From Synechococcus sp. CS-1332 (GTDB lineage Bacteria; Cyanobacteriota; Cyanobacteriia; PCC-6307; Cyanobiaceae), in NCBI RefSeq assembly GCF_025127995.1, contig NZ_JAHLYP010000047.1:1-64000 (forward strand): 64,000 bases of DNA, in the 5' to 3' direction. The number at the start of each line of letters is the position of its first letter. Position 1 is the first letter of the stretch. Below the pieces are notes generated by a model. It saw only the letters and a list, made by a program, of their open reading frames with translations. It searched no databases and was not told the origin of the DNA. Position numbers and translations under genes: made by a program. Positions 1-64,000 of the stretch are shown here, one piece after another.

Positions 1-3000
1 CCCCGCCACCGTGAATGCCCGCTGCAGCCCATAAACACCTTCCCCGCTGCGCACATCACCCAGGCCCGTCTCGCACGCCGACAGCACCACCAGTTCGGTT
101 CCCTCCAGATCCATTCCCGTCGCCTCCGCTGCCGTCAGATACCCGTCATCGGCTGGGTTCCGCTCTGGAGCATTCGCTCCGCTCAGCACCAGCCCGCTAC
201 GCAGCAGCGGGTCCTCCGCCACACCCAGACCCGGCACGGACGATCCGTCTTTTCGCTCCACAGGCTCCGGGGCGGGAAAGAAGAAGCCATGGGTCGCGAT
301 GTGGAAGATCAACGGTCCCTTCTGCTGCAGCGCCCGCGCCGCCGTGGCCTGCTCCGCCACGATCGGTGCTCCCGCTCCCAGCAGGCCCGCCACCTGCGTC
401 GCCTCCGCCTTCGTCGCCGGCAGCGGATCCCAACGCAGCCCTCCCCGCAACGCGCTCGAGCGCTGCTGCCCACTTGCCTTTCCTCCTTTCGATGCTGCGG
501 CCGCTCCATAGGCCGGGTTGGCCATCACCACCGGCGCACCACCCGCCTTCGGGGGCTGCTGCAACCGCACCAGATCACGCCCCGTCGTCACCACCCGCAG
601 CCGTACCGCCTCACTCAGCAGCCGCTGCCGATCCTTCCCGGAGGGGAGCACCGCAAACGGAATCCGGTGCAGCTCCCCATCCGGCGACAGGAACAGGTCC
701 GTCACGCCTGTCAGTTGCGGTTGCATCGGATCCAGCAACAGCCGGCTCACCTCCGCCCACAGCGGCCTCGGGTCCACCTCGTTCTTCGCCGTCGCCCCAT
801 GGGCCTTGGCCACCGCCGCATCGATTCCCGCCGCCTCGCCCAGCGGCACCGAGGCGCTGCGGCCATCGGCGTGCAGCACCAGCGCCACGTACCGCGGCTT
901 CCCCCACGACCCCTTCCCACCTCCAGCCACCTGCCAGGGCCGGTACCGCTGGAACTCCACCAGCGCACCCTGCCGCGGCAGCGCCGCCGCCACCTGCGCC
1001 GTGCTCACCGCCTCGATCCGCAGGCTCGGCAGCGCACGGTACAGATCACCCTCCAGTTGCAGACGCTGCTGCTGCAGCTCCGGCCGCCGCTCCGCCGGCA
1101 GGCTCACCGACGCCAGCTGCCGATCGATCCCAGCGATCCGCTCCGCCAGTTCACGCGTCTGCGGCCCACTCCCCGCCAGCCGCTGTTGCCGCTGCTCGAT
1201 CTCCGCCAGCAGCCCCTGGCGGTTCAGCCGCGTCTGCAGCGCCAGCTCCCTGGCACCGGGGTCCTGATCCAGCAGTGCAAAAATCGTCGCCGGCGCATCG
1301 CTCTGCTCCGCCAGCAGACCCGCCCGCAGCTCCCGCGGCTGCAGCGGCAGCTCCCTCACCAGCCAGTTCGCCTGAGTTCGCGACACCCGGCTCAGAAGGG
1401 CACGGGCTGAGGGGTAGTCCTTCTGCTGCAGGTGTAGCAACGCCAGGTTGTTGAGAGTAACAATTGTGCTTGGATGCTCAGGACCATAGGCCTTCTCACT
1501 AATCGCCAGTGCGCGTTGATAGAGAGACTCGGACTCGTCATTGCGGCCCTGATTCGCATACAGCAATGCCAGGTTGTTGAGGCTGGCTCCCGTGGCAAAG
1601 TTTTCAGGGCCCAACGACTTCTCACGAATGTCCAGCGCCACTTTGAAGAGACGCTCTGCCTGTGCATAGTTACCCCACTTGAAAAAAATCAATGCCAAAC
1701 TATTGAGGCTAATTGCCGTGTCGGGGTGCGCTCGTCCTAAACTTTTTCGATTAATCTCCAGGATTCTTGAAAAGAGAGGAAAGGACTCACTGTATCGGGC
1801 CTGTCTTTGGTAAAGAGATGCCAGGTTATTGAGACTAAGGGCCGTGTCTGGATGCTCCATTCCGAACGTCTTCTCGGAATTCGCCAGCACGCGTTTGTAG
1901 ATAAGCTCGGCTTCCCCGTAGCGACCTTGGTCGACAAAGACATTCGCGAGGCCGATAAGGATAGAAACCGTGATGGGCTGCTCAGGGCCTTCGACCCCTG
2001 CAAACTGAGCCTCATTGATAGCCAGTGCACGAACGAAGAGGCGCTCAGCCTCTCCATGACGGCCATACTGGTAATAGAGCTGAGCGAGGTTGAAGAGGCT
2101 GGTCGGAGAATAGAGATTCTTGGGATCATGTTCTTTATTGATGATTGAGTTCACTCGCCTTTGAAGCTGCTCAGCTTCCGAATAGCGGGCCTGGCTCCTG
2201 AAGTTTGCGGCTAGGCTGGCGAGCGTGAATGCTGTTTCAGGGTGATCCGGACCTAATGTTTTTTCTTGATTCGCGAGTCTGCGCTTGTATAGAGGCTCAG
2301 CTTCGGCATACCGAGCCAGTCTGCCGTAAACACTCGCAAGAGAGCTCACAGTGTTGAGCGCATTAAAGTTCTCGAGTCCCAATGCTTTATCTTGGACTTC
2401 AAGCACGCGTTTGTATACCTTTTCAGCTTCCTCGTAGCGACCTTGAACCTGCAATAGGCCTGCAAGCCTGGCGAGCAAGAAGACTGTTTCTGGATGCTCA
2501 GCACCCAGCGTCTTCTCATTGATCGCTAGCATTCTTTTAAACAGAGATGCAGCTTCTGCATAACGACCCAGACGATCGTAAACAAGCGCCAGATTATTGA
2601 GACTAACGACAGTAGCCTCATGTTCAGGTCCCAGCGTCTTCTCCCGAATCGCCAGCGCCCGCTGGTATAGAGGAAGCGCCTTACTATAGGTTCCCTGAAG
2701 CTGGTAACTGACTGCCAGTAGAACAAGGCTCGTGAACGTCTCAGGGTGCTCAGGACCTAGATTCTTATCCCTCCACGCCAAGATTTTCCAACGGAAATCA
2801 AGTGCACGTCTACTGTCACCCCGCGCCTCCAACTCTTCCGCTTGCTTCACCCAGTTCTCAACGTCGGTAGATTTCGGCTTGGCCCGCTCTACTTGCGCGA
2901 TGGTCATGGTGTAACCGAAGTGAGCATGGGAGGGATTGGTGATGTCATTTTCAGCACGAGCCGCCGGAGCACCAAAAACCACAGACAACGCCAAAAGGAA

Positions 3001-3042
3001 CAGCTCCAAAGGCCCACGCCAATGCCCCACGGAGCGGCCCAT
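1..3042 (-). CDS. Exported TPR-CHAT domain protein (C-terminus outside window)
   Basis: A single open frame of 1014 codons runs without stop from the ATG at 3042 to the window edge, so the C-terminus is missing. Residues 1-30 form a signal peptide with an alanine-rich end (PAARA). Residues about 80-540 hold roughly eleven 42-residue kinesin-light-chain-like TPR units, most starting with LGPEHPET-like sequence. The rest is a CHAT domain (caspase-like fold) with the expected His in ATHGFF (H918) and Cys in SACETG (C990). TPR arrays usually bind partners and CHAT domains can be cysteine proteases. The signal peptide suggests action outside the cytoplasm. Substrate and partner are unknown. It lies 64 bp downstream of folB on the same strand; co-transcription is possible but not shown. 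Confidence 0.85.
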   Translation of the reverse strand, partial: MGRSVGHWRGPLELFLLALSVVFGAPAARAENDITNPSHAHFGYTMTIAQVERAKPKSTDVENWVKQAEELEARGDSRRALDFRWKILAWRDKNLGPEHPETFTSLVLLAVSYQLQGTYSKALPLYQRALAIREKTLGPEHEATVVSLNNLALVYDRLGRYAEAASLFKRMLAINEKTLGAEHPETVFLLARLAGLLQVQGRYEEAEKVYKRVLEVQDKALGLENFNALNTVSSLASVYGRLARYAEAEPLYKRRLANQEKTLGPDHPETAFTLASLAANFRSQARYSEAEQLQRRVNSIINKEHDPKNLYSPTSLFNLAQLYYQYGRHGEAERLFVRALAINEAQFAGVEGPEQPITVSILIGLANVFVDQGRYGEAELIYKRVLANSEKTFGMEHPDTALSLNNLASLYQRQARYSESFPLFSRILEINRKSLGRAHPDTAISLNSLALIFFKWGNYAQAERLFKVALDIREKSLGPENFATGASLNNLALLYANQGRNDESESLYQRALAISEKAYGPEHPSTIVTLNNLALLHLQQKDYPSARALLSRVSRTQANWLVRELPLQPRELRAGLLAEQSDAPATIFALLDQDPGARELALQTRLNRQGLLAEIEQRQQRLAGSGPQTRELAERIAGIDRQLASVSLPAERRPELQQQRLQLEGDLYRALPSLRIEAVSTAQVAAALPRQGALVEFQRYRPWQVAGGGKGSWGKPRYVALVLHADGRSASVPLGEAAGIDAAVAKAHGATAKNEVDPRPLWAEVSRLLLDPMQPQLTGVTDLFLSPDGELHRIPFAVLPSGKDRQRLLSEAVRLRVVTTGRDLVRLQQPPKAGGAPVVMANPAYGAAAASKGGKASGQQRSSALRGGLRWDPLPATKAEATQVAGLLGAGAPIVAEQATAARALQQKGPLIFHIATHGFFFPAPEPVERKDGSSVPGLGVAEDPLLRSGLVLSGANAPERNPADDGYLTAAEATGMDLEGTELVVLSACETGLGDVRSGEGVYGLQRAFTVAG

Positions 3043-3106
3043 GCTGCGCAGTTCTCAGGATAGCTAAATCAAGCTAATCGCAATCCTGGTGAAGGCACCT
3101 TGCCCC

Positions 3107-3469
3107 TCAGCCCCAGCGCCGCCGCCGACTCACGGTCACGTTGCCGTCGAAGCCGGGTACCGGCACGCGGCACTTGCTGAGTTCCACCGCCAGGGGGATG
3201 GGGCCGTAGCAAGCTTCCAGGGCATCGAGGATCCGCTCGCTGTAGTGCTCCAGGGTGAGGCAGCGGATCGTGCGGGCCTGTTCCTGCAGCGCCACGATGC
3301 CGCGGCCGTAGTCAAACCCCTGGCTCAGATCGTCGCTGCGGGCCGTGGCGGCCAGATCCGCCCCTAGGGAGAAGGCCAGCTCAAACCACTGGCCGTGCAG
3401 CCGCTCCTGCTCGTACACCCCCACGTGGGCCCACACCCGCAGGCCGCGCACATGGATCGCCTCGGTCAC
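3107..3469 (-). CDS. folB: Dihydroneopterin aldolase
   Basis: 120 residues, the usual length of FolB. The enzyme cleaves 7,8-dihydroneopterin to 6-hydroxymethyl-dihydropterin and glycolaldehyde in folate synthesis, in the cytoplasm. Conserved residues are visible: Glu22 in YEQERLHGQ, Glu74 in LTLEHYSE, and the catalytic Lys99 in [11 protein letters not shown]. The ATG overlaps the stop of proA by four bases (ATGA), so translation is probably coupled to proA although the pathways differ. It is the third gene of a kinase-proA-folB unit. Confidence 0.92.
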
Positions 3470-4797
3470 AGGGGCAGGGAGCGGTGGCTGAAGCTCCGCG
3501 TCCCGTCGGCGTAGTCGGCGGCGATGTGGCCCTCGCCCCGCAGCCGGTAGCGGTAGGTGACCAGCCCCTCGAGCCCCACCGGCCCCCGCGGCGGCAGGGT
3601 CTGGGTGCTGATGCCCACCTCAGCGCCGAATCCGTAGCGGTTGCCGTCGGCGAAGCGGGTGGAGCAGTTCAGAAACACCCCGGCGCTGTCCACCGCCCGC
3701 AGGAAGCGATCGGCCGCCGCCGGATCGGTGGTGGCGATCGCGTCGGTGTGGCGGGAGCCGTGGCGGCGCACATGCTCCAGGGCCGCCTCCAGATCGTCCA
3801 CCACCTTCACATTGAGGATCAGATCCGAATACTCCGTGTCCCAGGCGCCGGGCCCGGCCACCTGCTCCACCCCCAGGGCGCAGGCGGCGGCATCGCCCCG
3901 CAGCTCCACACCTGCCGCCGCGAAGGCCGGCAGCGCCGCGGCCAGGAAGGCGGGCGCGATGGCCTGGTGCACCAGCAGGGTCTCGATGGCGTTGCAGGCC
4001 GCCGGGTACTGGGTTTTGCTGTCGAGGGCGATGCGCAGCGCCAGGGCGGGATCGGCGGCCCGATCCACGTACAGATGGCAGATGCCGTCGGCGTGGCCGA
4101 GCACGGGAATGCGGGTGTTGTCCTGGATGAACCGCACCAGGGCGTTGGAGCCCCGGGGAATGATCAGATCCACCAGGCCATCGAGCCGCAGCAGCCCCAG
4201 GCTCTCCTGGCGGCTGGTGAGCAGCTCCAATGCGCCTGGGGCCACGGTGCTGGAGGCCAGGCCCCGTTGCAGCGCCGCCACGATCGCCTGGCAGCTGCGG
4301 CTGGCTTCCCGGCCGCCCTTGAGCAGGGCGCCGTTGCCGGAGCGGATCGCCAGCGAGGCGATCTGCATCACCGCATCGGGCCGGGCCTCGAAGATCACCC
4401 CCAGCACCCCCAGGGGCACACTCAGCCGCTCCAGCACCAGCCCCTGATCCAGCTCCGTGTGCAGCTGGCGCCGGCCCACGGGATCCTCCAGGGCGGCCAC
4501 CTGGCGCACGCCGGCAATGGCGCCCGCCAGCTTGGGGCCATCCAGCTTGAGGCGGGCCACCAGGGCCGGCGCCAGCCCCTCGGCGTCCGCGGCGGCCAGG
4601 TCGGCCCGGTTGGCCTCCAGGATCTCGGCGCTGGCCGCGTCGAGGGCGTCGGCCATCGCCTCCACCGCAAGACGGCGTTCGGCGTCGCCGCACTGGCCCA
4701 GGGCCATGGCGGCCCGGCGCACCGCCGCGGCCCGCTGCAGCAGCTGGGGGTCGGGCTCCGGCACGACGCTGGCGGGCGGGGTGATGGTCTGGCTCAT
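3466..4797 (-). CDS. proA: Glutamate-5-semialdehyde dehydrogenase (gamma-glutamyl phosphate reductase)
   Basis: 443 residues, normal for ProA. It reduces gamma-glutamyl phosphate with NADPH to glutamate semialdehyde in proline synthesis. Typical stretches are visible: [14 protein letters not shown] (residues 128-141), [14 protein letters not shown], and the catalytic cysteine Cys268 in [14 protein letters not shown]. The frame is open further upstream to 5184, but the family N-terminus begins at the ATG at 4797. That ATG also overlaps the stop of the upstream ROK kinase (ATGA), which supports this start. The 3' end overlaps folB by four bases. No proB is in the window. Confidence 0.95.
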
Positions 4798-5720
4798 GGT
4801 TCCCATCCTCCCAAGCGATCCAGCGCCAGCCGCACCGCCCCCAGCCGGCCGGCGCCGTTGCCCAGCTCGCAGCGGCGGATCTCCAGACCCTCCCGGCTCA
4901 CTTCCAGCACCCGCTGCTCCACCTCCCGCCACACCGCCGGCAGGAAGTGCTGGCTGGCGCCGCTGAGGCCACCGCCGATCAGCACCAGCTCCGGGGTGAG
5001 CACGTAGAGCAGCGAGCTGAGCCCCACCCCGAGCAAGCGTCCGTAGGCGTCCCACACCGCCAGGGCTTCGGTGTCGCCGGCATCGGCACGGCGGCAGAGC
5101 TCGAGCGGATCGAGCGGGCTGAGGCGGGCCAGGCCGCCGATGCTGCAGAACTGCTCCAGGGAGCCCCGGTTGCCGCTGCGGCATTCGGGGCCATCGGGGT
5201 CCACACCGATCAGGCCCGGTTCGGCCGCCGCGCCGCCGTGGCCGGTGAACAGCTGGCCGCCGAGCAGCACCGCCCCGCCCACGCCGGTGCCGAGGGTGAG
5301 CAGCAACACGTTGTCCACGCCCCGGGCCGCCCCCCGCCAGGCCTCCCCGAGCAGGGCACAGTTGGCGTCATTGCCCAGGATCACCCGCCGCCCCAGCTCG
5401 GCTTCGAGCCAGGCGGCCAGGGGCACATCCCGCCATCCCGGCAGGTTGATGGAGATCCGCGCCACCCGTCCCGCCGCATCGCAGGGCCCCGGCAGGCCGA
5501 TGCCCACCCGCCCGGCCAGGCGATCAGGGTCGATGGCCACGACGGCCTCGGCCAGGGTTACCGACACCGCCCCCGGCATCGCCGGCTGGGGGGTGGGCAC
5601 CTCGGCCTCGGCCAGCACGCTGCCCTGTTGATCGCAGCGGGCCAGCTTGATGGCCGTGCCCCCCAGATCGATGCCGAGCAGCTGGGCCTCACCGGGAGGT
5701 CGTGCGGGGGACGACGCCAT
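4794..5720 (-). CDS. ROK-family sugar kinase (glucokinase-like)
   Basis: 308 residues with the ROK/actin-like ATPase fold. It has the phosphate loop [12 protein letters not shown] (16-27), the catalytic Asp118 in GNDANCA, and the second phosphate motif LTLGTGVGG (141-149). ROK kinases phosphorylate glucose or related hexoses with ATP or polyphosphate. The usual zinc site (His plus CxCGxxGC) is largely lost: Leu170 stands at the histidine position and only Cys180 remains before GNRGS. The substrate is therefore inferred only as a hexose. The ATG at 5720 is 34 bp downstream of tamB. Its stop overlaps proA. Confidence 0.8.
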
Positions 5721-5754
5721 TGGCGCACCTTAAGCAGCGGGGCGGGCGCCGGCT

Positions 5755-8700
5755 TCAGAAGCGCAGGAACACCTGCAGCAGCGACTGCCAGGCCCCTTCG
5801 GTGTCGACGGAGGTCTGCAGGTTGAAGGTGTCGGAGGCCTTGTAGGTGAGCGTCACCTGGGGGGGCACATCGGAGCGGTTCGGGGCCGCCAGCACCGACA
5901 TGCTGAAGCGGTTGGTGATGTCGACGCCGATCTCGGCGCCCAGCACCAGCTGGGGCGGCACCCGCCGCCGGGTGGTGCCTTCCTGCTGGGCGTCGATCGA
6001 CTGGTTCACGTAGGTGGGGTAGAGGGCCAGGCTCACCCGCTGGCCCAAGGCGTCGCTGAGGGACGACAGCAACGGCGACAGCAGGGTCTGGCCCACCACC
6101 GTGGCCAGGGCCGCGCCCGCCCCGCCGCCGCTCAGACCGGCCAGGGAGTTGCCGCCGATCAGGGCCACCAGCCGCTCCTGCGGCAGGGGCGGACTGCTGC
6201 GCAGCTTGAGGTTCTCGGCGATGCGGTCGGCCGGCCCGCTCACCGACACCACGACCAGGATCAGGTTGAGCTGGTTGAGGGCCGACAGACCGGCCTGGTT
6301 GGGGGCGTTCTGCACCGACGGGCCCACCTCCCCCACCCCGGCCGGGGAGAGCACGCTGAGGCTGTCGGAGATGCGGGTGCGCAGGGCGATGTCGAGGTAG
6401 GGCACCAGCCCCATGGAGGGGGTGAAGATCGCCACGTTGGGGGCATCGGGATCGAGGCTGAAGCTGGTGGTGAACAGGCTCAGCCGTCCCCCCAGCAGCC
6501 GCACCACACCGGAGGCCCGCAGGGAGGGATCGAGGCGGCCGTTGATGCGCAGGCGGCCGGCGGTGGTGAAGTTGGCGATGTTGGGGATCACCACCCGCAG
6601 ATCCGGCCCCAGCCGCAGGGTCAGGTCCTCGAAGGCCAGGTAGGGGAAGCGGGGCACCGAGGCGCGCAGGGCTTCGGCGGTGGTGGACTCCACATCGGGA
6701 CCCAGCAACACCAGGGGCTGCTGGAAGTTCCACTTCGCCTCCAGCAGCTCGGGCATGGTGCGTGGCTGCACCGGCTGGCCGGACACCGGTGCACTGGCCG
6801 CCAGCTGGCCCGGCTGGACGTTGATCGTGCCGCGGCTGATCGCCACGTCGCCGCCGAGAACGGGGGCCACCAGGCTGCCGCTCAGGTGCAGCTGCCCATC
6901 CCCCACCGCCACCAGGCGCGGCACCGAGAAGGGCACCTGCGCCAGCTTCATCACCAGGGTCTTGTCCTGGGGCAGGGGCCGGAACAAGCCCAGACGGCCC
7001 TCGCCGCCGACCACCCCCTTCGGCCCCACCCGGGCGCGGAACTCCTGCACCACCAGCTGCTCGAAGTCGAACAGGATCGTGGCCTCCACCTCCCGCACGT
7101 CCTGGCCGATGAAGCGGCAGCGGAGCTCCCGCAGCCGCAGGAAGCCGTTGGCGATCGGATCGTCGAGGCTGCCGCGCACCAGCAGCTGCAGGTCAGCGCC
7201 GCCCTCCTGCCACTCGAAGGCCTGCCCCCCCAGCCGGGTGAGGAAGCGCAGGCCATCGCCCCGGGTGGCCAGGCGCAGTTCCAGCCCCTGCTGGGACGCC
7301 ACCAGCGGGATCGTGCCCGACAGGTCGACGCTGCGGGACGCCCCCTCGGCCCGCAGGGCCAGATCCAGCCCGATGCCTTCGGCCTTCAGCTCCACCCGCC
7401 CCCGCTCCAGCGCCAGGGCCTGCTCGCCAAGGCGGCCATCGACCAGCGCCAGGTCGACGCTGAGCTCGGGGCGGGCGCCGCCCAGCCGGTAACGGCCCTG
7501 GGCGGCCAGGCTGCCGCGCAGGTTCTCCGGCAGCGGGGTGAGCAGGGCCAGCAGGGAGAGGGGCAGGTCGGCGAGGCTGAAGCTGCCGCTGCCGCTGCTG
7601 AGCGGTCCCTCCAGGCGCACCTCGAACGGCTTGCCGGCCAGGGACTGGGCCCGGTCGCCCTGGTTGTACCAGAGGTGGCCGGTGGCCTTGAGCTTGGCCC
7701 TGGTGCGGGCGAAGTCCGGGCCGCTGAGCAGCAGATCGGCATCGATCCGGGCCTGCAGGCGCTCGAGCCGTTCCGCCCGGCTGGCGCGGCTGGCCGCCTG
7801 CACCCTGGCGGCGACCCGTTGCTCGGCCTGGGCCAGGGCCAGCAGCTGGTCGGTGACCGTGCCGGCCATGGTGTCGATCACCAGGCTGCCCAGGTCGCTG
7901 GCCTGTCCGCGCTTCGGAGCCGGCGCCCCGCGCCAGATCGGCCAGGCGTCGTTGAGCTGCCGGAACAGCAGGGTGGAGAGCTGGCGAGCCTCGAAGCGGG
8001 CCCGGAACGGACCGTTCCAGCGACCGGAGACCGTGGCGGCGATGCTGCCCTCGCCGAGGGGCTCGATCTGCCCCTTCACCCGGTACTGGCGGTCGTCGTA
8101 GGCCACATCGGCCTGGATGCGCCGTCCCCCCACCCCGAGGAACTGGGGCGAGAGCAGCTCCACCCGGCCGTCGAAACTGAGTGGCTGCAGCCCCAGCCGG
8201 CCACGGCCGCTGAGGTCCCCCTCCAGGGGGCGCAGGCGGCGGTTGGGTCCGGTGGCCACCGACAGGCCCCGCAGCGGGAAGGCACGCGCCACCCAGCGGT
8301 AGCTCGCCGGCCGGCCGTCGAGGGTCAGCAGGCCGCCGTCCCGTTCGATGGCGGCCCGCACCGGTTGCCAGCGACGGTCGAGCAGGGCCGTGATCCGTCC
8401 CTGCGGCGTCGGCGCCACCGCCCTCAGATCCAGGGAACGGTCCTTGAGGCTGCCGCTCCAGGTTTCCCGCAACAGCAGGGGACCCGCCCCGGGCTGCTGC
8501 AGGCGCAGCTGCAGGTCGGGACGCAGGTCCGCCAGGGGCCCGGCGATGCTGCCCGCCCCATCCAGCTGGCCCTGGAGGGTGGTGCCGAGCAGGGGATTGA
8601 GGCGCGCCAGGGGGTAGTCCCGGACATCGACACGGGCCAGCAGCGGACCGGCCACCAGGCCCTTGCCCGCCTGGAACGACAGGGGCAGCTGGCCGGTGGC

Positions 8701-10110
8701 CTTGAGGCGGTCAGCCTCAAAGCGCTCCAGCCGCAGCAAGCGATCACGCCACACCAGCGCCGCCTGCCAGGGCCCCAGGAGCCGCTGGGAGGCCTGGCCC
8801 GTCTCCAGCCGCAGGCGTGGTGCCGCCAGGCGGCCATCGGCCCGCAGGCGGCCGGCGAGGGGCTGCCGCAACCACTCCGGCAGCTTGACGGCGGGAACGT
8901 CGTCGGGATCCAGGCGCCAGCGGGCGTCCAGGGCCAGCGAACGGCCGACGCTGCCGCTGGCCCTGAGCGTGGAGGCACCCAGCCGGCCATCCAGCCGGGC
9001 GATGCGCAGCAGTCCGGCCTCCCAGCGTCCCTTGAGGTCGGCGTTCAGGGGTTGGCGCCCCAGCGGGTGGCGCGGCGGCGGCTGGACGACGAGCTGGAGA
9101 TCCAGGCGGCGATCCGCTTCGGCCCTGGCCGTCAGCCGGCCGCCCCAGGTGCCATAGCGCCAGGGGCTGGCGGGCAGGATCAGGGCCCGCTCCCGGCAGC
9201 TCAGGGGCAGCCGCTCCGCCGTCAGCGGCACCGAGCCGGTTTGCAGTTGCCAGCGCAGGGCCCGCAGCTCCAGGCCGCCGTCGCAGCGGGCCAGACCCTG
9301 GTTGATGGTCAGCCCGAGACGGCCATTGGCCTCGCCGGCGAGGATCCCCCCGGCGCGGTCACCGGAGGGAACCAACGACCGCAGCGGAGCCAGGGGAAAA
9401 CGGCGGGCCGTCAGCCGGCCCTGCCACTGCTGCTTCTGCCACTGGCCGTCGCCGTCCACCAGCAGCGAGCCGCCGCCGTTGCCGGCCGGGGGCGCCAACC
9501 GCAGGCCCAGGTCGATCTCGCGGCGGTGCAGGCGCAGCCCCACCTGACCCGAGAGGGCCAGATCGAGGGGCCGGGCCGTGGCTCCGGCACCCCAGATCCG
9601 CAAGGCGCCCGGCTGGAGCAGGCCCAGGCGCAGGTCGATCCGGGGCGGCTCACGGCCGGGGGGAACCGACCCCAGCACCCAGAACTGTCCCTTGGCGTTG
9701 CGACGCAGGTCGGCCCGGGCCCCTTTGAGGCCCAGATCCAGCACTGGCCCGCGCAGCCACAGGCTGGCCAGCGGATCGAGTCGCACCCGCACACCCTCCA
9801 CCACCACGGTGGAGCCGTCCTGGGGGCCGGCCAGAAATCGGCTGGGGCCAACCCAGAAACCATCGGCGCTCAGGCCCCGGTAGGGGCCCAGGGTCATCGG
9901 ACGGCCCATGGCCGTGCCGATCTGGCGCTCCAGGGTGGGCCGGAAACGGCCGTAGAGGCCAGCGACGATGCGGTCGAACCAGAAGACCCCGAGACCCAGG
10001 CCCGCCCCCACCACCCCAACGGCAAACAGTCCCTTCCACGCGCGCCGGCGGACGAAAAGGGGCTGTTTGTCAGGCTTCCAACGCATCCACCGGGGTCGGT
10101 CGCCGTCCAT
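5755..10110 (-). CDS. tamB: Translocation/assembly module TamB-like (AsmA/DUF490) envelope protein
   Basis: 1451 residues. An N-terminal basic stretch is followed by one membrane anchor (about residues 27-47, rich in V, G and L). A very long beta-rich, repetitive periplasmic part follows, with many strand patterns of alternating hydrophobic residues and Arg/Gly/Leu. The C-terminal 350 residues carry the conserved TamB region (NLKLRSSPPLPQERLVALIGG and a final barrel-like strand ending in Phe). TamB-type proteins bridge inner and outer membranes and are linked to outer-membrane protein insertion or lipid transport; in cyanobacteria the exact job is inferred. A second in-frame ATG lies at 10086. 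It is divergent from the Ycf51 gene with 43 bp between starts. Confidence 0.85.
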   Translation of the reverse strand: MDGDRPRWMRWKPDKQPLFVRRRAWKGLFAVGVVGAGLGLGVFWFDRIVAGLYGRFRPTLERQIGTAMGRPMTLGPYRGLSADGFWVGPSRFLAGPQDGSTVVVEGVRVRLDPLASLWLRGPVLDLGLKGARADLRRNAKGQFWVLGSVPPGREPPRIDLRLGLLQPGALRIWGAGATARPLDLALSGQVGLRLHRREIDLGLRLAPPAGNGGGSLLVDGDGQWQKQQWQGRLTARRFPLAPLRSLVPSGDRAGGILAGEANGRLGLTINQGLARCDGGLELRALRWQLQTGSVPLTAERLPLSCRERALILPASPWRYGTWGGRLTARAEADRRLDLQLVVQPPPRHPLGRQPLNADLKGRWEAGLLRIARLDGRLGASTLRASGSVGRSLALDARWRLDPDDVPAVKLPEWLRQPLAGRLRADGRLAAPRLRLETGQASQRLLGPWQAALVWRDRLLRLERFEADRLKATGQLPLSFQAGKGLVAGPLLARVDVRDYPLARLNPLLGTTLQGQLDGAGSIAGPLADLRPDLQLRLQQPGAGPLLLRETWSGSLKDRSLDLRAVAPTPQGRITALLDRRWQPVRAAIERDGGLLTLDGRPASYRWVARAFPLRGLSVATGPNRRLRPLEGDLSGRGRLGLQPLSFDGRVELLSPQFLGVGGRRIQADVAYDDRQYRVKGQIEPLGEGSIAATVSGRWNGPFRARFEARQLSTLLFRQLNDAWPIWRGAPAPKRGQASDLGSLVIDTMAGTVTDQLLALAQAEQRVAARVQAASRASRAERLERLQARIDADLLLSGPDFARTRAKLKATGHLWYNQGDRAQSLAGKPFEVRLEGPLSSGSGSFSLADLPLSLLALLTPLPENLRGSLAAQGRYRLGGARPELSVDLALVDGRLGEQALALERGRVELKAEGIGLDLALRAEGASRSVDLSGTIPLVASQQGLELRLATRGDGLRFLTRLGGQAFEWQEGGADLQLLVRGSLDDPIANGFLRLRELRCRFIGQDVREVEATILFDFEQLVVQEFRARVGPKGVVGGEGRLGLFRPLPQDKTLVMKLAQVPFSVPRLVAVGDGQLHLSGSLVAPVLGGDVAISRGTINVQPGQLAASAPVSGQPVQPRTMPELLEAKWNFQQPLVLLGPDVESTTAEALRASVPRFPYLAFEDLTLRLGPDLRVVIPNIANFTTAGRLRINGRLDPSLRASGVVRLLGGRLSLFTTSFSLDPDAPNVAIFTPSMGLVPYLDIALRTRISDSLSVLSPAGVGEVGPSVQNAPNQAGLSALNQLNLILVVVSVSGPADRIAENLKLRSSPPLPQERLVALIGGNSLAGLSGGGAGAALATVVGQTLLSPLLSSLSDALGQRVSLALYPTYVNQSIDAQQEGTTRRRVPPQLVLGAEIGVDITNRFSMSVLAAPNRSDVPPQVTLTYKASDTFNLQTSVDTEGAWQSLLQVFLRF

Positions 10111-10153
10111 GGCGGCCGCAATATAAGGGGCTTGTCACGCCTTCCCCAGCCCC

Positions 10154-10621
10154 ATGGCCGCTGATCCGATCCTGTTCGTGGCCGGCACCTGGCTCGGTGC
10201 CGCCAGCGGCGTCCTGGCGGTGCTGACCATCGCCGGGTTCCTCTCCCGCTGGGGGATTCGCTTCCGTCTGGTGGGGATCACCAGCTTCACGGCGCTGCTC
10301 TCGCTCTCCTGCCTCGCTTTCGCCATCAGCTACAACCCGCGGGTGAGCGTGCCGGGGGCGGTCCAGGTGCCCGTCGTGTTCGACAACGGCACCGATCTGG
10401 TCATTGCCGCCGCATCGGCCGATCTGGAGATCGCAGCGGCGGCCCCCACGGTGGAGCAGGTGGCCCGCAACCTGCGCGGGGGCGGCCGTGGCAGCAGTGC
10501 CGGCCAGGTCCGGGTGCGGCTGCGGCGGGTCGAGGCCGTGGAGCCAGGACTGGCACGGCCCGTCGTGCTGGCGGAAACCACCCGCGAGGAGGCGACCAGC
10601 AGCCTCGACGACGCGGTCTGA
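10154..10621 (+). CDS. ycf51: Ycf51-family membrane protein (DUF2518)
   Basis: 155 residues with two N-terminal membrane segments (about 7-27 and 39-60). Between and after them is the family signature WGIRFRLVGITSFTALL, then a soluble tail. Ycf51 is conserved in cyanobacteria and some plastids and its function is not known. The ATG at 10154 sits in a short AT-rich gap opposite tamB. The next gene begins almost at once (stop to start 3 bp), so the two probably form an operon. Confidence 0.75.
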   Translation: MAADPILFVAGTWLGAASGVLAVLTIAGFLSRWGIRFRLVGITSFTALLSLSCLAFAISYNPRVSVPGAVQVPVVFDNGTDLVIAAASADLEIAAAAPTVEQVARNLRGGGRGSSAGQVRVRLRRVEAVEPGLARPVVLAETTREEATSSLDDAV

Positions 10622-10624
10622 CCC

Positions 10625-11029
10625 TTGGTGGCTCACCCCTTCCAGCCAGCGGCCCACATGCGGCGGGAGCAGCAGCGCCTGCGCCGGGATGGCATCGCGA
10701 GCTGGGAGGCCGTGGCCGGGCTTGATGACGGGCAGCTGCGGCAGCTGGCGGCCTCCGGGGAAGCCAGCGAGGCCAAGCTGATCCGCCTGCGGGGTCAGGC
10801 CCGCCTGGTGAGCGCGGTGGGGCTGGCCCCGGAGGAAGCGGCCCTGTTGCTGCATGGGGGCATCGCCAGTCCCGCCGGACTGGCCGGCGCCGATCCCCAG
10901 CAGTTGCTGCTGCAGCTGGGCCGGCTGCAGCGCCGGCTCACCGGGGCCGCCGTGCCGGCGGTGGATCTGCCCCTGGTGCTGAGCTGGATCCGCCGGGCCA
11001 GGCAGGCCTCCAGTCGCTCCCCGAACTGA
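10625..11029 (+). CDS. DUF4332-type small protein
   Basis: 134 residues if it starts at TTG 10625; GTG at 10628 is equally possible and would remove one residue. The sequence is helical and Leu/Ala/Arg-rich, with helix-hairpin-helix-like spacing (LDDGQLRQLAASGEA, then GLAPEEAALLLHGGI). That resembles the DUF4332 family of tandem HhH folds in cyanobacteria. The function is unknown; DNA or protein binding is only an inference from the fold. It follows the Ycf51 gene with a 3-bp gap. Confidence 0.6.
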   Translation: MVAHPFQPAAHMRREQQRLRRDGIASWEAVAGLDDGQLRQLAASGEASEAKLIRLRGQARLVSAVGLAPEEAALLLHGGIASPAGLAGADPQQLLLQLGRLQRRLTGAAVPAVDLPLVLSWIRRARQASSRSPN

Positions 11030-11091
11030 CCCTCGGGCCCGCGCCACCCAGGCGGGGGTGACTGGAATGGAGAAATCGGACGGAGGCAGTG

Positions 11092-11430
11092 ATGCCCCGA
11101 ACACCCCGCCTTTCTCCCCCTAAAGCCACGAACCACCCCCTTCGCCACGCCGTGCAACGCAGCCTCACCGCCCTGCTCTGCGCCACCTGCCTCAGCGCCG
11201 TGGCGGCCCCCGTGGTGCGCGCCCAGTCCGCCCTGCTGGAGTCGGTGAAGCAGAACCCGGCCCTGGCCCAGAGCCTCTGCCAGCAGTTCCGCCAGCTGAA
11301 CGCCCAGGGCGTCTCGGCCACCTCCAAGGCGTCGATTTCCGGGCTGGCCAGCAGCCGGGGCCTGAGCCCCATGGATGCGGAAGTGCTGGCCACCTACGTG
11401 ATCGGCCTGCACTGCTCCACGGTGTTCTGA
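11092..11430 (+). CDS. Small exported protein, unknown function
   Basis: 112 residues starting at the ATG at 11092. A good Shine-Dalgarno GGAGG (11082-11086) lies five bases upstream and decides between this ATG and a GTG just before it. Residues 1-34 contain a basic start, a hydrophobic core and VVRAQS, a plausible signal-peptide end. The mature part is about 78 residues with two cysteines (in LCQQF and LHCS) that could pair in the periplasm. No family is recognised. The next gene begins 5 bp after the stop. Confidence 0.6.
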   Translation: MPRTPRLSPPKATNHPLRHAVQRSLTALLCATCLSAVAAPVVRAQSALLESVKQNPALAQSLCQQFRQLNAQGVSATSKASISGLASSRGLSPMDAEVLATYVIGLHCSTVF

Positions 11431-11435
11431 TCCCT

Positions 11436-13049
11436 GTGGTCCAGGCCCGGGACGCCACCCTGCTGCTGGCGGATGGGGCACGGCTGGTGAGCCGTGTGTG
11501 GCACCCCAACGGTGACGGTCCCTGGCCCGTCCTGGTGATGCGCCAGCCCTACGGGCGGGCGATCGCGTCCACCGTGACCTACGCCCATCCCAGCTGGTAT
11601 GCCGGCCACGGGTTCCTGGTGGTGGTGCAGGACGTACGCGGCCGTGGTGCGTCCGATGGCTGCTTCGCTGGCTTCGCCCAGGAAGCGGCCGATGGGGCCG
11701 CCACGATCCGCTGGGCCAGGGCGCTGGAGGGCAGCAACGGTCGGGTGGGTACCTATGGCTTCTCCTACCAGGGCCTGAGCCAGCTGCTCAACAGCGGTGA
11801 CGACGGCGACGCAGCCCTGCCGGACTGCCTGAGCCCGGCCATGTGCGGCCTCGACGAGCGCCTGCACTGGGCCAGCGAGGGGGGCGCCCACTGGTGGGCC
11901 CTGGGGCTGGGCTGGGCCCTGCAACTGGCAGCGGAGGGTTGCCGGCGCCGCGGCGACGAGGCCGGCTGGCGAGAGATCCGCCGCAGCCTCCAGCAGGGTC
12001 AGTTCACGGACGAGGGGCTGGCCTTGCTGGAGCGCCACGACCCCGCCGGCATGGGCCTGCGCTGGCTGCGGCAGGATCCCAGCCGCCCGGAGGACTGGAC
12101 GGTCCACACCGCGGCGCCGGCCCTGCTGCGGCGTCCGATGCTGCTGATCGGTGGCTGGCACGACCCGCACCTGAACGGCGTTCTGGATCTCTGGGCCCGG
12201 GCCCACGCCGCCGGTGGCCGCCCCGGGCTGGTGATCGGTGCCTGGAGCCACCTCGACTGGAACGGTGGACTCGACAGCGAGCTGCTGGCCTTCTTCCGGC
12301 GCCATCTGCAGGATCCGGTTGCTCCCCCCAGCCCGCCTGCAGCCTCCGAGGCCCCCATCCGCCTGCAGTGCTGCGCCACCGGGGCCTGGCACAGCCTGAA
12401 CCAGCCGCAGGCGACGGCCATCAGCTGGTCGCTGCAGTCGGATGGCCTGGCGGCGATCCGCTGCGATGAAGGGGAACTGCGGCCGGCGGGGGCCCCAGCC
12501 GGAGGGGCGCCGGGGAGCGGCGTCGTGGTGCTGGTGCACGACCCCTGGCGGCCGGTGCCCGGCCGGGGCGGCCATCTCGGCCTGGTGCCCGGACCGGTGG
12601 AGCGCGCTGACCTCGACCGGCGCGCCGATGTGGCCTGCTTCAGCACCGCCCCGTTGGAGCACGACCTCTGGCTGCTGGGGACCTTCCGCCTGCAGCTGCG
12701 GGTGAGCGCCGACCAGCCCAGCTTCGATCTCTGCGCCGCCCTTTCCGAAGTGAGTCCGGATGGCCGATCCGTGCGCCAGCTGGGCACCGGCGTGGCCCGC
12801 TTCGGCCCCGGGGCCATCGCCGGCGACGGGTTCCGCAGCCTGGCCCTGCAACCCCTGGCGACCCTGGTGGCGGCTGGGCAGCGGCTGCGGCTGTCGGTGG
12901 CGGCGGCGGCCTGGCCCCTGATTGCCGTCAATCCCGGTGACGGCAGCCTGCCGGCGGGGGGTAGCAGTACCGGGCACCGGGCGATCAGCCTGACGCTGGA
13001 GCTCGAAGGCAGCCGGCTGGGCCTGGAACCCCTGGTTCGGGCAAACTGA
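11436..13049 (+). CDS. CocE/NonD-family alpha/beta hydrolase (X-Pro dipeptidyl-peptidase type)
   Basis: 537 residues from GTG 11436. The N-terminal alpha/beta hydrolase part shows MRQPYGR, VVVQDVRGRGASDG, and the nucleophile elbow GTYGFSYQG with Ser110. Asp243 in GGWHDPHLNG and His272 in GAWSHLDWNG complete the triad. The last 200 residues form the jelly-roll domain typical of the S15/CocE group. Such enzymes cleave acyl esters or X-Pro peptides; the substrate here is unknown. There is no signal peptide, so it is cytoplasmic. It lies 5 bp after the small exported protein gene and 22 bp before the DUF3887 gene, suggesting an operon. Confidence 0.85.
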   Translation: MVQARDATLLLADGARLVSRVWHPNGDGPWPVLVMRQPYGRAIASTVTYAHPSWYAGHGFLVVVQDVRGRGASDGCFAGFAQEAADGAATIRWARALEGSNGRVGTYGFSYQGLSQLLNSGDDGDAALPDCLSPAMCGLDERLHWASEGGAHWWALGLGWALQLAAEGCRRRGDEAGWREIRRSLQQGQFTDEGLALLERHDPAGMGLRWLRQDPSRPEDWTVHTAAPALLRRPMLLIGGWHDPHLNGVLDLWARAHAAGGRPGLVIGAWSHLDWNGGLDSELLAFFRRHLQDPVAPPSPPAASEAPIRLQCCATGAWHSLNQPQATAISWSLQSDGLAAIRCDEGELRPAGAPAGGAPGSGVVVLVHDPWRPVPGRGGHLGLVPGPVERADLDRRADVACFSTAPLEHDLWLLGTFRLQLRVSADQPSFDLCAALSEVSPDGRSVRQLGTGVARFGPGAIAGDGFRSLALQPLATLVAAGQRLRLSVAAAAWPLIAVNPGDGSLPAGGSSTGHRAISLTLELEGSRLGLEPLVRAN

Positions 13050-13071
13050 GCCGACTCGAACCCCGTCGCCC

Positions 13072-13842
13072 ATGCCGCGCCCCCAACCGCGCCGAGCCCT
13101 GATCGGCCTGACGCTGCTCGTGAGCAGCCTGGCGGTGCTGGCGCCGCGTGGGGCCTGGGCCCAGGCCATGCCGATTCCCACCAGCACCGGCCAGCCCAGC
13201 GCCGCCCTGAGCGAAGCCAAGGCCCGCACGGCCGCCGAGAGGATCCTGACCACGATCCGCAATGGGGATGCCCAGGCGCGCTTCAACCAGTTCTCGCCGG
13301 CCCTGCAGCGGGTCAGCAGCCCCAGCATGGTGGCCGCCACCATGCAGACCCAGCCCAAGCTCTTGCGCTGGGAGATCCGCAGCATCCAGCCCGGCTACGA
13401 CTCGAGCACGGTGGAGGCCACCCTGTTCACCGCCGCCGGCCAGCGCGATCTGCTGATGGTGATCGATGCCGACGGCCGGATCGACGGGTACCACTTCAAC
13501 GTCACCGACCAACCCGCCGAAAAGGTGGTGCGGGACTTCATCAGCGCCCTCTCGGCGGGTCACTTCATCTCCGCCAGCAGCTTCCTGTCGCCGGTGATGC
13601 AGGAGCAGATTTCCCAGGCCCAACTGCAGCAGAAATGGCTCAACCTGCAGCGCATCACCGGTAATTTCGTGCGGGTGAAGCGCGTCGGCCGGGTGGAGAG
13701 CACCCCGGACATGCGGCTAGTGATTGTGAACACCGAGTTCAACCGCCTCACCGACAATCTGTTCGTCACGCTGGATTCCCAGAACCAGATCATCGGCGTG
13801 GATTTCCCAACGGATCCGGCGCCTCCCTCACCACCGCGCTGA
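13072..13842 (+). CDS. Exported DUF3887-like protein
   Basis: 256 residues with a signal peptide at 1-31 (hydrophobic core, then GAWAQA). The mature part seems to hold two similar NTF2-like/DUF3887 units: AERILTTIRNGD at about residue 45 and VRDFISALSAGHF at about 155. Each is followed by a beta-rich half ending in an I/V-G or D-G turn. No catalytic residues are evident. It lies immediately upstream of glgB (33 bp) on the same strand. The function is unknown, probably in the periplasm. Confidence 0.65.
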   Translation: MPRPQPRRALIGLTLLVSSLAVLAPRGAWAQAMPIPTSTGQPSAALSEAKARTAAERILTTIRNGDAQARFNQFSPALQRVSSPSMVAATMQTQPKLLRWEIRSIQPGYDSSTVEATLFTAAGQRDLLMVIDADGRIDGYHFNVTDQPAEKVVRDFISALSAGHFISASSFLSPVMQEQISQAQLQQKWLNLQRITGNFVRVKRVGRVESTPDMRLVIVNTEFNRLTDNLFVTLDSQNQIIGVDFPTDPAPPSPPR

Positions 13843-13875
13843 GCAGGCGCTTCCACCGACGTAAGCTCCCGGCGC

Positions 13876-16188
13876 ATGCCCGCCCCATCTTCCATGGCCC
13901 TGTCCAGCCTCGAATGGATGGTCGATGATGCCCAACGGCTGGCGGACTGTCGCCACGACCATCCCTTCTCCGTGCTCGGACCGCAGCCCCTGGACGACGG
14001 TGGCTGGGTGGTGCGGGCCTGGATGCCGGACGCCCATGCGGTGGAGCTGCTGCTCGGGGGCGAGCGGCTGGCCATGGCCAACCCCCACCACCGGTGGATC
14101 TTCGAAACGCGCCTCGAGACCGACCCCGGCTGTGGCTATCGCCTGCACGTGCAACGGGGCGGCATTGAGCACGAGCAGCACGACCCCTGGGCCTTCCGCC
14201 ACGAGTGGATGGGGGACCTGGACCGTCACCTGTTCGCCGAGGGCAACCACCACCACGTCTGGCGGCGCATGGGGGCCCATGTCGTCGAACGGGACGGCGT
14301 CGCCGGGGTGCAGTTCTGCCTGTGGGCGCCCAATGCCCGCAGCGTGGCCCTGCTGGGCCATTTCAACGGCTGGGATGGCCGCCATCACCCGATGCAGCAG
14401 CGACTCGGGGGCGCCTGGGAACTGTTCATCCCCGGGCTGGGCGTCGGCGAAACCTACAAGTACGAGGTAAGGGCCCAGAACGGCCACTGCTACCAGAAGG
14501 CCGACCCCTACGGCTTCCGCCATGAGATCCGGCCGAACACCGGCTCGATCGTGGCCCAGCTGGGCACCTACGACTGGAACGACAGCCAGTGGGTCGCCGA
14601 GCGGGAAGGCCGTGATCCGCTGCCCCAGCCGATCGCGGTGTACGAGATGCACCTGGGCAGCTGGATGCATGCCGCCGCCGACCAGCCCTTCATCGAAGCC
14701 GACGGCAGCGCCCGGCCGCCCGTGCCCGCCGCCGACATGAAGCCGGGGGCCCGGCTGATGACCTACCCGGAACTGGCCGACAAGGTGATCCCCTACGTGA
14801 AGGAGCGCGGGTTCACCCACATCGAACTGATGCCGATCTCCGAGCATCCCTTCGATGGCTCCTGGGGGTATCAGGTGACGGGCTGGTACGCCCCCACCAG
14901 CCGCTTCGGCAGCCCGGACGAGTTCCGCGCCTTCGTCGACCGCTGCCATGCCGAGGGGATCGGTGTGATCCTCGACTGGGTGCCCGGCCACTTCCCCAAG
15001 GACAGCCACGGCCTGGCCTTCTTCGATGGCGCCCACCTCTACGAGCATGCCGATCCGCGCATCGGCGAGCACAAGGAGTGGGGCACGCTGATCTTCAACT
15101 ACAGCCGCAACGAGGTGCGCAACTTCCTCGTCGCCAACCTCATCTACTGGTTCGAGGAGTTCCACATCGATGGCATCCGGGTGGATGCGGTGGCGTCGAT
15201 GCTCTACCGCGACTACCTGCGCCCCGATGGGGAATGGCTGCCCAACGAACAGGGCGGGAGAGAGAATCTCGAAGCGGTGCGCTTCCTGCAGCAGGCCAAC
15301 CATGTGCTGTTCCAGCACTTCCCCGGCGCCCTGTCGATCGCCGAGGAATCCACCACCTGGCCGATGGTGACGCAGCCCACCGGCATGGGCGGCCTGGGGT
15401 TCAACCTCAAGTGGAACATGGGCTGGATGCACGACATGCTCGATTACTTCGAGCTGGATCCATGGTTCCGCCAGTTCCACCAGAACCACGTCACCTTCTC
15501 GATCTGGTACGCCTTCACCGAGAACTTCATGCTGGCCCTGAGCCACGATGAAGTGGTGCACGGCAAGAGCAACCTGCTCCACAAGATGCCGGGGGACGAT
15601 TGGCAGAAGTTCGCCAATGTGCGCGCGCTGCTGGCTTACATGTGGACCCACCCCGGCAAGAAGACGATCTTCATGGGCATGGAGTTCGGCCAGCGGGCCG
15701 AATGGAACGTCTGGGGCGATCTGCAGTGGGAACTGCTGAATTTCGAAGCCCACAAGGGTCTGCTCAACCTGGTCGACGACCTCAACGTCTTCTACAAGTC
15801 GGAGCCAGCGCTGTGGGGCGATGACTTCGATCAGTACGGCTTCCAGTGGATCGACTGCAACGACAACCGCCACTCCGTGATCAGCTTCATGCGCCGCGAC
15901 AGCGGCAGCGGGCGCTGGGTGGTGGTGGTGGCCAACTTCACGCCCCAGAGCCATTCCCATTACCGCGTGGGTGTGCCGCTGGAGGGCTTCTACGCCGAGG
16001 TGTTCAACACCGACAGCAGCCGCTACGGCGGCAGCAACCTCGGCAACCTGGGCGGCCGCTTCACCGATGCCTGGGCCATCCACGACTACCAGAACTCGCT
16101 CGAGCTCTGCCTGCCCCCCCTGAGCGTGGTGGTGTTCAGCCTCGACGAGTCCCGCAGCCTGCAGCGGCCGGCCATCAGCGAGGGCTGA
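13876..16188 (+). CDS. glgB: 1,4-alpha-glucan branching enzyme
   Basis: 770 residues, a long GlgB with two N-terminal carbohydrate-binding/beta-sandwich parts and a GH13 barrel. It makes alpha-1,6 branches in glycogen, the cyanobacterial carbon store. Active-site signatures: [25 protein letters not shown] with nucleophile Asp437, AEESTTWP with acid/base Glu490, and [10 protein letters not shown] with Asp558. The C-terminal beta domain ends in a short tail. The ATG at 13876 is followed by a second ATG twelve codons later, either of which could serve; the first is used here. hemE starts 88 bp downstream. Confidence 0.97.
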
Positions 16189-16276
16189 GGCGGGACCATG
16201 CCACGACTGGTGACAGGAGCAGCTTGAGCTCGGGGGTGCTCGTTTAGGTTTCGCGGTTGACCTTCCGACCGGCGCA

Positions 16277-17335
16277 ATGACTGAATCCGCCCCCCTGCTG
16301 CTGCGCGCCGCCCGAGGTGAGCAGGTGGAGCGGCCACCGGTCTGGATGATGCGCCAGGCGGGCCGCTACATGAAGGTCTACCGCGACCTGCGCGACCGCC
16401 ACCCCGGCTTCCGGGAGCGCTCGGAGAACCCCGATCTCTCCTACGAGATCTCGATGCAGCCCTTCCACGCCTTCCGTCCCGACGGCGTGATCCTGTTCTC
16501 CGACATCCTCACGCCCCTGCCGGGCATGGGCATCGACTTCGACATCATCGAGAGCAAGGGGCCGATCATCGAGCCCGCCATCCGCAGCCAGGCCCAGGTG
16601 GATGCCCTGCGCCCCCTGGATCCGGCCGAAGCCCTGCCCTTCGTGGGTGAGGTGCTGAAGCGGCTGCGGGCCGACGTGGGCAACGCGGCGGCGGTGCTCG
16701 GCTTCGTGGGCGCCCCCTGGACCCTGGCGGCCTACGCCGTGGAGGGCAAGAGCTCCAAGACGTACTCGGTGATCAAGGCGATGGCCTTCCAGGAGCCCGC
16801 CCTGCTGCACCAGCTGCTGGGCCACCTGGCCGATCAGATCGCCACCTACGTGCGTTACCAGATCGACAGCGGCGCCCAGGTGGTGCAGCTGTTCGATTCC
16901 TGGGCCGGTCAGCTGAGCCCGACCGACTACGACGTCTTCGCCGCCCCCTACCAGAAGCGGGTGATCGACCAGGTGAAGGCCACCCACCCCGACACGCCCC
17001 TGATCCTCTACATCTCCGGCAGCGCCGGCGTGCTGGAGCGCATGGCCACCACGGGCGTCGATTTCATTTCGCTCGACTGGACCGTGGACATGGCCGATGG
17101 CTGCGCCCGCCTGCCCCAGCACCTGGGCGTGCAGGGCAATGTGGACCCCGGCCTGCTGTTCGGCACCCCCGAGGCGATCCGGGCGCGGATCCTCGACACG
17201 GTGCGCAAGGCCCGCGGCCGCCGTCACATCCTCAACCTGGGCCACGGCATCCTGCCCGGTACCCCGGAAGACAACGCCCGCGTCTTCTTCGAGACCGGCA
17301 AGGCTGTCAATGAGCTGCTGGGGGCCGCTGTTTGA
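16277..17335 (+). CDS. hemE: Uroporphyrinogen decarboxylase
   Basis: 352 residues, normal length. It removes four carboxylates from uroporphyrinogen III to give coproporphyrinogen III, on the way to heme, chlorophyll and bilins. The N-terminal signature [12 protein letters not shown], the binding loop around [12 protein letters not shown], and [12 protein letters not shown] are all present, with [14 protein letters not shown] near the end. The ATG at 16277 is the only good start. The TGA overlaps a TTG start of the epimerase gene, so the two are probably translated together. Confidence 0.96.
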
Positions 17336-18342
17336 GCGCCGCCACTTCCGGGCCCCAGCGGATCCTGATCACCGGCGCCAGCGGTTGCGTCGGCCAGTAC
17401 ATCGCCGACAACCTGCTGGCCAACAGCGACGCCCACCTGCTGCTGCTGCTGCGGGATCCGTCCAAGCTCAGCGCCGTTCCCGCCGACCACCCGCGCATCA
17501 CCCTGCTGGTGGGTGATCTGCGCGAGCTGGGCCCCCACGCCGCGGCGATCGCCAGCGCCGACCGGATCATCCACACGGCCACCGCCTGGGGCGATCCCGA
17601 GCGGGCCCAGGCGGTGAACGTGGTGGCCGTGAAGGAACTGCTGCGGCTCACCGATCCGGATCGGCTGCAGCAGGTGATCTACTTCTCCACCGCCAGCATC
17701 CTCGACCGCCAGCTGCAGCTGCTGCCGGAGGCGATGGCCTACGGCACCGAGTACATCCAGACCAAGGCCACCTGCCTGCAGGACCTGGAGCGCCATCCCC
17801 TGGCCGAACGGATCGTGGCGGTGTTCCCGACGCTGGTGTTCGGTGGCTCAGTGGGGACGGGCGATCCCCACCCCACCAGCTACCTCACCGCCGGGCTGAA
17901 GGAGGCCTTCGGGTGGCTGTGGCTGGCCCGCTGGCTGCGCACCGATGCCAGCTTCCACTTCATCCATGCCGCCGACATCGCCACGGTCTGCGCCCACCTG
18001 GCCACCACCCCCCATGGCCCCAACCCGGAGCCGGGCCAGGGGCCGGTGCGACGGCTGGTGCTGGGCCAGGCGCCGATCACGGTCAACGGCGCCGTCGCGT
18101 CCCTGTGCCGCTGGCGGCGGGTGTGGGTGCCGCCGGTGGGAATCGATCTGCGCGGCTGGCTGATCGAGGGGCTGATCAAGCTGCTGCGCATCGAGGTGAA
18201 CGCCTGGGACCGCTTCTCGATCCAGCAGCGCCACTTCGTGCACCAGCCCGTGAGCCCGCCCGAGCGCTTCGGGCTGGTGAGCTTCGCCCCCGACCTCAAC
18301 GCGGTGCTGGAAACGGCGGGCGTGCCGCACCGGGGCCGGTGA
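17332..18342 (+). CDS. NAD(P)-dependent epimerase/dehydratase (extended SDR)
   Basis: 336 residues from TTG 17332, overlapping the hemE stop as TTGA. Rossmann nucleotide motif [12 protein letters not shown] (about residues 13-24), an NAD-binding DLRELGPH strand, and a Ser (FSTAS) with YGTEYIQTK giving the Tyr-xxx-Lys of SDR enzymes. The family works on nucleotide sugars, sterols or flavonoid-like substrates; which one is unclear here. Linkage to hemE and petJ suggests a housekeeping or pigment-linked role rather than polysaccharide synthesis, but that is inference. Confidence 0.82.
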
Positions 18343-18440
18343 ATTGTTGCGAATGTGCCGGAGGGCCCCAACGCCAGGCGGCTGTTGCCTAATTTGATCC
18401 GGTTGCAAGTGCTATCAGGCACCTTCCTTTGCACCCTCCC

Positions 18441-18782
18441 ATGCGTCGTCTTCTTTCCCTGTTCGCTCTCTGCCTGGCGCTGGTGCTGGGTGCCGCTCCG
18501 AGCTTCGCCGCCGATGCGGCCCATGGCGGCCAGATCTTCTCCGCCAACTGCGCCGCCTGCCACATGGGTGGCGGCAACGTGGTGAACGCCGAGCGCACCC
18601 TCAAGTCCGAGGCCCTGACCGCCTACCTGGCCAACTACGACGCCGGCCACGAGGCCGCCATCGCCTACCAGGTCACCAACGGCAAGAACGCCATGCCCGC
18701 CTTCGGCGGCAAGCTCAGCGAAGGCGACATCGCCGACGTGGCGGCCTACATCGAGGACATGGCTTCCAAGGGCTGGGCCTGA
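18441..18782 (+). CDS. petJ: Cytochrome c6
   Basis: 113 residues from ATG 18441; an upstream in-frame TTG at 18429 only adds a poor N-terminus. Residues 1-23 are a signal peptide (SFA, then ADAAHGG), so the protein goes to the thylakoid lumen. Heme attachment CAACH (Cys37, Cys40, His41) and the axial Met85 in MPAFGG are present. It carries electrons from cytochrome b6f to photosystem I, replacing or backing up plastocyanin. In many cyanobacteria petJ responds to copper; no operator is recognised here. A strong terminator follows. Confidence 0.93.
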   Translation: MRRLLSLFALCLALVLGAAPSFAADAAHGGQIFSANCAACHMGGGNVVNAERTLKSEALTAYLANYDAGHEAAIAYQVTNGKNAMPAFGGKLSEGDIADVAAYIEDMASKGWA

Positions 18783-18824
18783 TCCACGCCCGGCTGGTCC
18801 ACGCCGACTGGCTCCTCACGCTTC

Positions 18825-18853
18825 AAAGCCCCGGCCCTGCCGGGGCTTTTTTT
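18825..18853 (+). terminator. Rho-independent terminator after petJ
   Basis: A 10-bp GC-rich stem (AAAGCCCCGG pairing with CCGGGGCTTT) around a short CCCTG loop is followed by a run of seven or more T. It is 43 bp after the petJ stop and is the clearest intrinsic terminator in the window. The stem could also act for the minus-strand gene that ends at 18881. Confidence 0.85.
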
Positions 18854-18880
18854 GTGGCCATCCCCATTGCCGGCCAGACC

Positions 18881-19099
18881 TCAGGGCTCAGCCCGGCACG
18901 CGGCCAGCACCGCCAGGTAGAGCTCCTCGGGAACGTCGCGGATGTCGTACTCGGAGGGCAGCATGCCGTGGACATGGCGGTGCACGACCCGCCAGCAGTC
19001 GCGCTCCGGCTCAAAGGCGCCACCGAGGGCCTGGGATTCGGCGGCCAGGGCGGCCACGAGGGCTTGGTCGGCGGCCTGGTCGTCGGCGGCAGAGGGCAT
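18881..19099 (-). CDS. Small conserved-looking protein, unknown function
   Basis: 72 residues from ATG 19099; a TTG at 19138 would add 13 residues. The N-terminal half is Ala-rich and helical. The C-terminal half (CWRVVHRHVHGMLP, then DVPEELYLAVLAACR) looks like a compact helical domain with several His and one Cys. No family is recognised. It is convergent with petJ and shares a short divergent gap with the exported protein at 19153. Codon use matches the GC-rich core. Confidence 0.6.
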   Translation of the reverse strand: MPSAADDQAADQALVAALAAESQALGGAFEPERDCWRVVHRHVHGMLPSEYDIRDVPEELYLAVLAACRAEP

Positions 19100-19152
19100 C
19101 GGTGACAGGCGGGCTGGAGAGGCGAGAATGGGGCTCAAGCCGCGAGCCCATC

Positions 19153-19491
19153 ATGGCGATCCGCCCTTCTGCCGAGCTGCTGGCGGGCCTGCTGGCCGGC
19201 GTGATTCCCCTGGCCGTGCCCCTGGAGGCACTGCCGGCCCTCGCCCAGGCCGTATCGCCCAACCAACCGCTGGCGATCGAGGCCAGCCCGGGGTTGTCGC
19301 CGCCGGCCTGCCGGTTGGTGGTGCCCAGGAGCGAGGTGCTGCTGCAGCCCCTGCGGATCCAGCCGGCCCAGGTGGCCCAGAAGAACAGTTTTGGCTGCCT
19401 GTCGGCGGCAGATGCCTTCTATGGCCCCGACGGTTGCCCCAGCAAACTCTGCGGCCAGAAGCACGGCTACCAGGTGCCCCTGAGCCCCTGA
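19153..19491 (+). CDS. Small exported protein, unknown function
   Basis: 112 residues from ATG 19153 (in-frame GTG/ACG sites upstream lack support). Residues 1-32 form a signal peptide ending in ALPALAQA. The mature part is Pro/Leu-rich with four cysteines (CRLVV, FGCL, GCPS, LCGQ), suggesting disulfides in the periplasm. No family is recognised. It precedes clpB on the same strand with 112 bp between. Confidence 0.55.
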
Positions 19492-19603
19492 TCGCAGCCG
19501 GCTGGGCGGTAGGCCACCCTCCCCCCGTTCGGTCCTCCCACTCCGCCGAAGGCGCAGGCATTCATACGTTGGCTTCAACGAACGCCCTGCAGACATTCCA
19601 GCC

Positions 19604-22237
<2,634 letters not shown>

Positions 22238-22345
22238 GCGCTCGCTGATGTGCGCGGGGCAACCTGCGCAGTGCACTATGTATCTCTGACTACAGGCAGC
22301 AGGCAGTGTTCAAAAGATGCTGGGCTGCTTCCCCTCCCAGCCTTG

Positions 22346-22837
22346 ATGGTCAGATCGGGATCGAACGACGTTGGTATCGATACCGCCAACGACATCGTCA
22401 ATGGTGACAATAACAGCGACATCACCCCCTCTCGCCGCAGCCGGCGGCCGAAACGGCGCGAACTGCGCTGCCCGGTGCACCCGGAGAGCGGCATGGTGGG
22501 CACGGGGCGGAAGTATTTCCTGCACCTGGTGACCACCGAGGAACTGAAGCAGCGGGGCCTGAGCCACAAGCGGGCGCAGCTGGTGATCCAGGCCTATCCG
22601 GTGCTGGTGCTCAGCAACGAGTGGCTGGAGCAGCTGTGGTGCCCCGATTGCGGGCAGAGCCACTGGTGCCACGTCACCCGCCACGAGCGCCACGAACACA
22701 CGGTGCGGTGGGCGTCGCGGGAACTGTGGCAGCAGGTGGCCCACGTGGATCCGATGGTGGCCAACCCGAGCGTGAGTGAATTCAGCCGCCGGGTGGCCGG
22801 GCGGGCCGATTCCAGCCGCCGCTACTGGGACAACTGA
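22346..22837 (+). CDS. Putative zinc-ribbon protein, unknown function
   Basis: 163 residues from ATG 22346; the frame is open to 22250 but the extra 32 residues look unstructured. After an Asn/Asp-rich and a basic segment (RRSRRPKRRE) come possible metal ligands: RCPVHPE and WCPDCGQSHWCHVTRHERHEH. A domain with LSHKRAQLVIQAYPVL lies between. The paired Cys and His suggest zinc binding, possibly a nucleic-acid contact given the basic region. No family is recognised. It stands alone between clpB and the polysaccharide locus. Confidence 0.55.
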   Translation: MVRSGSNDVGIDTANDIVNGDNNSDITPSRRSRRPKRRELRCPVHPESGMVGTGRKYFLHLVTTEELKQRGLSHKRAQLVIQAYPVLVLSNEWLEQLWCPDCGQSHWCHVTRHERHEHTVRWASRELWQQVAHVDPMVANPSVSEFSRRVAGRADSSRRYWDN

Positions 22838-22993
22838 TCCAGCAAGCTGAGCTGGCCGGCCAGGGGCATGGTGCCGGGGTGCACCTGCATGACTTAGTCG
22901 AGTGCCTGGAGGCGGCCGAGCCGGCGGCGATGCCTCAGAGGCGGAAGCGGGACGAAGCTTTGGGAACTGGTGGAATCGACGCGGCTCAGGGCC
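22838..22993. other. Short intergenic stretch, start of polysaccharide locus
   Basis: No gene, RNA or terminator is visible. The stretch separates the core genes from the polysaccharide export gene that ends at 22994. Confidence 0.5.
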
Positions 22994-24142
22994 TCAGTTG
23001 TTGTTGTTGTCGGCGAGCCGCAGCAGGGTGAGGACGCTGGCGATACCGGTGAGCGGGCGGCCGATGGCATCGACGGCATCGGTTAGCCGGGCGTAGTTGC
23101 TGCGAAAGACCACCACCACGTCGCCATCGCGCAGAGGTGGGTTGAGCTGGGGGGACGGGGGGGCCCCGAGGTTGAGGGGCACGGCCATGCGGGTGAGGGT
23201 GCCGTTGCGGTTGATGCGGATGAGTTCCACCCGGTCGGTCTTGGCCCGCTGCACAACGCCACCACCGGCGGCCAGCACCGCCTGCACGAGGGGGGTGTTG
23301 GGCTTCACCTGCACCGCTCCGGGCCGCACCACCTCACCCACCACGTTCACGGTGATTTCCGGTGGGGCGATGATCGTGGAGGAGAGTTCGCCGAGCTCGA
23401 TCACCGGCTCGGTGGCGCGGGGAATCATGACGATGTCGCCATCGAAGAGGATCGGGTTCTGCACCTGATCTCCTTGCTGGATGAGCGTGAGCAGATCCAC
23501 CTTGGCCCGGCGGTAGCGCACCTGGTCGCCAGGAAGGCGGCGGCGCAGCACCACCTCACGGAGGTTGGCATCGCCAGTGACGCCACCGGCCTTCTGGATG
23601 GCGTTGACGAGGGTGGGCAGGCCGGTGATCGTCACATCCGAACTGGCCTTGGAGACCTCCGAGGTGCTGAGGCTGTAGACGCCGGGCCGTTGCACCTCAC
23701 CCACCAGGGACACCTGGATGGGCCTGGGGCGCACCAGCTGCAGGTCGAGGTCGGAGCGCAGCAGTTGCTTGCGGTAGAGCGACTGGAGCCAGAACGAGGC
23801 CTGGGCCAGGGTGAGGCCGCTGAGGCGCACGATGCCGATATACGGAACGGTGGCGGTGCCGTCGCTGATGATCTGGATCGGGCCGGAACGGTCCAGGCGG
23901 GTGCTGAGGTTGAGGAAGCGCAGTTCAAGCCCATCACCGGGACCGAGGATGTAAGCGTCCTCCTGGGGCACCGCGGGAGGAGCCTGGCTCGATTTCCGCT
24001 CAGAGAGGGGGTTTCCGGACGATGGGGACACGCCAGGCGACTGGGCGCGAGCGGCGGGCAACAGCACGGGAACCAAGCCATGAACTCCCAACACCGTGGC
24101 AACAACACAACAGCGGAGACGTGCGAATAGGAGCTTGCGCAT
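22994..24142 (-). CDS. Polysaccharide export protein (Wza/BexD type, SLBB domains)
   Basis: 382 residues from ATG 24142; a TTG at 24178 would add 12. A signal peptide covers about residues 1-33 (LLPAARAQS). The Poly_export domain begins at YILGPGDGLELRFLN. Two SLBB-type beta-grasp units follow (VSLVGEVQRPGVYSL and VNVVGEVVRPGAVQV), each with a PTLVNAIQKAGG or PLVQAVLAAGG helix. Such proteins form the outer-membrane/periplasmic channel that exports capsule or exopolysaccharide together with a Wzc kinase. No lipobox Cys is seen. The C-terminus ends in Asn repeats (NNNN). The Wzc-like partner is encoded at 25833. Confidence 0.88.
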   Translation of the reverse strand: MRKLLFARLRCCVVATVLGVHGLVPVLLPAARAQSPGVSPSSGNPLSERKSSQAPPAVPQEDAYILGPGDGLELRFLNLSTRLDRSGPIQIISDGTATVPYIGIVRLSGLTLAQASFWLQSLYRKQLLRSDLDLQLVRPRPIQVSLVGEVQRPGVYSLSTSEVSKASSDVTITGLPTLVNAIQKAGGVTGDANLREVVLRRRLPGDQVRYRRAKVDLLTLIQQGDQVQNPILFDGDIVMIPRATEPVIELGELSSTIIAPPEITVNVVGEVVRPGAVQVKPNTPLVQAVLAAGGGVVQRAKTDRVELIRINRNGTLTRMAVPLNLGAPPSPQLNPPLRDGDVVVVFRSNYARLTDAVDAIGRPLTGIASVLTLLRLADNNNN

Positions 24143-24201
24143 GTCTCTTCGGCCAGGGACCAGAAAGGAGTGGCGCAAACGTTACCGGATTCGAAAGGGA
24201 A

Positions 24202-24540
24202 TCACCTGCCGCCAACGCCACGCCCAGGAGGGGCGAAGCGGATCGTGGGGGTCATCACCGAACTGCTCACCGACGTGACGCCGCTGTTGCGACCGGCGTT
24301 GCCACGGGAGGGGTTGGGGCCGTTGCCGCTGTTGCCTCCCTGGAAGGGTCCATTACCATTGCCATTACCCACGCTCTGGGCTTGGGCGGTGATGGGCCCG
24401 AGGGGTGCGAGGGCTGCCGCTACCACGGAAGCTCCGCAAGCAAGAGAAAGACCCAACGCCACTGGAAACGCAGTGAAATTGCGGAAGTTCACAACGGCGA
24501 ACGCAATCGTTAAACGGTTGCTAGCACAACTGGAGTTCAC
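24202..24540 (-). CDS. Small exported Gly/Asn-rich protein
   Basis: 112 residues if GTG 24540 is the start; GTG 24492 gives 96. A hydrophobic signal segment (LGLSLACGASVVAAALAP, ending AQAQ) is followed by a low-complexity Gly/Asn stretch (SVGNGNGNGPFQGGNSG). A short Ser/Thr/Arg tail ends in GRGVGGR. No family is recognised. It lies between the Wza-like and beta-barrel-like genes on the same strand, so it may be a secreted matrix or export accessory. The leader upstream of 24540 is strikingly AT-rich for this region. The start and even coding status are not certain. Confidence 0.5.
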   Translation of the reverse strand: MNSSCASNRLTIAFAVVNFRNFTAFPVALGLSLACGASVVAAALAPLGPITAQAQSVGNGNGNGPFQGGNSGNGPNPSRGNAGRNSGVTSVSSSVMTPTIRFAPPGRGVGGR

Positions 24541-24621
24541 AAACTGCCACTAAACACGCAACGTAATCGGAAATTCAAACAATGTAGCCTAGAATACACA
24601 TCATCCGGACGGCCCCAAGGT

Positions 24622-25644
24622 TCAGAAGAGGCCACGGCGGAAGTTGTCACCCCAGCTCACCGTGAACACCCCAACCGTACCGAAGGGGCTCTGGTCGAAG
24701 ACATCGGCGGCGAGCAGGTTGATGGCGATGGGCAGGCCGCGGAAGGGGGTGTAGGAGAGGTTGACGTTGACGCCGCGGCCGCTGACCCCTGCGGATAGGC
24801 CGATGTTGGGGGCCAGTTCGACGCCGATCGCCCCGAAGACTGACACGTCGTTGCCCTCGAAGTTCTCGTCGAGGGAGACAAAGTCGCGGCCGCCCACGCC
24901 CACGCTGATCTGCAGAACCTGGTTGAAGCGGTAGTTGGGTTCGCGCAGCGGCAGGGCCATGGTGATCACACCGAAGCCGGTGGGAGAGGGGATGGTTTCG
25001 CTGCTGGGGGCCTGCCGGTAGGCATAGACATCGAAAATTCCCCCTGTGACACTCACCTGCAGGCGCGGCTGGTCGATGAGGGTGCGACCCATTGCCACAT
25101 CGAAGGAGCCGTTGGAGTTCAAGTTCTTGAAACTGGCCATGTTCCAGCGCAGTTCCACAGCAACAAGTTCCCTCTCGTCACCAAATCCGATGCCAGCACT
25201 GAACGCCGAGTCGATGACATCACGGCCGCTGCCAGAAGTGGCAGCACTCGCCTGAAAGTAAAAGTCGCCCCAGTTGGCCACGTAGGCCGACGGCAGGCCG
25301 CCGCCGAGGTTGGGAGGGGAGTAGGGCTCCAGCAGCACAGCGGCGAGATCCTCGGCTGAGAGCGCCGGCTGAGCGGCCACCGGCTCAGGGTTGCCGCTGG
25401 CCTGATCCGCCACCGTCAGGGGGGCGGGTTCCAGGTCGGCCACCCATACCAACCCTGGGGAGACGGGCTCGGGGCCCGTGGCGGGGTCACTGCCGGAGAG
25501 GGCAGGTTCGGAAAGAAAGGGGTTCCGCATGGGCGCCAGCGTCGGCTCCGGCTCCCATACGAGCTGGGCATGGGCGGCCAGCGGCGTGCCGCAGAGCAAC
25601 AACGCTGTCGCCAGAGAATGACCGCACATGGACTGGCGAAGCAT
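24622..25644 (-). CDS. Exported beta-barrel-like outer-membrane protein
   Basis: 340 residues from ATG 25644 with a clean signal peptide (1-26, ending PLAAHAQ). A Pro/Glu-rich linker runs to about residue 115. Alternating amphipathic strands with aromatic ends then dominate (FYFQASAAT, GIGFGDEREL, VNVNLSYTPF, VGVFTVSWGDNF). The last residue is Phe, as in many barrels inserted by BamA. No family is recognised. It is next to the Wza-like exporter and divergent from the Wzc-like kinase, so an outer-membrane role in polysaccharide export or anchoring is inferred. Confidence 0.6.
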   Translation of the reverse strand: MLRQSMCGHSLATALLLCGTPLAAHAQLVWEPEPTLAPMRNPFLSEPALSGSDPATGPEPVSPGLVWVADLEPAPLTVADQASGNPEPVAAQPALSAEDLAAVLLEPYSPPNLGGGLPSAYVANWGDFYFQASAATSGSGRDVIDSAFSAGIGFGDERELVAVELRWNMASFKNLNSNGSFDVAMGRTLIDQPRLQVSVTGGIFDVYAYRQAPSSETIPSPTGFGVITMALPLREPNYRFNQVLQISVGVGGRDFVSLDENFEGNDVSVFGAIGVELAPNIGLSAGVSGRGVNVNLSYTPFRGLPIAINLLAADVFDQSPFGTVGVFTVSWGDNFRRGLF

Positions 25645-25832
25645 CGAAAAGTCGGCGCGGGTACCCAGTTGTTGATTGCAGGATGCCAGAGGCCTGGATG
25701 GTGTAGGGATCAGGGCAGACAGTTCCCTTCTCCGGCAGATCTGATGGGCGGCCGGGAAGCCACTTCAAACGCATTGATGTTGGCTTGTCAGCGCCCGTAG
25801 AGTGACACCCACGCCCATGCCCTAGGCCGGGA

Positions 25833-28220
25833 ATGCCACCGCAGAAAGCCAAACCTCAGCGTTCCGACGCTCCGGCGCAGGCGGGCCAGACGTTGGTGGC
25901 TACGCCGGCAGGGTACGTGGTGGCCGAGCAGAACGGCACGAAGGAAAAGGAAGGCGGTGGTTTCGATGTGCGCGATCTTTTGCAGGTGCTCCGGCGGCGC
26001 CAAAAGCCGTTTCTGATCACCGTGGCGTTGATCACCGCCGTGCAGGCGGCGCGCACCCTGAATGAACGCTTTCTGCATCCGGTGTATGCCGGCAATTTCA
26101 CGCTGCTGATTTCCGATCCCGTCAACGAACCGAAGGAATCCACGGCGAATGCGGAAGCCGGCGCCCTGGCCTCGCTGGCGCGCAACACCTCTTCGGTGGA
26201 TCTTCCCACCCTGATGGAGGTGCTCCAGAGCCGTTCGGTGCTGGATCCGGTGTTCGAGACCCTAAAGCGGGAGGGTGTGCCCGAGAACGATTTTCCCAGC
26301 ATCAGTGTGGGGATGACGAAAGAAGTGAGCCGGGATGCGGGCCCCTCCTTCGGGGTGGTGAGCGTGAAGGCCAGGGGCTCCGATCCACAGGCGCTGAAGC
26401 GGGGGCTGGAGCTCACCGAGAAGGCCTACCTGGCCTGGGCCACCAGCCAGCGCCAGGAACGGCTGAGCGATGGCCTGCGCTTTCTGGAGGAGCAGGAACC
26501 GCGGCTGCGGACCAACACCGAGCGCCTGCAGCTGAATCTGCAGCGCTTCCGGGAGGCCAACACGCTAATACAACCGAACGATGAGGCCCTGGCCCTGCGC
26601 GGTCAGCTTGAGCAACTGCAGCAGCGGCGGCTGGCGCAGCAGGGGGAACAGCGGCGGCTGAATGAGCTGCGGGCGGACGTGGCCAGCGGCAGGCTGGCGG
26701 CCCGGAGGTTCAACAGCACTGGAGACGCCGGAGCGGGTGCCACGGCGTCCGGTGGCGGTTCGATTTCGGCCAACCTGCCTGGCCAGTCTCAGCTGGATGA
26801 ACTGCAGCGTCTGGAGCAGGAAATCGCCGAGGCGGAGGCCAACTTCCAACCCGGCTCTCCAGTGCTGACATCGTTAAAGGCCTCTCGGGCGTCGCTGCTG
26901 CCGCGGATCCAGGGGAAGCAATTGGAGGCCGTGGATGCGGCCCTGCGCCAGAACGCCAATGCCATCAACACCACCCAGGCGCAGATCGCCCGCCTGGAGA
27001 GGCAGTTCCAGAACCAACCGGAACTGCTGCGGCAGTTCGAAGGGCTGCAGAAGCGTCTGCAGATCGCCGATGGCAATCTGGAGAGCTACCTGCGGGCTCG
27101 GGAGCAATTTCAGCTGGAGATCGCCCAGCGCAGCTCCCCCTGGAAGGTGATCTCCGCCTCCCAGGTGAGTGATGTTCCGGTGGAACCTTCGCTGGGCCGG
27201 GGCTTGGTGGAAGGTCTGTTGCTGGGCCTGGTCGGTGGTGCGGGCGTGGCCTTCCTGCGCGAGCGGCTCGACCATGTCTTCCACAGCCCCCAGGAGGTGC
27301 GCGAGGAGCTGAACGTGCCTTTGCTCGGCCACATGCCCTACGTGGACTTCTTCGATGGGGTGCGCGGCGAGAAGCGCTTCCGGATCAGCGAGCTCGACCT
27401 GAAGAGCGCAGGGGAGGCTGGCTACCAGCGCTTCTTCTACCAGGAGTCGCTGCGCAATCTCTACACCAGACTGCGCTTCCTCAGCACCGAGAAGCCGCTG
27501 CGGTCGGTGGCGATCACGAGCACGCTGCCCTCGGAGGGCAAGAGCCTGCTGAACGTGCTGTTGGCCAAAACCCTGAGCGAACTGGGCCAGCGGGTGCTGC
27601 TGGTGGATGGCGACCTGCGAAAACCCAAGATCCACTACCGCCTCGGGCTCGACAACCTGCGTGGCCTCAGCAATCTGCTCACCGAGGAGGCCGCCGACTG
27701 GCGGGAGGTGGTGCAGAAGGTGCCGAACTATCCCGACTGGAGCGTGCTCTCGGCGGGCCTGCCACCCCTTGATCCCCCCCGACTGCTGGGATCGGATCGC
27801 ATGGATCAGATCATGCGGGATCTGGCCGAAAGTGGCCAGTTCGATCTGATCCTGTACGACACACCCCCGGCCCTTGGCCTGGCCGATGCGGCGCTGATCG
27901 CCCAGCATCTCGATGGGATGATCCTGCTGGTGAGCCTCAACCAGGTGGATCGGGGGCTGCCGGCCCAGTCGCTGGAGCGGATCCGGGAGGCGGGAGCACC
28001 ACTGCTTGGGGTGGTGACCAACGACCGCTGCGGGACCAGCAATATGGAGCTCGGCTATGGCTATCGAGCCAATGGCGCCAACGGCATAGGCACGGCCTAT
28101 GGGGCTTACGGAGGAGTGGAAGAGACGACGAACAACACGAGCAATCAGTCAGCGCTAACGCGGGCCCGTCGGGGGCTGAAGCGCCTGGGCAGCCGGGTCT
28201 CCGGCTGGCTGGATCGCTGA
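25833..28220 (+). CDS. Polysaccharide copolymerase / bacterial tyrosine autokinase (Wzc type)
   Basis: 795 residues. An N-terminal Wzz-like chain-length domain with a first membrane segment near residue 55 is followed by a long coiled coil (about 200-420, many Gln/Leu/Arg). A second membrane segment (VEGLLLGLVGGAGVAFL) and a cytoplasmic BY-kinase domain complete it. The kinase shows Walker A with SEGKS (567-571), Walker A' LLVDGDLRKPK (Asp592) and Walker B LILYDTPP (Asp676). It controls chain length and export with the Wza-like protein. The tail has four Tyr (YGYR, AYGAYGG), fewer than the classic cluster. Its stop is 9 bp from the stop of the convergent sugar transferase. Confidence 0.92.
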   Translation: MPPQKAKPQRSDAPAQAGQTLVATPAGYVVAEQNGTKEKEGGGFDVRDLLQVLRRRQKPFLITVALITAVQAARTLNERFLHPVYAGNFTLLISDPVNEPKESTANAEAGALASLARNTSSVDLPTLMEVLQSRSVLDPVFETLKREGVPENDFPSISVGMTKEVSRDAGPSFGVVSVKARGSDPQALKRGLELTEKAYLAWATSQRQERLSDGLRFLEEQEPRLRTNTERLQLNLQRFREANTLIQPNDEALALRGQLEQLQQRRLAQQGEQRRLNELRADVASGRLAARRFNSTGDAGAGATASGGGSISANLPGQSQLDELQRLEQEIAEAEANFQPGSPVLTSLKASRASLLPRIQGKQLEAVDAALRQNANAINTTQAQIARLERQFQNQPELLRQFEGLQKRLQIADGNLESYLRAREQFQLEIAQRSSPWKVISASQVSDVPVEPSLGRGLVEGLLLGLVGGAGVAFLRERLDHVFHSPQEVREELNVPLLGHMPYVDFFDGVRGEKRFRISELDLKSAGEAGYQRFFYQESLRNLYTRLRFLSTEKPLRSVAITSTLPSEGKSLLNVLLAKTLSELGQRVLLVDGDLRKPKIHYRLGLDNLRGLSNLLTEEAADWREVVQKVPNYPDWSVLSAGLPPLDPPRLLGSDRMDQIMRDLAESGQFDLILYDTPPALGLADAALIAQHLDGMILLVSLNQVDRGLPAQSLERIREAGAPLLGVVTNDRCGTSNMELGYGYRANGANGIGTAYGAYGGVEETTNNTSNQSALTRARRGLKRLGSRVSGWLDR

Positions 28221-28229
28221 ACAACGCCC

Positions 28230-29669
28230 CTAGTAAGCGTTGGTCGAGCGGATGTGAAGCAGGGTTTTGATCAGAATCTTGATGTCCTTGGCCAGCGACC
28301 AGTCGCGCTGATATTCAAGATCGGCTGCCACGCGATTGGCCATGGCCTGGAGGGTGGCTGTTTCGCCGCGGAAGCCCTTCACCTGGGCCAGGCCCGTGAT
28401 CCCAGGCTTGAAGAGGTGGCGCTGCATGTAGCCGGGGATCATCTTGCGGTATCGCTCGTTGTGGTCGACCGCATGGGGGCGGGGGCCCACCAGGCTCATG
28501 TGGCCCTGCAGCACATTGAAGAGCTGGGGCAGCTCATCCAGGCTCCAGCGACGCAAGACGGCACCCACGAGGGTGATTCGCGGGTCGTTGCGGGTGGCCT
28601 GGCGCAGACCATTCTGGTCGCCGGCCTCGAGAACGCGCATGGTGCGGAACTTGTAGATGCGGAAGCGGCTGCCATCGAGGCCGTAGCGATCCTGCAGGAA
28701 GAGGACCGGTCCAGGGCTGGTAAGACCGATGGCCAGGGCGATCAGCAGAAGGAGAGGGCTGAGCAGGAGCACCACCGTGGAAGCCAGGACAAGGTCGAAG
28801 CAGCGCTTGAGCTGGCGATCGAGGATGGAATCAAGCGGCTGCCAGAGATCGATGCAGATCTGGCCGCCCACATGCTGAGCCTTGAAGGCCATGCCGGGCG
28901 CCACCCAGGTGGGGGCATAGACCACGGGAATGCAGGTGTCGCCGAAGAAGCGGATCAGATCCTGCATCGAGATGTCGCTGCGGGACAGATAGCTGAAGAC
29001 GATCTGATCGACGTGTTGACTATTCAGCCACTGGCGCAGCTCCGGGAGGTTGCCGCCGAAGGCAGGCATGCCGGGTGGGAGGTGACGGCCGGGGGTGGGC
29101 GGCTGGGGGCTGAACCAGGCCGCCATGCGCAAGCCCAGGTAGGGATTGTTCTGAAGTCGTCGGTGAAAGTCGATGGCGGCTTCCGGCAGGCCCCAGTAGA
29201 TGATGGAGCGGGCGTTGCCCCCCCCCGCGCGATGCCAGCGGAGCAGCTTGCGGCCACCCACATGCACTGACAAGAGCGCAGCCCAGCTGAGGCTGGCCCA
29301 GAGGGTTAGCTCCAGGCGTGAGAAGGTGGCCGTCAGTTTGGTGAGAAAGGCCAGCGCCAGCAGCGCCCCTAGCAACAGCAGCCAGCTGGTGGTGATGCGG
29401 CGCATGAGCGCCCACAGGGTGCACTGGCGGTAGCTCAGGTAGATCTTCCCCTGGGGCAGGATCAAGGCGGTGCAGAGCCCCACCACGATCTTGGTGGAGA
29501 ATGCGGTCTCGCCCTGAAAATCATCGGGGAGATTCCGGCTCACCACCAGCCAGAACAGGGCCATCACCAGCAGGGGATCGCCCACGCGCATCAGCCGGTG
29601 CAGGTCGCGGGCGTGGTCCCGCAACACACCACCCCAGGAGAATGGGATCTGTGGAGGTATCGTGACCAT
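28230..29669 (-). CDS. Undecaprenyl-phosphate sugar-1-phosphate transferase (WbaP/WcaJ type)
   Basis: 479 residues from ATG 29669; GTG 29687 would add six. Four or five N-terminal membrane segments and a CoA-binding-like Rossmann middle part are followed by the bacterial sugar transferase domain. That domain has KRCFDLVLAS, PGPVLFLQDRYGLDG, FRIYKFRTM, DELPQLFNVLQGHMSLVGPRP and KPGITGLAQVKGFRGET. It starts repeat-unit assembly by putting a hexose-1-phosphate on undecaprenyl phosphate at the inner membrane. The specific sugar cannot be read from sequence. It is convergent with the kinase gene and divergent from the WcaI-like gene. Confidence 0.92.
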   Translation of the reverse strand: MVTIPPQIPFSWGGVLRDHARDLHRLMRVGDPLLVMALFWLVVSRNLPDDFQGETAFSTKIVVGLCTALILPQGKIYLSYRQCTLWALMRRITTSWLLLLGALLALAFLTKLTATFSRLELTLWASLSWAALLSVHVGGRKLLRWHRAGGGNARSIIYWGLPEAAIDFHRRLQNNPYLGLRMAAWFSPQPPTPGRHLPPGMPAFGGNLPELRQWLNSQHVDQIVFSYLSRSDISMQDLIRFFGDTCIPVVYAPTWVAPGMAFKAQHVGGQICIDLWQPLDSILDRQLKRCFDLVLASTVVLLLSPLLLLIALAIGLTSPGPVLFLQDRYGLDGSRFRIYKFRTMRVLEAGDQNGLRQATRNDPRITLVGAVLRRWSLDELPQLFNVLQGHMSLVGPRPHAVDHNERYRKMIPGYMQRHLFKPGITGLAQVKGFRGETATLQAMANRVAADLEYQRDWSLAKDIKILIKTLLHIRSTNAY

Positions 29670-29740
29670 GGCCGGAATGGCTCGCACAAGTGGGGCAGAT
29701 AGGGCAAGATTAGGCTTGCTTTTGAGGATGGTGTAGAGCC

Positions 29741-30958
29741 TTGAAGGTGCTGCTCTACGGGCTGAACTATGCCCCGGAAACGGTAGGGATCGGCAAGTTC
29801 AGTGGTGATATGGCCACCTGGCTGGCGGCACGGGGTCACCAGGTGCGGGTGGTCACGGCGCCGCCCTATTTCCCCGAGTGGCAGGCCAGGGGAAACCGCT
29901 ACCGGCATAAGCACAGCGAGGGCGTGGCGGTGTGGCGCTGTCCGCTGTGGGTGCCACGGCAGCCGCGTGGGCTGACGCGGTTGGTGCACCTGGCGAGCTT
30001 CGCGGTAAGCAGCCTGCCGGTGCTGCTGGCCCATCGGCGCTGGCAGCCGGATGTGGTGCTCACGGTGGCGCCGGCGTTCTTCTGCGCGCCGGGGGCGCTG
30101 CTGCTAGGTCGGCTGTGCGGCTGGCGCACCCGCACCTGGCTGCACATCCAGGACTTCGAGCTGGATGCGGCCTTTGAGCTGGGGATGCTGAAGGGGAAAC
30201 TGCTGCGCCGCCTGGCGGAGCGCTGGGAGCGGGGCACCCTCGGGCGCTTTGATCGCGTCAGCAGCATCAGCGGGGCGATGCTGCGGAGGGTGGTGGCGAA
30301 GGGGGTGGCCGACCACCGGGCGGTGCTGCTGCCGAACTGGGTGGATCTCGACGCGATCCAGCCCCAGGGCGACGAAGCTCGCGCCGCCAACCCCTACCGC
30401 CGGGAGCTGGGGATCGGCGCAGAAGCGATGGTGCTGCTGTATTCGGGCTCAATGAACAGGAAGCAGGGCCTGCAGATCCTGGTGGAGGTGATCCGGCAGC
30501 TGGCGGACGTGGAGAACCTGATCTGGCTGCTGGCCGGCGAGGGCCCCAACAAGGCAGAACTGGCGGCGGGCCTGGCGGGCTTCCCACAGGTGCGCCTGCT
30601 GTCGCTGCAGCCGCTGGAGCGGATGAACGACTGGCTCAACCTGGCGGATGTGCACCTGTTGCCGCAGCGGGCGGGGGCGGCCGATCTGGTGCTGCCCTCA
30701 AAGCTGCTGGGGATTCTCGCCAGTGGCCGGCCGGTGGTGGCTACCTCGGCAGCGGACAGTGAGCTGGGGCAGCTGGCCGAGCAGGCCGGGGTGCGGGTGG
30801 AGCCGGAGGATCCGGCCGGTTTCGCGGCGGCGATCCGCCGGCTGGTGGGAGATGGGGCGCTGCGCCAGCAGCGGGGCCGGGCCGCCCGACAGCTGGCGGA
30901 GCAACGCTATGGCAAGGAGGCGGTGCTACAGCAACTGGAGCGGGAACTGCATCGGTGA
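29741..30958 (+). CDS. WcaI-family glycosyltransferase (GT4, GT-B fold)
   Basis: 405 residues from TTG 29741. The N-terminus (KVLLYGLNYAPETVGIGKF) and DFELDAAFELGMLKGK are typical of WcaI proteins of colanic-acid type loci. The C-terminal half has LLAGEGPNKAEL, LLPQRAGAADLVLPSKLLGI and a donor-site Glu-x7-like region. It adds a sugar to the lipid-linked repeat unit. The TTG start is chosen because the family N-terminus begins exactly there. Its stop overlaps the GTG of the Nudix gene. Confidence 0.85.
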   Translation: MKVLLYGLNYAPETVGIGKFSGDMATWLAARGHQVRVVTAPPYFPEWQARGNRYRHKHSEGVAVWRCPLWVPRQPRGLTRLVHLASFAVSSLPVLLAHRRWQPDVVLTVAPAFFCAPGALLLGRLCGWRTRTWLHIQDFELDAAFELGMLKGKLLRRLAERWERGTLGRFDRVSSISGAMLRRVVAKGVADHRAVLLPNWVDLDAIQPQGDEARAANPYRRELGIGAEAMVLLYSGSMNRKQGLQILVEVIRQLADVENLIWLLAGEGPNKAELAAGLAGFPQVRLLSLQPLERMNDWLNLADVHLLPQRAGAADLVLPSKLLGILASGRPVVATSAADSELGQLAEQAGVRVEPEDPAGFAAAIRRLVGDGALRQQRGRAARQLAEQRYGKEAVLQQLERELHR

Positions 30959-31422
30959 AACGGCTGAAACGGCTGATTGGAAGGCTGCGCCTCTACTGGC
31001 TGGCGGCCCGGCTGTATGAAAGCTGGCAACTGCTGGCCCGGCCCCACACCCACGGAGCCCTGGTGGCGATCTGGCACCAACAGCGTCTGCTGCTGGTGCA
31101 GGCCAGTTATCGCCGCAGCCTCTCGCTGCCGGGAGGGGGCCTTAAGAGACGTGAAACAGCGCAGCAGGCGGCGGTGCGGGAGCTAGCCGAAGAGCTGGGG
31201 CTGCGAGTGACGTCGGGGGAGCTGGTGGATCCCTGGCAGATCACCGAAAGTTCAGCTCGGGGGAAGAACACCGTGACGATCTTCACTCTGCGAGAGGCGC
31301 GCGAGCCGGCGATCCGCCTCGACGGCCTTGAGCTGGTGGGAGCCCACTGGCTGACGACGGAGGAAGCGCTGACGCGGCCGCTCGTCAGCCACGTGAGGGA
31401 GTATCTGGAGAAGAACCGCTGA
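30955..31422 (+). CDS. Nudix hydrolase
   Basis: 155 residues from GTG 30955, overlapping the preceding stop (GTGA). The Nudix box is complete (residues 61-83): a Gly, five residues, Glu67, seven residues, then RELAEELGL. Nudix enzymes cleave nucleoside diphosphates linked to another group, using Mg2+. The tight link to the WcaI-like transferase suggests a nucleotide sugar or GDP-mannose-type substrate, as in colanic-acid loci that carry Nudix gmm. A basic, hydrophobic N-terminus (KRLKRLIGRLRLYWLAARLY) precedes the fold and may bind membrane. The substrate is inferred. Confidence 0.82.
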   Translation: MKRLKRLIGRLRLYWLAARLYESWQLLARPHTHGALVAIWHQQRLLLVQASYRRSLSLPGGGLKRRETAQQAAVRELAEELGLRVTSGELVDPWQITESSARGKNTVTIFTLREAREPAIRLDGLELVGAHWLTTEEALTRPLVSHVREYLEKNR

Positions 31423-31459
31423 AGCCGGCGCGTGCAGATGCGCTCAGCCAGCCCACACC

Positions 31460-31780
31460 TCAGCCAGTTCGATCCGCAGCCCCGGAAGAGGTGGCCAGCA
31501 TGTAAGAGCTGCCGCTGTTGTGGGCACCAGTTTCGCTGCCGGTGGGGATCATGGGGATCAGCTGACAATCGCCGGCGAGTTCAAGCACAGCACCAGGATC
31601 TGTCTGTCAGACCTGCTCGAATTGCTCCGGGGTCAGGAGCAGATACCAGGGCACAGCCAACGGCTCCAGCACAGGAGGGATTCGCTTGAGAGTGAATGGA
31701 CCGTTGGGCGATGCAAGGATCATGCATCGAGCAACGGAGCTCTTCTGATCAACGGTGAGGCCAATCAGAAGCCATCAGCC
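31460..31780 (-). pseudogene. Unrecognised reading frame with an internal stop, downstream of ydcF
   Basis: In the frame that follows the ydcF-like gene on the minus strand a coherent protein-like sequence can be read. It shows WLLIGLTVDQKSSVARC, then ASPNGPFTLKRIPPVLEPL, then VPWYLLLTPEQFEQV. After one TGA it continues in the same frame with DPGAVLELAGDCQLIPMIPT to a second stop. GC-rich codon use matches its neighbours. No family is recognised. It may be a decayed gene with one nonsense mutation, or a short real protein starting at an internal ATG (31726) and ending at the first stop. Seen by translation only; coding status is uncertain. Confidence 0.4.
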
Positions 31781-31782
31781 GT

Positions 31783-32511
31783 TCACATCCGGCCCTGGAG
31801 GCGGTAAAGCAAGGTGGCGGCGCTTTCCCGCAGGGCCAGACGGTTGCGCTCGCGGGGCGAAAGGCCAGGATCGGCGGCAACGGGGGTCACGGTCAGCTTC
31901 TGGAGCTGAAAGGCCCGGCTGGCACGCGGCAGTTGCCACGGATCGGTGATCAGCACGATGGCCGGCCGGTTGGCCAGGGTGTGGTGATCACGGATCCAGG
32001 TGTTGGTGAGAGTGGCGTTCTCCCAGGTGGTGCGGGCACAGCTATCCCCGGAGATGCGCTCGGGTGGTACGCCGAGTTGGAGCAGACGTTGAGCGGTGGC
32101 AGGAGTGTCCCCAGACACATAGATGCGCTGCACGCGGCCCTGGTGCAGCATCCGAGCGGCCAGTGCGGTGGTGGCAGGAGCAATGTCGAAGCCCCTACCC
32201 ACGAGCACGGCCAGGGCCGGGCCGGGGGCTGAGGTAGGCGGCAGTGGCAGTTGGCTGCTCAGCCAGGCGCTGAGCCCTGCGGTGGTGAGGGGGCTGTAAA
32301 GGAGGGAAACGAAGGCAGCGGCAAGGCCACTGAGCAAGGCTCTCATAGGCCAACCGAAGCCTGCGGCGCGGCAGAGCAACAGCGCCAGGCCCGCGATCAG
32401 GGGCAACACCAGGACGGGGGTGATGAGCAGATTGAGCAGGGCGTCCCGCACGGGAAACCAGGCCATCGGCGCCGCTTGGCAGCTTGTCCAGTCGACGGCG
32501 GACGGCAGCAT
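31783..32511 (-). CDS. YdcF/ElyC-family protein (DUF218)
   Basis: 242 residues from ATG 32511; the frame is open to 32601 but the extra N-terminus is shared with an upstream gene remnant, and a parallel copy (34546) has an ATG at the same place. Two membrane segments (about 28-48 and 55-75) are followed by the DUF218 domain. Seen there are LAVLVGRGF, IYVSGDTPATAQRLLQLGV, TTWENAT and VLITDPWQLPRASRAFQ. Related proteins act in envelope or undecaprenyl-linked sugar metabolism. It probably acts at the inner membrane in the polysaccharide pathway. It ends just before an unrecognised frame. Confidence 0.75.
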   Translation of the reverse strand: MLPSAVDWTSCQAAPMAWFPVRDALLNLLITPVLVLPLIAGLALLLCRAAGFGWPMRALLSGLAAAFVSLLYSPLTTAGLSAWLSSQLPLPPTSAPGPALAVLVGRGFDIAPATTALAARMLHQGRVQRIYVSGDTPATAQRLLQLGVPPERISGDSCARTTWENATLTNTWIRDHHTLANRPAIVLITDPWQLPRASRAFQLQKLTVTPVAADPGLSPRERNRLALRESAATLLYRLQGRM

Positions 32512-32660
32512 GGGGCAAGATGCTGAGGCAATCAGCCTTGCAAAGGCTGGGGCTGCTCCAGTTCGCGGAAGCGGCAGGCGATCTGGACGAAATAGGGGCA
32601 TTTCAGCATGGCAAAGGCAAAACCCATGGAGCCATCACGCCAGCCGCCCATCAAAACGAT
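32463..32660 (+). repeat. Imperfect direct repeat, copy A (GT2 3' end plus ydcF 5' end)
   Basis: About 200 bp that match 34494-34690 in the same orientation at roughly 80 percent by eye. Shared runs include CTTGTCCAGTCGA, GCTGCTCCAGTTC, GGAGCCATC and GCCAGCCGCCCATCA. Copy A joins a truncated GT2 to an intact ydcF; copy B joins an intact GT2 to a truncated ydcF. Confidence 0.8.
32532..32660 (-). pseudogene. 3' fragment of a GT2 (WaaE-like) glycosyltransferase
   Basis: The last about 40 codons match the end of the intact GT2 at 34554-35393: LMGGWRDGS, then GFAF, then YFVQIACR and RELEQ, with few changes. Upstream of this the similarity stops abruptly and an unrelated AT-rich segment begins. 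It is therefore a truncated copy, not a gene. It lies 20 bp upstream of the intact ydcF start, preserving a GT2-to-ydcF order. Confidence 0.75.
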
Positions 32661-32988
32661 GCAATCGAGCCAAGCATTAATGGCTCGTACGCTCACTAAT
32701 CCCACTCTCAAAGTCCTGTTGAGCAAGACTCCCAGCTTACCCGATTGGCGCCGCTGGCAGAACAGGCATTCTCTACCGGTCTGTAGTTGACTGGCGTGGG
32801 GAATGAGTTAATCTAACGTTTAGGTTGGGTCGCTTAAGCTCGGATCACAACCGTGCTGACTAGACATCTTCTTATCAGCTGGAATAAACTTGCAAGGTTC
32901 AATAACAAGCACCAAGCAAGGGTTTCAGGCCTTGAGCAGACGACAAGTCTTCACAGTTATCTACCTACTTTTCCTTAGGATTTATTGA
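32661..32988. other. AT-rich intergenic region upstream of GT8 gene
   Basis: About 330 bp with a sharp drop in GC relative to both sides. No gene is recognised. It probably contains the promoter of the GT8 gene, but I cannot name convincing -35 and -10 boxes. Confidence 0.5.
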
Positions 32989-33942
32989 ATGGCCTTCGCA
33001 GTGGCTTTGTGTGCTGACCAGAATGTAGTGTCACCTACACTTGCAACCATCTACTCACTCGTTTTCGCAACTCGCTCAAAGGTTGAGATCTATATTGTTT
33101 GCTCGGGTTGGTCTTCTCATGACAAGAGTATGATTCTGCGAATTCTGGAAGAAGCAACAGGAAGAGCGCAAGCACACTTCATCGATTTAGACTCAACATC
33201 TATTATAGAACGATTAAGATCTTTTGCTAATGGTCTTCACGGTAACTACATGTCGTGGATCCGCTTATTTCTTCCCTCTTTGCTGCCTGACCTAGATAGG
33301 GTTCTTTACTTAGATACTGACCTCGTTGTCGATGCAGACCTTCAGCCTTTATATTCCATCGATCTTCACGGGCAGCTACTGGCAGCAGTAGAAGGCGGCA
33401 GCGTTGCCCATAGTCTAGATGGCCCATTCTTGTTGGAACATGGCATTAGTCCATCTGCGACATACTTCAACGCTGGAGTCTTAGTAATAGACTTAAAAGG
33501 CTGGCGCGAGACTAGAGCCACTGAGCGGATGCTTTCCTTTGTTGAACAAAAACATTCCTTACCGAGCCATGACCAAACACTCCTCAACTACTTTTTCTCT
33601 GGGAGTTATGCAATATTTTCCTCCACTTACAACCATCCATTGTACACACATAGTCCTCCAGTTGATTTACGCCTTGAAGGGCAAGATCGACGCGTCTATC
33701 ATTTCGTTGGAAGCCCAAAACCATGGGACGCCTTCGGCTGGCTACTGCATAGAAATTATCTACTTTATGAACAGATGCACGAACAATCTGTCCCCAAAGC
33801 TCGCCAACGACTACCACCTCTTCCTTCCTCAGCCAGCATTTACCGAACTTGGCATATTCGAATGTCCTATCTTAGAATTCTTTTTATTTATACAAAATGG
33901 CTGACACTAAGGCTGAGAAAGGTTTTCCAAGGGAAAGCCTAA
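32989..33942 (+). CDS. Glycosyltransferase family 8 (GT-A fold)
   Basis: 317 residues from ATG 32989. The sequence begins with a typical GT8 start (VALCADQNVVSPTLATIYSL). The metal-binding DxD is in LYLDTDLVVD (Asp109, Asp111), followed by YFNAGVLVIDLKGWR and HDQTLLNYF, and HFVGSPKPW closes the active site. GT8 enzymes are retaining galactosyl/glucosyltransferases of LPS and capsule pathways. Codon use is clearly more AT-rich than the flanking genes and the gene runs against its plus/minus neighbours, so it is likely acquired. It sits between the two copies of the direct repeat. Confidence 0.85.
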   Translation: MAFAVALCADQNVVSPTLATIYSLVFATRSKVEIYIVCSGWSSHDKSMILRILEEATGRAQAHFIDLDSTSIIERLRSFANGLHGNYMSWIRLFLPSLLPDLDRVLYLDTDLVVDADLQPLYSIDLHGQLLAAVEGGSVAHSLDGPFLLEHGISPSATYFNAGVLVIDLKGWRETRATERMLSFVEQKHSLPSHDQTLLNYFFSGSYAIFSSTYNHPLYTHSPPVDLRLEGQDRRVYHFVGSPKPWDAFGWLLHRNYLLYEQMHEQSVPKARQRLPPLPSSASIYRTWHIRMSYLRILFIYTKWLTLRLRKVFQGKA

Positions 33943-34475
33943 GATGCTTAAATGGTTTCCCCCTTTTCCGTCTACCCGACTCCGTTTCTGCGTCCATGCG
34001 AGTCACTACAAAAGAATTTGTTCATGCTAAATTTTCACTGGTTCATTTGCTGTGGCTTCTTCCGCGCCACCTGCATAAAGCTGCCCTAACTACCTGTGGC
34101 TTTACCGCCAGTTTTTCAAGTCTGCAGCTACACAAGCTGCAACTGGAGGATGGCCTCCTTGGAGCATGGAGCACATGGGTCCGCCGCGGAACTGGGGAGA
34201 TGCCGGTTAGAAGGACATCTCTTGCGACCGAGGCGCAAAAGGCTGACTTAGGCACACATTGGGCGGGCAAGATTTTTTTTATAGAGGCCTATGGGGGTAC
34301 CTCACAGAGCACGCTCAGGCTGCTGGCGTGATCAACGGCCACTTGGACCTACTCATGGCCAATCCGAGTGAGTTTTCCATGAATAGATCAAGGTTGATCC
34401 GGTGGCCGACCAACGGCTATGACGGCCGTCTTGAGGACCCTGGAATTTCGACGGGGCATTCGAACAACATGAAGT
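33943..34475. other. Non-coding or decayed stretch with one coherent frame
   Basis: No intact gene. From a T8 tract (34273-34280) to about 34498 one plus-strand frame reads like protein (GYLTEHAQAAGVINGHLDLL, then SRLIRWPTNGYDGRLEDPG). It has no recognised family and no valid start, and it runs into the antisense of the repeat. Before the T8 tract a different frame is open. This may be a gene remnant broken at the homopolymer. Confidence 0.35.
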
Positions 34476-34546
34476 ATGTCCCGAAGAAGCAACAGGGCCA
34501 TCGGAACCGCCGGGCAACTTGTCCAGTCGAGAGAGGACGGCAGCAT
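34476..34546 (-). pseudogene. 5' fragment of a ydcF-like gene
   Basis: From ATG 34546 the first about 23 codons (MLPSSLDWTSCPAVPMA, then RD) match the start of the intact ydcF-like gene at 32511 (MLPSAVDWTSCQAAPMA, then RD). Then similarity ends and the frame continues without YdcF features. It lies 8 bp after the stop of the intact GT2. Confidence 0.65.
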
Positions 34547-34690
34547 TGTTACCTCAGCCCGGGATCGGCGGAAGCTGCTCCAGTTCCCGGTAGCGGCAGG
34601 CAATCTGCACGAAGTAGGCGGATTTGAGCAAGGAAAAGGCGAAACCCACGGAGCCATCGCGCCAGCCGCCCATCAGAAAAAAGCTGCCGA
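34494..34690 (+). repeat. Imperfect direct repeat, copy B (GT2 3' end plus ydcF 5' end)
   Basis: Partner of 32463-32660, same orientation, about 80 percent similar by eye with one gap of about eight bases at the GT2-ydcF spacer. The two copies are about 2.0 kb apart and enclose the AT-rich GT8 gene. Confidence 0.8.
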
Positions 34691-35393
34691 AGAAGAACAC
34701 CAGCCCACCCCACGGTGTGGTGACCAAACGATACTTGAGGCGCTGGTTCCGGCTCCATGTTTTCGCGGCGGCGCTTTCCCTGAGTGATGCCAGCAAGCGC
34801 TGGGCTTCCCATGCGGCGTATTCGTTATGCTTCCGCATGTAAGCGTCGATGCCACGCAAGTCGCGGTGGTCGATGCGGCTACGAATGGTGCCGATGGAGC
34901 CTCTCACGATCGGGTGCTCGTGCACTTCCATGTCGCATTGCGACCAAGCCTCCTCTTCGATGCGCTCGTATTCCACCTCGCCCACGCGGAAGAGCGCCAA
35001 CTTGTGTAGGGGATAGCCACCACGCAGTCGACGACCGAGGAAATAGTTGGTGTAGGTGAGCCGGTAGCCCTTAAAGGGGCTTTGGGGGAGCACGGCCGCG
35101 ATTTCACACTTCACATCCGGCGAGAGGATCTCATCGGCATCGAGAAACAGCACCCAGGCCGTTGGAGGGGTGTGGTGGCGCAGGAACCAGTTGCGCTTCT
35201 TGGGGAAGCGGCCATTCCATTCAAAATTGACGACCTCAGCGCCATGGCTGCGGGCCATCTCAGCGGTGGCATCGGTGCTGCTTGAATCGATCACCACCAC
35301 CGAGCGGGCGAAGCCGGTGCCAATGGCCTGCAGACAAGGCGCGAGGTTGCGCTCCTCGTTCCGAACAGGGAGTGCAACCGTGAGATCAAGCAT
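34554..35393 (-). CDS. Glycosyltransferase family 2, WaaE/KdtX-like
   Basis: 279 residues from ATG 35393. GT-A features are LTVALPVRNEERNLAPCL, VVIDSSSTDAT, PKKRNWFL and LFLDADEILS (DxD). Then HKLALFRVGEVEYERIEEEAW, HEHPIV and a C-terminal membrane-near part (FFFGSFFLMGGWRDG). This pattern is typical of WaaE-like beta-1,4-glucosyltransferases acting on a membrane-linked acceptor. It starts 3 bp after the WcaF-like gene stop, last in a packed seven-gene run. Its 3' end is duplicated at 32532-32660. Confidence 0.87.
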   Translation of the reverse strand: MLDLTVALPVRNEERNLAPCLQAIGTGFARSVVVIDSSSTDATAEMARSHGAEVVNFEWNGRFPKKRNWFLRHHTPPTAWVLFLDADEILSPDVKCEIAAVLPQSPFKGYRLTYTNYFLGRRLRGGYPLHKLALFRVGEVEYERIEEEAWSQCDMEVHEHPIVRGSIGTIRSRIDHRDLRGIDAYMRKHNEYAAWEAQRLLASLRESAAAKTWSRNQRLKYRLVTTPWGGLVFFFGSFFLMGGWRDGSVGFAFSLLKSAYFVQIACRYRELEQLPPIPG

Positions 35394-35396
35394 GAA

Positions 35397-35945
35397 TCAG
35401 CTCCTCTTCCGGGGCTTGATGGGCTTGCAGGGATTGCCAGCGCACACCATCCAGGCGGGCTGGGATCGCATCGCCACAGATCGGGCGCCGATCACGGCCC
35501 CTTCACCGATCTGCACTCCGGGGCCCACAAAGGCCTCAGTGCAGATCCAGGCATCGGCGCCAATGGTGATCGGCCTGGCGAAGAGCGGAAAGGTGGCCGA
35601 GGAGTAGTCGTGGGAGCCGGTGCAGAGATGGGCGCCCTGCGACACCACAACGCGTTCGCCGAGGTGAATCGGGGCCATGGAATAGCAGATCACCCGCGGG
35701 CCCAGGCATGCCTTAGCGGCCATGTGCAAATTCCAGGGAGCCCAGATGCAGGCATCGCTGTAGATGTGGCAACCGGCTCCGATGCGGGCACCGAAGCAGC
35801 GCAGAAGCCAGCTCCGCCAGGCGTGAAGCGGTCGTGGTGTGGGCCGGAACAGCAGCGTCCACACCAGCTGCCAGCTGACGCGTGCCAGACGATTGCGACG
35901 GGAGAAGCTAGCGCCCTCAAAGGGTTTGTTGTTGGCGAGGATCAC
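35397..35945 (-). CDS. WcaF-like hexapeptide O-acetyltransferase
   Basis: 182 residues from ATG 35945, overlapping the upstream stop (ATGA). Left-handed beta-helix hexapeptide repeats run from about residue 50 to 165 (IGAGCHIYSDA, then IHLGERVVVSQGAHLCTGSHD, shortened here to its start and end, IHLGER and CTGSHD, and ITIGADAWICTEAFVGPG). The active His is in GSHDYSS. It transfers acetyl from acetyl-CoA to a sugar of the repeat unit. It is short and matches colanic-acid WcaF enzymes in layout. Confidence 0.85.
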   Translation of the reverse strand: MILANNKPFEGASFSRRNRLARVSWQLVWTLLFRPTPRPLHAWRSWLLRCFGARIGAGCHIYSDACIWAPWNLHMAAKACLGPRVICYSMAPIHLGERVVVSQGAHLCTGSHDYSSATFPLFARPITIGADAWICTEAFVGPGVQIGEGAVIGARSVAMRSQPAWMVCAGNPCKPIKPRKRS

Positions 35946-37102
35946 GAGACGTGGCGAGCGGATTCGAGCACCGGCAGCAGATTCCTGGCCACCGACGCAA
36001 AATCAAACCGATCCCTGAACAGCTGCGCCCCCCGCTCCCCCATCCGCGCCTGCTCGGCGGCCGGCATCGCCAGCCACTGGCCCAAGGCTGCGGTTGTTCC
36101 GGCAATGGTGTCGGAATGGACCAATCCGGCCCCGGCCTTCTCCACCTCGGAGGAGATGTTCACGGGATGAGCAATCGCCACAGGTAGGCCGCAGCCCATG
36201 GCTTCCGCCACCACGATGCCGAAGTTCTCCTGGTGGGAGGGAAGGCAGAACAGCTCGGCACTGCGGAAGGCGCCCCACTTGAGATCGCCGCTGAGCATGC
36301 CAGGCCAGGTGAGTCGGTCGGCAATCCCAAGCTGGGCAGCGTACCGTTGCAGGTCCGCTTGCCAGCCCATTTGATCCGGCCCCGCGATCACCAGGTGCAG
36401 GCGAGGATCGCTCGCGGCCACTCCGGCAAAGGCCTCGATCAGCAGATCCACGCCCTTCTTGGGATGGAGGCGGCTGAGGAAGAGCAGGAGGCGCTTTCCC
36501 TGGAGATGGGGATGGGCCTCGAGAAAGAGGCGGCGCTGCGCATCCGCCTCTCCGGGAGGGGATGAGGTGCCGTAGCCCACCACACGCTCGCGGGCCCGAT
36601 AGAGCCAGAACGACTGGCGGGCCAGCAACCGCTCCTGCTCGCAGGTGAACAGCACGGCCCTGGCATCCCGCAGCACCCGGTACTCGCCCCAGGGCCAGTA
36701 GGCCCACTTCTTGAGGTGCTTGAGCGGATAGGTGTGCTTGAACCAGGGATCGAGCATCCCATGGGGGTACACGAAATAGGGGATGCCCGTGCCGTGCAGG
36801 GCCCGCCAGGTGGCGAAGGCGTGGTACTGCCACACACCGTGCACGATCACCGCGTCATGGCCTTGGGCGAGAGCTCGGATGCGGGAGGGGAGCCCGCGGC
36901 GATAGCCGTAGAGGCCATGGACGGGGCCCAGGCCGCAATCGGGAGGGGAGTGGTTGCGGAGCCAGGGGGCATCGGGTGGGTCGAGGCTGGCTAGGGTGCT
37001 GCTCACCCCGAGAGCCGCCAGGTGGGGGACCATCTGGCGGACGCCCTCGATCGGCCCACCGCCAAGAGGATCGAGCGACCGATTGAGGTTGAGGATTTTC
37101 AA
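35942..37102 (-). CDS. Glycosyltransferase family 4 (GT-B fold)
   Basis: 386 residues from TTG 37102. The frame is open to 37381, but the family N-terminus (KILNLNRSLDPLGGGPIEG) begins right at this TTG, which overlaps the stop of the Wzy-like gene as TTGA. Conserved parts are HGVWQYHAFATWRA, PHGMLDPWF, FLSRLHPKKGVDLLIEAF, PGMLSGDLKW, and the donor-site PSHQENFGIVVAEAMGCG with a Glu-x7-Glu. It adds one sugar of the repeat unit from a nucleotide sugar at the inner membrane. Its stop overlaps the next gene. Confidence 0.87.
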   Translation of the reverse strand: MKILNLNRSLDPLGGGPIEGVRQMVPHLAALGVSSTLASLDPPDAPWLRNHSPPDCGLGPVHGLYGYRRGLPSRIRALAQGHDAVIVHGVWQYHAFATWRALHGTGIPYFVYPHGMLDPWFKHTYPLKHLKKWAYWPWGEYRVLRDARAVLFTCEQERLLARQSFWLYRARERVVGYGTSSPPGEADAQRRLFLEAHPHLQGKRLLLFLSRLHPKKGVDLLIEAFAGVAASDPRLHLVIAGPDQMGWQADLQRYAAQLGIADRLTWPGMLSGDLKWGAFRSAELFCLPSHQENFGIVVAEAMGCGLPVAIAHPVNISSEVEKAGAGLVHSDTIAGTTAALGQWLAMPAAEQARMGERGAQLFRDRFDFASVARNLLPVLESARHVS

Positions 37103-38433
37103 GCCTGGCCAGGGGTAGGGATCAGCACGACGTAGGAGGGCGTGTTGGCAGCCGCCCAGGTGAGGCCGGCGGACACCACCAGAAAACCGAGTGAGGTGGG
37201 CTGGCTGAGACCACCGGAGATGACCCCGAGCAACGAAGCACCAAGGAAGATCAGGGGCATGCGGTTGCCCTGAGAAGCGGAGAGAAGGGAAAGCTGCAAC
37301 AGGAACCAACCGAGGGCCACCCGCCAGGCGATGAACACGAAACCGAGGGGAAGTCCCAGCTCGCCGAGGATGGCATCCCATGAGCCTTCGGCGATGAGGA
37401 AGGTGCGTTCACCTGTCAATCGCTGGGCCCCCACATTGGTGCCCATGCCGATTCCCATGCCCAGAATCGGCGCTGCGTCACGATTCTCAAAGGCGCTGGT
37501 ATAGCCACCCAGAACTCTGTTCTGAATCACGCCCAAGAGCCCATCCTCTCCCGACTCACTTTCATTGGCCATGGTCCAGCGCGCTGAGAAGGCTTCACTG
37601 GTGTCCCTGAACGCAGGGATAGACGATCCGATCAGAACCACCAACAGAATCGCAATCAGGCTGGAGATCAGGGGCAAGATTCGGGTGCGGGAGAGCAACA
37701 TGGCACAGACGACAGCCACCACGACAAGCACGTAGCCGAAGAGCAGCGAGCGGCTGATGGAGACGGGCAAGGCCACCACCAACCCCAGCCCGGCTGCAAG
37801 CAGAAGCAGCAGGCGGGCTGGAGTTTGTCGCATGCCATAGAGACGGGCGAACAGCGCGGCTGCGGCCAGGGTGAAGAAGGACACCAGGCCGTTGATGAAG
37901 GAAAAGGTGCCCGGCGGGCGCGAGCGTCCCAGGGCACCGGTAAAGGCCGCTGTGTCTTCCCCACCGGGGGCGACATTGAGAATGTGGCCGTCCGGCAGGT
38001 TCGACTGGGCCACGATCAGTAACGTCATCGGAAGGCTTATCAGCAGCAGCGCCTTGGCGAAGCGCAACACGCCCTCGCGATCGAAGGCGGCGGCGTAGAG
38101 AAAAATCAGGGGCAGATGGATCAGCAGAATCCGGGTGCCAAAGATAGCCGTGATCAGATCACGATGCCCAACCAGCATGGCCAGAAAAAACGCGGCGAAG
38201 GCGATACCGAAGAGCCACTGCAGCCATGACTGAAACCGCCGCTGCAGCAGCAGTGGAGCCCCGCGCCAGAGGGCGAGCAATGCCACGGGATCGCGGACAA
38301 GCAGCAAGGGGGTGGACAGGCTCGGGATCATCCACTTACGCAGGGCCCCCTCGAAGATGAGGAGCCAGAAATACAGCCAGAGCAAAAGGCGCAGCTGGCG
38401 CCAATGGGCAGTGGTGAGGGATGGTCCGCTCAA
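37099..38433 (-). CDS. O-antigen ligase/Wzy-like polysaccharide polymerase
   Basis: 444 residues from TTG 38433, overlapping the stop of the upstream GT4 (TTGA). The frame is open to 38514 but would run into that gene. About ten to twelve membrane segments are visible, with a large periplasmic loop around residues 290-345 (SARWTMANESESG, then NRVLGGYTSAFENRD). That layout is typical of the Wzy_C/O-antigen ligase superfamily. It would polymerise lipid-linked repeats in the periplasm. Sequence alone cannot separate polymerase from ligase. It is the only such protein in the window. Confidence 0.75.
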   Translation of the reverse strand: MSGPSLTTAHWRQLRLLLWLYFWLLIFEGALRKWMIPSLSTPLLLVRDPVALLALWRGAPLLLQRRFQSWLQWLFGIAFAAFFLAMLVGHRDLITAIFGTRILLIHLPLIFLYAAAFDREGVLRFAKALLLISLPMTLLIVAQSNLPDGHILNVAPGGEDTAAFTGALGRSRPPGTFSFINGLVSFFTLAAAALFARLYGMRQTPARLLLLLAAGLGLVVALPVSISRSLLFGYVLVVVAVVCAMLLSRTRILPLISSLIAILLVVLIGSSIPAFRDTSEAFSARWTMANESESGEDGLLGVIQNRVLGGYTSAFENRDAAPILGMGIGMGTNVGAQRLTGERTFLIAEGSWDAILGELGLPLGFVFIAWRVALGWFLLQLSLLSASQGNRMPLIFLGASLLGVISGGLSQPTSLGFLVVSAGLTWAAANTPSYVVLIPTPGQA

Positions 38434-39680
38434 TGGTGCAACAGGGGTGCAACGGCATCCACCAAGGCCGTCTGATAGCTGCTCCAAGAGATCGCGGCGG
38501 CCCGGCGCAGGCAAGCCTGGCGCATCGCCGCGAGCTGATCGCGATCGTCGTCGAGTTCAGCGAGCCGCTGGGCAATGGCCGCACTGTCGCGGATGGGAAC
38601 GATGAAGCCTTCCACCCCATCACGGATAAGATCCGGTGCGGCGGTATTGGGGGTGGCGATCACCGGCAGCCCCTGGGAGAGGGCCTCGGTGAGCACCAGG
38701 CCGAAGCCTTCGAACAGCGAAGGGAACACCAGCACATCGTGCTGGCGCATCTGTTCTAGAATCGCCCCATGAGGTAGTGATGGGATTGCCTTATGCCGTT
38801 CCAGCGCAGCGGTCAGCGGTGCGCAGCTGGTGGAGGTGGGCCTGCCGATCAGGGTGAGGGTCACGGCGCCGGCCAGCTGGGCCACCGCCTCGAGCAGGTA
38901 GGACAGGCCCCTGCGTTGGCCGAGGGAGCCCACGAACAACACCCTAAGGGGCCCGAAGCCTAGGCCCCGCAAGGGTTGGGTGGTGGGTGGTGGCGCCCCG
39001 TAGGGCAGCACATGGATTGGTACGCTGCAAGCCTGGTTACTTGTGAGCGTGTGGCGCACGAACTGGGAAGCCACGACCACCACATCGGCCTTGTTGAGTT
39101 CTGCATCCTTGCTGGCCAACTTGGCGACACTGTCGCGAAGGCCGGTGAGGGTGGAGGCCCACTGGGGCAGGAGCTCGGCCTCCTCGGCAAAGATCTGGCG
39201 AGCTGATTTCCAGTAGCCGATCGGCAACTCATAGATGCGGGACAGACCAAGCCCCTGGGCCACCTCGAAGGTGGCTAGGGCGGCATCTTCGTAGGCGTAC
39301 ACCGCACAGAGCCCTGGGGTTCGTGGCAGGGCAGCGGCCACGCTGCGATCAAAGGAGCGAATCACCCGATCGATGCTTAACAGGCCGGCCTCATGGCAGA
39401 GCAGGGGCTGCCAATCAAATTTTACGGCTGCAAGCCGGGGCGCTTCCCACCAAGGATGGCTGTGCTGGAGGGAGAGGGGAAGATCAGGGAAGGAGCGGCG
39501 CTCCAATTCAACGCGCAGCGCCTTGGGCAGCAGCCCAGCGAGAGGGGCCCGGTTGTTCCAGCAGAGACAGCTGTGAAATCCCTGCAGCAAGCCGACTCGA
39601 TGGAAGGCCGACGCAGCCGCACGCACATTAGCGTTACCGGTAGGGTGTGACAGCAGCAGCACGTTTGAGGTGGCCGTCAT
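38430..39680 (-). CDS. Glycosyltransferase family 4 (GT-B fold)
   Basis: 416 residues from ATG 39680, which overlaps the stop codon region of the upstream... (the next minus-strand gene ends at 39677, ATGA). Seen are an N-terminal acceptor domain with LLSHPTGNANVRAAASAF, then RVLFVGSLGQRRGLSYLLEA. The donor site FPSLFEGFGLVLTEALSQG shows the EGFG-x-x-x-x-E pattern of GT4. It is one of four GT4 enzymes in the packed cluster. The linkage it makes cannot be told. Confidence 0.87.
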   Translation of the reverse strand: MTATSNVLLLSHPTGNANVRAAASAFHRVGLLQGFHSCLCWNNRAPLAGLLPKALRVELERRSFPDLPLSLQHSHPWWEAPRLAAVKFDWQPLLCHEAGLLSIDRVIRSFDRSVAAALPRTPGLCAVYAYEDAALATFEVAQGLGLSRIYELPIGYWKSARQIFAEEAELLPQWASTLTGLRDSVAKLASKDAELNKADVVVVASQFVRHTLTSNQACSVPIHVLPYGAPPPTTQPLRGLGFGPLRVLFVGSLGQRRGLSYLLEAVAQLAGAVTLTLIGRPTSTSCAPLTAALERHKAIPSLPHGAILEQMRQHDVLVFPSLFEGFGLVLTEALSQGLPVIATPNTAAPDLIRDGVEGFIVPIRDSAAIAQRLAELDDDRDQLAAMRQACLRRAAAISWSSYQTALVDAVAPLLHH

Positions 39681-40354
39681 TCCACGAAGCCATCGCTGCG
39701 GCGGAAATAGGCAGCCTCCGGATCGATCGCTTTCCTACGGACGGCGGGCTGGCCGGCATACAGGCTCCATGGCTCAACTTGCTGCCGGTTGAGCAGGGAA
39801 CAGGCACCAAGCACAGAGTGGGACGGCAAGGCACTTCCCCCGAGCAGCACCACACGGGTGCCCACGAAGCAGTAGGCGCCGATGTGAATCGGCGCACAGT
39901 GCTGGCGATTGTGCTTGAGGTCGATCGAATGGGTGAGGAACTGGGAGCCGTAGCCGGCCACGGTGGTGAAGGGGCCGATGGTGATGCTGTCGGAGCAGTC
40001 AAGGTGATGATTCTTCGCGACCCATGCCGATACACCGAGATGGAGCTGGGAAGAGCGCTGCGGCAGGTGGCGGAAGTGGCGGGAAGGGGCCTTGGTGGAG
40101 AGGCCGGTGATCCAGTTGCCCCGACCGATGTGGCTGTCGCGATCCAGCTGGATACGGTCGAGATGGATGGCCACGCAAAAGTGGTCGATCGAGGAGTCAG
40201 CCTGCATCTCAAGATGGCCAGGGTAAATCCAGGCGATGCCGATCCTGGCGGTGGGGCTGAGGCGATAGCCGAAGCAACGGACGAGCAAACGGCGCTTGAG
40301 CGGCCAGGGCAACAGGCAGATGACGGCGCGTACCAGCAGCCGAAGAAGCTTCAT
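39677..40354 (-). CDS. Hexapeptide-repeat acyltransferase
   Basis: 225 residues from ATG 40354, overlapping the upstream GT4 stop (ATGA). The N-terminus is basic and hydrophobic (LLRLLVRAVICLLPWPLKRR). Beta-helix repeats follow (SPTARIGIAWI, HIGRGNWI, then TIGPFTTVAGYGSQFLTHS, IHIGAYCFVGTRVVLL), with a His in the middle region. It resembles sugar O-acetyltransferases such as WcaB/WcaF relatives. The acceptor is unknown. It is translationally coupled on both sides. Confidence 0.75.
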   Translation of the reverse strand: MKLLRLLVRAVICLLPWPLKRRLLVRCFGYRLSPTARIGIAWIYPGHLEMQADSSIDHFCVAIHLDRIQLDRDSHIGRGNWITGLSTKAPSRHFRHLPQRSSQLHLGVSAWVAKNHHLDCSDSITIGPFTTVAGYGSQFLTHSIDLKHNRQHCAPIHIGAYCFVGTRVVLLGGSALPSHSVLGACSLLNRQQVEPWSLYAGQPAVRRKAIDPEAAYFRRSDGFVE

Positions 40355-41472
40355 GGGGGAGCGGTCTGGATGTGTCGATAAAAACTGAGATACTCCTCGC
40401 GGAAGGTCGCTTGATCAAAACGAACAAGGTTGGCCCGGCCTGCTGCGATGAGCTTGCGCCGCTCGATCGGATCCCTCAAGCGCAACACCGCAGCGGCCAT
40501 TGCGGGAAGGTCATCAGGAGCACAAACTATGGCCCCCTCTCCGGCCACCTCAGGCACGGCGGTGACGTTCGAGCAGATCACCGGACACTCACACTGCTGG
40601 GCCTCGATCACGGGCCAGCCGAAACCCTCAGCAAGCGAGGGAAACAGCAAGCCATGGGCATGGCTGTAGAGCGCGTTGAGAAGCGCGTGATCGGGGTGGG
40701 CCATTTCCCGAATTCGGTCCATCACCCCCTGTTCAACAGCCAGGGCTCGCTGGATGGAGGAAAGCGGGGCCCCAGCGATGACCAGCACCCCATCCCAGCG
40801 GTCTGCAAGCTGCTTCAACAGGCGGATGGCGGTTTCACGGTTCTTGCGGGGAAGGCTCGAGCCCACCATCAGCAGATAAGGGGAAGTAAGCAATTCCGGC
40901 TGAGCCCTTCGCAGCGATTCCTGATCGGACGCAGGGAAGAAGGGGGCGTTCAGGGGGTTGAGCACCACCCTCAGACCCTCGCCGTGGCCACGGCGGGTGA
41001 GGCGCACGAAATCACTACAGGTGAACTCCGACACAAAGGCCAAAAACGGGGCGAAGGCCAGCGACCGAAGAATCCAGCGCTGCAACTGCCGGCCCAACCA
41101 GGAGGCTTCGCAGCAGGCCTCGTCATCACCCAAGCCACCACGGATAGCCAGCATGTCGTGGCAGGTGATCAAGCATGGGGTGGAGCCGGTGAAAGGGTGA
41201 TAAACAGCATTGGAATGGTCGCAGATATGAACGAGGTCGAAGCTGGACGCCCGCAAACGCAATAGGGGGGGGAAGAAAAGGTACTTATCGATGTAGCCGA
41301 ACCACTTGCGAAGGCCCTGGGGAAGAACGGGAAGTCGCAACATCACCACAGGTGGCCGTAAAAGCGTGAGATGAAGCGTTTCAGCACTAAGGGAATGTCG
41401 CAGGATCTGGGCATAGCGCTCCATGCTGCGCTGCTTGTCCGGGATATAGTTGCCGACTAGGAGCACCCTCAT
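40351..41472 (-). CDS. Glycosyltransferase family 4 (GT-B fold)
   Basis: 373 residues from ATG 41472; an earlier in-frame start at 41496 only adds eight residues. Seen are VRVLLVGNY-like start (MRVLLVGNYIPDKQRSMERY), HICDHSNAVYH, ITCHDMLAIRGGLG, LLMVGSSLPRKNRE, and the donor site FPSLAEGFGWPVIEAQQC with E-G-F-G and a second Glu. First gene of the tightly packed seven-gene run 41472 to 34554. A 209-bp gap with a composition change separates it from the upstream GT4 at 41682. Confidence 0.87.
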   Translation of the reverse strand: MRVLLVGNYIPDKQRSMERYAQILRHSLSAETLHLTLLRPPVVMLRLPVLPQGLRKWFGYIDKYLFFPPLLRLRASSFDLVHICDHSNAVYHPFTGSTPCLITCHDMLAIRGGLGDDEACCEASWLGRQLQRWILRSLAFAPFLAFVSEFTCSDFVRLTRRGHGEGLRVVLNPLNAPFFPASDQESLRRAQPELLTSPYLLMVGSSLPRKNRETAIRLLKQLADRWDGVLVIAGAPLSSIQRALAVEQGVMDRIREMAHPDHALLNALYSHAHGLLFPSLAEGFGWPVIEAQQCECPVICSNVTAVPEVAGEGAIVCAPDDLPAMAAAVLRLRDPIERRKLIAAGRANLVRFDQATFREEYLSFYRHIQTAPP

Positions 41473-41681
41473 CGAGCAGAAGGAAGTGGCATGCAAGCGT
41501 CCGAGGGATGAATCGACACAGCAGGCGAATCAGGCTGGAGGGAGGACAAGTGCTCCGCTGTGCCTGCCGAAGCCATCCTCGTAGGCATGCGCAGGATGGT
41601 CAGCGGAAGCTGAAAGGGGAAGAGGAGAAATTTCACTTCAGAGGAAGAAACAATCATAGTAAAACATAAACTCCCGAGCGG

Positions 41682-42776
41682 TTAATGGATGGCACCAAAG
41701 GAAGTGTCTTTGGATGGGTATAACGAAACAGCCTTTTCAAGAACAGAGAGATAACTTGCAGCCACTTGATGCTCCGTGTGCTGCTGTAAGTGGGCTGCTG
41801 ATAGCTCTCGCAAGCGAGAAACCTCTTCGATCGGCAATGTCAATACATTACGAAGGGTAGCAGCCAGATCCTGAACGCATCCGGATTTGAATAGGAATCC
41901 CCCTTCACCGATCGCATCAGGAAGCCCACCACCATCGGAGCCCACCACGATGCAGCCGCAGGCAGCCCCTTCAAGAGCAACAATACCGAAGGGCTCTGCC
42001 CATCGCGAAGGAACTGCCATAACGCAATGTTGATTCAAGCACCGGACCAGATCTTCACCCAGGAGTGAACCAGCAAAGCAGACATTGTCTCCAATACCAA
42101 GCTCCATGGCCAACCTGGTTAGAGATGACAGCTCAGGTCCGTCGCCGATGAGTGTCAAGGCCAGCTCACAGCCTGAAGATTTAACGTGACTGAGAAGGCT
42201 GGTGTCGGAGAAGAGAATTGAGAAAGCCTTCAGAAGAAGATCGACACCCTTATCCGAAACCAGGCGGCCAACGAAAACAAGGGCACGTGTTCGGTTAAGA
42301 TCGTGGAGGTATTGGAACTGGTCGCTGCGAAACGGATTACCGACAACAACAGAAGAACTACATGATTCACTTCGAATAGCCTCACTTATCGCGATCGATG
42401 CAGTGGCTCGTCTAAGAATAAACCGTTTCAGCCGGTCAACTGTCCTCATCTTTCCATTTGCATCAGAAATCCATGTGCATGTCGAAATAACGAAAGGCTT
42501 GTGAAAGCACAGAGCTGGCCAAAGAGTTCTGAGCTCAATGTTGACTTGAAGTACCACATCCGCCCAGCGATAGAGAGTTGCCAATTTCAGAAACGATGGC
42601 AATCGCTCGACGGCAAAGGGAAAACTGTCTATCGATTTGCTCGAAGAAAGGGGGGTTTGCGTAACAACTAAAACCTGATGCCCCATTTCTGTGAAGTTTC
42701 TAGCCAAAAGCTCTGATTGAATCTCAATGCCACCCACGTCGGGAGCAAACCGATGGGACGTCATCAGTATCTTCAT
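41682..42776 (-). CDS. Glycosyltransferase family 4 (GT-B fold)
   Basis: 364 residues from ATG 42776 (TGATG overlap with the upstream stop; TTG 42779 is the only alternative). Seen are KILMTSHRFAPDVGGIE at the N-terminus, ISTCTWISDANGK, ALVFVGRLVSDKGVDLLLK, and the donor site PSRWAEPFGIVALEGAACG. AT content is higher than in the run 34554-41472, closer to its upstream neighbour, so it may belong to a separately acquired pair. Confidence 0.86.
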   Translation of the reverse strand: MKILMTSHRFAPDVGGIEIQSELLARNFTEMGHQVLVVTQTPLSSSKSIDSFPFAVERLPSFLKLATLYRWADVVLQVNIELRTLWPALCFHKPFVISTCTWISDANGKMRTVDRLKRFILRRATASIAISEAIRSESCSSSVVVGNPFRSDQFQYLHDLNRTRALVFVGRLVSDKGVDLLLKAFSILFSDTSLLSHVKSSGCELALTLIGDGPELSSLTRLAMELGIGDNVCFAGSLLGEDLVRCLNQHCVMAVPSRWAEPFGIVALEGAACGCIVVGSDGGGLPDAIGEGGFLFKSGCVQDLAATLRNVLTLPIEEVSRLRELSAAHLQQHTEHQVAASYLSVLEKAVSLYPSKDTSFGAIH

Positions 42777-43975
42777 CAATAGCTACAGAGTGATCTGGCT
42801 AGGGCCATGGCAATCTGATGCACGGAGTCAGAGGGTTCGGTGCGGGTACTGGAGAGCAAAGTAGTCTCAAAGTTGCGATCAAAGGGGATAAGTCGGATAT
42901 GGGAAGTGCAAATACCAGAATCAGGAATGCCACTGTCTCCCATCGGAAGTATCACTGGAAGGCCATGGTCAGCCATCGCGGCAACACAGCCACTTTTTCC
43001 AACATGTTCAAGATAGTTCATGGCTACACCAAAATCGCTCAGCTGCAGGATCTGAGAAATCTGCTCGGGGGGTAACAGTCCAAGCTTGAGAAAGTGACAG
43101 TGGTTGGAGGCTCTTGCTTCCATGCCATGCCAAATGATCTCACCGACGTCACCAGCCCTGCCTACTGAAACAAAAACAGCATGGTTCCATGATGATCGTT
43201 TCAGAACTTCTTGAACTCGATCAACCAATCCCATCGATGCCCAATCGAATCGGATTGACCCGAAAAAGGTTAAGATCACTGCCTTCGCATTAGGCTCGTA
43301 AATCTCTAGCCTTGCCAAAAGTGTATTTCTCGCTGAGTGGTCTTTAATGGCGACGGGGATATTTGAGATCAACGGCAAGATACGGCATCGAACATCTTCA
43401 CTTTCAAGGAGATTCCGCCACTGATTATTCGAAGTATGCGCAACTGAAATCGGCAGTCTGCGATTTAGAGTGGCAACAATTTGACGCTGAATTCGTGTGA
43501 TTGCCATGCGTACGACTAGTCGCTGAGTCACTTTGGCTCCCCAGAGCTCATGAAACATCACGTGCCAACGTGAATTGCATTTAAGTTGCCTTAGATGATC
43601 GGGCAATCGAAAGGGCAACCCTTTAGGGCTATATGCATGAGGAACATACTGCAAGCTAATCCATTGAGGCCTCTGTTCATCTATAACAGATTGTATAAGT
43701 CCTACTCTTCGCTTCCATGGAATTAATCCTCCAATCCTGAGGACTGGCACTTTCAAGCCATCACAATCTTGCACCTCAGACTGAGTAGGGAACTGTTGAG
43801 CTTTGGAGCTAATGACATGGCCATCGTTGATGGCAATGATGAAGGCGCGCCCACCCTTCCGAATCAAAGCTGCTGCGAGCCTACGCGTGTAATCCCCTAC
43901 ACCATCCTTGCCTGGTTCTAAGCTGCCGCAGAGAAATATAATGTTGAGAGGATTGGTCAATGCTGTAGAAGGCAC
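42776..43975 (-). CDS. Putative glycosyltransferase (GT-B-like)
   Basis: 399 residues from ATG 43975. The N-terminus (IIFLCGSLEPGKDGVGDYT) is a GT-B-type glycine-rich loop with a GVGDY motif. In the middle, ISLQYVPHAYSPKGLPF and HVMFHELWG match glycosyltransferases that carry a GVGDYT start. Then ILTFFGSIRF and ILQLSDFGVAMNYLEHVGKSG, where the usual EGFG is replaced by EHVGKSG. The C-terminus is short. Confidence is good for the fold, moderate for activity. It overlaps the start of the GT4 gene at 42776 (TGATG). Confidence 0.75.
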   Translation of the reverse strand: MPSTALTNPLNIIFLCGSLEPGKDGVGDYTRRLAAALIRKGGRAFIIAINDGHVISSKAQQFPTQSEVQDCDGLKVPVLRIGGLIPWKRRVGLIQSVIDEQRPQWISLQYVPHAYSPKGLPFRLPDHLRQLKCNSRWHVMFHELWGAKVTQRLVVRMAITRIQRQIVATLNRRLPISVAHTSNNQWRNLLESEDVRCRILPLISNIPVAIKDHSARNTLLARLEIYEPNAKAVILTFFGSIRFDWASMGLVDRVQEVLKRSSWNHAVFVSVGRAGDVGEIIWHGMEARASNHCHFLKLGLLPPEQISQILQLSDFGVAMNYLEHVGKSGCVAAMADHGLPVILPMGDSGIPDSGICTSHIRLIPFDRNFETTLLSSTRTEPSDSVHQIAMALARSLCSY

Positions 43976-44213
43976 AGAGATTCGCCTAACGGATCTCTAC
44001 ACATTTAACCCATTCGAAGGTGCTTAGCAATAGTCATTGCCCAAGTTCCACACCGAAGTAATGCCAGGTATGACTCGGCTTTCAACTTCCGGCCAACCAA
44101 CTCATGAGTACTGAAGGTGGCTTGAATGAACATAATGAGATTCGAACTCATCGTGATGGGAAAGAAAAAGGCCACTGTGCTCATTACTTGTCCGTCATAG
44201 GTACACGTACAAT
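43976..44213. other. Short AT-rich intergenic stretch
   Basis: About 240 bp between two minus-strand glycosyltransferase genes. No gene, RNA or convincing terminator is seen. It may carry the promoter of the 43975 gene. Confidence 0.45.
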
Positions 44214-45158
44214 TCAGATTGATAACTTTAGCGAACGTCTTAGCATAATGGGTAAGTAGGAAGCGGCCAATGCTAAAATGGTAGTTGAAGAATTGACTAT
44301 TGATAGCGATTGCAGAAAGAATCGCCGAGCATCATTCACCTGATTAAATAAGAGGCGGTTTCTACCAACACGATATAGTGCCTGAGCATATCTAGATAAG
44401 AGCAGCGGCTCTCGATCTGGAAAGACTTTCATCCTAAGTAGCACTTTGTAAATATATGCAATATCCTCTCCTTTGTTCGGTGACATTCGACCGGTTTCCA
44501 TATTTCGGTGCACCCTATATCTAGTAAGTCGTTCTGAAACATAGTATGCTGGTCGATTTGTCGCTGCTAACAAACAGGATATCCAAAAGTCATACGCACC
44601 GGCAACATCACTGACCAACATGTCTATATCGAGGGCATCTTTTCGGAACATTGCTGCCATAGCCAAAGGGACTCCATTACTATCTAATACAATCTCAGCG
44701 AGATTATGCACTTCTCCACTCTTTAAATTAAGCCTGCCGTAGAATCTGGAGTTTTCATCCGTTTTCTTCACATCAACTAGGCCATTTTCATGCATAATCC
44801 AATGATCACAATACGATAGAATGAGATTTGAATTCTGCTCTAGCGGGTGAATTAGTTTTGACAGAAAGTCAGGCTCCCATGCATCATCATCATTAAGAAT
44901 TGCAATATAGTCATGGTGTGCCGCAAGTATTGCATTGCGGAGATTTAGAGCCACTCCTAGGGTAGGAGAGTTCGCCAGATAGCTAATTCTCGCGTCGTCC
45001 ATGGAATCGCATATTTCTTTTATCGTTTGGCTAGCTGAGTCATCAGTAACAATAACTTCATAATGCCGATAAGTCTGACCTAGGACGCTCAAGAGAGCTT
45101 GTCTCAAGAATTGTGTTCGTTTGTAGACTGTGACAACAATGCTAACTTGATGAGCCAT
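44214..45158 (-). CDS. Glycosyltransferase family 2 (GT-A fold)
   Basis: 314 residues from ATG 45158. The N-terminus SIVVTVYKRTQFLRQALLSV, then VIVTDDSASQTIKE, VALNLRNAILAAHHDYIAIL, and NDDDAWEPDFLSKLI as the DxD region are typical GT2. The DFWISCLLAATNRPAYYV and RYRVHRNMET parts match the C-terminal half of capsule GT2 enzymes. Strongly AT-rich codon use compared with the core genome. It stands alone in an AT-rich stretch, with a decayed GT2 upstream. Confidence 0.87.
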   Translation of the reverse strand: MAHQVSIVVTVYKRTQFLRQALLSVLGQTYRHYEVIVTDDSASQTIKEICDSMDDARISYLANSPTLGVALNLRNAILAAHHDYIAILNDDDAWEPDFLSKLIHPLEQNSNLILSYCDHWIMHENGLVDVKKTDENSRFYGRLNLKSGEVHNLAEIVLDSNGVPLAMAAMFRKDALDIDMLVSDVAGAYDFWISCLLAATNRPAYYVSERLTRYRVHRNMETGRMSPNKGEDIAYIYKVLLRMKVFPDREPLLLSRYAQALYRVGRNRLLFNQVNDARRFFLQSLSIVNSSTTILALAASYLPIMLRRSLKLSI

Positions 45159-45539
45159 AGTGATTTACTCAGTTTAGCTCATGCATTTAAACTAGGTTTT
45201 GCCAACAGCAGAATATCGACCAGCAATCATGGGGTCAGAGCAACAAGAATCATATGCATTAACGCATAGAATGTCTTAGAGTAATGATGTTTTTTGCTAT
45301 GATTACAACTTCTTTGCCCTTGCAGAACTTCTTAATAGCCAAAGATGGTGTTGGTGAGATTGTTCGGTTTGGCTTGGCTCGGTATCTCGCAAAGGGCAAT
45401 TTGCATTAAAGATGTCGTTGTATGCAATCAACTAAGAATAGGAGATCAAGCTATGGCTTAAGCGCCAATAATGTAACTTTGTTTCTTTCCCCAGAATTAC
45501 AATATCAGACGAGGATTTCTTGATCTTAACCACAGCATG
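45159..45539. other. AT-rich stretch without a gene
   Basis: Upstream of the GT2 at 45158. Many stop codons occur in all frames. It may hold that gene's promoter and the eroded end of the GT2 pseudogene. Nothing else is seen. Confidence 0.45.
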
Positions 45540-46325
45540 TCTGCTTGTTGTCATAAGCCTTCATGTATAACTTGCCAAATAGGTTCCCGACAGCATCCAA
45601 GCTCCCTTGTAAGCTAGCTACCTTGGTAGAAGCTCTTGATCAAGTAATGGATATAATAGTCTATAATCATCAATTCAACGTTAAATTGATCTTCGTGATC
45701 AAGCACTTTGCACTGGGATACACAAAAAGGTACGATATTGCGCGTATCATGTATATGACCTCTTTTAACTCTCTAATTGGGATAAACAACTGCTGCATCG
45801 CTGAGGCATTGTTCATGTTCAAGCTGATTTTTATAAATCTAGGACGTAGATCTACTTCTTCAAGGCATAGCAAGGGAAAGTCAACATCAAACTAACATAA
45901 TCTGTCAAACAGATCTCATGTAATGGCAGAGTTGCATCACCACAAGCATTCACAAAATAGATTGGCAGGAATCTCTTGATCCAGTCTTATCCGCGATTCC
46001 TCATGACATTATTTGTACCATTCAAGAAGATGTCTGGCGTGATTTGTCTTACTGGCAAGAGTCTGAATCCATATAATATCTTCTAAGCAATCATCGTTGG
46101 TAAACAAGATTCATCTTGAATATGAATGGCGAATTGACTGTGTCATACCGTCGAAGCAAAGTCATCGACAAGGCTTTTGTATGATCATGAGAGCCATCTG
46201 CAGTCCCTATCAACTCCCAATCAACATAAGTCTGAGACCGAACGGACTGAAGAGTTTATGCGTTAAAAAGATCTACATTATAAGCTGGGATGCAAATAAT
46301 GCCTAATATAGCCATCGATTCATCG
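45540..46325 (-). pseudogene. Decayed GT2 glycosyltransferase
   Basis: From an ATG near 46314 the minus strand reads AILGIICIPAYNVDLFNA, then a stop, then TLQSVRSQTYVDWELI and ADGSHDHTKAL. This is the standard GT2 N-terminus (PxYN, then DDGSxDxT) with one in-frame stop and the catalytic Asp pair partly changed. Further on the frame is broken by several stops and shifts. Fragments such as EHEQCLSDAAVVYP and GAWMLSGTYLASY can still be read. It is clearly a dead gene. The 3' limit is approximate. Confidence 0.7.
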
Positions 46326-46396
46326 TTACCAAATCTCAAACTTTTACTCCTTGAAACACGGAGTTGGCACTTAGGGGAAACAAGCGAAAACTCTGG

Positions 46397-47380
46397 CTAA
46401 AGCCGTACATAAAAACGCCCGATCAGAGAAGCAAGTTTCAGGGCAAGCATCTGGAATCGTATCTTGTACTTCGGATATAGAGAAATTGGTGAGCATGCAT
46501 GAATCCAATACTCCCTGTCAGCTCGACGGGGTGGCGTTCCTGCAAGCGCTTCCCGAAGATAACGTCTTCTCCAGGGCTTGGCCGAGCCTATTGCGTGGGG
46601 AAGACCAATCCAGCCACCAGAGAATCCCATCAGATCGGGCCCGAACGTACTCAGAGGCTGGGGCCATGCCATGGCCGCCATGTTCAGGGCATCCTGATCC
46701 GGTGCATGCATGGCATTCCATCTCCCCCCGTGACACCAAGCACCGATGTCGCCTTTTCCATCCAGAGGATTAGAGCTGGCTCCAAACTCTTCGATGAACT
46801 GATGCCAAAGATCCAGAAAGGCTCGATCCCGTCTTTGGAGGCCAAGAAGACCACCATTGAAATAAAGATCAAAGCTGTGCTCACAGCGACAACCAACCTG
46901 CTCAAGGAGGCGGGTCCACACGTGGCGCGTTGGATGCTCTGCTGGAAGCCACCAGTTCACGTCCCCCGCAACAACAGGGCCGTACTCAGTCGCATCCTCA
47001 ATCCAATGCCAGGGAGCACACACGACGATGTCCGGATCCAGGTAGACGATCGAACTGCACTGAGGATAGGCCTCGAGCACCTCCTGCAGGAAGCGCGGCT
47101 TGAAGTTGGTGAAATGCCAGGAGGATTCCACAATGAACCACTCCCAAAGTGCCGCATGGGCCTGGCTGGTGCTCTGACGAAACGCTTCAATCGCCGATCT
47201 CTGGCCGCTGGGTACATCCTCCAGGTTGCGACATCCGGCCACGAAGATACCTTCGAAGCCATGGGCCACCAGGCTATTGAACAGCACGCAAGCTCCCTGG
47301 AAGTAGCTGCCTTCCGCCAGGGTCACAACGATCTTCAATGGCTTCGCTCCACACAAGAGTGAGATCCCATAACCATGCAC
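46397..47380 (-). CDS. GT8-like nucleotide-diphospho-sugar transferase
   Basis: 327 residues from the start at 47380 (internal starts possible at KIVVTLAEG, about 15 residues later). The middle has FLQEVLEAYPQCSSIVYLD, then PDIVV, a DxD metal site. LYFNGGLLGLQRRDRAFLDL is followed by a long insert with HAPDQDALNM. This is the pattern of GT8-like or related GT-A sugar transferases of unknown specificity. It lies 13 bp downstream of the ABC exporter gene in the same direction, probably co-transcribed. GC content is near the core level. Confidence 0.75.
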   Translation of the reverse strand: MHGYGISLLCGAKPLKIVVTLAEGSYFQGACVLFNSLVAHGFEGIFVAGCRNLEDVPSGQRSAIEAFRQSTSQAHAALWEWFIVESSWHFTNFKPRFLQEVLEAYPQCSSIVYLDPDIVVCAPWHWIEDATEYGPVVAGDVNWWLPAEHPTRHVWTRLLEQVGCRCEHSFDLYFNGGLLGLQRRDRAFLDLWHQFIEEFGASSNPLDGKGDIGAWCHGGRWNAMHAPDQDALNMAAMAWPQPLSTFGPDLMGFSGGWIGLPHAIGSAKPWRRRYLREALAGTPPRRADREYWIHACSPISLYPKYKIRFQMLALKLASLIGRFYVRL

Positions 47381-47393
47381 GCCGCAGGTCTGC

Positions 47394-49220
47394 TCATGCG
47401 GGATTCATGATTAAGGCCTGGAAGCTCGGATCACTGGCCTCAAGATCTTCATAAGTTCCCATGGCTCGAATCCGGCCCTTCTCCAGCACCACAATCCGAT
47501 CACAGTTGCGCACTGTTGAAAGTCGATGGGCGATCAGCACCACCGTGAGCTGCCGGTCCAGCGCCTCGATCGCCTCCATCACCTCCGCTTCCGTGCGGTT
47601 ATCGAGCGCACTGGTGGCCTCATCAAGCACCAAGAGCTCGGCCCGCTTGTACAACGCCCGTGCGATGCCGATGCGCTGCCGCTGGCCACCGCTCAGCCGT
47701 ACCCCACGCTCCCCCACCACCGTGTCATAGCCCTCGGGGCTGGCCTCGATCAGCTCAGCGATGTGGGCCTGCTCCGCCGCTTTTTGCACCCGCTCCAGGT
47801 CGATGCGATGAACTGGAATACCAAAAGCGATGTTGGCCGAGAAGGTGGCGTCGCTCAAATAGATTTGCTGGGGCACATGGGCCACTTTGTCTTGCCAGGC
47901 CTCCACTAACCCCGGGGTGGCTTGCAGATCCAGTCCCTGCACCATCACCTTACCCAGGCTGGGAGCCAGCAGGCCCAGGAGCAAGTCGCTGCAGGTGCTT
48001 TTACCGCTGCCAGTGCTGCCGACAAATGAGATCCTCTCGCCGTGCCGCACCGCCAGCTCCAGATCCCGCAGAACCCAGGGCCCCTCCGGTGTGTAACGAA
48101 AGCTGAGCTGCTGCAGCTGCACCAGAGGCGCGTTGGGGCTGGTGGGCAAGAGTGATGGGATGGCGGGCAGTCGGTTCTGACTTTCGCTGGCCGTGCGCAG
48201 AAAGGGCTCCAGGCGCTGGAGTGAAGCCTGGTTGGCAACCAACCCACTGAGCGAATAGAAGCACTGCTGCAGGGGTTGCAGAAGCCGGTAGGCACCAAGG
48301 GCTAGGGTGCCGAGCAGAGGCAACTGCTGATCCACCCCCTGCCCCGCCACGGCCAGGCTGAGCGAGAGGCCCACGATCAGCAGCACTGCAAACCCTTCGA
48401 TCAGATAGCGGGGCACCTGGGCCTTGATGTTGATTGAGGCGCTGGCGAGCCGATAGCGCCGGTTGGCGTCGGCGTAGGTTTCCAGAAAAAACGGCTGAGT
48501 ACGATCGAGCAGCACATCACGGATACCGCCAAGCCCCTCCTGGGCCACCTGCATCGTGGCCTGGTAGTTGGTTGTGAGGGCGATGCCGTCGGACCGCAGG
48601 GAGCCGCGGGTGTAGCGGTACACCAGCAGGTAGAAGGCGCCCAGCAGCAGCGCCACGATCAGCATTACACCTGGTGCCAGAGCGATAAGGGCTCCGCCGA
48701 GCAGCAACACGATCATGAGGTTCACCACGACCAGCAGCAGACCCTGGATGCTCGCGAACACCTGGTCCACATCCCGGGTGAGGTGGGTGAGGGTGGTGCT
48801 GCTGTTGTGGCGCAGATGCCAGGGGTAGGGCCGCCGAAGGACCTCTGCGAACACCAGTTCGCCCAGGTCGGCGGCGATCAGCGCCCCGAGCCGCAGCTGG
48901 GCCCGAATCGTGGCCACCCGCAGCAGCGAACTGGCCACCACCACCGCCATGAAGCTCAGACCAAGCCCCAGAAGCAGCTGCTGCTCCGGCAGACCCCGCA
49001 GCGGAGAAGCCAACGGACCCAGGCTCTTGAGACCCTCCTGGGGATTGGCCAGCAGCCGCAGGAATGGAAGCAGTGCCCCCAGGTTGGCCACTTCCCCCAG
49101 GGCCGCCAGCAGGCTCAGGCCTTGAAGCGCCAGCAACTGGCGCCGCCGCCTGGGGCTGAGGGCATGCCAGAGCGGGCGTAGGGCGTGCAGCTTACGGTTA
49201 AATCGGTCGAGGAATCTCAT
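47394..49220 (-). CDS. ABC transporter, fused membrane and ATPase domains (PglK/MsbA-like flippase)
   Basis: 608 residues from ATG 49220. Six membrane segments in the first 330 residues are followed by an ABC ATPase with Walker A GSTGSGKST (401-409), signature LSGGQRQRIGIARALY and Walker B LLVLDEATSALDN. The H-loop is in LIAHRLSTVRNCD. One-chain half-transporters like this dimerise. The type fits PglK or MsbA, which flip lipid-linked oligosaccharides or lipid A. In this locus it could flip the undecaprenyl-linked repeat, since no Wzx is seen. Its 3' neighbour is the GT8-like gene. Confidence 0.87.
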   Translation of the reverse strand: MRFLDRFNRKLHALRPLWHALSPRRRRQLLALQGLSLLAALGEVANLGALLPFLRLLANPQEGLKSLGPLASPLRGLPEQQLLLGLGLSFMAVVVASSLLRVATIRAQLRLGALIAADLGELVFAEVLRRPYPWHLRHNSSTTLTHLTRDVDQVFASIQGLLLVVVNLMIVLLLGGALIALAPGVMLIVALLLGAFYLLVYRYTRGSLRSDGIALTTNYQATMQVAQEGLGGIRDVLLDRTQPFFLETYADANRRYRLASASINIKAQVPRYLIEGFAVLLIVGLSLSLAVAGQGVDQQLPLLGTLALGAYRLLQPLQQCFYSLSGLVANQASLQRLEPFLRTASESQNRLPAIPSLLPTSPNAPLVQLQQLSFRYTPEGPWVLRDLELAVRHGERISFVGSTGSGKSTCSDLLLGLLAPSLGKVMVQGLDLQATPGLVEAWQDKVAHVPQQIYLSDATFSANIAFGIPVHRIDLERVQKAAEQAHIAELIEASPEGYDTVVGERGVRLSGGQRQRIGIARALYKRAELLVLDEATSALDNRTEAEVMEAIEALDRQLTVVLIAHRLSTVRNCDRIVVLEKGRIRAMGTYEDLEASDPSFQALIMNPA

Positions 49221-49814
49221 CAGATCAATTCAACGGTGGCCGGCCAGGATCACAGTGGTATTCCCCGAATCCGTGGACAGGCCGATGCGACAACCACTTA
49301 GGACGCCGTGATGCTGATGGGCTGGCAGAACTAGGTGGTCGCTGGCTGAATTTATTGCATCTTCCAGCCTCAGCCTCGGCCCTCCTGGCGAGCACATGCA
49401 GCGCAAGTTGCGAAAATTGGCGGGTCGTGAACACTTTCCGGATGGCCAATCAAGCGAACACCAATGAAGACTTTAATCTACTGTTTTGAGCATAGAAAGG
49501 GACTTTAAGCAGGTTCACCATGTCCGAGACTAGGACACCGCCACCTCCGGTGATGCAGTCGCGGAGGCGCGAAGCGGAGATTGGTTGATGGAGCAAGCAG
49601 GAAGTACCCTTGGTGCGTGGGCACACCTAGGGTATTGGGAATCGCGAGGACGCGAGCAGGGCTCCAGCGTCTCAAAGCTGCCCTATTAAAGCAGCTTTTT
49701 CTCCTTGTTGTTTCTTCGTAGGTTACGGTGTCACAACATTGCCCGACTTGATTAACCAGCTCGCTCCGCCGCCGCGCGTCAGGCCATGGTGAGTGGTACA
49801 TAGATACCAGAAGG
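49221..49814. other. Intergenic region with no recognised gene
   Basis: About 590 bp between the ABC exporter start and the IS1595 remnant. Reading all frames gave no recognisable protein. A short CCGAATCCGTGGACA motif near 49280 resembles one beside the IS3 remnant near 50520. It may mark further insertion-sequence debris. Promoter of the ABC exporter must lie in its left part. Confidence 0.4.
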
Positions 49815-50530
49815 GTCATGGCGCATAACGAGTCCACTGCCAGAAGGCCCTCTCGCTCACGATGTTCAGAGCCTCTATGGCACTGGGTGCATTGTGAGGC
49901 CAGTCGAGATGGCGCGCTGGCCTGGCAGCTTCCGGTTCCCCCCGCTGCAATGCGCATGAGAACGGCCTCGTGTATAGCCGTGGCTCAAGCGTTATCCATT
50001 CCGCGCTATGGGCACCAGGCCACGCTCACCGCGGGCACGTTCAACCAGGCCACCAAACTGCCTCCTGCCGTTCTAGCTAATGCGTCTGGCCCTGGCTGAA
50101 GGCTTCCGCGACGTGGTGAACGGGGATCTTCTCGCTGGAGTTGGGGCATCATCTGGGCGTCAACTAAGACAATGCCTAGCTGCTGCACAACAAGATCATG
50201 CAGGCCATGAGTGACCGGAGGAGGCCAATCTGCTGGGGAGGAAAGTCCCAGATGGATGACGTCTACCTCGGGGGAGAACGACAAGACGGCAAGACAGGTT
50301 GAGGATCCGAGTCAAGGTTCCATCGACATGGCTATCTCCCTCAATGAGTCGGGTCACCCTATCTGCGCCAGAATCACAGCGGTTGCTGGCTTCAGTTCAG
50401 AGGCGATCAGTGATTTGGCCGCGCAGCATCGGCTACCAGGCTCCGACGTGATCTCCGCTGGCCTGGCCTGCTTTCGCTCTCTGACTTCAGCCGGTTGCAG
50501 CTATAAGCTTGGGGGTCTCCCGATTCCGTG
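49815..50530 (+). pseudogene. IS1595-family (ISXO2-like) transposase remnant
   Basis: Across three plus-strand frames the usual domain order of IS1595 transposases can be read. First ARWPGSFRCPRCNAHE-type zinc-ribbon sequence (frame-shifted), then GHQATLTAGTFNQATKLP. Then LELGHHLGVN, then LLHNKIMQAMS, QMDDVYLGGE, and finally AISLNESGHPIRARITAV-like sequence with SEAISDLAAQH and LACFRSLTSAGC. Frameshifts and stops break it several times, so it is inactive. Terminal inverted repeats were not found. Confidence 0.75.
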
Positions 50531-50544
50531 GACACCGATTAGGG

Positions 50545-51760
50545 ATTCGTGCAGAAAGTTGTAAGGGCAGTGATGAATGGCTGCTCGTAGCCGATTGGGC
50601 TGAAGTAGTTGATCATTGAGTGACTGTGCCCACGTCTGTTGTAGCGCTCAATCCAGAATGCCATGTCAGGCTGCAGCTGCTGGGGTGAGATCAGCACCTC
50701 GCGGTCGTCATCGAGATCCACCTTGAGTTTGAGGGTGGAGAAGAAGCTGTCCGCCACGGAGGAACCCAACAGCAGCACGTGGCGAACATGCTGAATGTGA
50801 TCTTGTGGATCTCTAGATGTTGATGATAGCCGGTTGCTCGGGAATTGGTTCCCCGATCAGTGTGGATCAGCAGCTACTCGCGCTCGAGTCGGCGATGGCC
50901 GAGGGCCAGGTTGAAAGCCTCGATCACCAAGGAGGCGCCCATAGACCACCCCAGCTTCCAGGCGAAGACACGCCGGCTGATCAGATCGATCGACATCAAC
51001 AAGTACCGCCAGTGTTCGATGCTAAGAATATGGATTCTACCACCCGCCCATCAGCGGTTCGGCTCGGAGGCTGAAAGTCCTGCACAAGCAGGTATTCCGC
51101 AACGCCATAGGCACCGCTGCTGCCTTTGTGGCAAGGCCGGAAGGGCTTGTGGGTGGTGGTCCTCAAATTAGCCTGTTTCATACGCCGAGCAACGCAGTGA
51201 CGGCCGACCTGCCGGCCGACTGCGAGCAGCTCCTGGTGAACGATTGGGGAGCCGTAGAAGCCCAGTGCTTAAGGAACACCTCCTGGATCTCAACGGTGAT
51301 CAGGGCGTTCTCGGCTGCGCGCCTTCCCGGGCGCCTACTTCCGCTGCAGCCAGGCGTGGAAACCGCTTCGGGCAACCTCAGCTGCCTGCACAGCCAGGAG
51401 ACAGAATGATGACCTGTGAGCGCATCGACCAGGCGAAACCTTGAGGCGGCAGCTGCTCACGAGCAAAGTGCGCATCAGCTAGCCAAAATAAATTCTTCTC
51501 TCTCCTGAGCTCCATGATCTCCTTCAGTCGCCGGTTCAACTCAGCGAATTCATTATTGGTGAGGAGGGCCTAGGCCATGAGTCAAGCCTGACCGGAATCG
51601 ACACGCGCCTGACGAACCCAGCGAGCCAGGCTCTTGGAGAGAATGTACAACCGCTGAGCCACGGTCTTGCAGGAAAGGACCTCCTGCAGGCAGAGGTCAA
51701 TAGCTTGTGCTGATGCAGCGTAAACCGACGCCTAGTCTTGGTGGGATTGGACATCGATGG
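50545..51760 (-). mobile_element. IS3-family insertion-sequence remnant (orfA and orfB broken)
   Basis: On the minus strand an orfA-like start (MSNPTKTRRRFTLHQHKLL, then frame-shifted LCLQEVLSCKTVAQRLYILS, then LARWVRQARVDSGQA) is followed by orfB pieces. These are YGSPIVHQELLAVGRQVGR, FQPSEPNR, HWRYLLMSIDLISRRVFAW, and HTDRGTN with the rve Asp, ending in SVADSFFSTLK and ERYNRRGHSHS, YFSPIGYEQ. Stops (one TAG after GHRRLERE) and several frameshifts disable it. Inverted repeats are not clear. It borders the IS1595 remnant and is upstream of the dioxygenase gene. Confidence 0.8.
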
Positions 51761-51963
51761 GCAGTCTGGTGGTCATGGTGAAACCCTTACCGACTTGTCA
51801 TCATAACCAGGAGAATCCCAACTCTGACTCTTTAAGTACAAAGCGTGTTATGATGAAAAACAATGTTGCCAACTTTACCAACATAAGAAATTAAGATGCA
51901 TCACACAGGTACGGCCTGGAAGATCCAAAATACCATCGCAGCAGGAGATGCAAGTTAGATCCA
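51761..51963. other. AT-rich spacer between IS3 remnant and dioxygenase gene
   Basis: About 200 bp, GC falls steeply here. No gene or terminator is recognised. Confidence 0.45.
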
Positions 51964-52929
51964 CTATATTTTTAGACGCTGTGAGCGCTTATTTTTAATA
52001 AAAACCCGTAAGCGATCAGAAAAGAATGTCTTCGTTACAGATCCTAATATATTAGAAAATAATGAAGATAAGAGCTTTACCTGAATAGAGATGCTCTCCA
52101 ATGGCGGTATATCCTCAAGTGACGTTTCCGGAAATGCTGAATAAGCACGGGGCTTTCCTAGACCAAGAATCTTGACAAGAGATAGATCAAAATCTTCTAT
52201 GAATGAGGGATTCAACAACAGTTGCTCACCATGATCTTTCAAGTCATCAGAGATGACATCAAATTGGAATAACAAAAGACTTCTAATAAAATCTTTTTTC
52301 TTAAATCCTACGCCTCGATGGAATAGATGCGTGTTGAGAGCCAGCAAAGTCCCTTTTGACGGGGAGATTTCTACTATATATTCGTTAAAGTCCTTTTCCG
52401 CTGTAGCATTATCAAGATATCGATGCGGCCAACCAAGTGACCATTTCTCTGAATTCTGAATGAGCTGAAATGGTGCAAGATGGGAGTCACTCAGATACAA
52501 GACAAACTGCACTCCAGGCAGATTATGCTTCCCACGAAATCGCTGGCCACTCATAACATTATTATCTGTATGCCATGGCATATACATTGATCCACATGCC
52601 CTTACAAGGCGATTATTGACCAAACTAAAATCCTGCTTGAGATAGTCTCTGCAAATAGAAAGAATTAGTTCAGACAGCGCTAGTCTGCATGCAGATCTTG
52701 ACTTTGCAATCGCATTTGGGAAAAAACTAAAACTACCTTGTTTAACAGGGTGTAGTGTGCTGGAGTTTATAGCGATCGAAGCCATGTCTAGCTCTCCCAG
52801 GATTTGGTCCGCCAAGTCATCTGATATTGAATTATGAATGAACGAATATCCTCTTGTCTCTAGCTCATAAACAAAGTTTTCTCTGGCAAACCTCGCAGCT
52901 TGAGTACTCCATAGGTTTTGCTTATGCAT
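51964..52929 (-). CDS. Phytanoyl-CoA dioxygenase-like (PhyH) Fe(II)/2-oxoglutarate oxygenase
   Basis: 321 residues from ATG 52929. A cupin-like core with the HxD metal site in MPWHTDNN, and the distal His in NTHLFHRGVG with a following Lys/Arg that would bind 2-oxoglutarate. VQFVLYLSDSHLAPFQLI between them matches the PhyH family. Such enzymes hydroxylate small molecules, lipids or sugar-linked metabolites. The substrate is unknown. Very AT-rich for the chromosome and flanked by insertion-sequence relics, so it is probably acquired and may decorate the polysaccharide or a lipid. Confidence 0.72.
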   Translation of the reverse strand: MHKQNLWSTQAARFARENFVYELETRGYSFIHNSISDDLADQILGELDMASIAINSSTLHPVKQGSFSFFPNAIAKSRSACRLALSELILSICRDYLKQDFSLVNNRLVRACGSMYMPWHTDNNVMSGQRFRGKHNLPGVQFVLYLSDSHLAPFQLIQNSEKWSLGWPHRYLDNATAEKDFNEYIVEISPSKGTLLALNTHLFHRGVGFKKKDFIRSLLLFQFDVISDDLKDHGEQLLLNPSFIEDFDLSLVKILGLGKPRAYSAFPETSLEDIPPLESISIQVKLLSSLFSNILGSVTKTFFSDRLRVFIKNKRSQRLKI

Positions 52930-53189
52930 CTAACCTCCTCTGTGCTAACATACGAAAACGCTGATTAAGCAAAAGAGATGACATATCTTATCTTGTCTTT
53001 GGACTAAACTCAGGATGCATAAAGGAGTTTAATGTATGCAGGCCATGTCGACATGGACAATGAAGTGTGCGTTCGGATACATCTAAGCGCTCAATGGCAG
53101 CCAGTAAGTCACAATAGGTATCGCTGACTCACTGACTTATCATTGCCGAGAGGAGACTTCAGAAAAGCTGACGCTACTACCCTCGGTCA
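52930..53189. other. AT-rich intergenic region upstream of PhyH gene
   Basis: About 260 bp. No recognised gene. It probably holds the promoter of the minus-strand dioxygenase gene, without boxes I could name with confidence. Confidence 0.4.
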
Positions 53190-53590
53190 GGCGTCCAGCA
53201 CCAGCGCAGCGGAATGAGTGGGGCTTTCTTGAGGCGGAGGATTGATCCCGATCACCTCTGGCTGACGCCAGCAGCAGGTGTTCCGTGTCCATCGGCGTGG
53301 ATGTTGCAGGAGGGACAGTTTATAGACGTGGGCCCGCCAGCGAGTCTTCTCCGCTGCGCATATGCTGTGGCGCTGAACGGGGGTCAAGAACCTGATGCTG
53401 CATTAACTATGCTGAAGGTTGTACCAATTCGCCAATGCATACGCCTAGGAGCAGGTTTTCCCCTGACTGCGGAATGCACGTCTTGGGTAGTCCGGCCGGC
53501 ACTTGACCGACCGGAATCGAGACTCCAGGTAGGTGTAGTCGGGCTGACACCGGGTCTGGAGAAGGAACTGAACACCCCAAGTTACTCAGC
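53190..53590 (-). pseudogene. C-terminal fragment of a second IS3-type transposase (rve)
   Basis: The minus strand reads YLESRFRSVKCRPDYPRRAF, then a broken LANWYNLQHS, then IRFLTPVQRHSICAAEK, HVYKLSLLQHPRRWTRNT and WRQPEVIGINPPP. This is the usual end of IS3-type orfB (SLFRTxKYRPDYP, then WYN, TPxQRHSG, NPxRWxxxTRxW, NPP). At least one frameshift and stops are present and the N-terminal part is missing. It differs from the remnant at 50545-51760. Confidence 0.75.
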
Positions 53591-54539
53591 CTTCACTGGA
53601 AGAACTGCGAAGCGTGGATTATTTATATTTTCAGACAATTGGCAATTGCACACTCTATCTGCATGACTTAGACCTTGTCTGCCTGTTTATATCGTATTAA
53701 CGATAGTGCCGAGAGAAGAGTATGAAGAAGTGAGTGCGAGCTTTGGCTTACAGAGAGTTTTTCACGAGGATGACAGGCTTGCATCCAACTACAGGCAGTT
53801 AATGAAGCACTATTCGCACTCCTAAGCATGATGAAGTAGTGGGCGGATATACTACTAGAGCGGTCAGCAGGCTCCTTAATCATAGGTTCATGGTAAATGC
53901 AGATACGGCACGTTCTGTCGGCTACTCAGATAATGGACGTGCTGGTTTAGCGATGGCTTTCCACTATGTGTTTTGAATAGGGCAACGGACAAAGCTACTA
54001 TCGTTGTTAACGATTACACCGCAATGGTGTGGCTCACTGAGCAGTCTCAATCACGAGGATGCCAGCCATACAACGCTAATCGGGCAGTAAGAATGTATTA
54101 TTCAAGATGTTCAGGCATGCGAGCGAATAATCGCAATAGGGACTTCTTTGCCAAAACGCATTTCCTTAGTAGCAACGATAACTGATTTCAGAAAAGAGCG
54201 ATTTGTAGTCCTTAGAAGGTCATTTCCATGTACTAGCGATGGCAATTGTTTACTCTACGCGGAATGAAGCGCCTTGCATTGATTCTGCGGTCGCGAAGAT
54301 TCTGTCGCCGAACCTCTTTGTACTGAATGGAAAATCGTGGCAATCCACATGTCGAAGCAATTTATTGGACATCTACGTTGGACCAACACAGTGCTGCGGT
54401 CAGCAACCTGCGGTTTGGTCGTTCCTCCCTTCACTTTGGCTTCCGGCGGTGGCTGAGATTGGTCGTTAGGCTGTACAAGACGCAATGCTAGTGATAACAC
54501 AATCTCAAATAAGGATCCCATCAAGTTACAAACAGGAGG
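53591..54539. other. AT-rich intergenic stretch, no intact gene
   Basis: About 950 bp. Both strands and all frames were read. No family is recognised. Short frames exist (for example 54239-54469 plus) but none has a good start, ribosome site or known motif. It lies between two relics and is probably decayed DNA. Confidence 0.4.
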
Positions 54540-55073
54540 AGCTCAGTGGAACTCGCTAAACGACCAACTGGCGGGCCGCATGATTTTCGTGGCAATCTGG
54601 TTGACGAAGCTGATAACCAACAGAGATGCTGGGTCGGCCGCGAAACTGATGTGCTTCTGGTCCGACTCCGCGGGCTTGGATTCCAGCACCTCTTCGGAAT
54701 CGAACTCGCCCCTCCTACAACTCTACCCGGAATCGGGTTCCTTCAGTCCGCTCTAGACAACTGCAAGACTCTCCTCTATGCCGGCTCAATTGACCTTGCC
54801 GTTGCTATCGAGCAATTTCAGCACATCGAAAACGTCGGGGATCCCCCAAGAAGTTTTGCGGTTGTTGGCACCAACTGGTTAAATCCTTCTGACAACACCC
54901 AATGTTGACTCTCTTGAGGCGCGGAGGAATCCTGAAGATGGCTCAAGCTCAGCTTCACGACGAGGGCTGCGCCTGCTAACACATATCGCTAGATTCTTTG
55001 GCGTAGAGAAGCGCCATTCGGAAATCGTCTATGCATGCTATTGGAACACATGGCGGATTTGGAATAAGTGGTA
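54540..55073 (+). pseudogene. Decayed SAM-dependent methyltransferase
   Basis: Two plus-strand frames together follow a class I methyltransferase. The first has DVLLVRLRGLGFQHLFGIEL and AVAIEQFQHIENVGDPP (motif near LExxEHxxDP). Then the next frame has QEVLRLLAPTG, a stop, ILLTTPNVDSLEARR, then LRLLTHIARFFGV and a final stop at 55073. Such proteins methylate sugars or lipids in polysaccharide loci. The frameshift, the in-frame TAA, and loss of the GxGxG loop show it is dead. The limits are approximate. Confidence 0.6.
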
Positions 55074-55151
55074 AACCCCTCTACACATGTGCGAGTCCGA
55101 GGAGGGCGACCAGCGTGCGGATCCTCTTCTGTCCGGCCATCGTCGGAGAAA

Positions 55152-55925
55152 TCAGGCGGCCAGGGCCGCCACGAGGGTTGGATTGGAGTACCAGCTGTAG
55201 GTCCCCTCCCGCACGGCCTCGATGCCCAGCTCGGCCCGCAGCTCCTCCAGGTTCTGCTCCATCCGCTCCTCCCAGATCACCGGGAACAGCGGCTTGGCAT
55301 CGGCACCGATGTGCAGACCCTTGCTGATCATGCCGAAGGCGTAACCGGCGGTCCGGGCCTGCTCCGCCGGGGTTTCATGCTCATCGAGCGGCTTGTCGTT
55401 GCGGAACCAGTTGAGCAGCAGCGCCATCAGATCGGTGAAGGCCAGGCCTGGATGGGCGAACTGGGCCACGCTCAGGCTGATGACACCCAGTTCACCGAAA
55501 TTGTCGAGACTGAAACCGCTGACGATGTGGTGGATGTCGTGGGTGGCATAGACGCGGTAGTTGATGTAATCGGCGTCGGTTTCGAGGTTGGCGTAGAAGT
55601 CGGGCTTGGGGAAGAAATTGATGTCGTACCCCATCGTCTCCAGCACCGTGGCGTAGGTGTGGCCCAGGGTCCCCTTCGGCAGGGCCTTGAGGGCGGCCGC
55701 GTCGTAGGGGCCGCTCAGCCGCCGCTGCTCGATCAGGGCCACCGCGGCCGGGTCGCGCTGCAGCAGCGCCCGGCAGACCTGCATCGGCCGGGACTGGCGC
55801 AGCCGATGGGAAAGCAGGAAAACGTTGTTCGCCGAAGCGCCGGCTCCGGCGGCCAGATCGGCGAGCTCGAGGAACGCGTGGATGTTCTCCTCGGTGGCGA
55901 TCCGATCGAGGTAGCGGAAACCCAT
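55152..55925 (-). CDS. Coq4-family protein
   Basis: 257 residues from ATG 55925. The metal-binding motif of the Coq4 family, H-D-x-x-H-x11-E, is fully present in HDIHHIVSGFSLDNFGE. Other parts also match (FLELADLAAGAGASAN, then LPKGTLGHTYATVLETMGYD). Coq4 proteins act in ubiquinone ring modification in mitochondria and many proteobacteria. Cyanobacteria make plastoquinone instead, so the job here is not known; a related quinone or isoprenoid step is only inferred. The downstream region is AT-rich decayed DNA. The next gene upstream encodes pterin carbinolamine dehydratase. Confidence 0.85.
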   Translation of the reverse strand: MGFRYLDRIATEENIHAFLELADLAAGAGASANNVFLLSHRLRQSRPMQVCRALLQRDPAAVALIEQRRLSGPYDAAALKALPKGTLGHTYATVLETMGYDINFFPKPDFYANLETDADYINYRVYATHDIHHIVSGFSLDNFGELGVISLSVAQFAHPGLAFTDLMALLLNWFRNDKPLDEHETPAEQARTAGYAFGMISKGLHIGADAKPLFPVIWEERMEQNLEELRAELGIEAVREGTYSWYSNPTLVAALAA

Positions 55926-55979
55926 GGTGGCGGTGCGAGACGGGGAAGCACCTAAAGAAGTTAGTGGGCAGGGACTGCC

Positions 55980-56267
55980 TCAGCCCACTAAGCCATCGAT
56001 CCGCTGGGCCAGTTCCACATCCAGGTTGGAAAGGCCGCCGGTGTCGTGGGTGGTGAGGTTGATCGTCACCCGGTTCCAGACGTTGCACCATTCCGGGTGG
56101 TGACCCAGCGTCTCCGCCGCCAGAGCCACCCGGGTCATGAAGCCGAAGGCGGCCGAAAAATCGGTGAAGCGTAGTTCGCGGTGCAGCTTGCCTTCCCGCA
56201 CGCTCCACTGCGGCAGGTCCGTGGGCATGGAAGCGATCTGGGCCGGGGTCAGGGGCTTGGCAGCCAT
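55980..56267 (-). CDS. phhB: 4a-hydroxytetrahydrobiopterin (pterin carbinolamine) dehydratase
   Basis: 95 residues from ATG 56267; the frame is open to 56474, but this is the family's usual start ([12 protein letters not shown]). The signature [20 protein letters not shown] and THDTGGLS holds the active His-His pair and the trailing His and Asp. The enzyme dehydrates 4a-hydroxy-pterins during cofactor recycling, though in bacteria without aromatic hydroxylases it may serve other pterin roles or act structurally. It lies between Coq4 and yjbQ in the same direction. Confidence 0.9.
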
Positions 56268-56292
56268 GGCAGGGAGGGGGAGGGGGTCAGGG

Positions 56293-56745
56293 TTATTCGC
56301 CGAGCAGATGCAGGCTGAGGCGGCGCCGGTGCGGGCGGGCCCGGTGCTCCCACAGATACACCGCCTGCCACATTCCCAGCAGCAGCCGGCCCGATTGGAA
56401 CGGCAGCACCAGGCTGGTACAGGTGAGCGCGGTGCGGATGTGGGCGGGCATGTCGTCGGGGCCTTCATCGTCATGCACCCAGGCGCGCCGCTCGCCCTGG
56501 CCGCTGATCGGCCGCACCCCCTCGGGGGGCACCAGGGCCCGCAGAAAGGCGGCCAGATCCACCAGCACCCTGGGGTCGGCGTTCTCGTTGATCGTCAGCG
56601 AACACGACGTGTGCTGGCTGGCGATGGTGGCGCTGCCCAGTTGCAGCCCGCTGGCGGCGATCAGGCCGTTGATGGCCCCGGTGATGTCATCGAAGCCCTC
56701 GCCTTTGGTGCTGATCTCCAGCGTGCTCAGGCTCTGGCGCAGCAT
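56293..56745 (-). CDS. yjbQ: YjbQ/UPF0047 family protein
   Basis: 150 residues from ATG 56745, the usual length. The family signature runs from [17 protein letters not shown] to [13 protein letters not shown] and GTW-like [15 protein letters not shown]. Three conserved His/Glu positions sit there. Some members were reported to have weak thiamine-phosphate synthase activity; the true role is uncertain. It is downstream of the desaturase gene with 19 bp between, and likely co-transcribed with the pterin dehydratase. Confidence 0.88.
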
Positions 56746-56764
56746 CAGGGCCTCCTGGCTCCTT

Positions 56765-57949
56765 TCAGCCGGCGGCGGCCACCTGGAGGGCCGATCGCTG
56801 GTCGTCGATCGTGGTCAGGCGGCAGGCCTGGGGATCCCAGAGGATGTAGTTGAAGCAGCCCGGGATGTCGGCCAGCGACAGCCGCCGCACCCCCGTGAGC
56901 AGGTGGGCGTTGCGCGCGTGGCAGGCCCGCAGCCGGTAGTTGGGGATCTTCGAGGAGAGGTGGTGGATGGCGTGGCAGCCGATGTCGGCCGAGAACCAGT
57001 TGAAGATCGGCGGGAGTTCCAGATCACTGGTGCCCTCCAGCACCCCGGTCATCTCGCTCCAGCCGGCGGTGGCATGGGCGTAGGAGCCGGGGAAGTTGTG
57101 CTGCACGAAGAAGATGCAGATGAAGATCGCCGCCGCACAGGCCATCACCGGGGCATAGAGCGACCAGAACACACCGGCACCCAGCCAGTGGGCCATCAGC
57201 CACCAGGAGCCGATCACGGCGATGTTGTTGGCCACCAGGTGGCGGAATTCCTCGTTGGTGTACCAGTGCTTGGAGCGATAGCTGGCCAGGATCTGGCCCA
57301 GGCCCATCGGCTCCGGGCTGCGCAGGCAGGCCATCAGATGGGGGAAGAAGCCCGCCAGCCCCAGCAGCAGGGCCACCCGGGGCTTGATCACCAGGTAGAA
57401 GAAGCCCCCGGGGAACAGCATCGCCGGGTGGCGCAGCACGCCATAAAACCGCTGCTGGCCGGGGCTGAGGGCTGAAAAGGCGCTGGTGGTGACCAGGGCC
57501 GAGGGTCCCTGGTACTTCTCCCAGTCGCCGTTGTGGCGGTGGTGGTAGGCGTGGCCGCGCGACCAGGGGTATTGGGGGATGGCGCTGATCACCCCGAGCA
57601 GGAAGCCGAACACCTGGTTGGCCCGCCGGCTGCGGAACAGGGAGTCGTGGCCGCAGTCATGCATCAGCGAAAAGACGCGCGCCAGCAGCAGCACCATCAC
57701 CACCATCGTGGGGACCAGCAGCAGGGGAGCGTGCTTGAGGCTCCAGTCGGCGACCCACCAGAGGGCCGCGTAGGGGATCACGGTGTTGGCGATCTGCCAG
57801 CCGCCGCGCAGATTCGAGCTGTCCATGAAGGACTTCAGCTCGAAATCGCCGCGCTTGGGCTCGCGGACCGCTGCGGTAGCGGACAGGGTGGCTGGCGAAT
57901 ATCCCTGCTGCAATGCAAACCTTTGTAGATATCGCGCGATCCTAGGCAA
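56765..57949 (-). CDS. Membrane fatty-acid desaturase
   Basis: 394 residues from TTG 57949; the next possible TTG start is 57913 and would fit the family better. Three histidine boxes are seen: HDCGH, HAYHH and HAIHH, each on the cytoplasmic side between four membrane segments. The pattern fits acyl-lipid desaturases of the delta-12/omega-3 type, which put double bonds in membrane lipids with ferredoxin as donor. The exact position of the double bond cannot be read. It is divergent from the CrtH-like gene with 74 bp between starts. Confidence 0.82.
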   Translation of the reverse strand: MPRIARYLQRFALQQGYSPATLSATAAVREPKRGDFELKSFMDSSNLRGGWQIANTVIPYAALWWVADWSLKHAPLLLVPTMVVMVLLLARVFSLMHDCGHDSLFRSRRANQVFGFLLGVISAIPQYPWSRGHAYHHRHNGDWEKYQGPSALVTTSAFSALSPGQQRFYGVLRHPAMLFPGGFFYLVIKPRVALLLGLAGFFPHLMACLRSPEPMGLGQILASYRSKHWYTNEEFRHLVANNIAVIGSWWLMAHWLGAGVFWSLYAPVMACAAAIFICIFFVQHNFPGSYAHATAGWSEMTGVLEGTSDLELPPIFNWFSADIGCHAIHHLSSKIPNYRLRACHARNAHLLTGVRRLSLADIPGCFNYILWDPQACRLTTIDDQRSALQVAAAG

Positions 57950-58023
57950 GGATCCTGCGCGGCGAAAGCCGTCCTGGCGACGGGAATCTGAATAGCATCT
58001 GCAGCTGACATGCTGCGCCCAAG

Positions 58024-59565
58024 GTGAGCGACCTGATCGTCGTGGGCGGTGGCCTTGGCGGCCTGTGTGCCGGCGCCATCGCCGCCCGCCATGGGCTGGA
58101 GGTGCTCGTTCTCGAGGCCCACACCACCTCGGGCGGCGCCGCCCACGGCTTTCGCCGCGGCCCCTTTCACTTCGAGTCCGGTCCGTCGCTCTGGAGCGGC
58201 CTGGGCCGCTGGCCCAGCACCAATCCCCTGGCCCAGGTGCTGCGGGCGGTGGGGGAAACCCTGCCCGTGGCTACCTACCGCGACTGGGGCCTGCTGCTGC
58301 CCGAGGGGGCGCTGCGGGTCGGGGTGGGGCAGGGTCCCTTCCTGGCCCTGCTGCGCGAGCTGCGCGGGCCGGCGGTGGCCGCCGAATGGGACCGTTTCCT
58401 CACGGCCCTCAAGCCCAGCTGCGACGCGGCCCGCTCCCTGCCCCTGCTGGCCCTGCGGCCCGGGGCGGGGCTGGCCACCACCCTCGGCGGCGGCAACGCC
58501 CTGCGCCTGCTCGGCCAGGCGGGGCGGCTGGCCAGCCTGGGTGGAGCCTTCGGGCCGATCGCCCGCCGCCACCTCAGCGATCCCTTCCTGCTCCATTGGG
58601 TCGAGCTGCTCAGCTTCCTGATCTCGGGCCTGCCCATGGACCAGACCAGCGCCGCCGCCATGGCGACCCTGTTCGGCGAATGGTTCGAGCCCGACGCCTG
58701 CCTCGACTACCCCATCGGCGGCAGTGGGGCGGTGGCGGCGGCGCTGGTGCGCGGGATGGAGCGCCACGGCGGCCGGCTGCGCACCGAAGCGCCGGTGGCC
58801 GAGATCCTGGTGGAACGGGGGCGGGCCGTCGGCGTCCGGCTCGAGAACGGTGAGCGCCTCGAGGCCCAGCGGGGCGTGATCGCCAACACCAGCCCCTGGG
58901 ATCTGCTGTCCCTGCTGCCGGAGGACGCGGTGCCCTCCCGCTGGCGGCGGCGCCAGGCGGCCACGCCGGCCTGCGCCAGCTTCCTGCACTGGCACCTGGC
59001 CCTGCGCGGCGACGACCTCGATCACCTGCCGGTCCACCACGTCTGGGTGGGCGACTGGCAACGGGGCATCGGCGCCGAACGCAACATGGTGGTGCTCTCG
59101 ATGCCCTCCCGGCTCGACCCGTCCTGCGCCCCAGCCGGCCACCAGGTGTTGCACGGCTACACGCCGGCCAACGAGCCCTGGGAGCTGTGGCAGGGGCTGG
59201 AGCGGGGCAGCGCCGCTTACGACGCCCTCAAAAAGGAACGCTGCGCCGTCTTCGGCGACGTGCTCTCCCAGGTGCTGCCCGACTGGCGGGAGCGGGTCGT
59301 GATCGAACTGCAGGGCACCCCCCTAACCCACCGCCGCTACCTGCGGATGCACCAGGGCAGCTATGGCCCGGCCTGGCCGGCCAGCGGCGGCCCCTTCCCC
59401 GGCGGCACCACCCCGGTCGAGGGGCTGGTGCTCTGCGGGGCCGGCGTGTTCCCGGGCATCGGCGTGCCCCCGGTGGCGGTGAGTGGGGCCATGGCCGCCC
59501 ACCGCTTCGTCAGCGCCCGGCAGCAGCGGCAACTGCTGGAGGAGATCGGCCTGACGGACCTCTGA
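58024..59565 (+). CDS. FAD-dependent phytoene-desaturase-family oxidoreductase (CrtH/carotenoid-isomerase-like)
   Basis: 513 residues from GTG 58024. The FAD-binding Rossmann motif LIVVGGGLGGLCAGAIAA is at residues 4-21, then EAHTTSGGAAHGFRRG, and near the end LVLCGAGVFPGIGVPPVAVSG, typical of the CrtI/CrtH/CrtO superfamily. Members isomerise or desaturate carotenoids or other isoprenoids. The sequence differs from canonical CrtH in the central region as far as can be judged by eye, so the substrate is open. The start is close to the divergent desaturase gene. Confidence 0.8.
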   Translation: MSDLIVVGGGLGGLCAGAIAARHGLEVLVLEAHTTSGGAAHGFRRGPFHFESGPSLWSGLGRWPSTNPLAQVLRAVGETLPVATYRDWGLLLPEGALRVGVGQGPFLALLRELRGPAVAAEWDRFLTALKPSCDAARSLPLLALRPGAGLATTLGGGNALRLLGQAGRLASLGGAFGPIARRHLSDPFLLHWVELLSFLISGLPMDQTSAAAMATLFGEWFEPDACLDYPIGGSGAVAAALVRGMERHGGRLRTEAPVAEILVERGRAVGVRLENGERLEAQRGVIANTSPWDLLSLLPEDAVPSRWRRRQAATPACASFLHWHLALRGDDLDHLPVHHVWVGDWQRGIGAERNMVVLSMPSRLDPSCAPAGHQVLHGYTPANEPWELWQGLERGSAAYDALKKERCAVFGDVLSQVLPDWRERVVIELQGTPLTHRRYLRMHQGSYGPAWPASGGPFPGGTTPVEGLVLCGAGVFPGIGVPPVAVSGAMAAHRFVSARQQRQLLEEIGLTDL

Positions 59566-59596
59566 GGCGGAGCCAGCGGAACGCCGGCGGAAGCGC

Positions 59597-60046
59597 TCAG
59601 AAGTGCCGCAGGGCCTGGTTGCCCAGCTGCACCTCACGCAGCAGCAGCAGCACCGCCGTCATCAGCGACCCCATCGCCAGCACGAACAGCAGGGCCACCA
59701 GGGGGGTCAGGTCGATCGTGGCCACGGTGCTCAGGAACAGCACCATCACCACCGTCGCCACCAACAGGAAGCTGGTGGTGGCCGAAGCGAAGGCCGCCGA
59801 GGCCAGGGTCATGCGGCGGCGGTGCAGCTGCAGTTCCCCCTGCAGCTCCCGCGACCGGGCCACGCTGGTGGCCGGATCCAGGGCCTTGATCGCCCGGGCC
59901 CGGTCGATGATGCGCGACAGCCGGGTGGTGATCACCCCCAGCAGGCCACTGATGCCTGCCAGCAGGAACACCGGCGTCACCGCCAGCCGGATCGTCTCGG
60001 CCAGCCCCACGGAGTTCGGGTTGGCCACCAGCAGGATCAACGGCAC
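59597..60046 (-). CDS. DUF2721 membrane protein
   Basis: 149 residues from GTG 60046; GTG 60121 would add 25 Arg/Gly-rich residues and leave almost no room for the divergent OsmC promoter. Three or four membrane segments (TPVFLLAGISGLLGVITTRL, then SFLLVATVVMVLFLSTV and LVALLFVLAMGSLMTAVLLL). A charged helix with RIIDRARAI between them matches DUF2721. The function is unknown. It is convergent with the CrtH-like gene. Confidence 0.75.
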   Translation of the reverse strand: MPLILLVANPNSVGLAETIRLAVTPVFLLAGISGLLGVITTRLSRIIDRARAIKALDPATSVARSRELQGELQLHRRRMTLASAAFASATTSFLLVATVVMVLFLSTVATIDLTPLVALLFVLAMGSLMTAVLLLLREVQLGNQALRHF

Positions 60047-60126
60047 GGAGCCCCAGCGCGCGGCCAGCAACCTAGGGCGACGGCCCCTGCCAGCCTGCTG
60101 CAACGAACGCCAGTCCCCCACCCGCC

Positions 60127-60543
60127 ATGACCACGATCGTCTGCCGCTACGACGGAGCCCTGCGCTGCGTGGCGGAGCACGCCGCCTCCGGCTCGCAGCT
60201 GATCACCGATGCCCCCGTCGACAACCAGGGCAAGGGGGAGGCGTTCTCCCCCACCGACCTGGTGGGCACGGCCCTGGCCACCTGCCTGCTGACGGTGATG
60301 GGGATCGTGGCCGAACGCCAGGGCATTGCCCTGGAGGGGGCCTCGGTGCGGCTGGAGAAGGGCATGAGCAGCAGCGGCGAGCGCCGCATCGCCCTGCTGG
60401 AGGCCTGGATCGACCTGCCGGCCGGCCTCGGGGCCGAGCAGCGCGAGCTGCTGATCCGCGCCGGCGAGAGCTGCCCGGTGAAGGTCAGTCTGGAAGGCTG
60501 CGTGCCGATGCGGCTGCACTGGACTCCGGCGGCGGCGGACTGA
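60127..60543 (+). CDS. OsmC/Ohr-family protein
   Basis: 138 residues from ATG 60127. The two redox cysteines lie in LATCLLTVM and SCPVKVSLEG, and GEAFSPTDLVGTAL precedes the first. OsmC-type peroxidases reduce organic hydroperoxides with thiol or lipoyl partners in the cytoplasm. It starts 80 bp after the chosen DUF2721 start, divergently. Its last 59 bp overlap the end of the convergent gene at 60485-61162. Confidence 0.85.
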   Translation: MTTIVCRYDGALRCVAEHAASGSQLITDAPVDNQGKGEAFSPTDLVGTALATCLLTVMGIVAERQGIALEGASVRLEKGMSSSGERRIALLEAWIDLPAGLGAEQRELLIRAGESCPVKVSLEGCVPMRLHWTPAAAD

Positions 60544-61162
60544 GGGTGACGCCCACCTCCAGCTGCTCCAGCGGCGCGTCGGGATCCACCGGCACCAGCA
60601 GCACCATGGTGCTGGCGGCCGGCCGGGTGCCGGGCTGCTCCTGAAGGATCTCCAGGGCCACCATCGTCTTGCGCCACTGCAGGATCTTTCCCTCCAGCAG
60701 GGCCACGAAGTCGTCGCAGGTCCAGCGGGCCCCCTCCCCGCGGCAGGGGTAGCGCTCCAGCACATCGAGGATCTCCATTTCCCGCAGCGGCGCCGCGTCG
60801 GCCGGATCCCACACCAGCAGATAGTTGCCGTCGAGGGCGTTGGCCTCCAGCAGGCTCGCCTCACTGGCCAGCAGGGTGTCGAGGGCCATCTCGTCGTCGT
60901 CCCGCTCGATGGCGGTGAGCAGGGCCTCCAGCACCAGCTGGGTGTCATCGTCGAGCTGGGCGCAATGGACCGTGAGCAGGCCCGTCACCGCCAGTTCGAT
61001 CTCCCCGAGCGGCAGCACCATCGTCAGGGCCCGCAGGATGGCGCTGAGCACGTCAACGGCTTCCCCGTCGCTGGGCTGGTCGTCGAGCACCAGATCGGGG
61101 TCGGCCATGAACCGTTCGATGGCCGCGAGCACCAGGTCCTGCTCCGGAGAAGGGGGATGCAT
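60485..61162 (-). CDS. Acidic protein of unknown function
   Basis: 225 residues from ATG 61162; the frame is open to 61273, but the extra N-terminus resembles a shadow of GC-rich DNA. The sequence is rich in Asp, Glu and Leu and helical (HPPSPEQDLVLAAIERFMAD, then LAVTGLLTVHCAQLDDD). A core has NYLLVWDPADAAPLREMEIL and TCDDFVALLEGKILQWRKTM, and the tail is Pro/Ser-rich. No family is recognised. The 3' end overlaps the OsmC gene by 59 bp in convergent direction. Confidence 0.6.
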   Translation of the reverse strand: MHPPSPEQDLVLAAIERFMADPDLVLDDQPSDGEAVDVLSAILRALTMVLPLGEIELAVTGLLTVHCAQLDDDTQLVLEALLTAIERDDDEMALDTLLASEASLLEANALDGNYLLVWDPADAAPLREMEILDVLERYPCRGEGARWTCDDFVALLEGKILQWRKTMVALEILQEQPGTRPAASTMVLLVPVDPDAPLEQLEVGVTLSPPPPESSAAASARSLPD

Positions 61163-61325
61163 CGATCCGGCCGCAGACGTGACGTAGCACCACCATGGCG
61201 CCGCCAGCAGCAGGCTGCAGCGCCCATGGCCTGATCCACAGCGGAGCGTCGGGCCGGCGACCGCCCAGGACAACCTGCTGATTTCGCATCAGAAGGGCTA
61301 ACTTTGATGCAGATGCAGCGGATGC

Positions 61326-61712
61326 ATGCCACTGGTTGATCGCCCGCCTCCGCTGGAGACCGCCGCGGCTCCGCTCACGGATGCCCAGTTGCTGCTGCGG
61401 GCGGTGCTGCGGGCGTCGGACGAGCTGGAGCTGAGCCGCACGGCCCTGGCGCGGGTGCTGGGTCGCGACCGCTCCCTCTTTGGCCGAGGCAAGGGCATCG
61501 ACCCCGCCAGCAAGACTGGGGAGCTGGCCCTGCTGGTGGTGCGGCTCTACCGCAGCCTGGCGGGGCTGGTGGGCAACGACGGCCCACAGATGCGCCACTG
61601 GTTTCACACCACCAACCATCACACCGGGGGCGTCCCTGCTGAGCAGGTGCAGCGCGCCGAAGCGCTGGTGGAGATCGTGCAGTACCTCGACGCCATGCGC
61701 GCCCGCCTCTGA
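61326..61712 (+). CDS. MbcA/ParS/Xre-type antitoxin
   Basis: 128 residues from ATG 61326. An Xre-like helix-turn-helix (SRTALARVLGRDRSLFGR) is followed by the DUF2384 part (LVVRLYRSLAGLVGND), ending in MRHWFHTTNHHTGGVPAEQ, the usual W-x-x-x-x-N-x-x-x-x-G-x-x-P pattern that contacts RES toxins. It would bind its own promoter and neutralise the RES toxin. The toxin gene begins 5 bp after the stop, in the usual antitoxin-toxin order. Confidence 0.85.
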   Translation: MPLVDRPPPLETAAAPLTDAQLLLRAVLRASDELELSRTALARVLGRDRSLFGRGKGIDPASKTGELALLVVRLYRSLAGLVGNDGPQMRHWFHTTNHHTGGVPAEQVQRAEALVEIVQYLDAMRARL

Positions 61713-61717
61713 TCGCG

Positions 61718-62467
61718 ATGGACCTGCTCCCTCTGGCGAAGGCGGCCCAGGAGGTGGTGCTGACGGGATCGGTGCTGCGGCTGGTGCAGCAGCAGGGCCT
61801 TGACATCCTGGGACCCCTGGTGGACGACCTGGAGCAGCTGGCGCGCCTGGAGAGGCTGGTCGAAGCCAGCAAGCCGCCACCGCCAACGTCCACGCTGGAG
61901 CCGCCAAGCCATCCGTTGCTGGCCACCCCGTTTCGCTACCCGCCACTCCGGCATGGCTCCCGCTTCGGGGGGCGGCAGAGCAGGGGGATCTTCTACGGCT
62001 CCCGCAGCCGCAGCGGATCGTTGCTGGAGGGGGCCTATTACAGCCTTCTGTTCTGGGACGGCATGCAGGAGGCGCCCCCCACGGCGATTCGCCGCCGGCA
62101 GACCCTGTTCTCGGTGGTGATCCACACCAGCCGAGGACTCAAGCTGCAGACACTCCCGAACGCCGCCGCCCAGTCCACCCTGCGCGACCCCCGCCACTAC
62201 GCACCCACCCAGCGCCTGGGTCAGTGGATGCGGGAGGCGGGCCTCGAGGCCTTCGAGTACGAGAGCGCCCGCTCCAGCGAGCCCCTGGTGCAGGTGGGCG
62301 TCCTGACCCCTGCCGCTTTTGGCTCGACGCCCTTCGATCAGGTGGACATCACCTGCGAGATCAAGCCGGGTCACGTCTCCTTCCTGAGCCATGACGATGG
62401 AACGGTTCATCACTTCCCCCGCGAGCTGTTCCTGATCGAAGGGGAGCTGCCGCAGGCAGCAGCCTGA
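61718..62467 (+). CDS. RES-domain toxin (NAD-degrading)
   Basis: 249 residues from ATG 61718. The RES core runs from about residue 65: FRYPPLRHGSRFGGR gives the conserved Arg, then GIFYGSRSRSGSLLEGAYYS, and QVDITCEIKPGHVSF near the end. RES toxins of Xre-RES modules split NAD+ and stop growth when free. It has an N-terminal helical extension of about 65 residues that is longer than in most family members. Its stop is 25 bp from the stop of the convergent VapC gene. Confidence 0.82.
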   Translation: MDLLPLAKAAQEVVLTGSVLRLVQQQGLDILGPLVDDLEQLARLERLVEASKPPPPTSTLEPPSHPLLATPFRYPPLRHGSRFGGRQSRGIFYGSRSRSGSLLEGAYYSLLFWDGMQEAPPTAIRRRQTLFSVVIHTSRGLKLQTLPNAAAQSTLRDPRHYAPTQRLGQWMREAGLEAFEYESARSSEPLVQVGVLTPAAFGSTPFDQVDITCEIKPGHVSFLSHDDGTVHHFPRELFLIEGELPQAAA

Positions 62468-62492
62468 GGTGTCCGCCAGTTTGATCCTCCCG

Positions 62493-62888
62493 TCACCAGA
62501 GCAAGCGGCAGGGGAACGTGGCCATGGCGGGGTCGATGCTCACCAGTTGCAAGCCTTCCAGCTCCGCCTGGGCCGCCAGCAGCCGATCGAACGGATCGCG
62601 ATGGGGCTGGGGGTAAGCACCAGCGCGAACGCCGTGATGCAACTGCACGGCGAGTGGCTGGAACCCCTGTTGCTGCAGGAGGGAAGGCAGATCCAGAAGC
62701 AGTCCTTCAGCGCCGGGAAGTTTGCCCAGCCTGGCCTTGGTGGCGATCTCCCAGCCGGAGGCGGCGCTCACGAAGATGGCGGCCGCCGGATCGCCAATGG
62801 CCTTCTGGGCGATCCCGGAGAGCTTCTCCGGTTCCACCAACCACCAGAGCAAGGCATGGGTATCCAGCAGGAGGGACGCGGCCATCAA
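62493..62888 (-). CDS. vapC: PIN-domain ribonuclease toxin (VapC-like)
   Basis: 131 residues from ATG 62888, overlapping the antitoxin stop (ATGA); a second ATG follows directly. Acidic PIN residues are visible: Asp9-type LLLDTHALLWWL, the Glu in SAASGWEIATKARLGKL, and Asp in HRDPFDRLLAAQA, with a final Asp in LVSIDPAM. VapC toxins cleave RNA, often tRNA. It pairs with the Phd-like protein immediately upstream. Confidence 0.9.
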   Translation of the reverse strand: MMAASLLLDTHALLWWLVEPEKLSGIAQKAIGDPAAAIFVSAASGWEIATKARLGKLPGAEGLLLDLPSLLQQQGFQPLAVQLHHGVRAGAYPQPHRDPFDRLLAAQAELEGLQLVSIDPAMATFPCRLLW

Positions 62889-63136
62889 CGGGGCAGCGCC
62901 GCCTCAAGGGCGTCGAGCTCCTCGGGGGGCAGGGGAGCCAGGAGCACGTCAGTGGCAGGAAGCTGCAGCCGCCCACGAAGCACCCCGGGCTGGCGGCGGG
63001 GCTGGTCGGGGTCCAGCGGCACCAGCCGCGCCCAGGGTTTGCCGTCCTTGGCCACCAGGATGGTTTCGCCGGCATGGGCGGCGTCGATCAGCCGGGAGAA
63101 CTGGGTCTTGGCCTCATGAACGTTGACGGTGCGCAT
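62885..63136 (-). CDS. Phd/YefM-type antitoxin
   Basis: 83 residues from ATG 63136 (the frame is open to 63493 but the upstream part is not family-like). N-terminal Phd DNA-binding core MRTVNVHEAKTQFSRLIDAA with AGETILVAKDGKPWARLVPL, then a Pro/Leu/Arg-rich C-terminus that would block the toxin (ending LDALEAALPR). Four-base overlap with VapC gives translational coupling. Type II system; antitoxin and toxin likely autoregulate their promoter. Confidence 0.87.
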   Translation of the reverse strand: MRTVNVHEAKTQFSRLIDAAHAGETILVAKDGKPWARLVPLDPDQPRRQPGVLRGRLQLPATDVLLAPLPPEELDALEAALPR

Positions 63137-63247
63137 CGCTGGCCGCGCCCATCGGGAGCTCAGGGAACAGATGCAGATTAGTCCGGATGTGGACCCAGGT
63201 CCGGAAGCCGGTGGCGCCATGCTGGCCCCACCGGCTCGACCGATTCC

Positions 63248-64000
63248 ATGCCCGCAGCGGCTACGGCCTTTGACCAGCTCCAGCGGCACCTGCACACCAC
63301 CCGCCTGCTGGGCTCGATCAGCAGCACCCTCTATTACGACCAGAACACGGTGATGCCCGCCGCCGGTGCCGCCTGGCGCGGCGAGCAACTGGCCTTGCTG
63401 GCGGCCCAGCTGCACGAGCGCCAGAGCAGTGCAGCCTTCGCCGATCTGGTGGCCGCCGCCGAAGCCGAGCTCACGGCCGACGCGCCGCCCCATAGGCGCC
63501 GCAACCTGCAGCTCTTGCGCCTGGAACTCGACCGCCAGTGCTGCCTTGATCCGGCGTTGGTCACCGCCCTGGCCCTGGCCCAGTCGCGAGGCAATGCGGT
63601 CTGGCAGCAGGCCCGGGCCGCCAACGACTTCGCCGCCTTCGCGCCGGCCCTGCGGGAGCTAATCGCGCTGCGCCGCGAGCAGGCCGGCCAGCTGGCGGCG
63701 GCCGAAACCGTGGCCCGCAGCCCCTGGGAAATCCTGGCCCAGCCGTTCGAACCCGACATCAGCAAGGCGCGGCTGGCGGAGCTGTTCGCACCGCTGGCGG
63801 CGGAGCTGCCCGGCCTGCTGGAGCAGGTGGCGGCCGCGCCTGCGCCCAGCCCGGCGGAGGCCTTCGATCTGCCCGAAGCCCTGCAGGACAGCCTCTGCGC
63901 CGAGCTGCTCGACGGCTGGGGCTACGACGAGAGCCGCTGCCAGCGCTCCCGCTCCGCCCACCCCTTCTCCTGCACCGTGGGCCCCGAGGACTTCCGCATC
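63248..64000 (+). CDS. M32-family metallocarboxypeptidase (partial, N-terminal part)
   Basis: 251 residues from ATG 63248 run to the window edge. Seen are the family's N-terminal helices: QLQRHLHTTRLLGSISSTL followed by YYDQNTVMPAAGAAWRGEQ, then LAALHER-like LLAAQLHERQS, and HPFSCTVGPEDFRI at the edge. Thermostable carboxypeptidase 1 (M32) removes C-terminal residues with a HEXXH zinc site, which lies beyond the window and could not be seen. The start is in the GC-rich core next to the toxin-antitoxin cluster. Confidence 0.85.
   Translation, partial: MPAAATAFDQLQRHLHTTRLLGSISSTLYYDQNTVMPAAGAAWRGEQLALLAAQLHERQSSAAFADLVAAAEAELTADAPPHRRRNLQLLRLELDRQCCLDPALVTALALAQSRGNAVWQQARAANDFAAFAPALRELIALRREQAGQLAAAETVARSPWEILAQPFEPDISKARLAELFAPLAAELPGLLEQVAAAPAPSPAEAFDLPEALQDSLCAELLDGWGYDESRCQRSRSAHPFSCTVGPEDFRI

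Follow-up and report, generated by a model that had tools for sequence, protein, structure and literature searches.

The window analysed here, i.e. the whole stretch of 64,000 nt, contains a polysaccharide gene cluster in which a ydcF-like gene and a GT2 glycosyltransferase gene are separated by a GT8 glycosyltransferase gene that is found on the opposite strand (Table 1). The neighbouring genes, coding for GT4-type glycosyltransferases and a hexapeptide acetyltransferase, are polysaccharide genes as well. The GT8 gene entered this cluster without breaking either of its neighbour genes.

Table 1. Positions of the features discussed in the text, in the numbering of the window.
Feature	Position	Strand	Remarks
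ydcF-like gene (DUF218, PF02698)	31783..32511	-	open, 242 aa; Pfam E=1.2e-14, 54.8 bits vs. gathering score 27.6
Copy A of the junction	32443..32656	-	GT2 tail 32532-32656, 20-nt spacer, start of the whole ydcF 32443-32511
Inserted segment, ~1.8 kb, AT-rich	32657..34477 (right edge possibly 34496)		delimited by composition and synteny; lacking at this junction in G012 and G016
GT8 glycosyltransferase gene	32989..33942	+	open, 317 aa; PF01501 E=2.3e-38, 132.6 bits vs. gathering score 24.3, residues 5-248
Copy B of the junction	34478..34678	-	3' end of the whole GT2 34554-34678, 7-nt spacer, cut ydcF head (34478 or 34497 to 34546)
GT2 glycosyltransferase gene	34554..35393	-	open, 279 aa; PF00535 E=1.6e-13, 51.4 bits vs. 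23.3

Two copies of the GT2-ydcF junction

Pairwise alignment revealed two diverged copies of the same ~200-nt junction, which are ~78% identical and consist of two ungapped blocks, one of 125 nt (32532-32656 vs. 34554-34678, 82% identity) and one of 69 nt (32443-32511 vs. 34478-34546, 78% identity). In both copies, when read on the minus strand, the 3' end of GT2 is followed by a short spacer and then by the 5' end of ydcF. In copy A, ydcF is whole and GT2 is reduced to its final ~40 codons; in copy B it is GT2 that is whole, and of ydcF no more than the initial 23 codons (~69 nt) are left. An earlier, sequence-only reading had proposed this reciprocal arrangement of cut and intact ends, and both the alignment and the open frames bear it out. 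The same reading described an equal order and a nearly equal spacing; the order is indeed the same, but the spacing is not, as 20 nt separate the GT2 stop (32532-32534) from the ydcF start (32509-32511) in copy A, vs. 7 nt before the ydcF start (34544-34546) in copy B. Moreover, the two spacers cannot be aligned, with 1 of 7 letters in common, i.e. the sequence match is confined to the coding ends. The sequence-only reading had named a match of the coding ends alone, due to common protein constraint, as a result that would refute it. Only the coding ends do match, yet we reject constraint as the cause because each fragment is the end piece of a gene that is whole in the other half, and the pieces follow each other as in the uninterrupted gene pair. 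When 32440-32700 was searched against the genome it comes from, it matched itself and copy B (E=8.7e-36) and no third place at E<=0.001. A scan of the window for direct repeats of at least 60 nt (14-nt seed) gave the 125-nt block and nothing else.

The outer end of copy B deserves separate mention. The inner part of its ydcF head (34497-34546) is identical to copy A in 42 of 50 positions, whereas the outer part (34478-34496) is identical in only 12 of 19. An exact 14-nt repeat (GAAGAAGCAACAGG) is present both at this outer edge (34483-34496) and inside the GT8 gene (33148-33161). In a post hoc test, a 14-nt match to copy B was not reached by any of 500 dinucleotide shuffles of the insert (longest match 13). 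Copy B may simply end at 34497, or else a small templated patch may have been written at this edge. The ydcF remnant has 11 private sites, 5 of which fall within the 14-nt patch that is identical to GT8; we therefore dropped the argument that this remnant has decayed fast (branch length 0.34 vs. 0.07 for the whole head).

The inserted segment and its GT8 gene

The sequence-only reading had called the GT8 gene AT-rich, which agrees with the G+C content of its 500-nt windows (44.6-47.6%) as compared to that of the surroundings (59-71% over 24000-32250 and 34500-41250); that the gene runs opposite to GT2 and ydcF went unmentioned in that reading. A second stretch of low G+C (46-53%) is seen at 41250-44000, inside the polysaccharide locus.

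The genome of the window, denoted G000, is counted among the 42 genus genomes (41 others plus G000) and the 400 family genomes (399 others plus G000) that were searched. No relative of GT8 was detected at E<=1e-25 in the 399 other family genomes, so that only G000 matches among the 400; the best match in the 41 other genus genomes is no better than E=7e-25, at 30% identity. Among the 292 phylum genomes there is one match besides G000 at E<=1e-30 (32% identity), and two further GT8 genes of G000, at other places in its genome, are distant relatives (29-30%). To judge from its differing composition and this isolation, the GT8 gene is a newcomer to the locus. A possible role as phage or plasmid cargo was rejected, as the tblastn search gave 16 phage and 138 plasmid records whose best places are all below 60% identity (22.6-29.5% in the rows listed), i.e. 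there is no near source. In all, no donor of GT8 was found among the phages, plasmids, 400 family genomes and 292 phylum genomes searched.

GT8 proteins are recognized by a DXD metal-binding motif and by a C-terminal H-x-x-G-x-x-K-P-W-like motif. The translation of the GT8 gene, read by eye, shows YLDTDLVV and YHFVGSPKPW, the region aligns with solved GT8 proteins, and the sequence matches the solved proteins 1g9r (LgtC) and 5gvv. Its sole NCBIfam match is far below the cut-off (55.9 vs. 461 bits). Since the frame is open and the family motifs are present, GT8 is likely a working enzyme. Its family and its neighbours suggest that it may now add a sugar to a surface polysaccharide.

The GT8 domain is the only one that Pfam found in the three insert ORFs tested; these gave no sign of a gene of plasmid or phage origin, of an integrase or of a transposase. 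Relics of the GT2 or ydcF bodies were not found in the flanks of the insert (32657-32988 and 33943-34477), where the Smith-Waterman scores were within those of 200 dinucleotide shuffles in 8 of 8 comparisons. Insertion by a transposon or IS element was considered and rejected. Target duplications of such elements are short, whereas the one found here is ~200 nt long and 22% diverged; in addition, there is no transposase domain in the three ORFs tested, and inverted repeats were not found at both ends of the insert, the nearest being a 15-nt pair (32634-32648, inside copy A, and 34318-34332) that stops ~145 nt short of the right edge.

Comparison of the right flank (33943-34500) with the 42 genus genomes gave three non-self matches of 26-38 nt (E=0.003-0.006 per genome) which we judged to be due to chance; two of them lie on a gene that, having inspected the translations, we take to be scpB. 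A single RNA family match in 32400-34800, below the gathering score (18.6 vs. 41.8 bits), was likewise ascribed to chance. The terminator scan (0 found vs. 2.4 expected in shuffles) and the promoter scan (5 found vs. 1.8 in shuffles, sd 1.5) were not used as evidence.

Relatives with an empty site and the ancestry of the copies

The sequence-only reading had advised looking for a related strain in which GT2 is directly followed by ydcF, and precisely this arrangement occurs in two of the 41 genus genomes besides G000, namely in G012 (Synechococcus sp. CCY 0621) and in G016, with gaps of 24 and 22 nt, respectively, and no GT8 in between. G012 was identified as this strain, a stretch of which (L072) agrees with that of G012 in 12,819 of 12,819 bases. 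The best GT8 matches elsewhere in these two genomes are distant (E=1e-11 and 7e-25). The GT2 gene in question is present at >=86% amino acid identity in three of the 42 genus genomes, i.e. in G000 and in these two (87% between the window and G012, 86% between the window and G016), and the next best match is at 35%; the ydcF of the window is 74% identical to both. Synteny with the G012 stretch L066 is unbroken on both sides, as the stretches 28002-31407, 31778-32653 and 34477-39760 of the window follow in order; the second corresponds to L066 9829-10701 and the third to L066 10492-15810, so that the 210 nt of the G012 junction (L066 10492-10701) match the window twice. In the family as a whole GT2 was found in 5 of 400 genomes at E<=1e-40. 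The two additional ones are G199, in which GT2 and ydcF are 3.6 kb apart, and G275, in which GT2 adjoins a GT4 gene ~72 kb from ydcF, i.e. the adjacency of GT2 and ydcF is seen only in G000, G012 and G016. As for the wider relations of GT2, the best non-cyanobacterial matches in the contig search are from Bacteroidota (Runella, Larkinella, Spirosoma, Parapedobacter; 56-61% identity). The gene may thus have passed between phyla at an earlier time.

The surroundings of ydcF show changes of their own. A remnant of an Uma2-type gene with an in-frame stop is found between the nudix gene and ydcF (31475-31612, minus strand; 57% amino acid identity over 49 residues to an Uma2 protein of G002, PF05685), and the same interval contains a GNAT-like gene in G016 and G002 and a fragment of a GNAT-like gene in G012. 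The nudix-ydcF interval is thus a second site of turnover beside ydcF. Tandem copies of ydcF are seen in G018 (L068, 5077-9494), with several paralogous small ORFs around them (starting with MVQVQPSPESAPDLA or similar), and the two of these ORFs that were tested had no Pfam match. In G170 (L101) there are three ydcF-like matches in ~8 kb, near nudix and WcaJ-like genes, and this module seems prone to duplication.

The presence of two junction copies requires a junction that existed before, therefore the GT2-ydcF junction is older than its doubling. Given the two copies in the window, the GT8-less pair in two relatives and the differing composition and isolation of GT8, we are highly confident that GT8 was inserted between the duplicated ends of an older GT2-ydcF pair. 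The sequence-only reading, which saw a pair split by recombination or duplication with insertion of GT8, is in this sense supported by the empty sites; the two copies may have come from a local duplication or from the import of a diverged junction.

The ancestry of the copies themselves was approached through their two halves. The GT2 tail of copy A is identical to G016 in 108 of 122 positions, to copy B in 101 of 122 and to G012 in 94 of 120. Five sites join A with G016 against B with G012, three of them within four columns, and one site joins A with B. The maximum likelihood tree groups copy A with G016 (62-64% support), and the tree with A and B as sisters is worse by 6.8 lnL (AU p=0.145); for these short pieces the AU test excludes no alternative tree at 5%. 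The remnant GT2 tail has 4 private sites vs. 5 in the whole one, and the third-codon bias between the two tails is weak (5, 5, 11). In the ydcF head, five sites join A and B against G012 and G016 (four if the 14-nt patch is left out), and the trees are nearly level (<1 lnL apart) with the A+B tree ahead by a negligible margin. Branch lengths are 0.34 for the ydcF remnant and 0.11 for the GT2 remnant. As to a switch between donor and native sequence inside the copies, the GT2 tail and the ydcF head thus give disagreeing signals, each without firm support.

Origin of the arrangement and comparison with known systems

We suggest, tentatively, that the GT8 DNA may have been placed by a single homologous crossover in the junction (insertion-duplication), a course of events that we put first among those considered, at somewhat less than even odds. 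GT2 and ydcF would have been neighbours in the polysaccharide locus of the ancestor, and the incoming DNA would have carried GT8 together with a short piece of a GT2-ydcF junction. One homologous crossover within the junction would have integrated this DNA in a single step, leaving one whole copy and one end fragment per gene and, in the middle, GT8 in the reverse orientation; both genes would have been spared because the matching stretch reached from the tail of GT2 into the head of ydcF. The donor would presumably have been circular or circularised, and its junction would already have diverged from that of the recipient. In favour of a single crossover, direct copies of part of the target are found on both sides of the insert, the relatives have an empty site, and GT2 and ydcF each exist as one open, full-length gene plus one end fragment. 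The GT2 tail of copy A is also nearer to G016 than to copy B, as expected if the copies are from different lineages. On the other hand, the sister tree of A and B is not rejected in the GT2 tail, the weak third-codon bias points against the single crossover, the ydcF-head sites common to A and B seem to fit local duplication as well or better, the three insert ORFs tested gave no recognisable gene of a plasmid, phage, integrase or transposase, and the 14-nt match between GT8 and copy B is not accounted for. The 20-nt spacer of copy A resembles the 22-24 nt of the relatives, and this copy may be wholly native rather than half donor.

The same sites can be explained in other ways. If a tandem duplication (GT2-ydcF-GT2-ydcF) came first in the G000 lineage, the arrival of a foreign GT8 fragment would have gone along with replacement or loss of the inner ydcF and GT2 bodies; the common sites of the ydcF heads speak for this, and so does the presence of more than one ydcF match in 5 of the 20 family genomes that have ydcF at E<=1e-20 (G018, G023, G170, G179 and G202, with one match in each of G023 and G179 holding a stop). 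We regard it as rather unlikely, as two events are required, the GT2 tails offer one site joining A and B vs. five for the other grouping, the remnant GT2 tail has no excess of private sites and the flanks of the insert hold no relics of the GT2 or ydcF bodies. Replacement of an allele, which we find unlikely, would make copy A the old native junction; GT8 and all that lies to its right, the whole GT2 included, would have come from a diverged relative in which GT8 already stood next to a broken ydcF, and the left joint would be illegitimate. The resemblance of copy A to G016, both in its tail and in its spacer (20 vs. 22 nt), and the five split sites that copy B has in common with G012 are in line with such an import, and G016 and G012 are unlike each other to the right of GT2 (42% vs. 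75% amino acid identity of the hexapeptide gene to that of the window), so replacement does happen there. However, the informative sites are few and clustered, the AU test leaves all alternative trees standing at 5%, a GT8-bearing donor was not found in the 400 family genomes, and the longer branch of the ydcF remnant as compared to the GT2 remnant is undercut by the patch matching GT8. With the decay argument dropped, our estimate for this replacement went down somewhat, and that for a staggered break went up by a trace. In the latter, GT8 DNA would have been joined into a break with overhangs of 200 nt, and the filling-in of these would have produced a very long target duplication. This would explain the same order of both copies in one step, and short templated patches like the edge match would fit end-joining repair, but the copies would have been identical at birth, which meets the same difficulty in the GT2 tail as local duplication, and 200 nt is much longer than the duplications that transposons usually make; we consider it very improbable.

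A further possibility concerns timing and is compatible with any of the above. G012 and G016 are 85.7-95.2% identical in five genes, G000 is 79.1-89.0% identical to either, and the two group together with 94% support in the ydcF tree; by distance, G000 appears to branch outside them. The event could therefore predate the split of the three genomes, with GT8 lost in the ancestor of G012 and G016: the common ancestor of the three genomes would have had the insert, and recombination between the copies would have removed it. This is distinctly unlikely in our judgement since it takes an extra event, and the other 41 genus genomes hold nothing closer to GT8 than the distant matches given above. It alters the date only, the GT2-ydcF junction still came first.

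A bolder reading, which seems quite improbable to us at present, is that crossing over at gene-gene junctions serves again and again, under selection, to bring genes into the surface-polysaccharide loci of picocyanobacteria with the neighbouring genes left whole. A short homology that runs from the tail of one gene into the head of the following one would then act as a gene-sparing port of insertion, marked by paired end fragments. The locus is a clear case of a polysaccharide cluster that gained a glycosyltransferase, with both neighbours whole and an empty site in two relatives, and paired end fragments provide a simple signature for scanning other genomes. The gene gain is ordinary in kind, each of its ingredients is already known, and taken alone it brings to light no enzyme, element or mechanism that is new; its scar is unusually readable.

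It is instructive to compare the arrangement with systems described before. The LgtC-type GT8 enzymes share PF01501 and the matches to 1g9r/5gvv with the GT8 of the window, but they are distant, and with the NCBIfam match so far below its cut-off no sugar is assigned to GT8. Genomic islands of marine picocyanobacteria contain gained genes including a glycosyltransferase, as is the case here; they are defined by these genes, and junction scars are not mentioned in the part of that account drawn on here (PMC7522525). In homology-facilitated illegitimate recombination one homologous and one illegitimate joint could also place GT8, but this process is predicted to delete part of the target (PMC3240628, in the part cited), whereas here the target is duplicated. 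Natural transformation can yield partial duplications, as described for merodiploids of Streptococcus pneumoniae (PMC3784515, in the part cited). There is also a likeness to single-crossover (Campbell, insertion-duplication) integration, in which foreign DNA comes to lie between direct copies of part of the target. In the part of the E. coli study cited here, 14 sequenced clones had flanking duplications of 109-950 bp, which the authors explained by one crossover each with a circular molecule from which some of the homologous piece had been lost (PMC3240628). The present case differs in that no vector or circular donor is seen and that the two copies, which flank the foreign DNA in the same manner, differ by ~22%.
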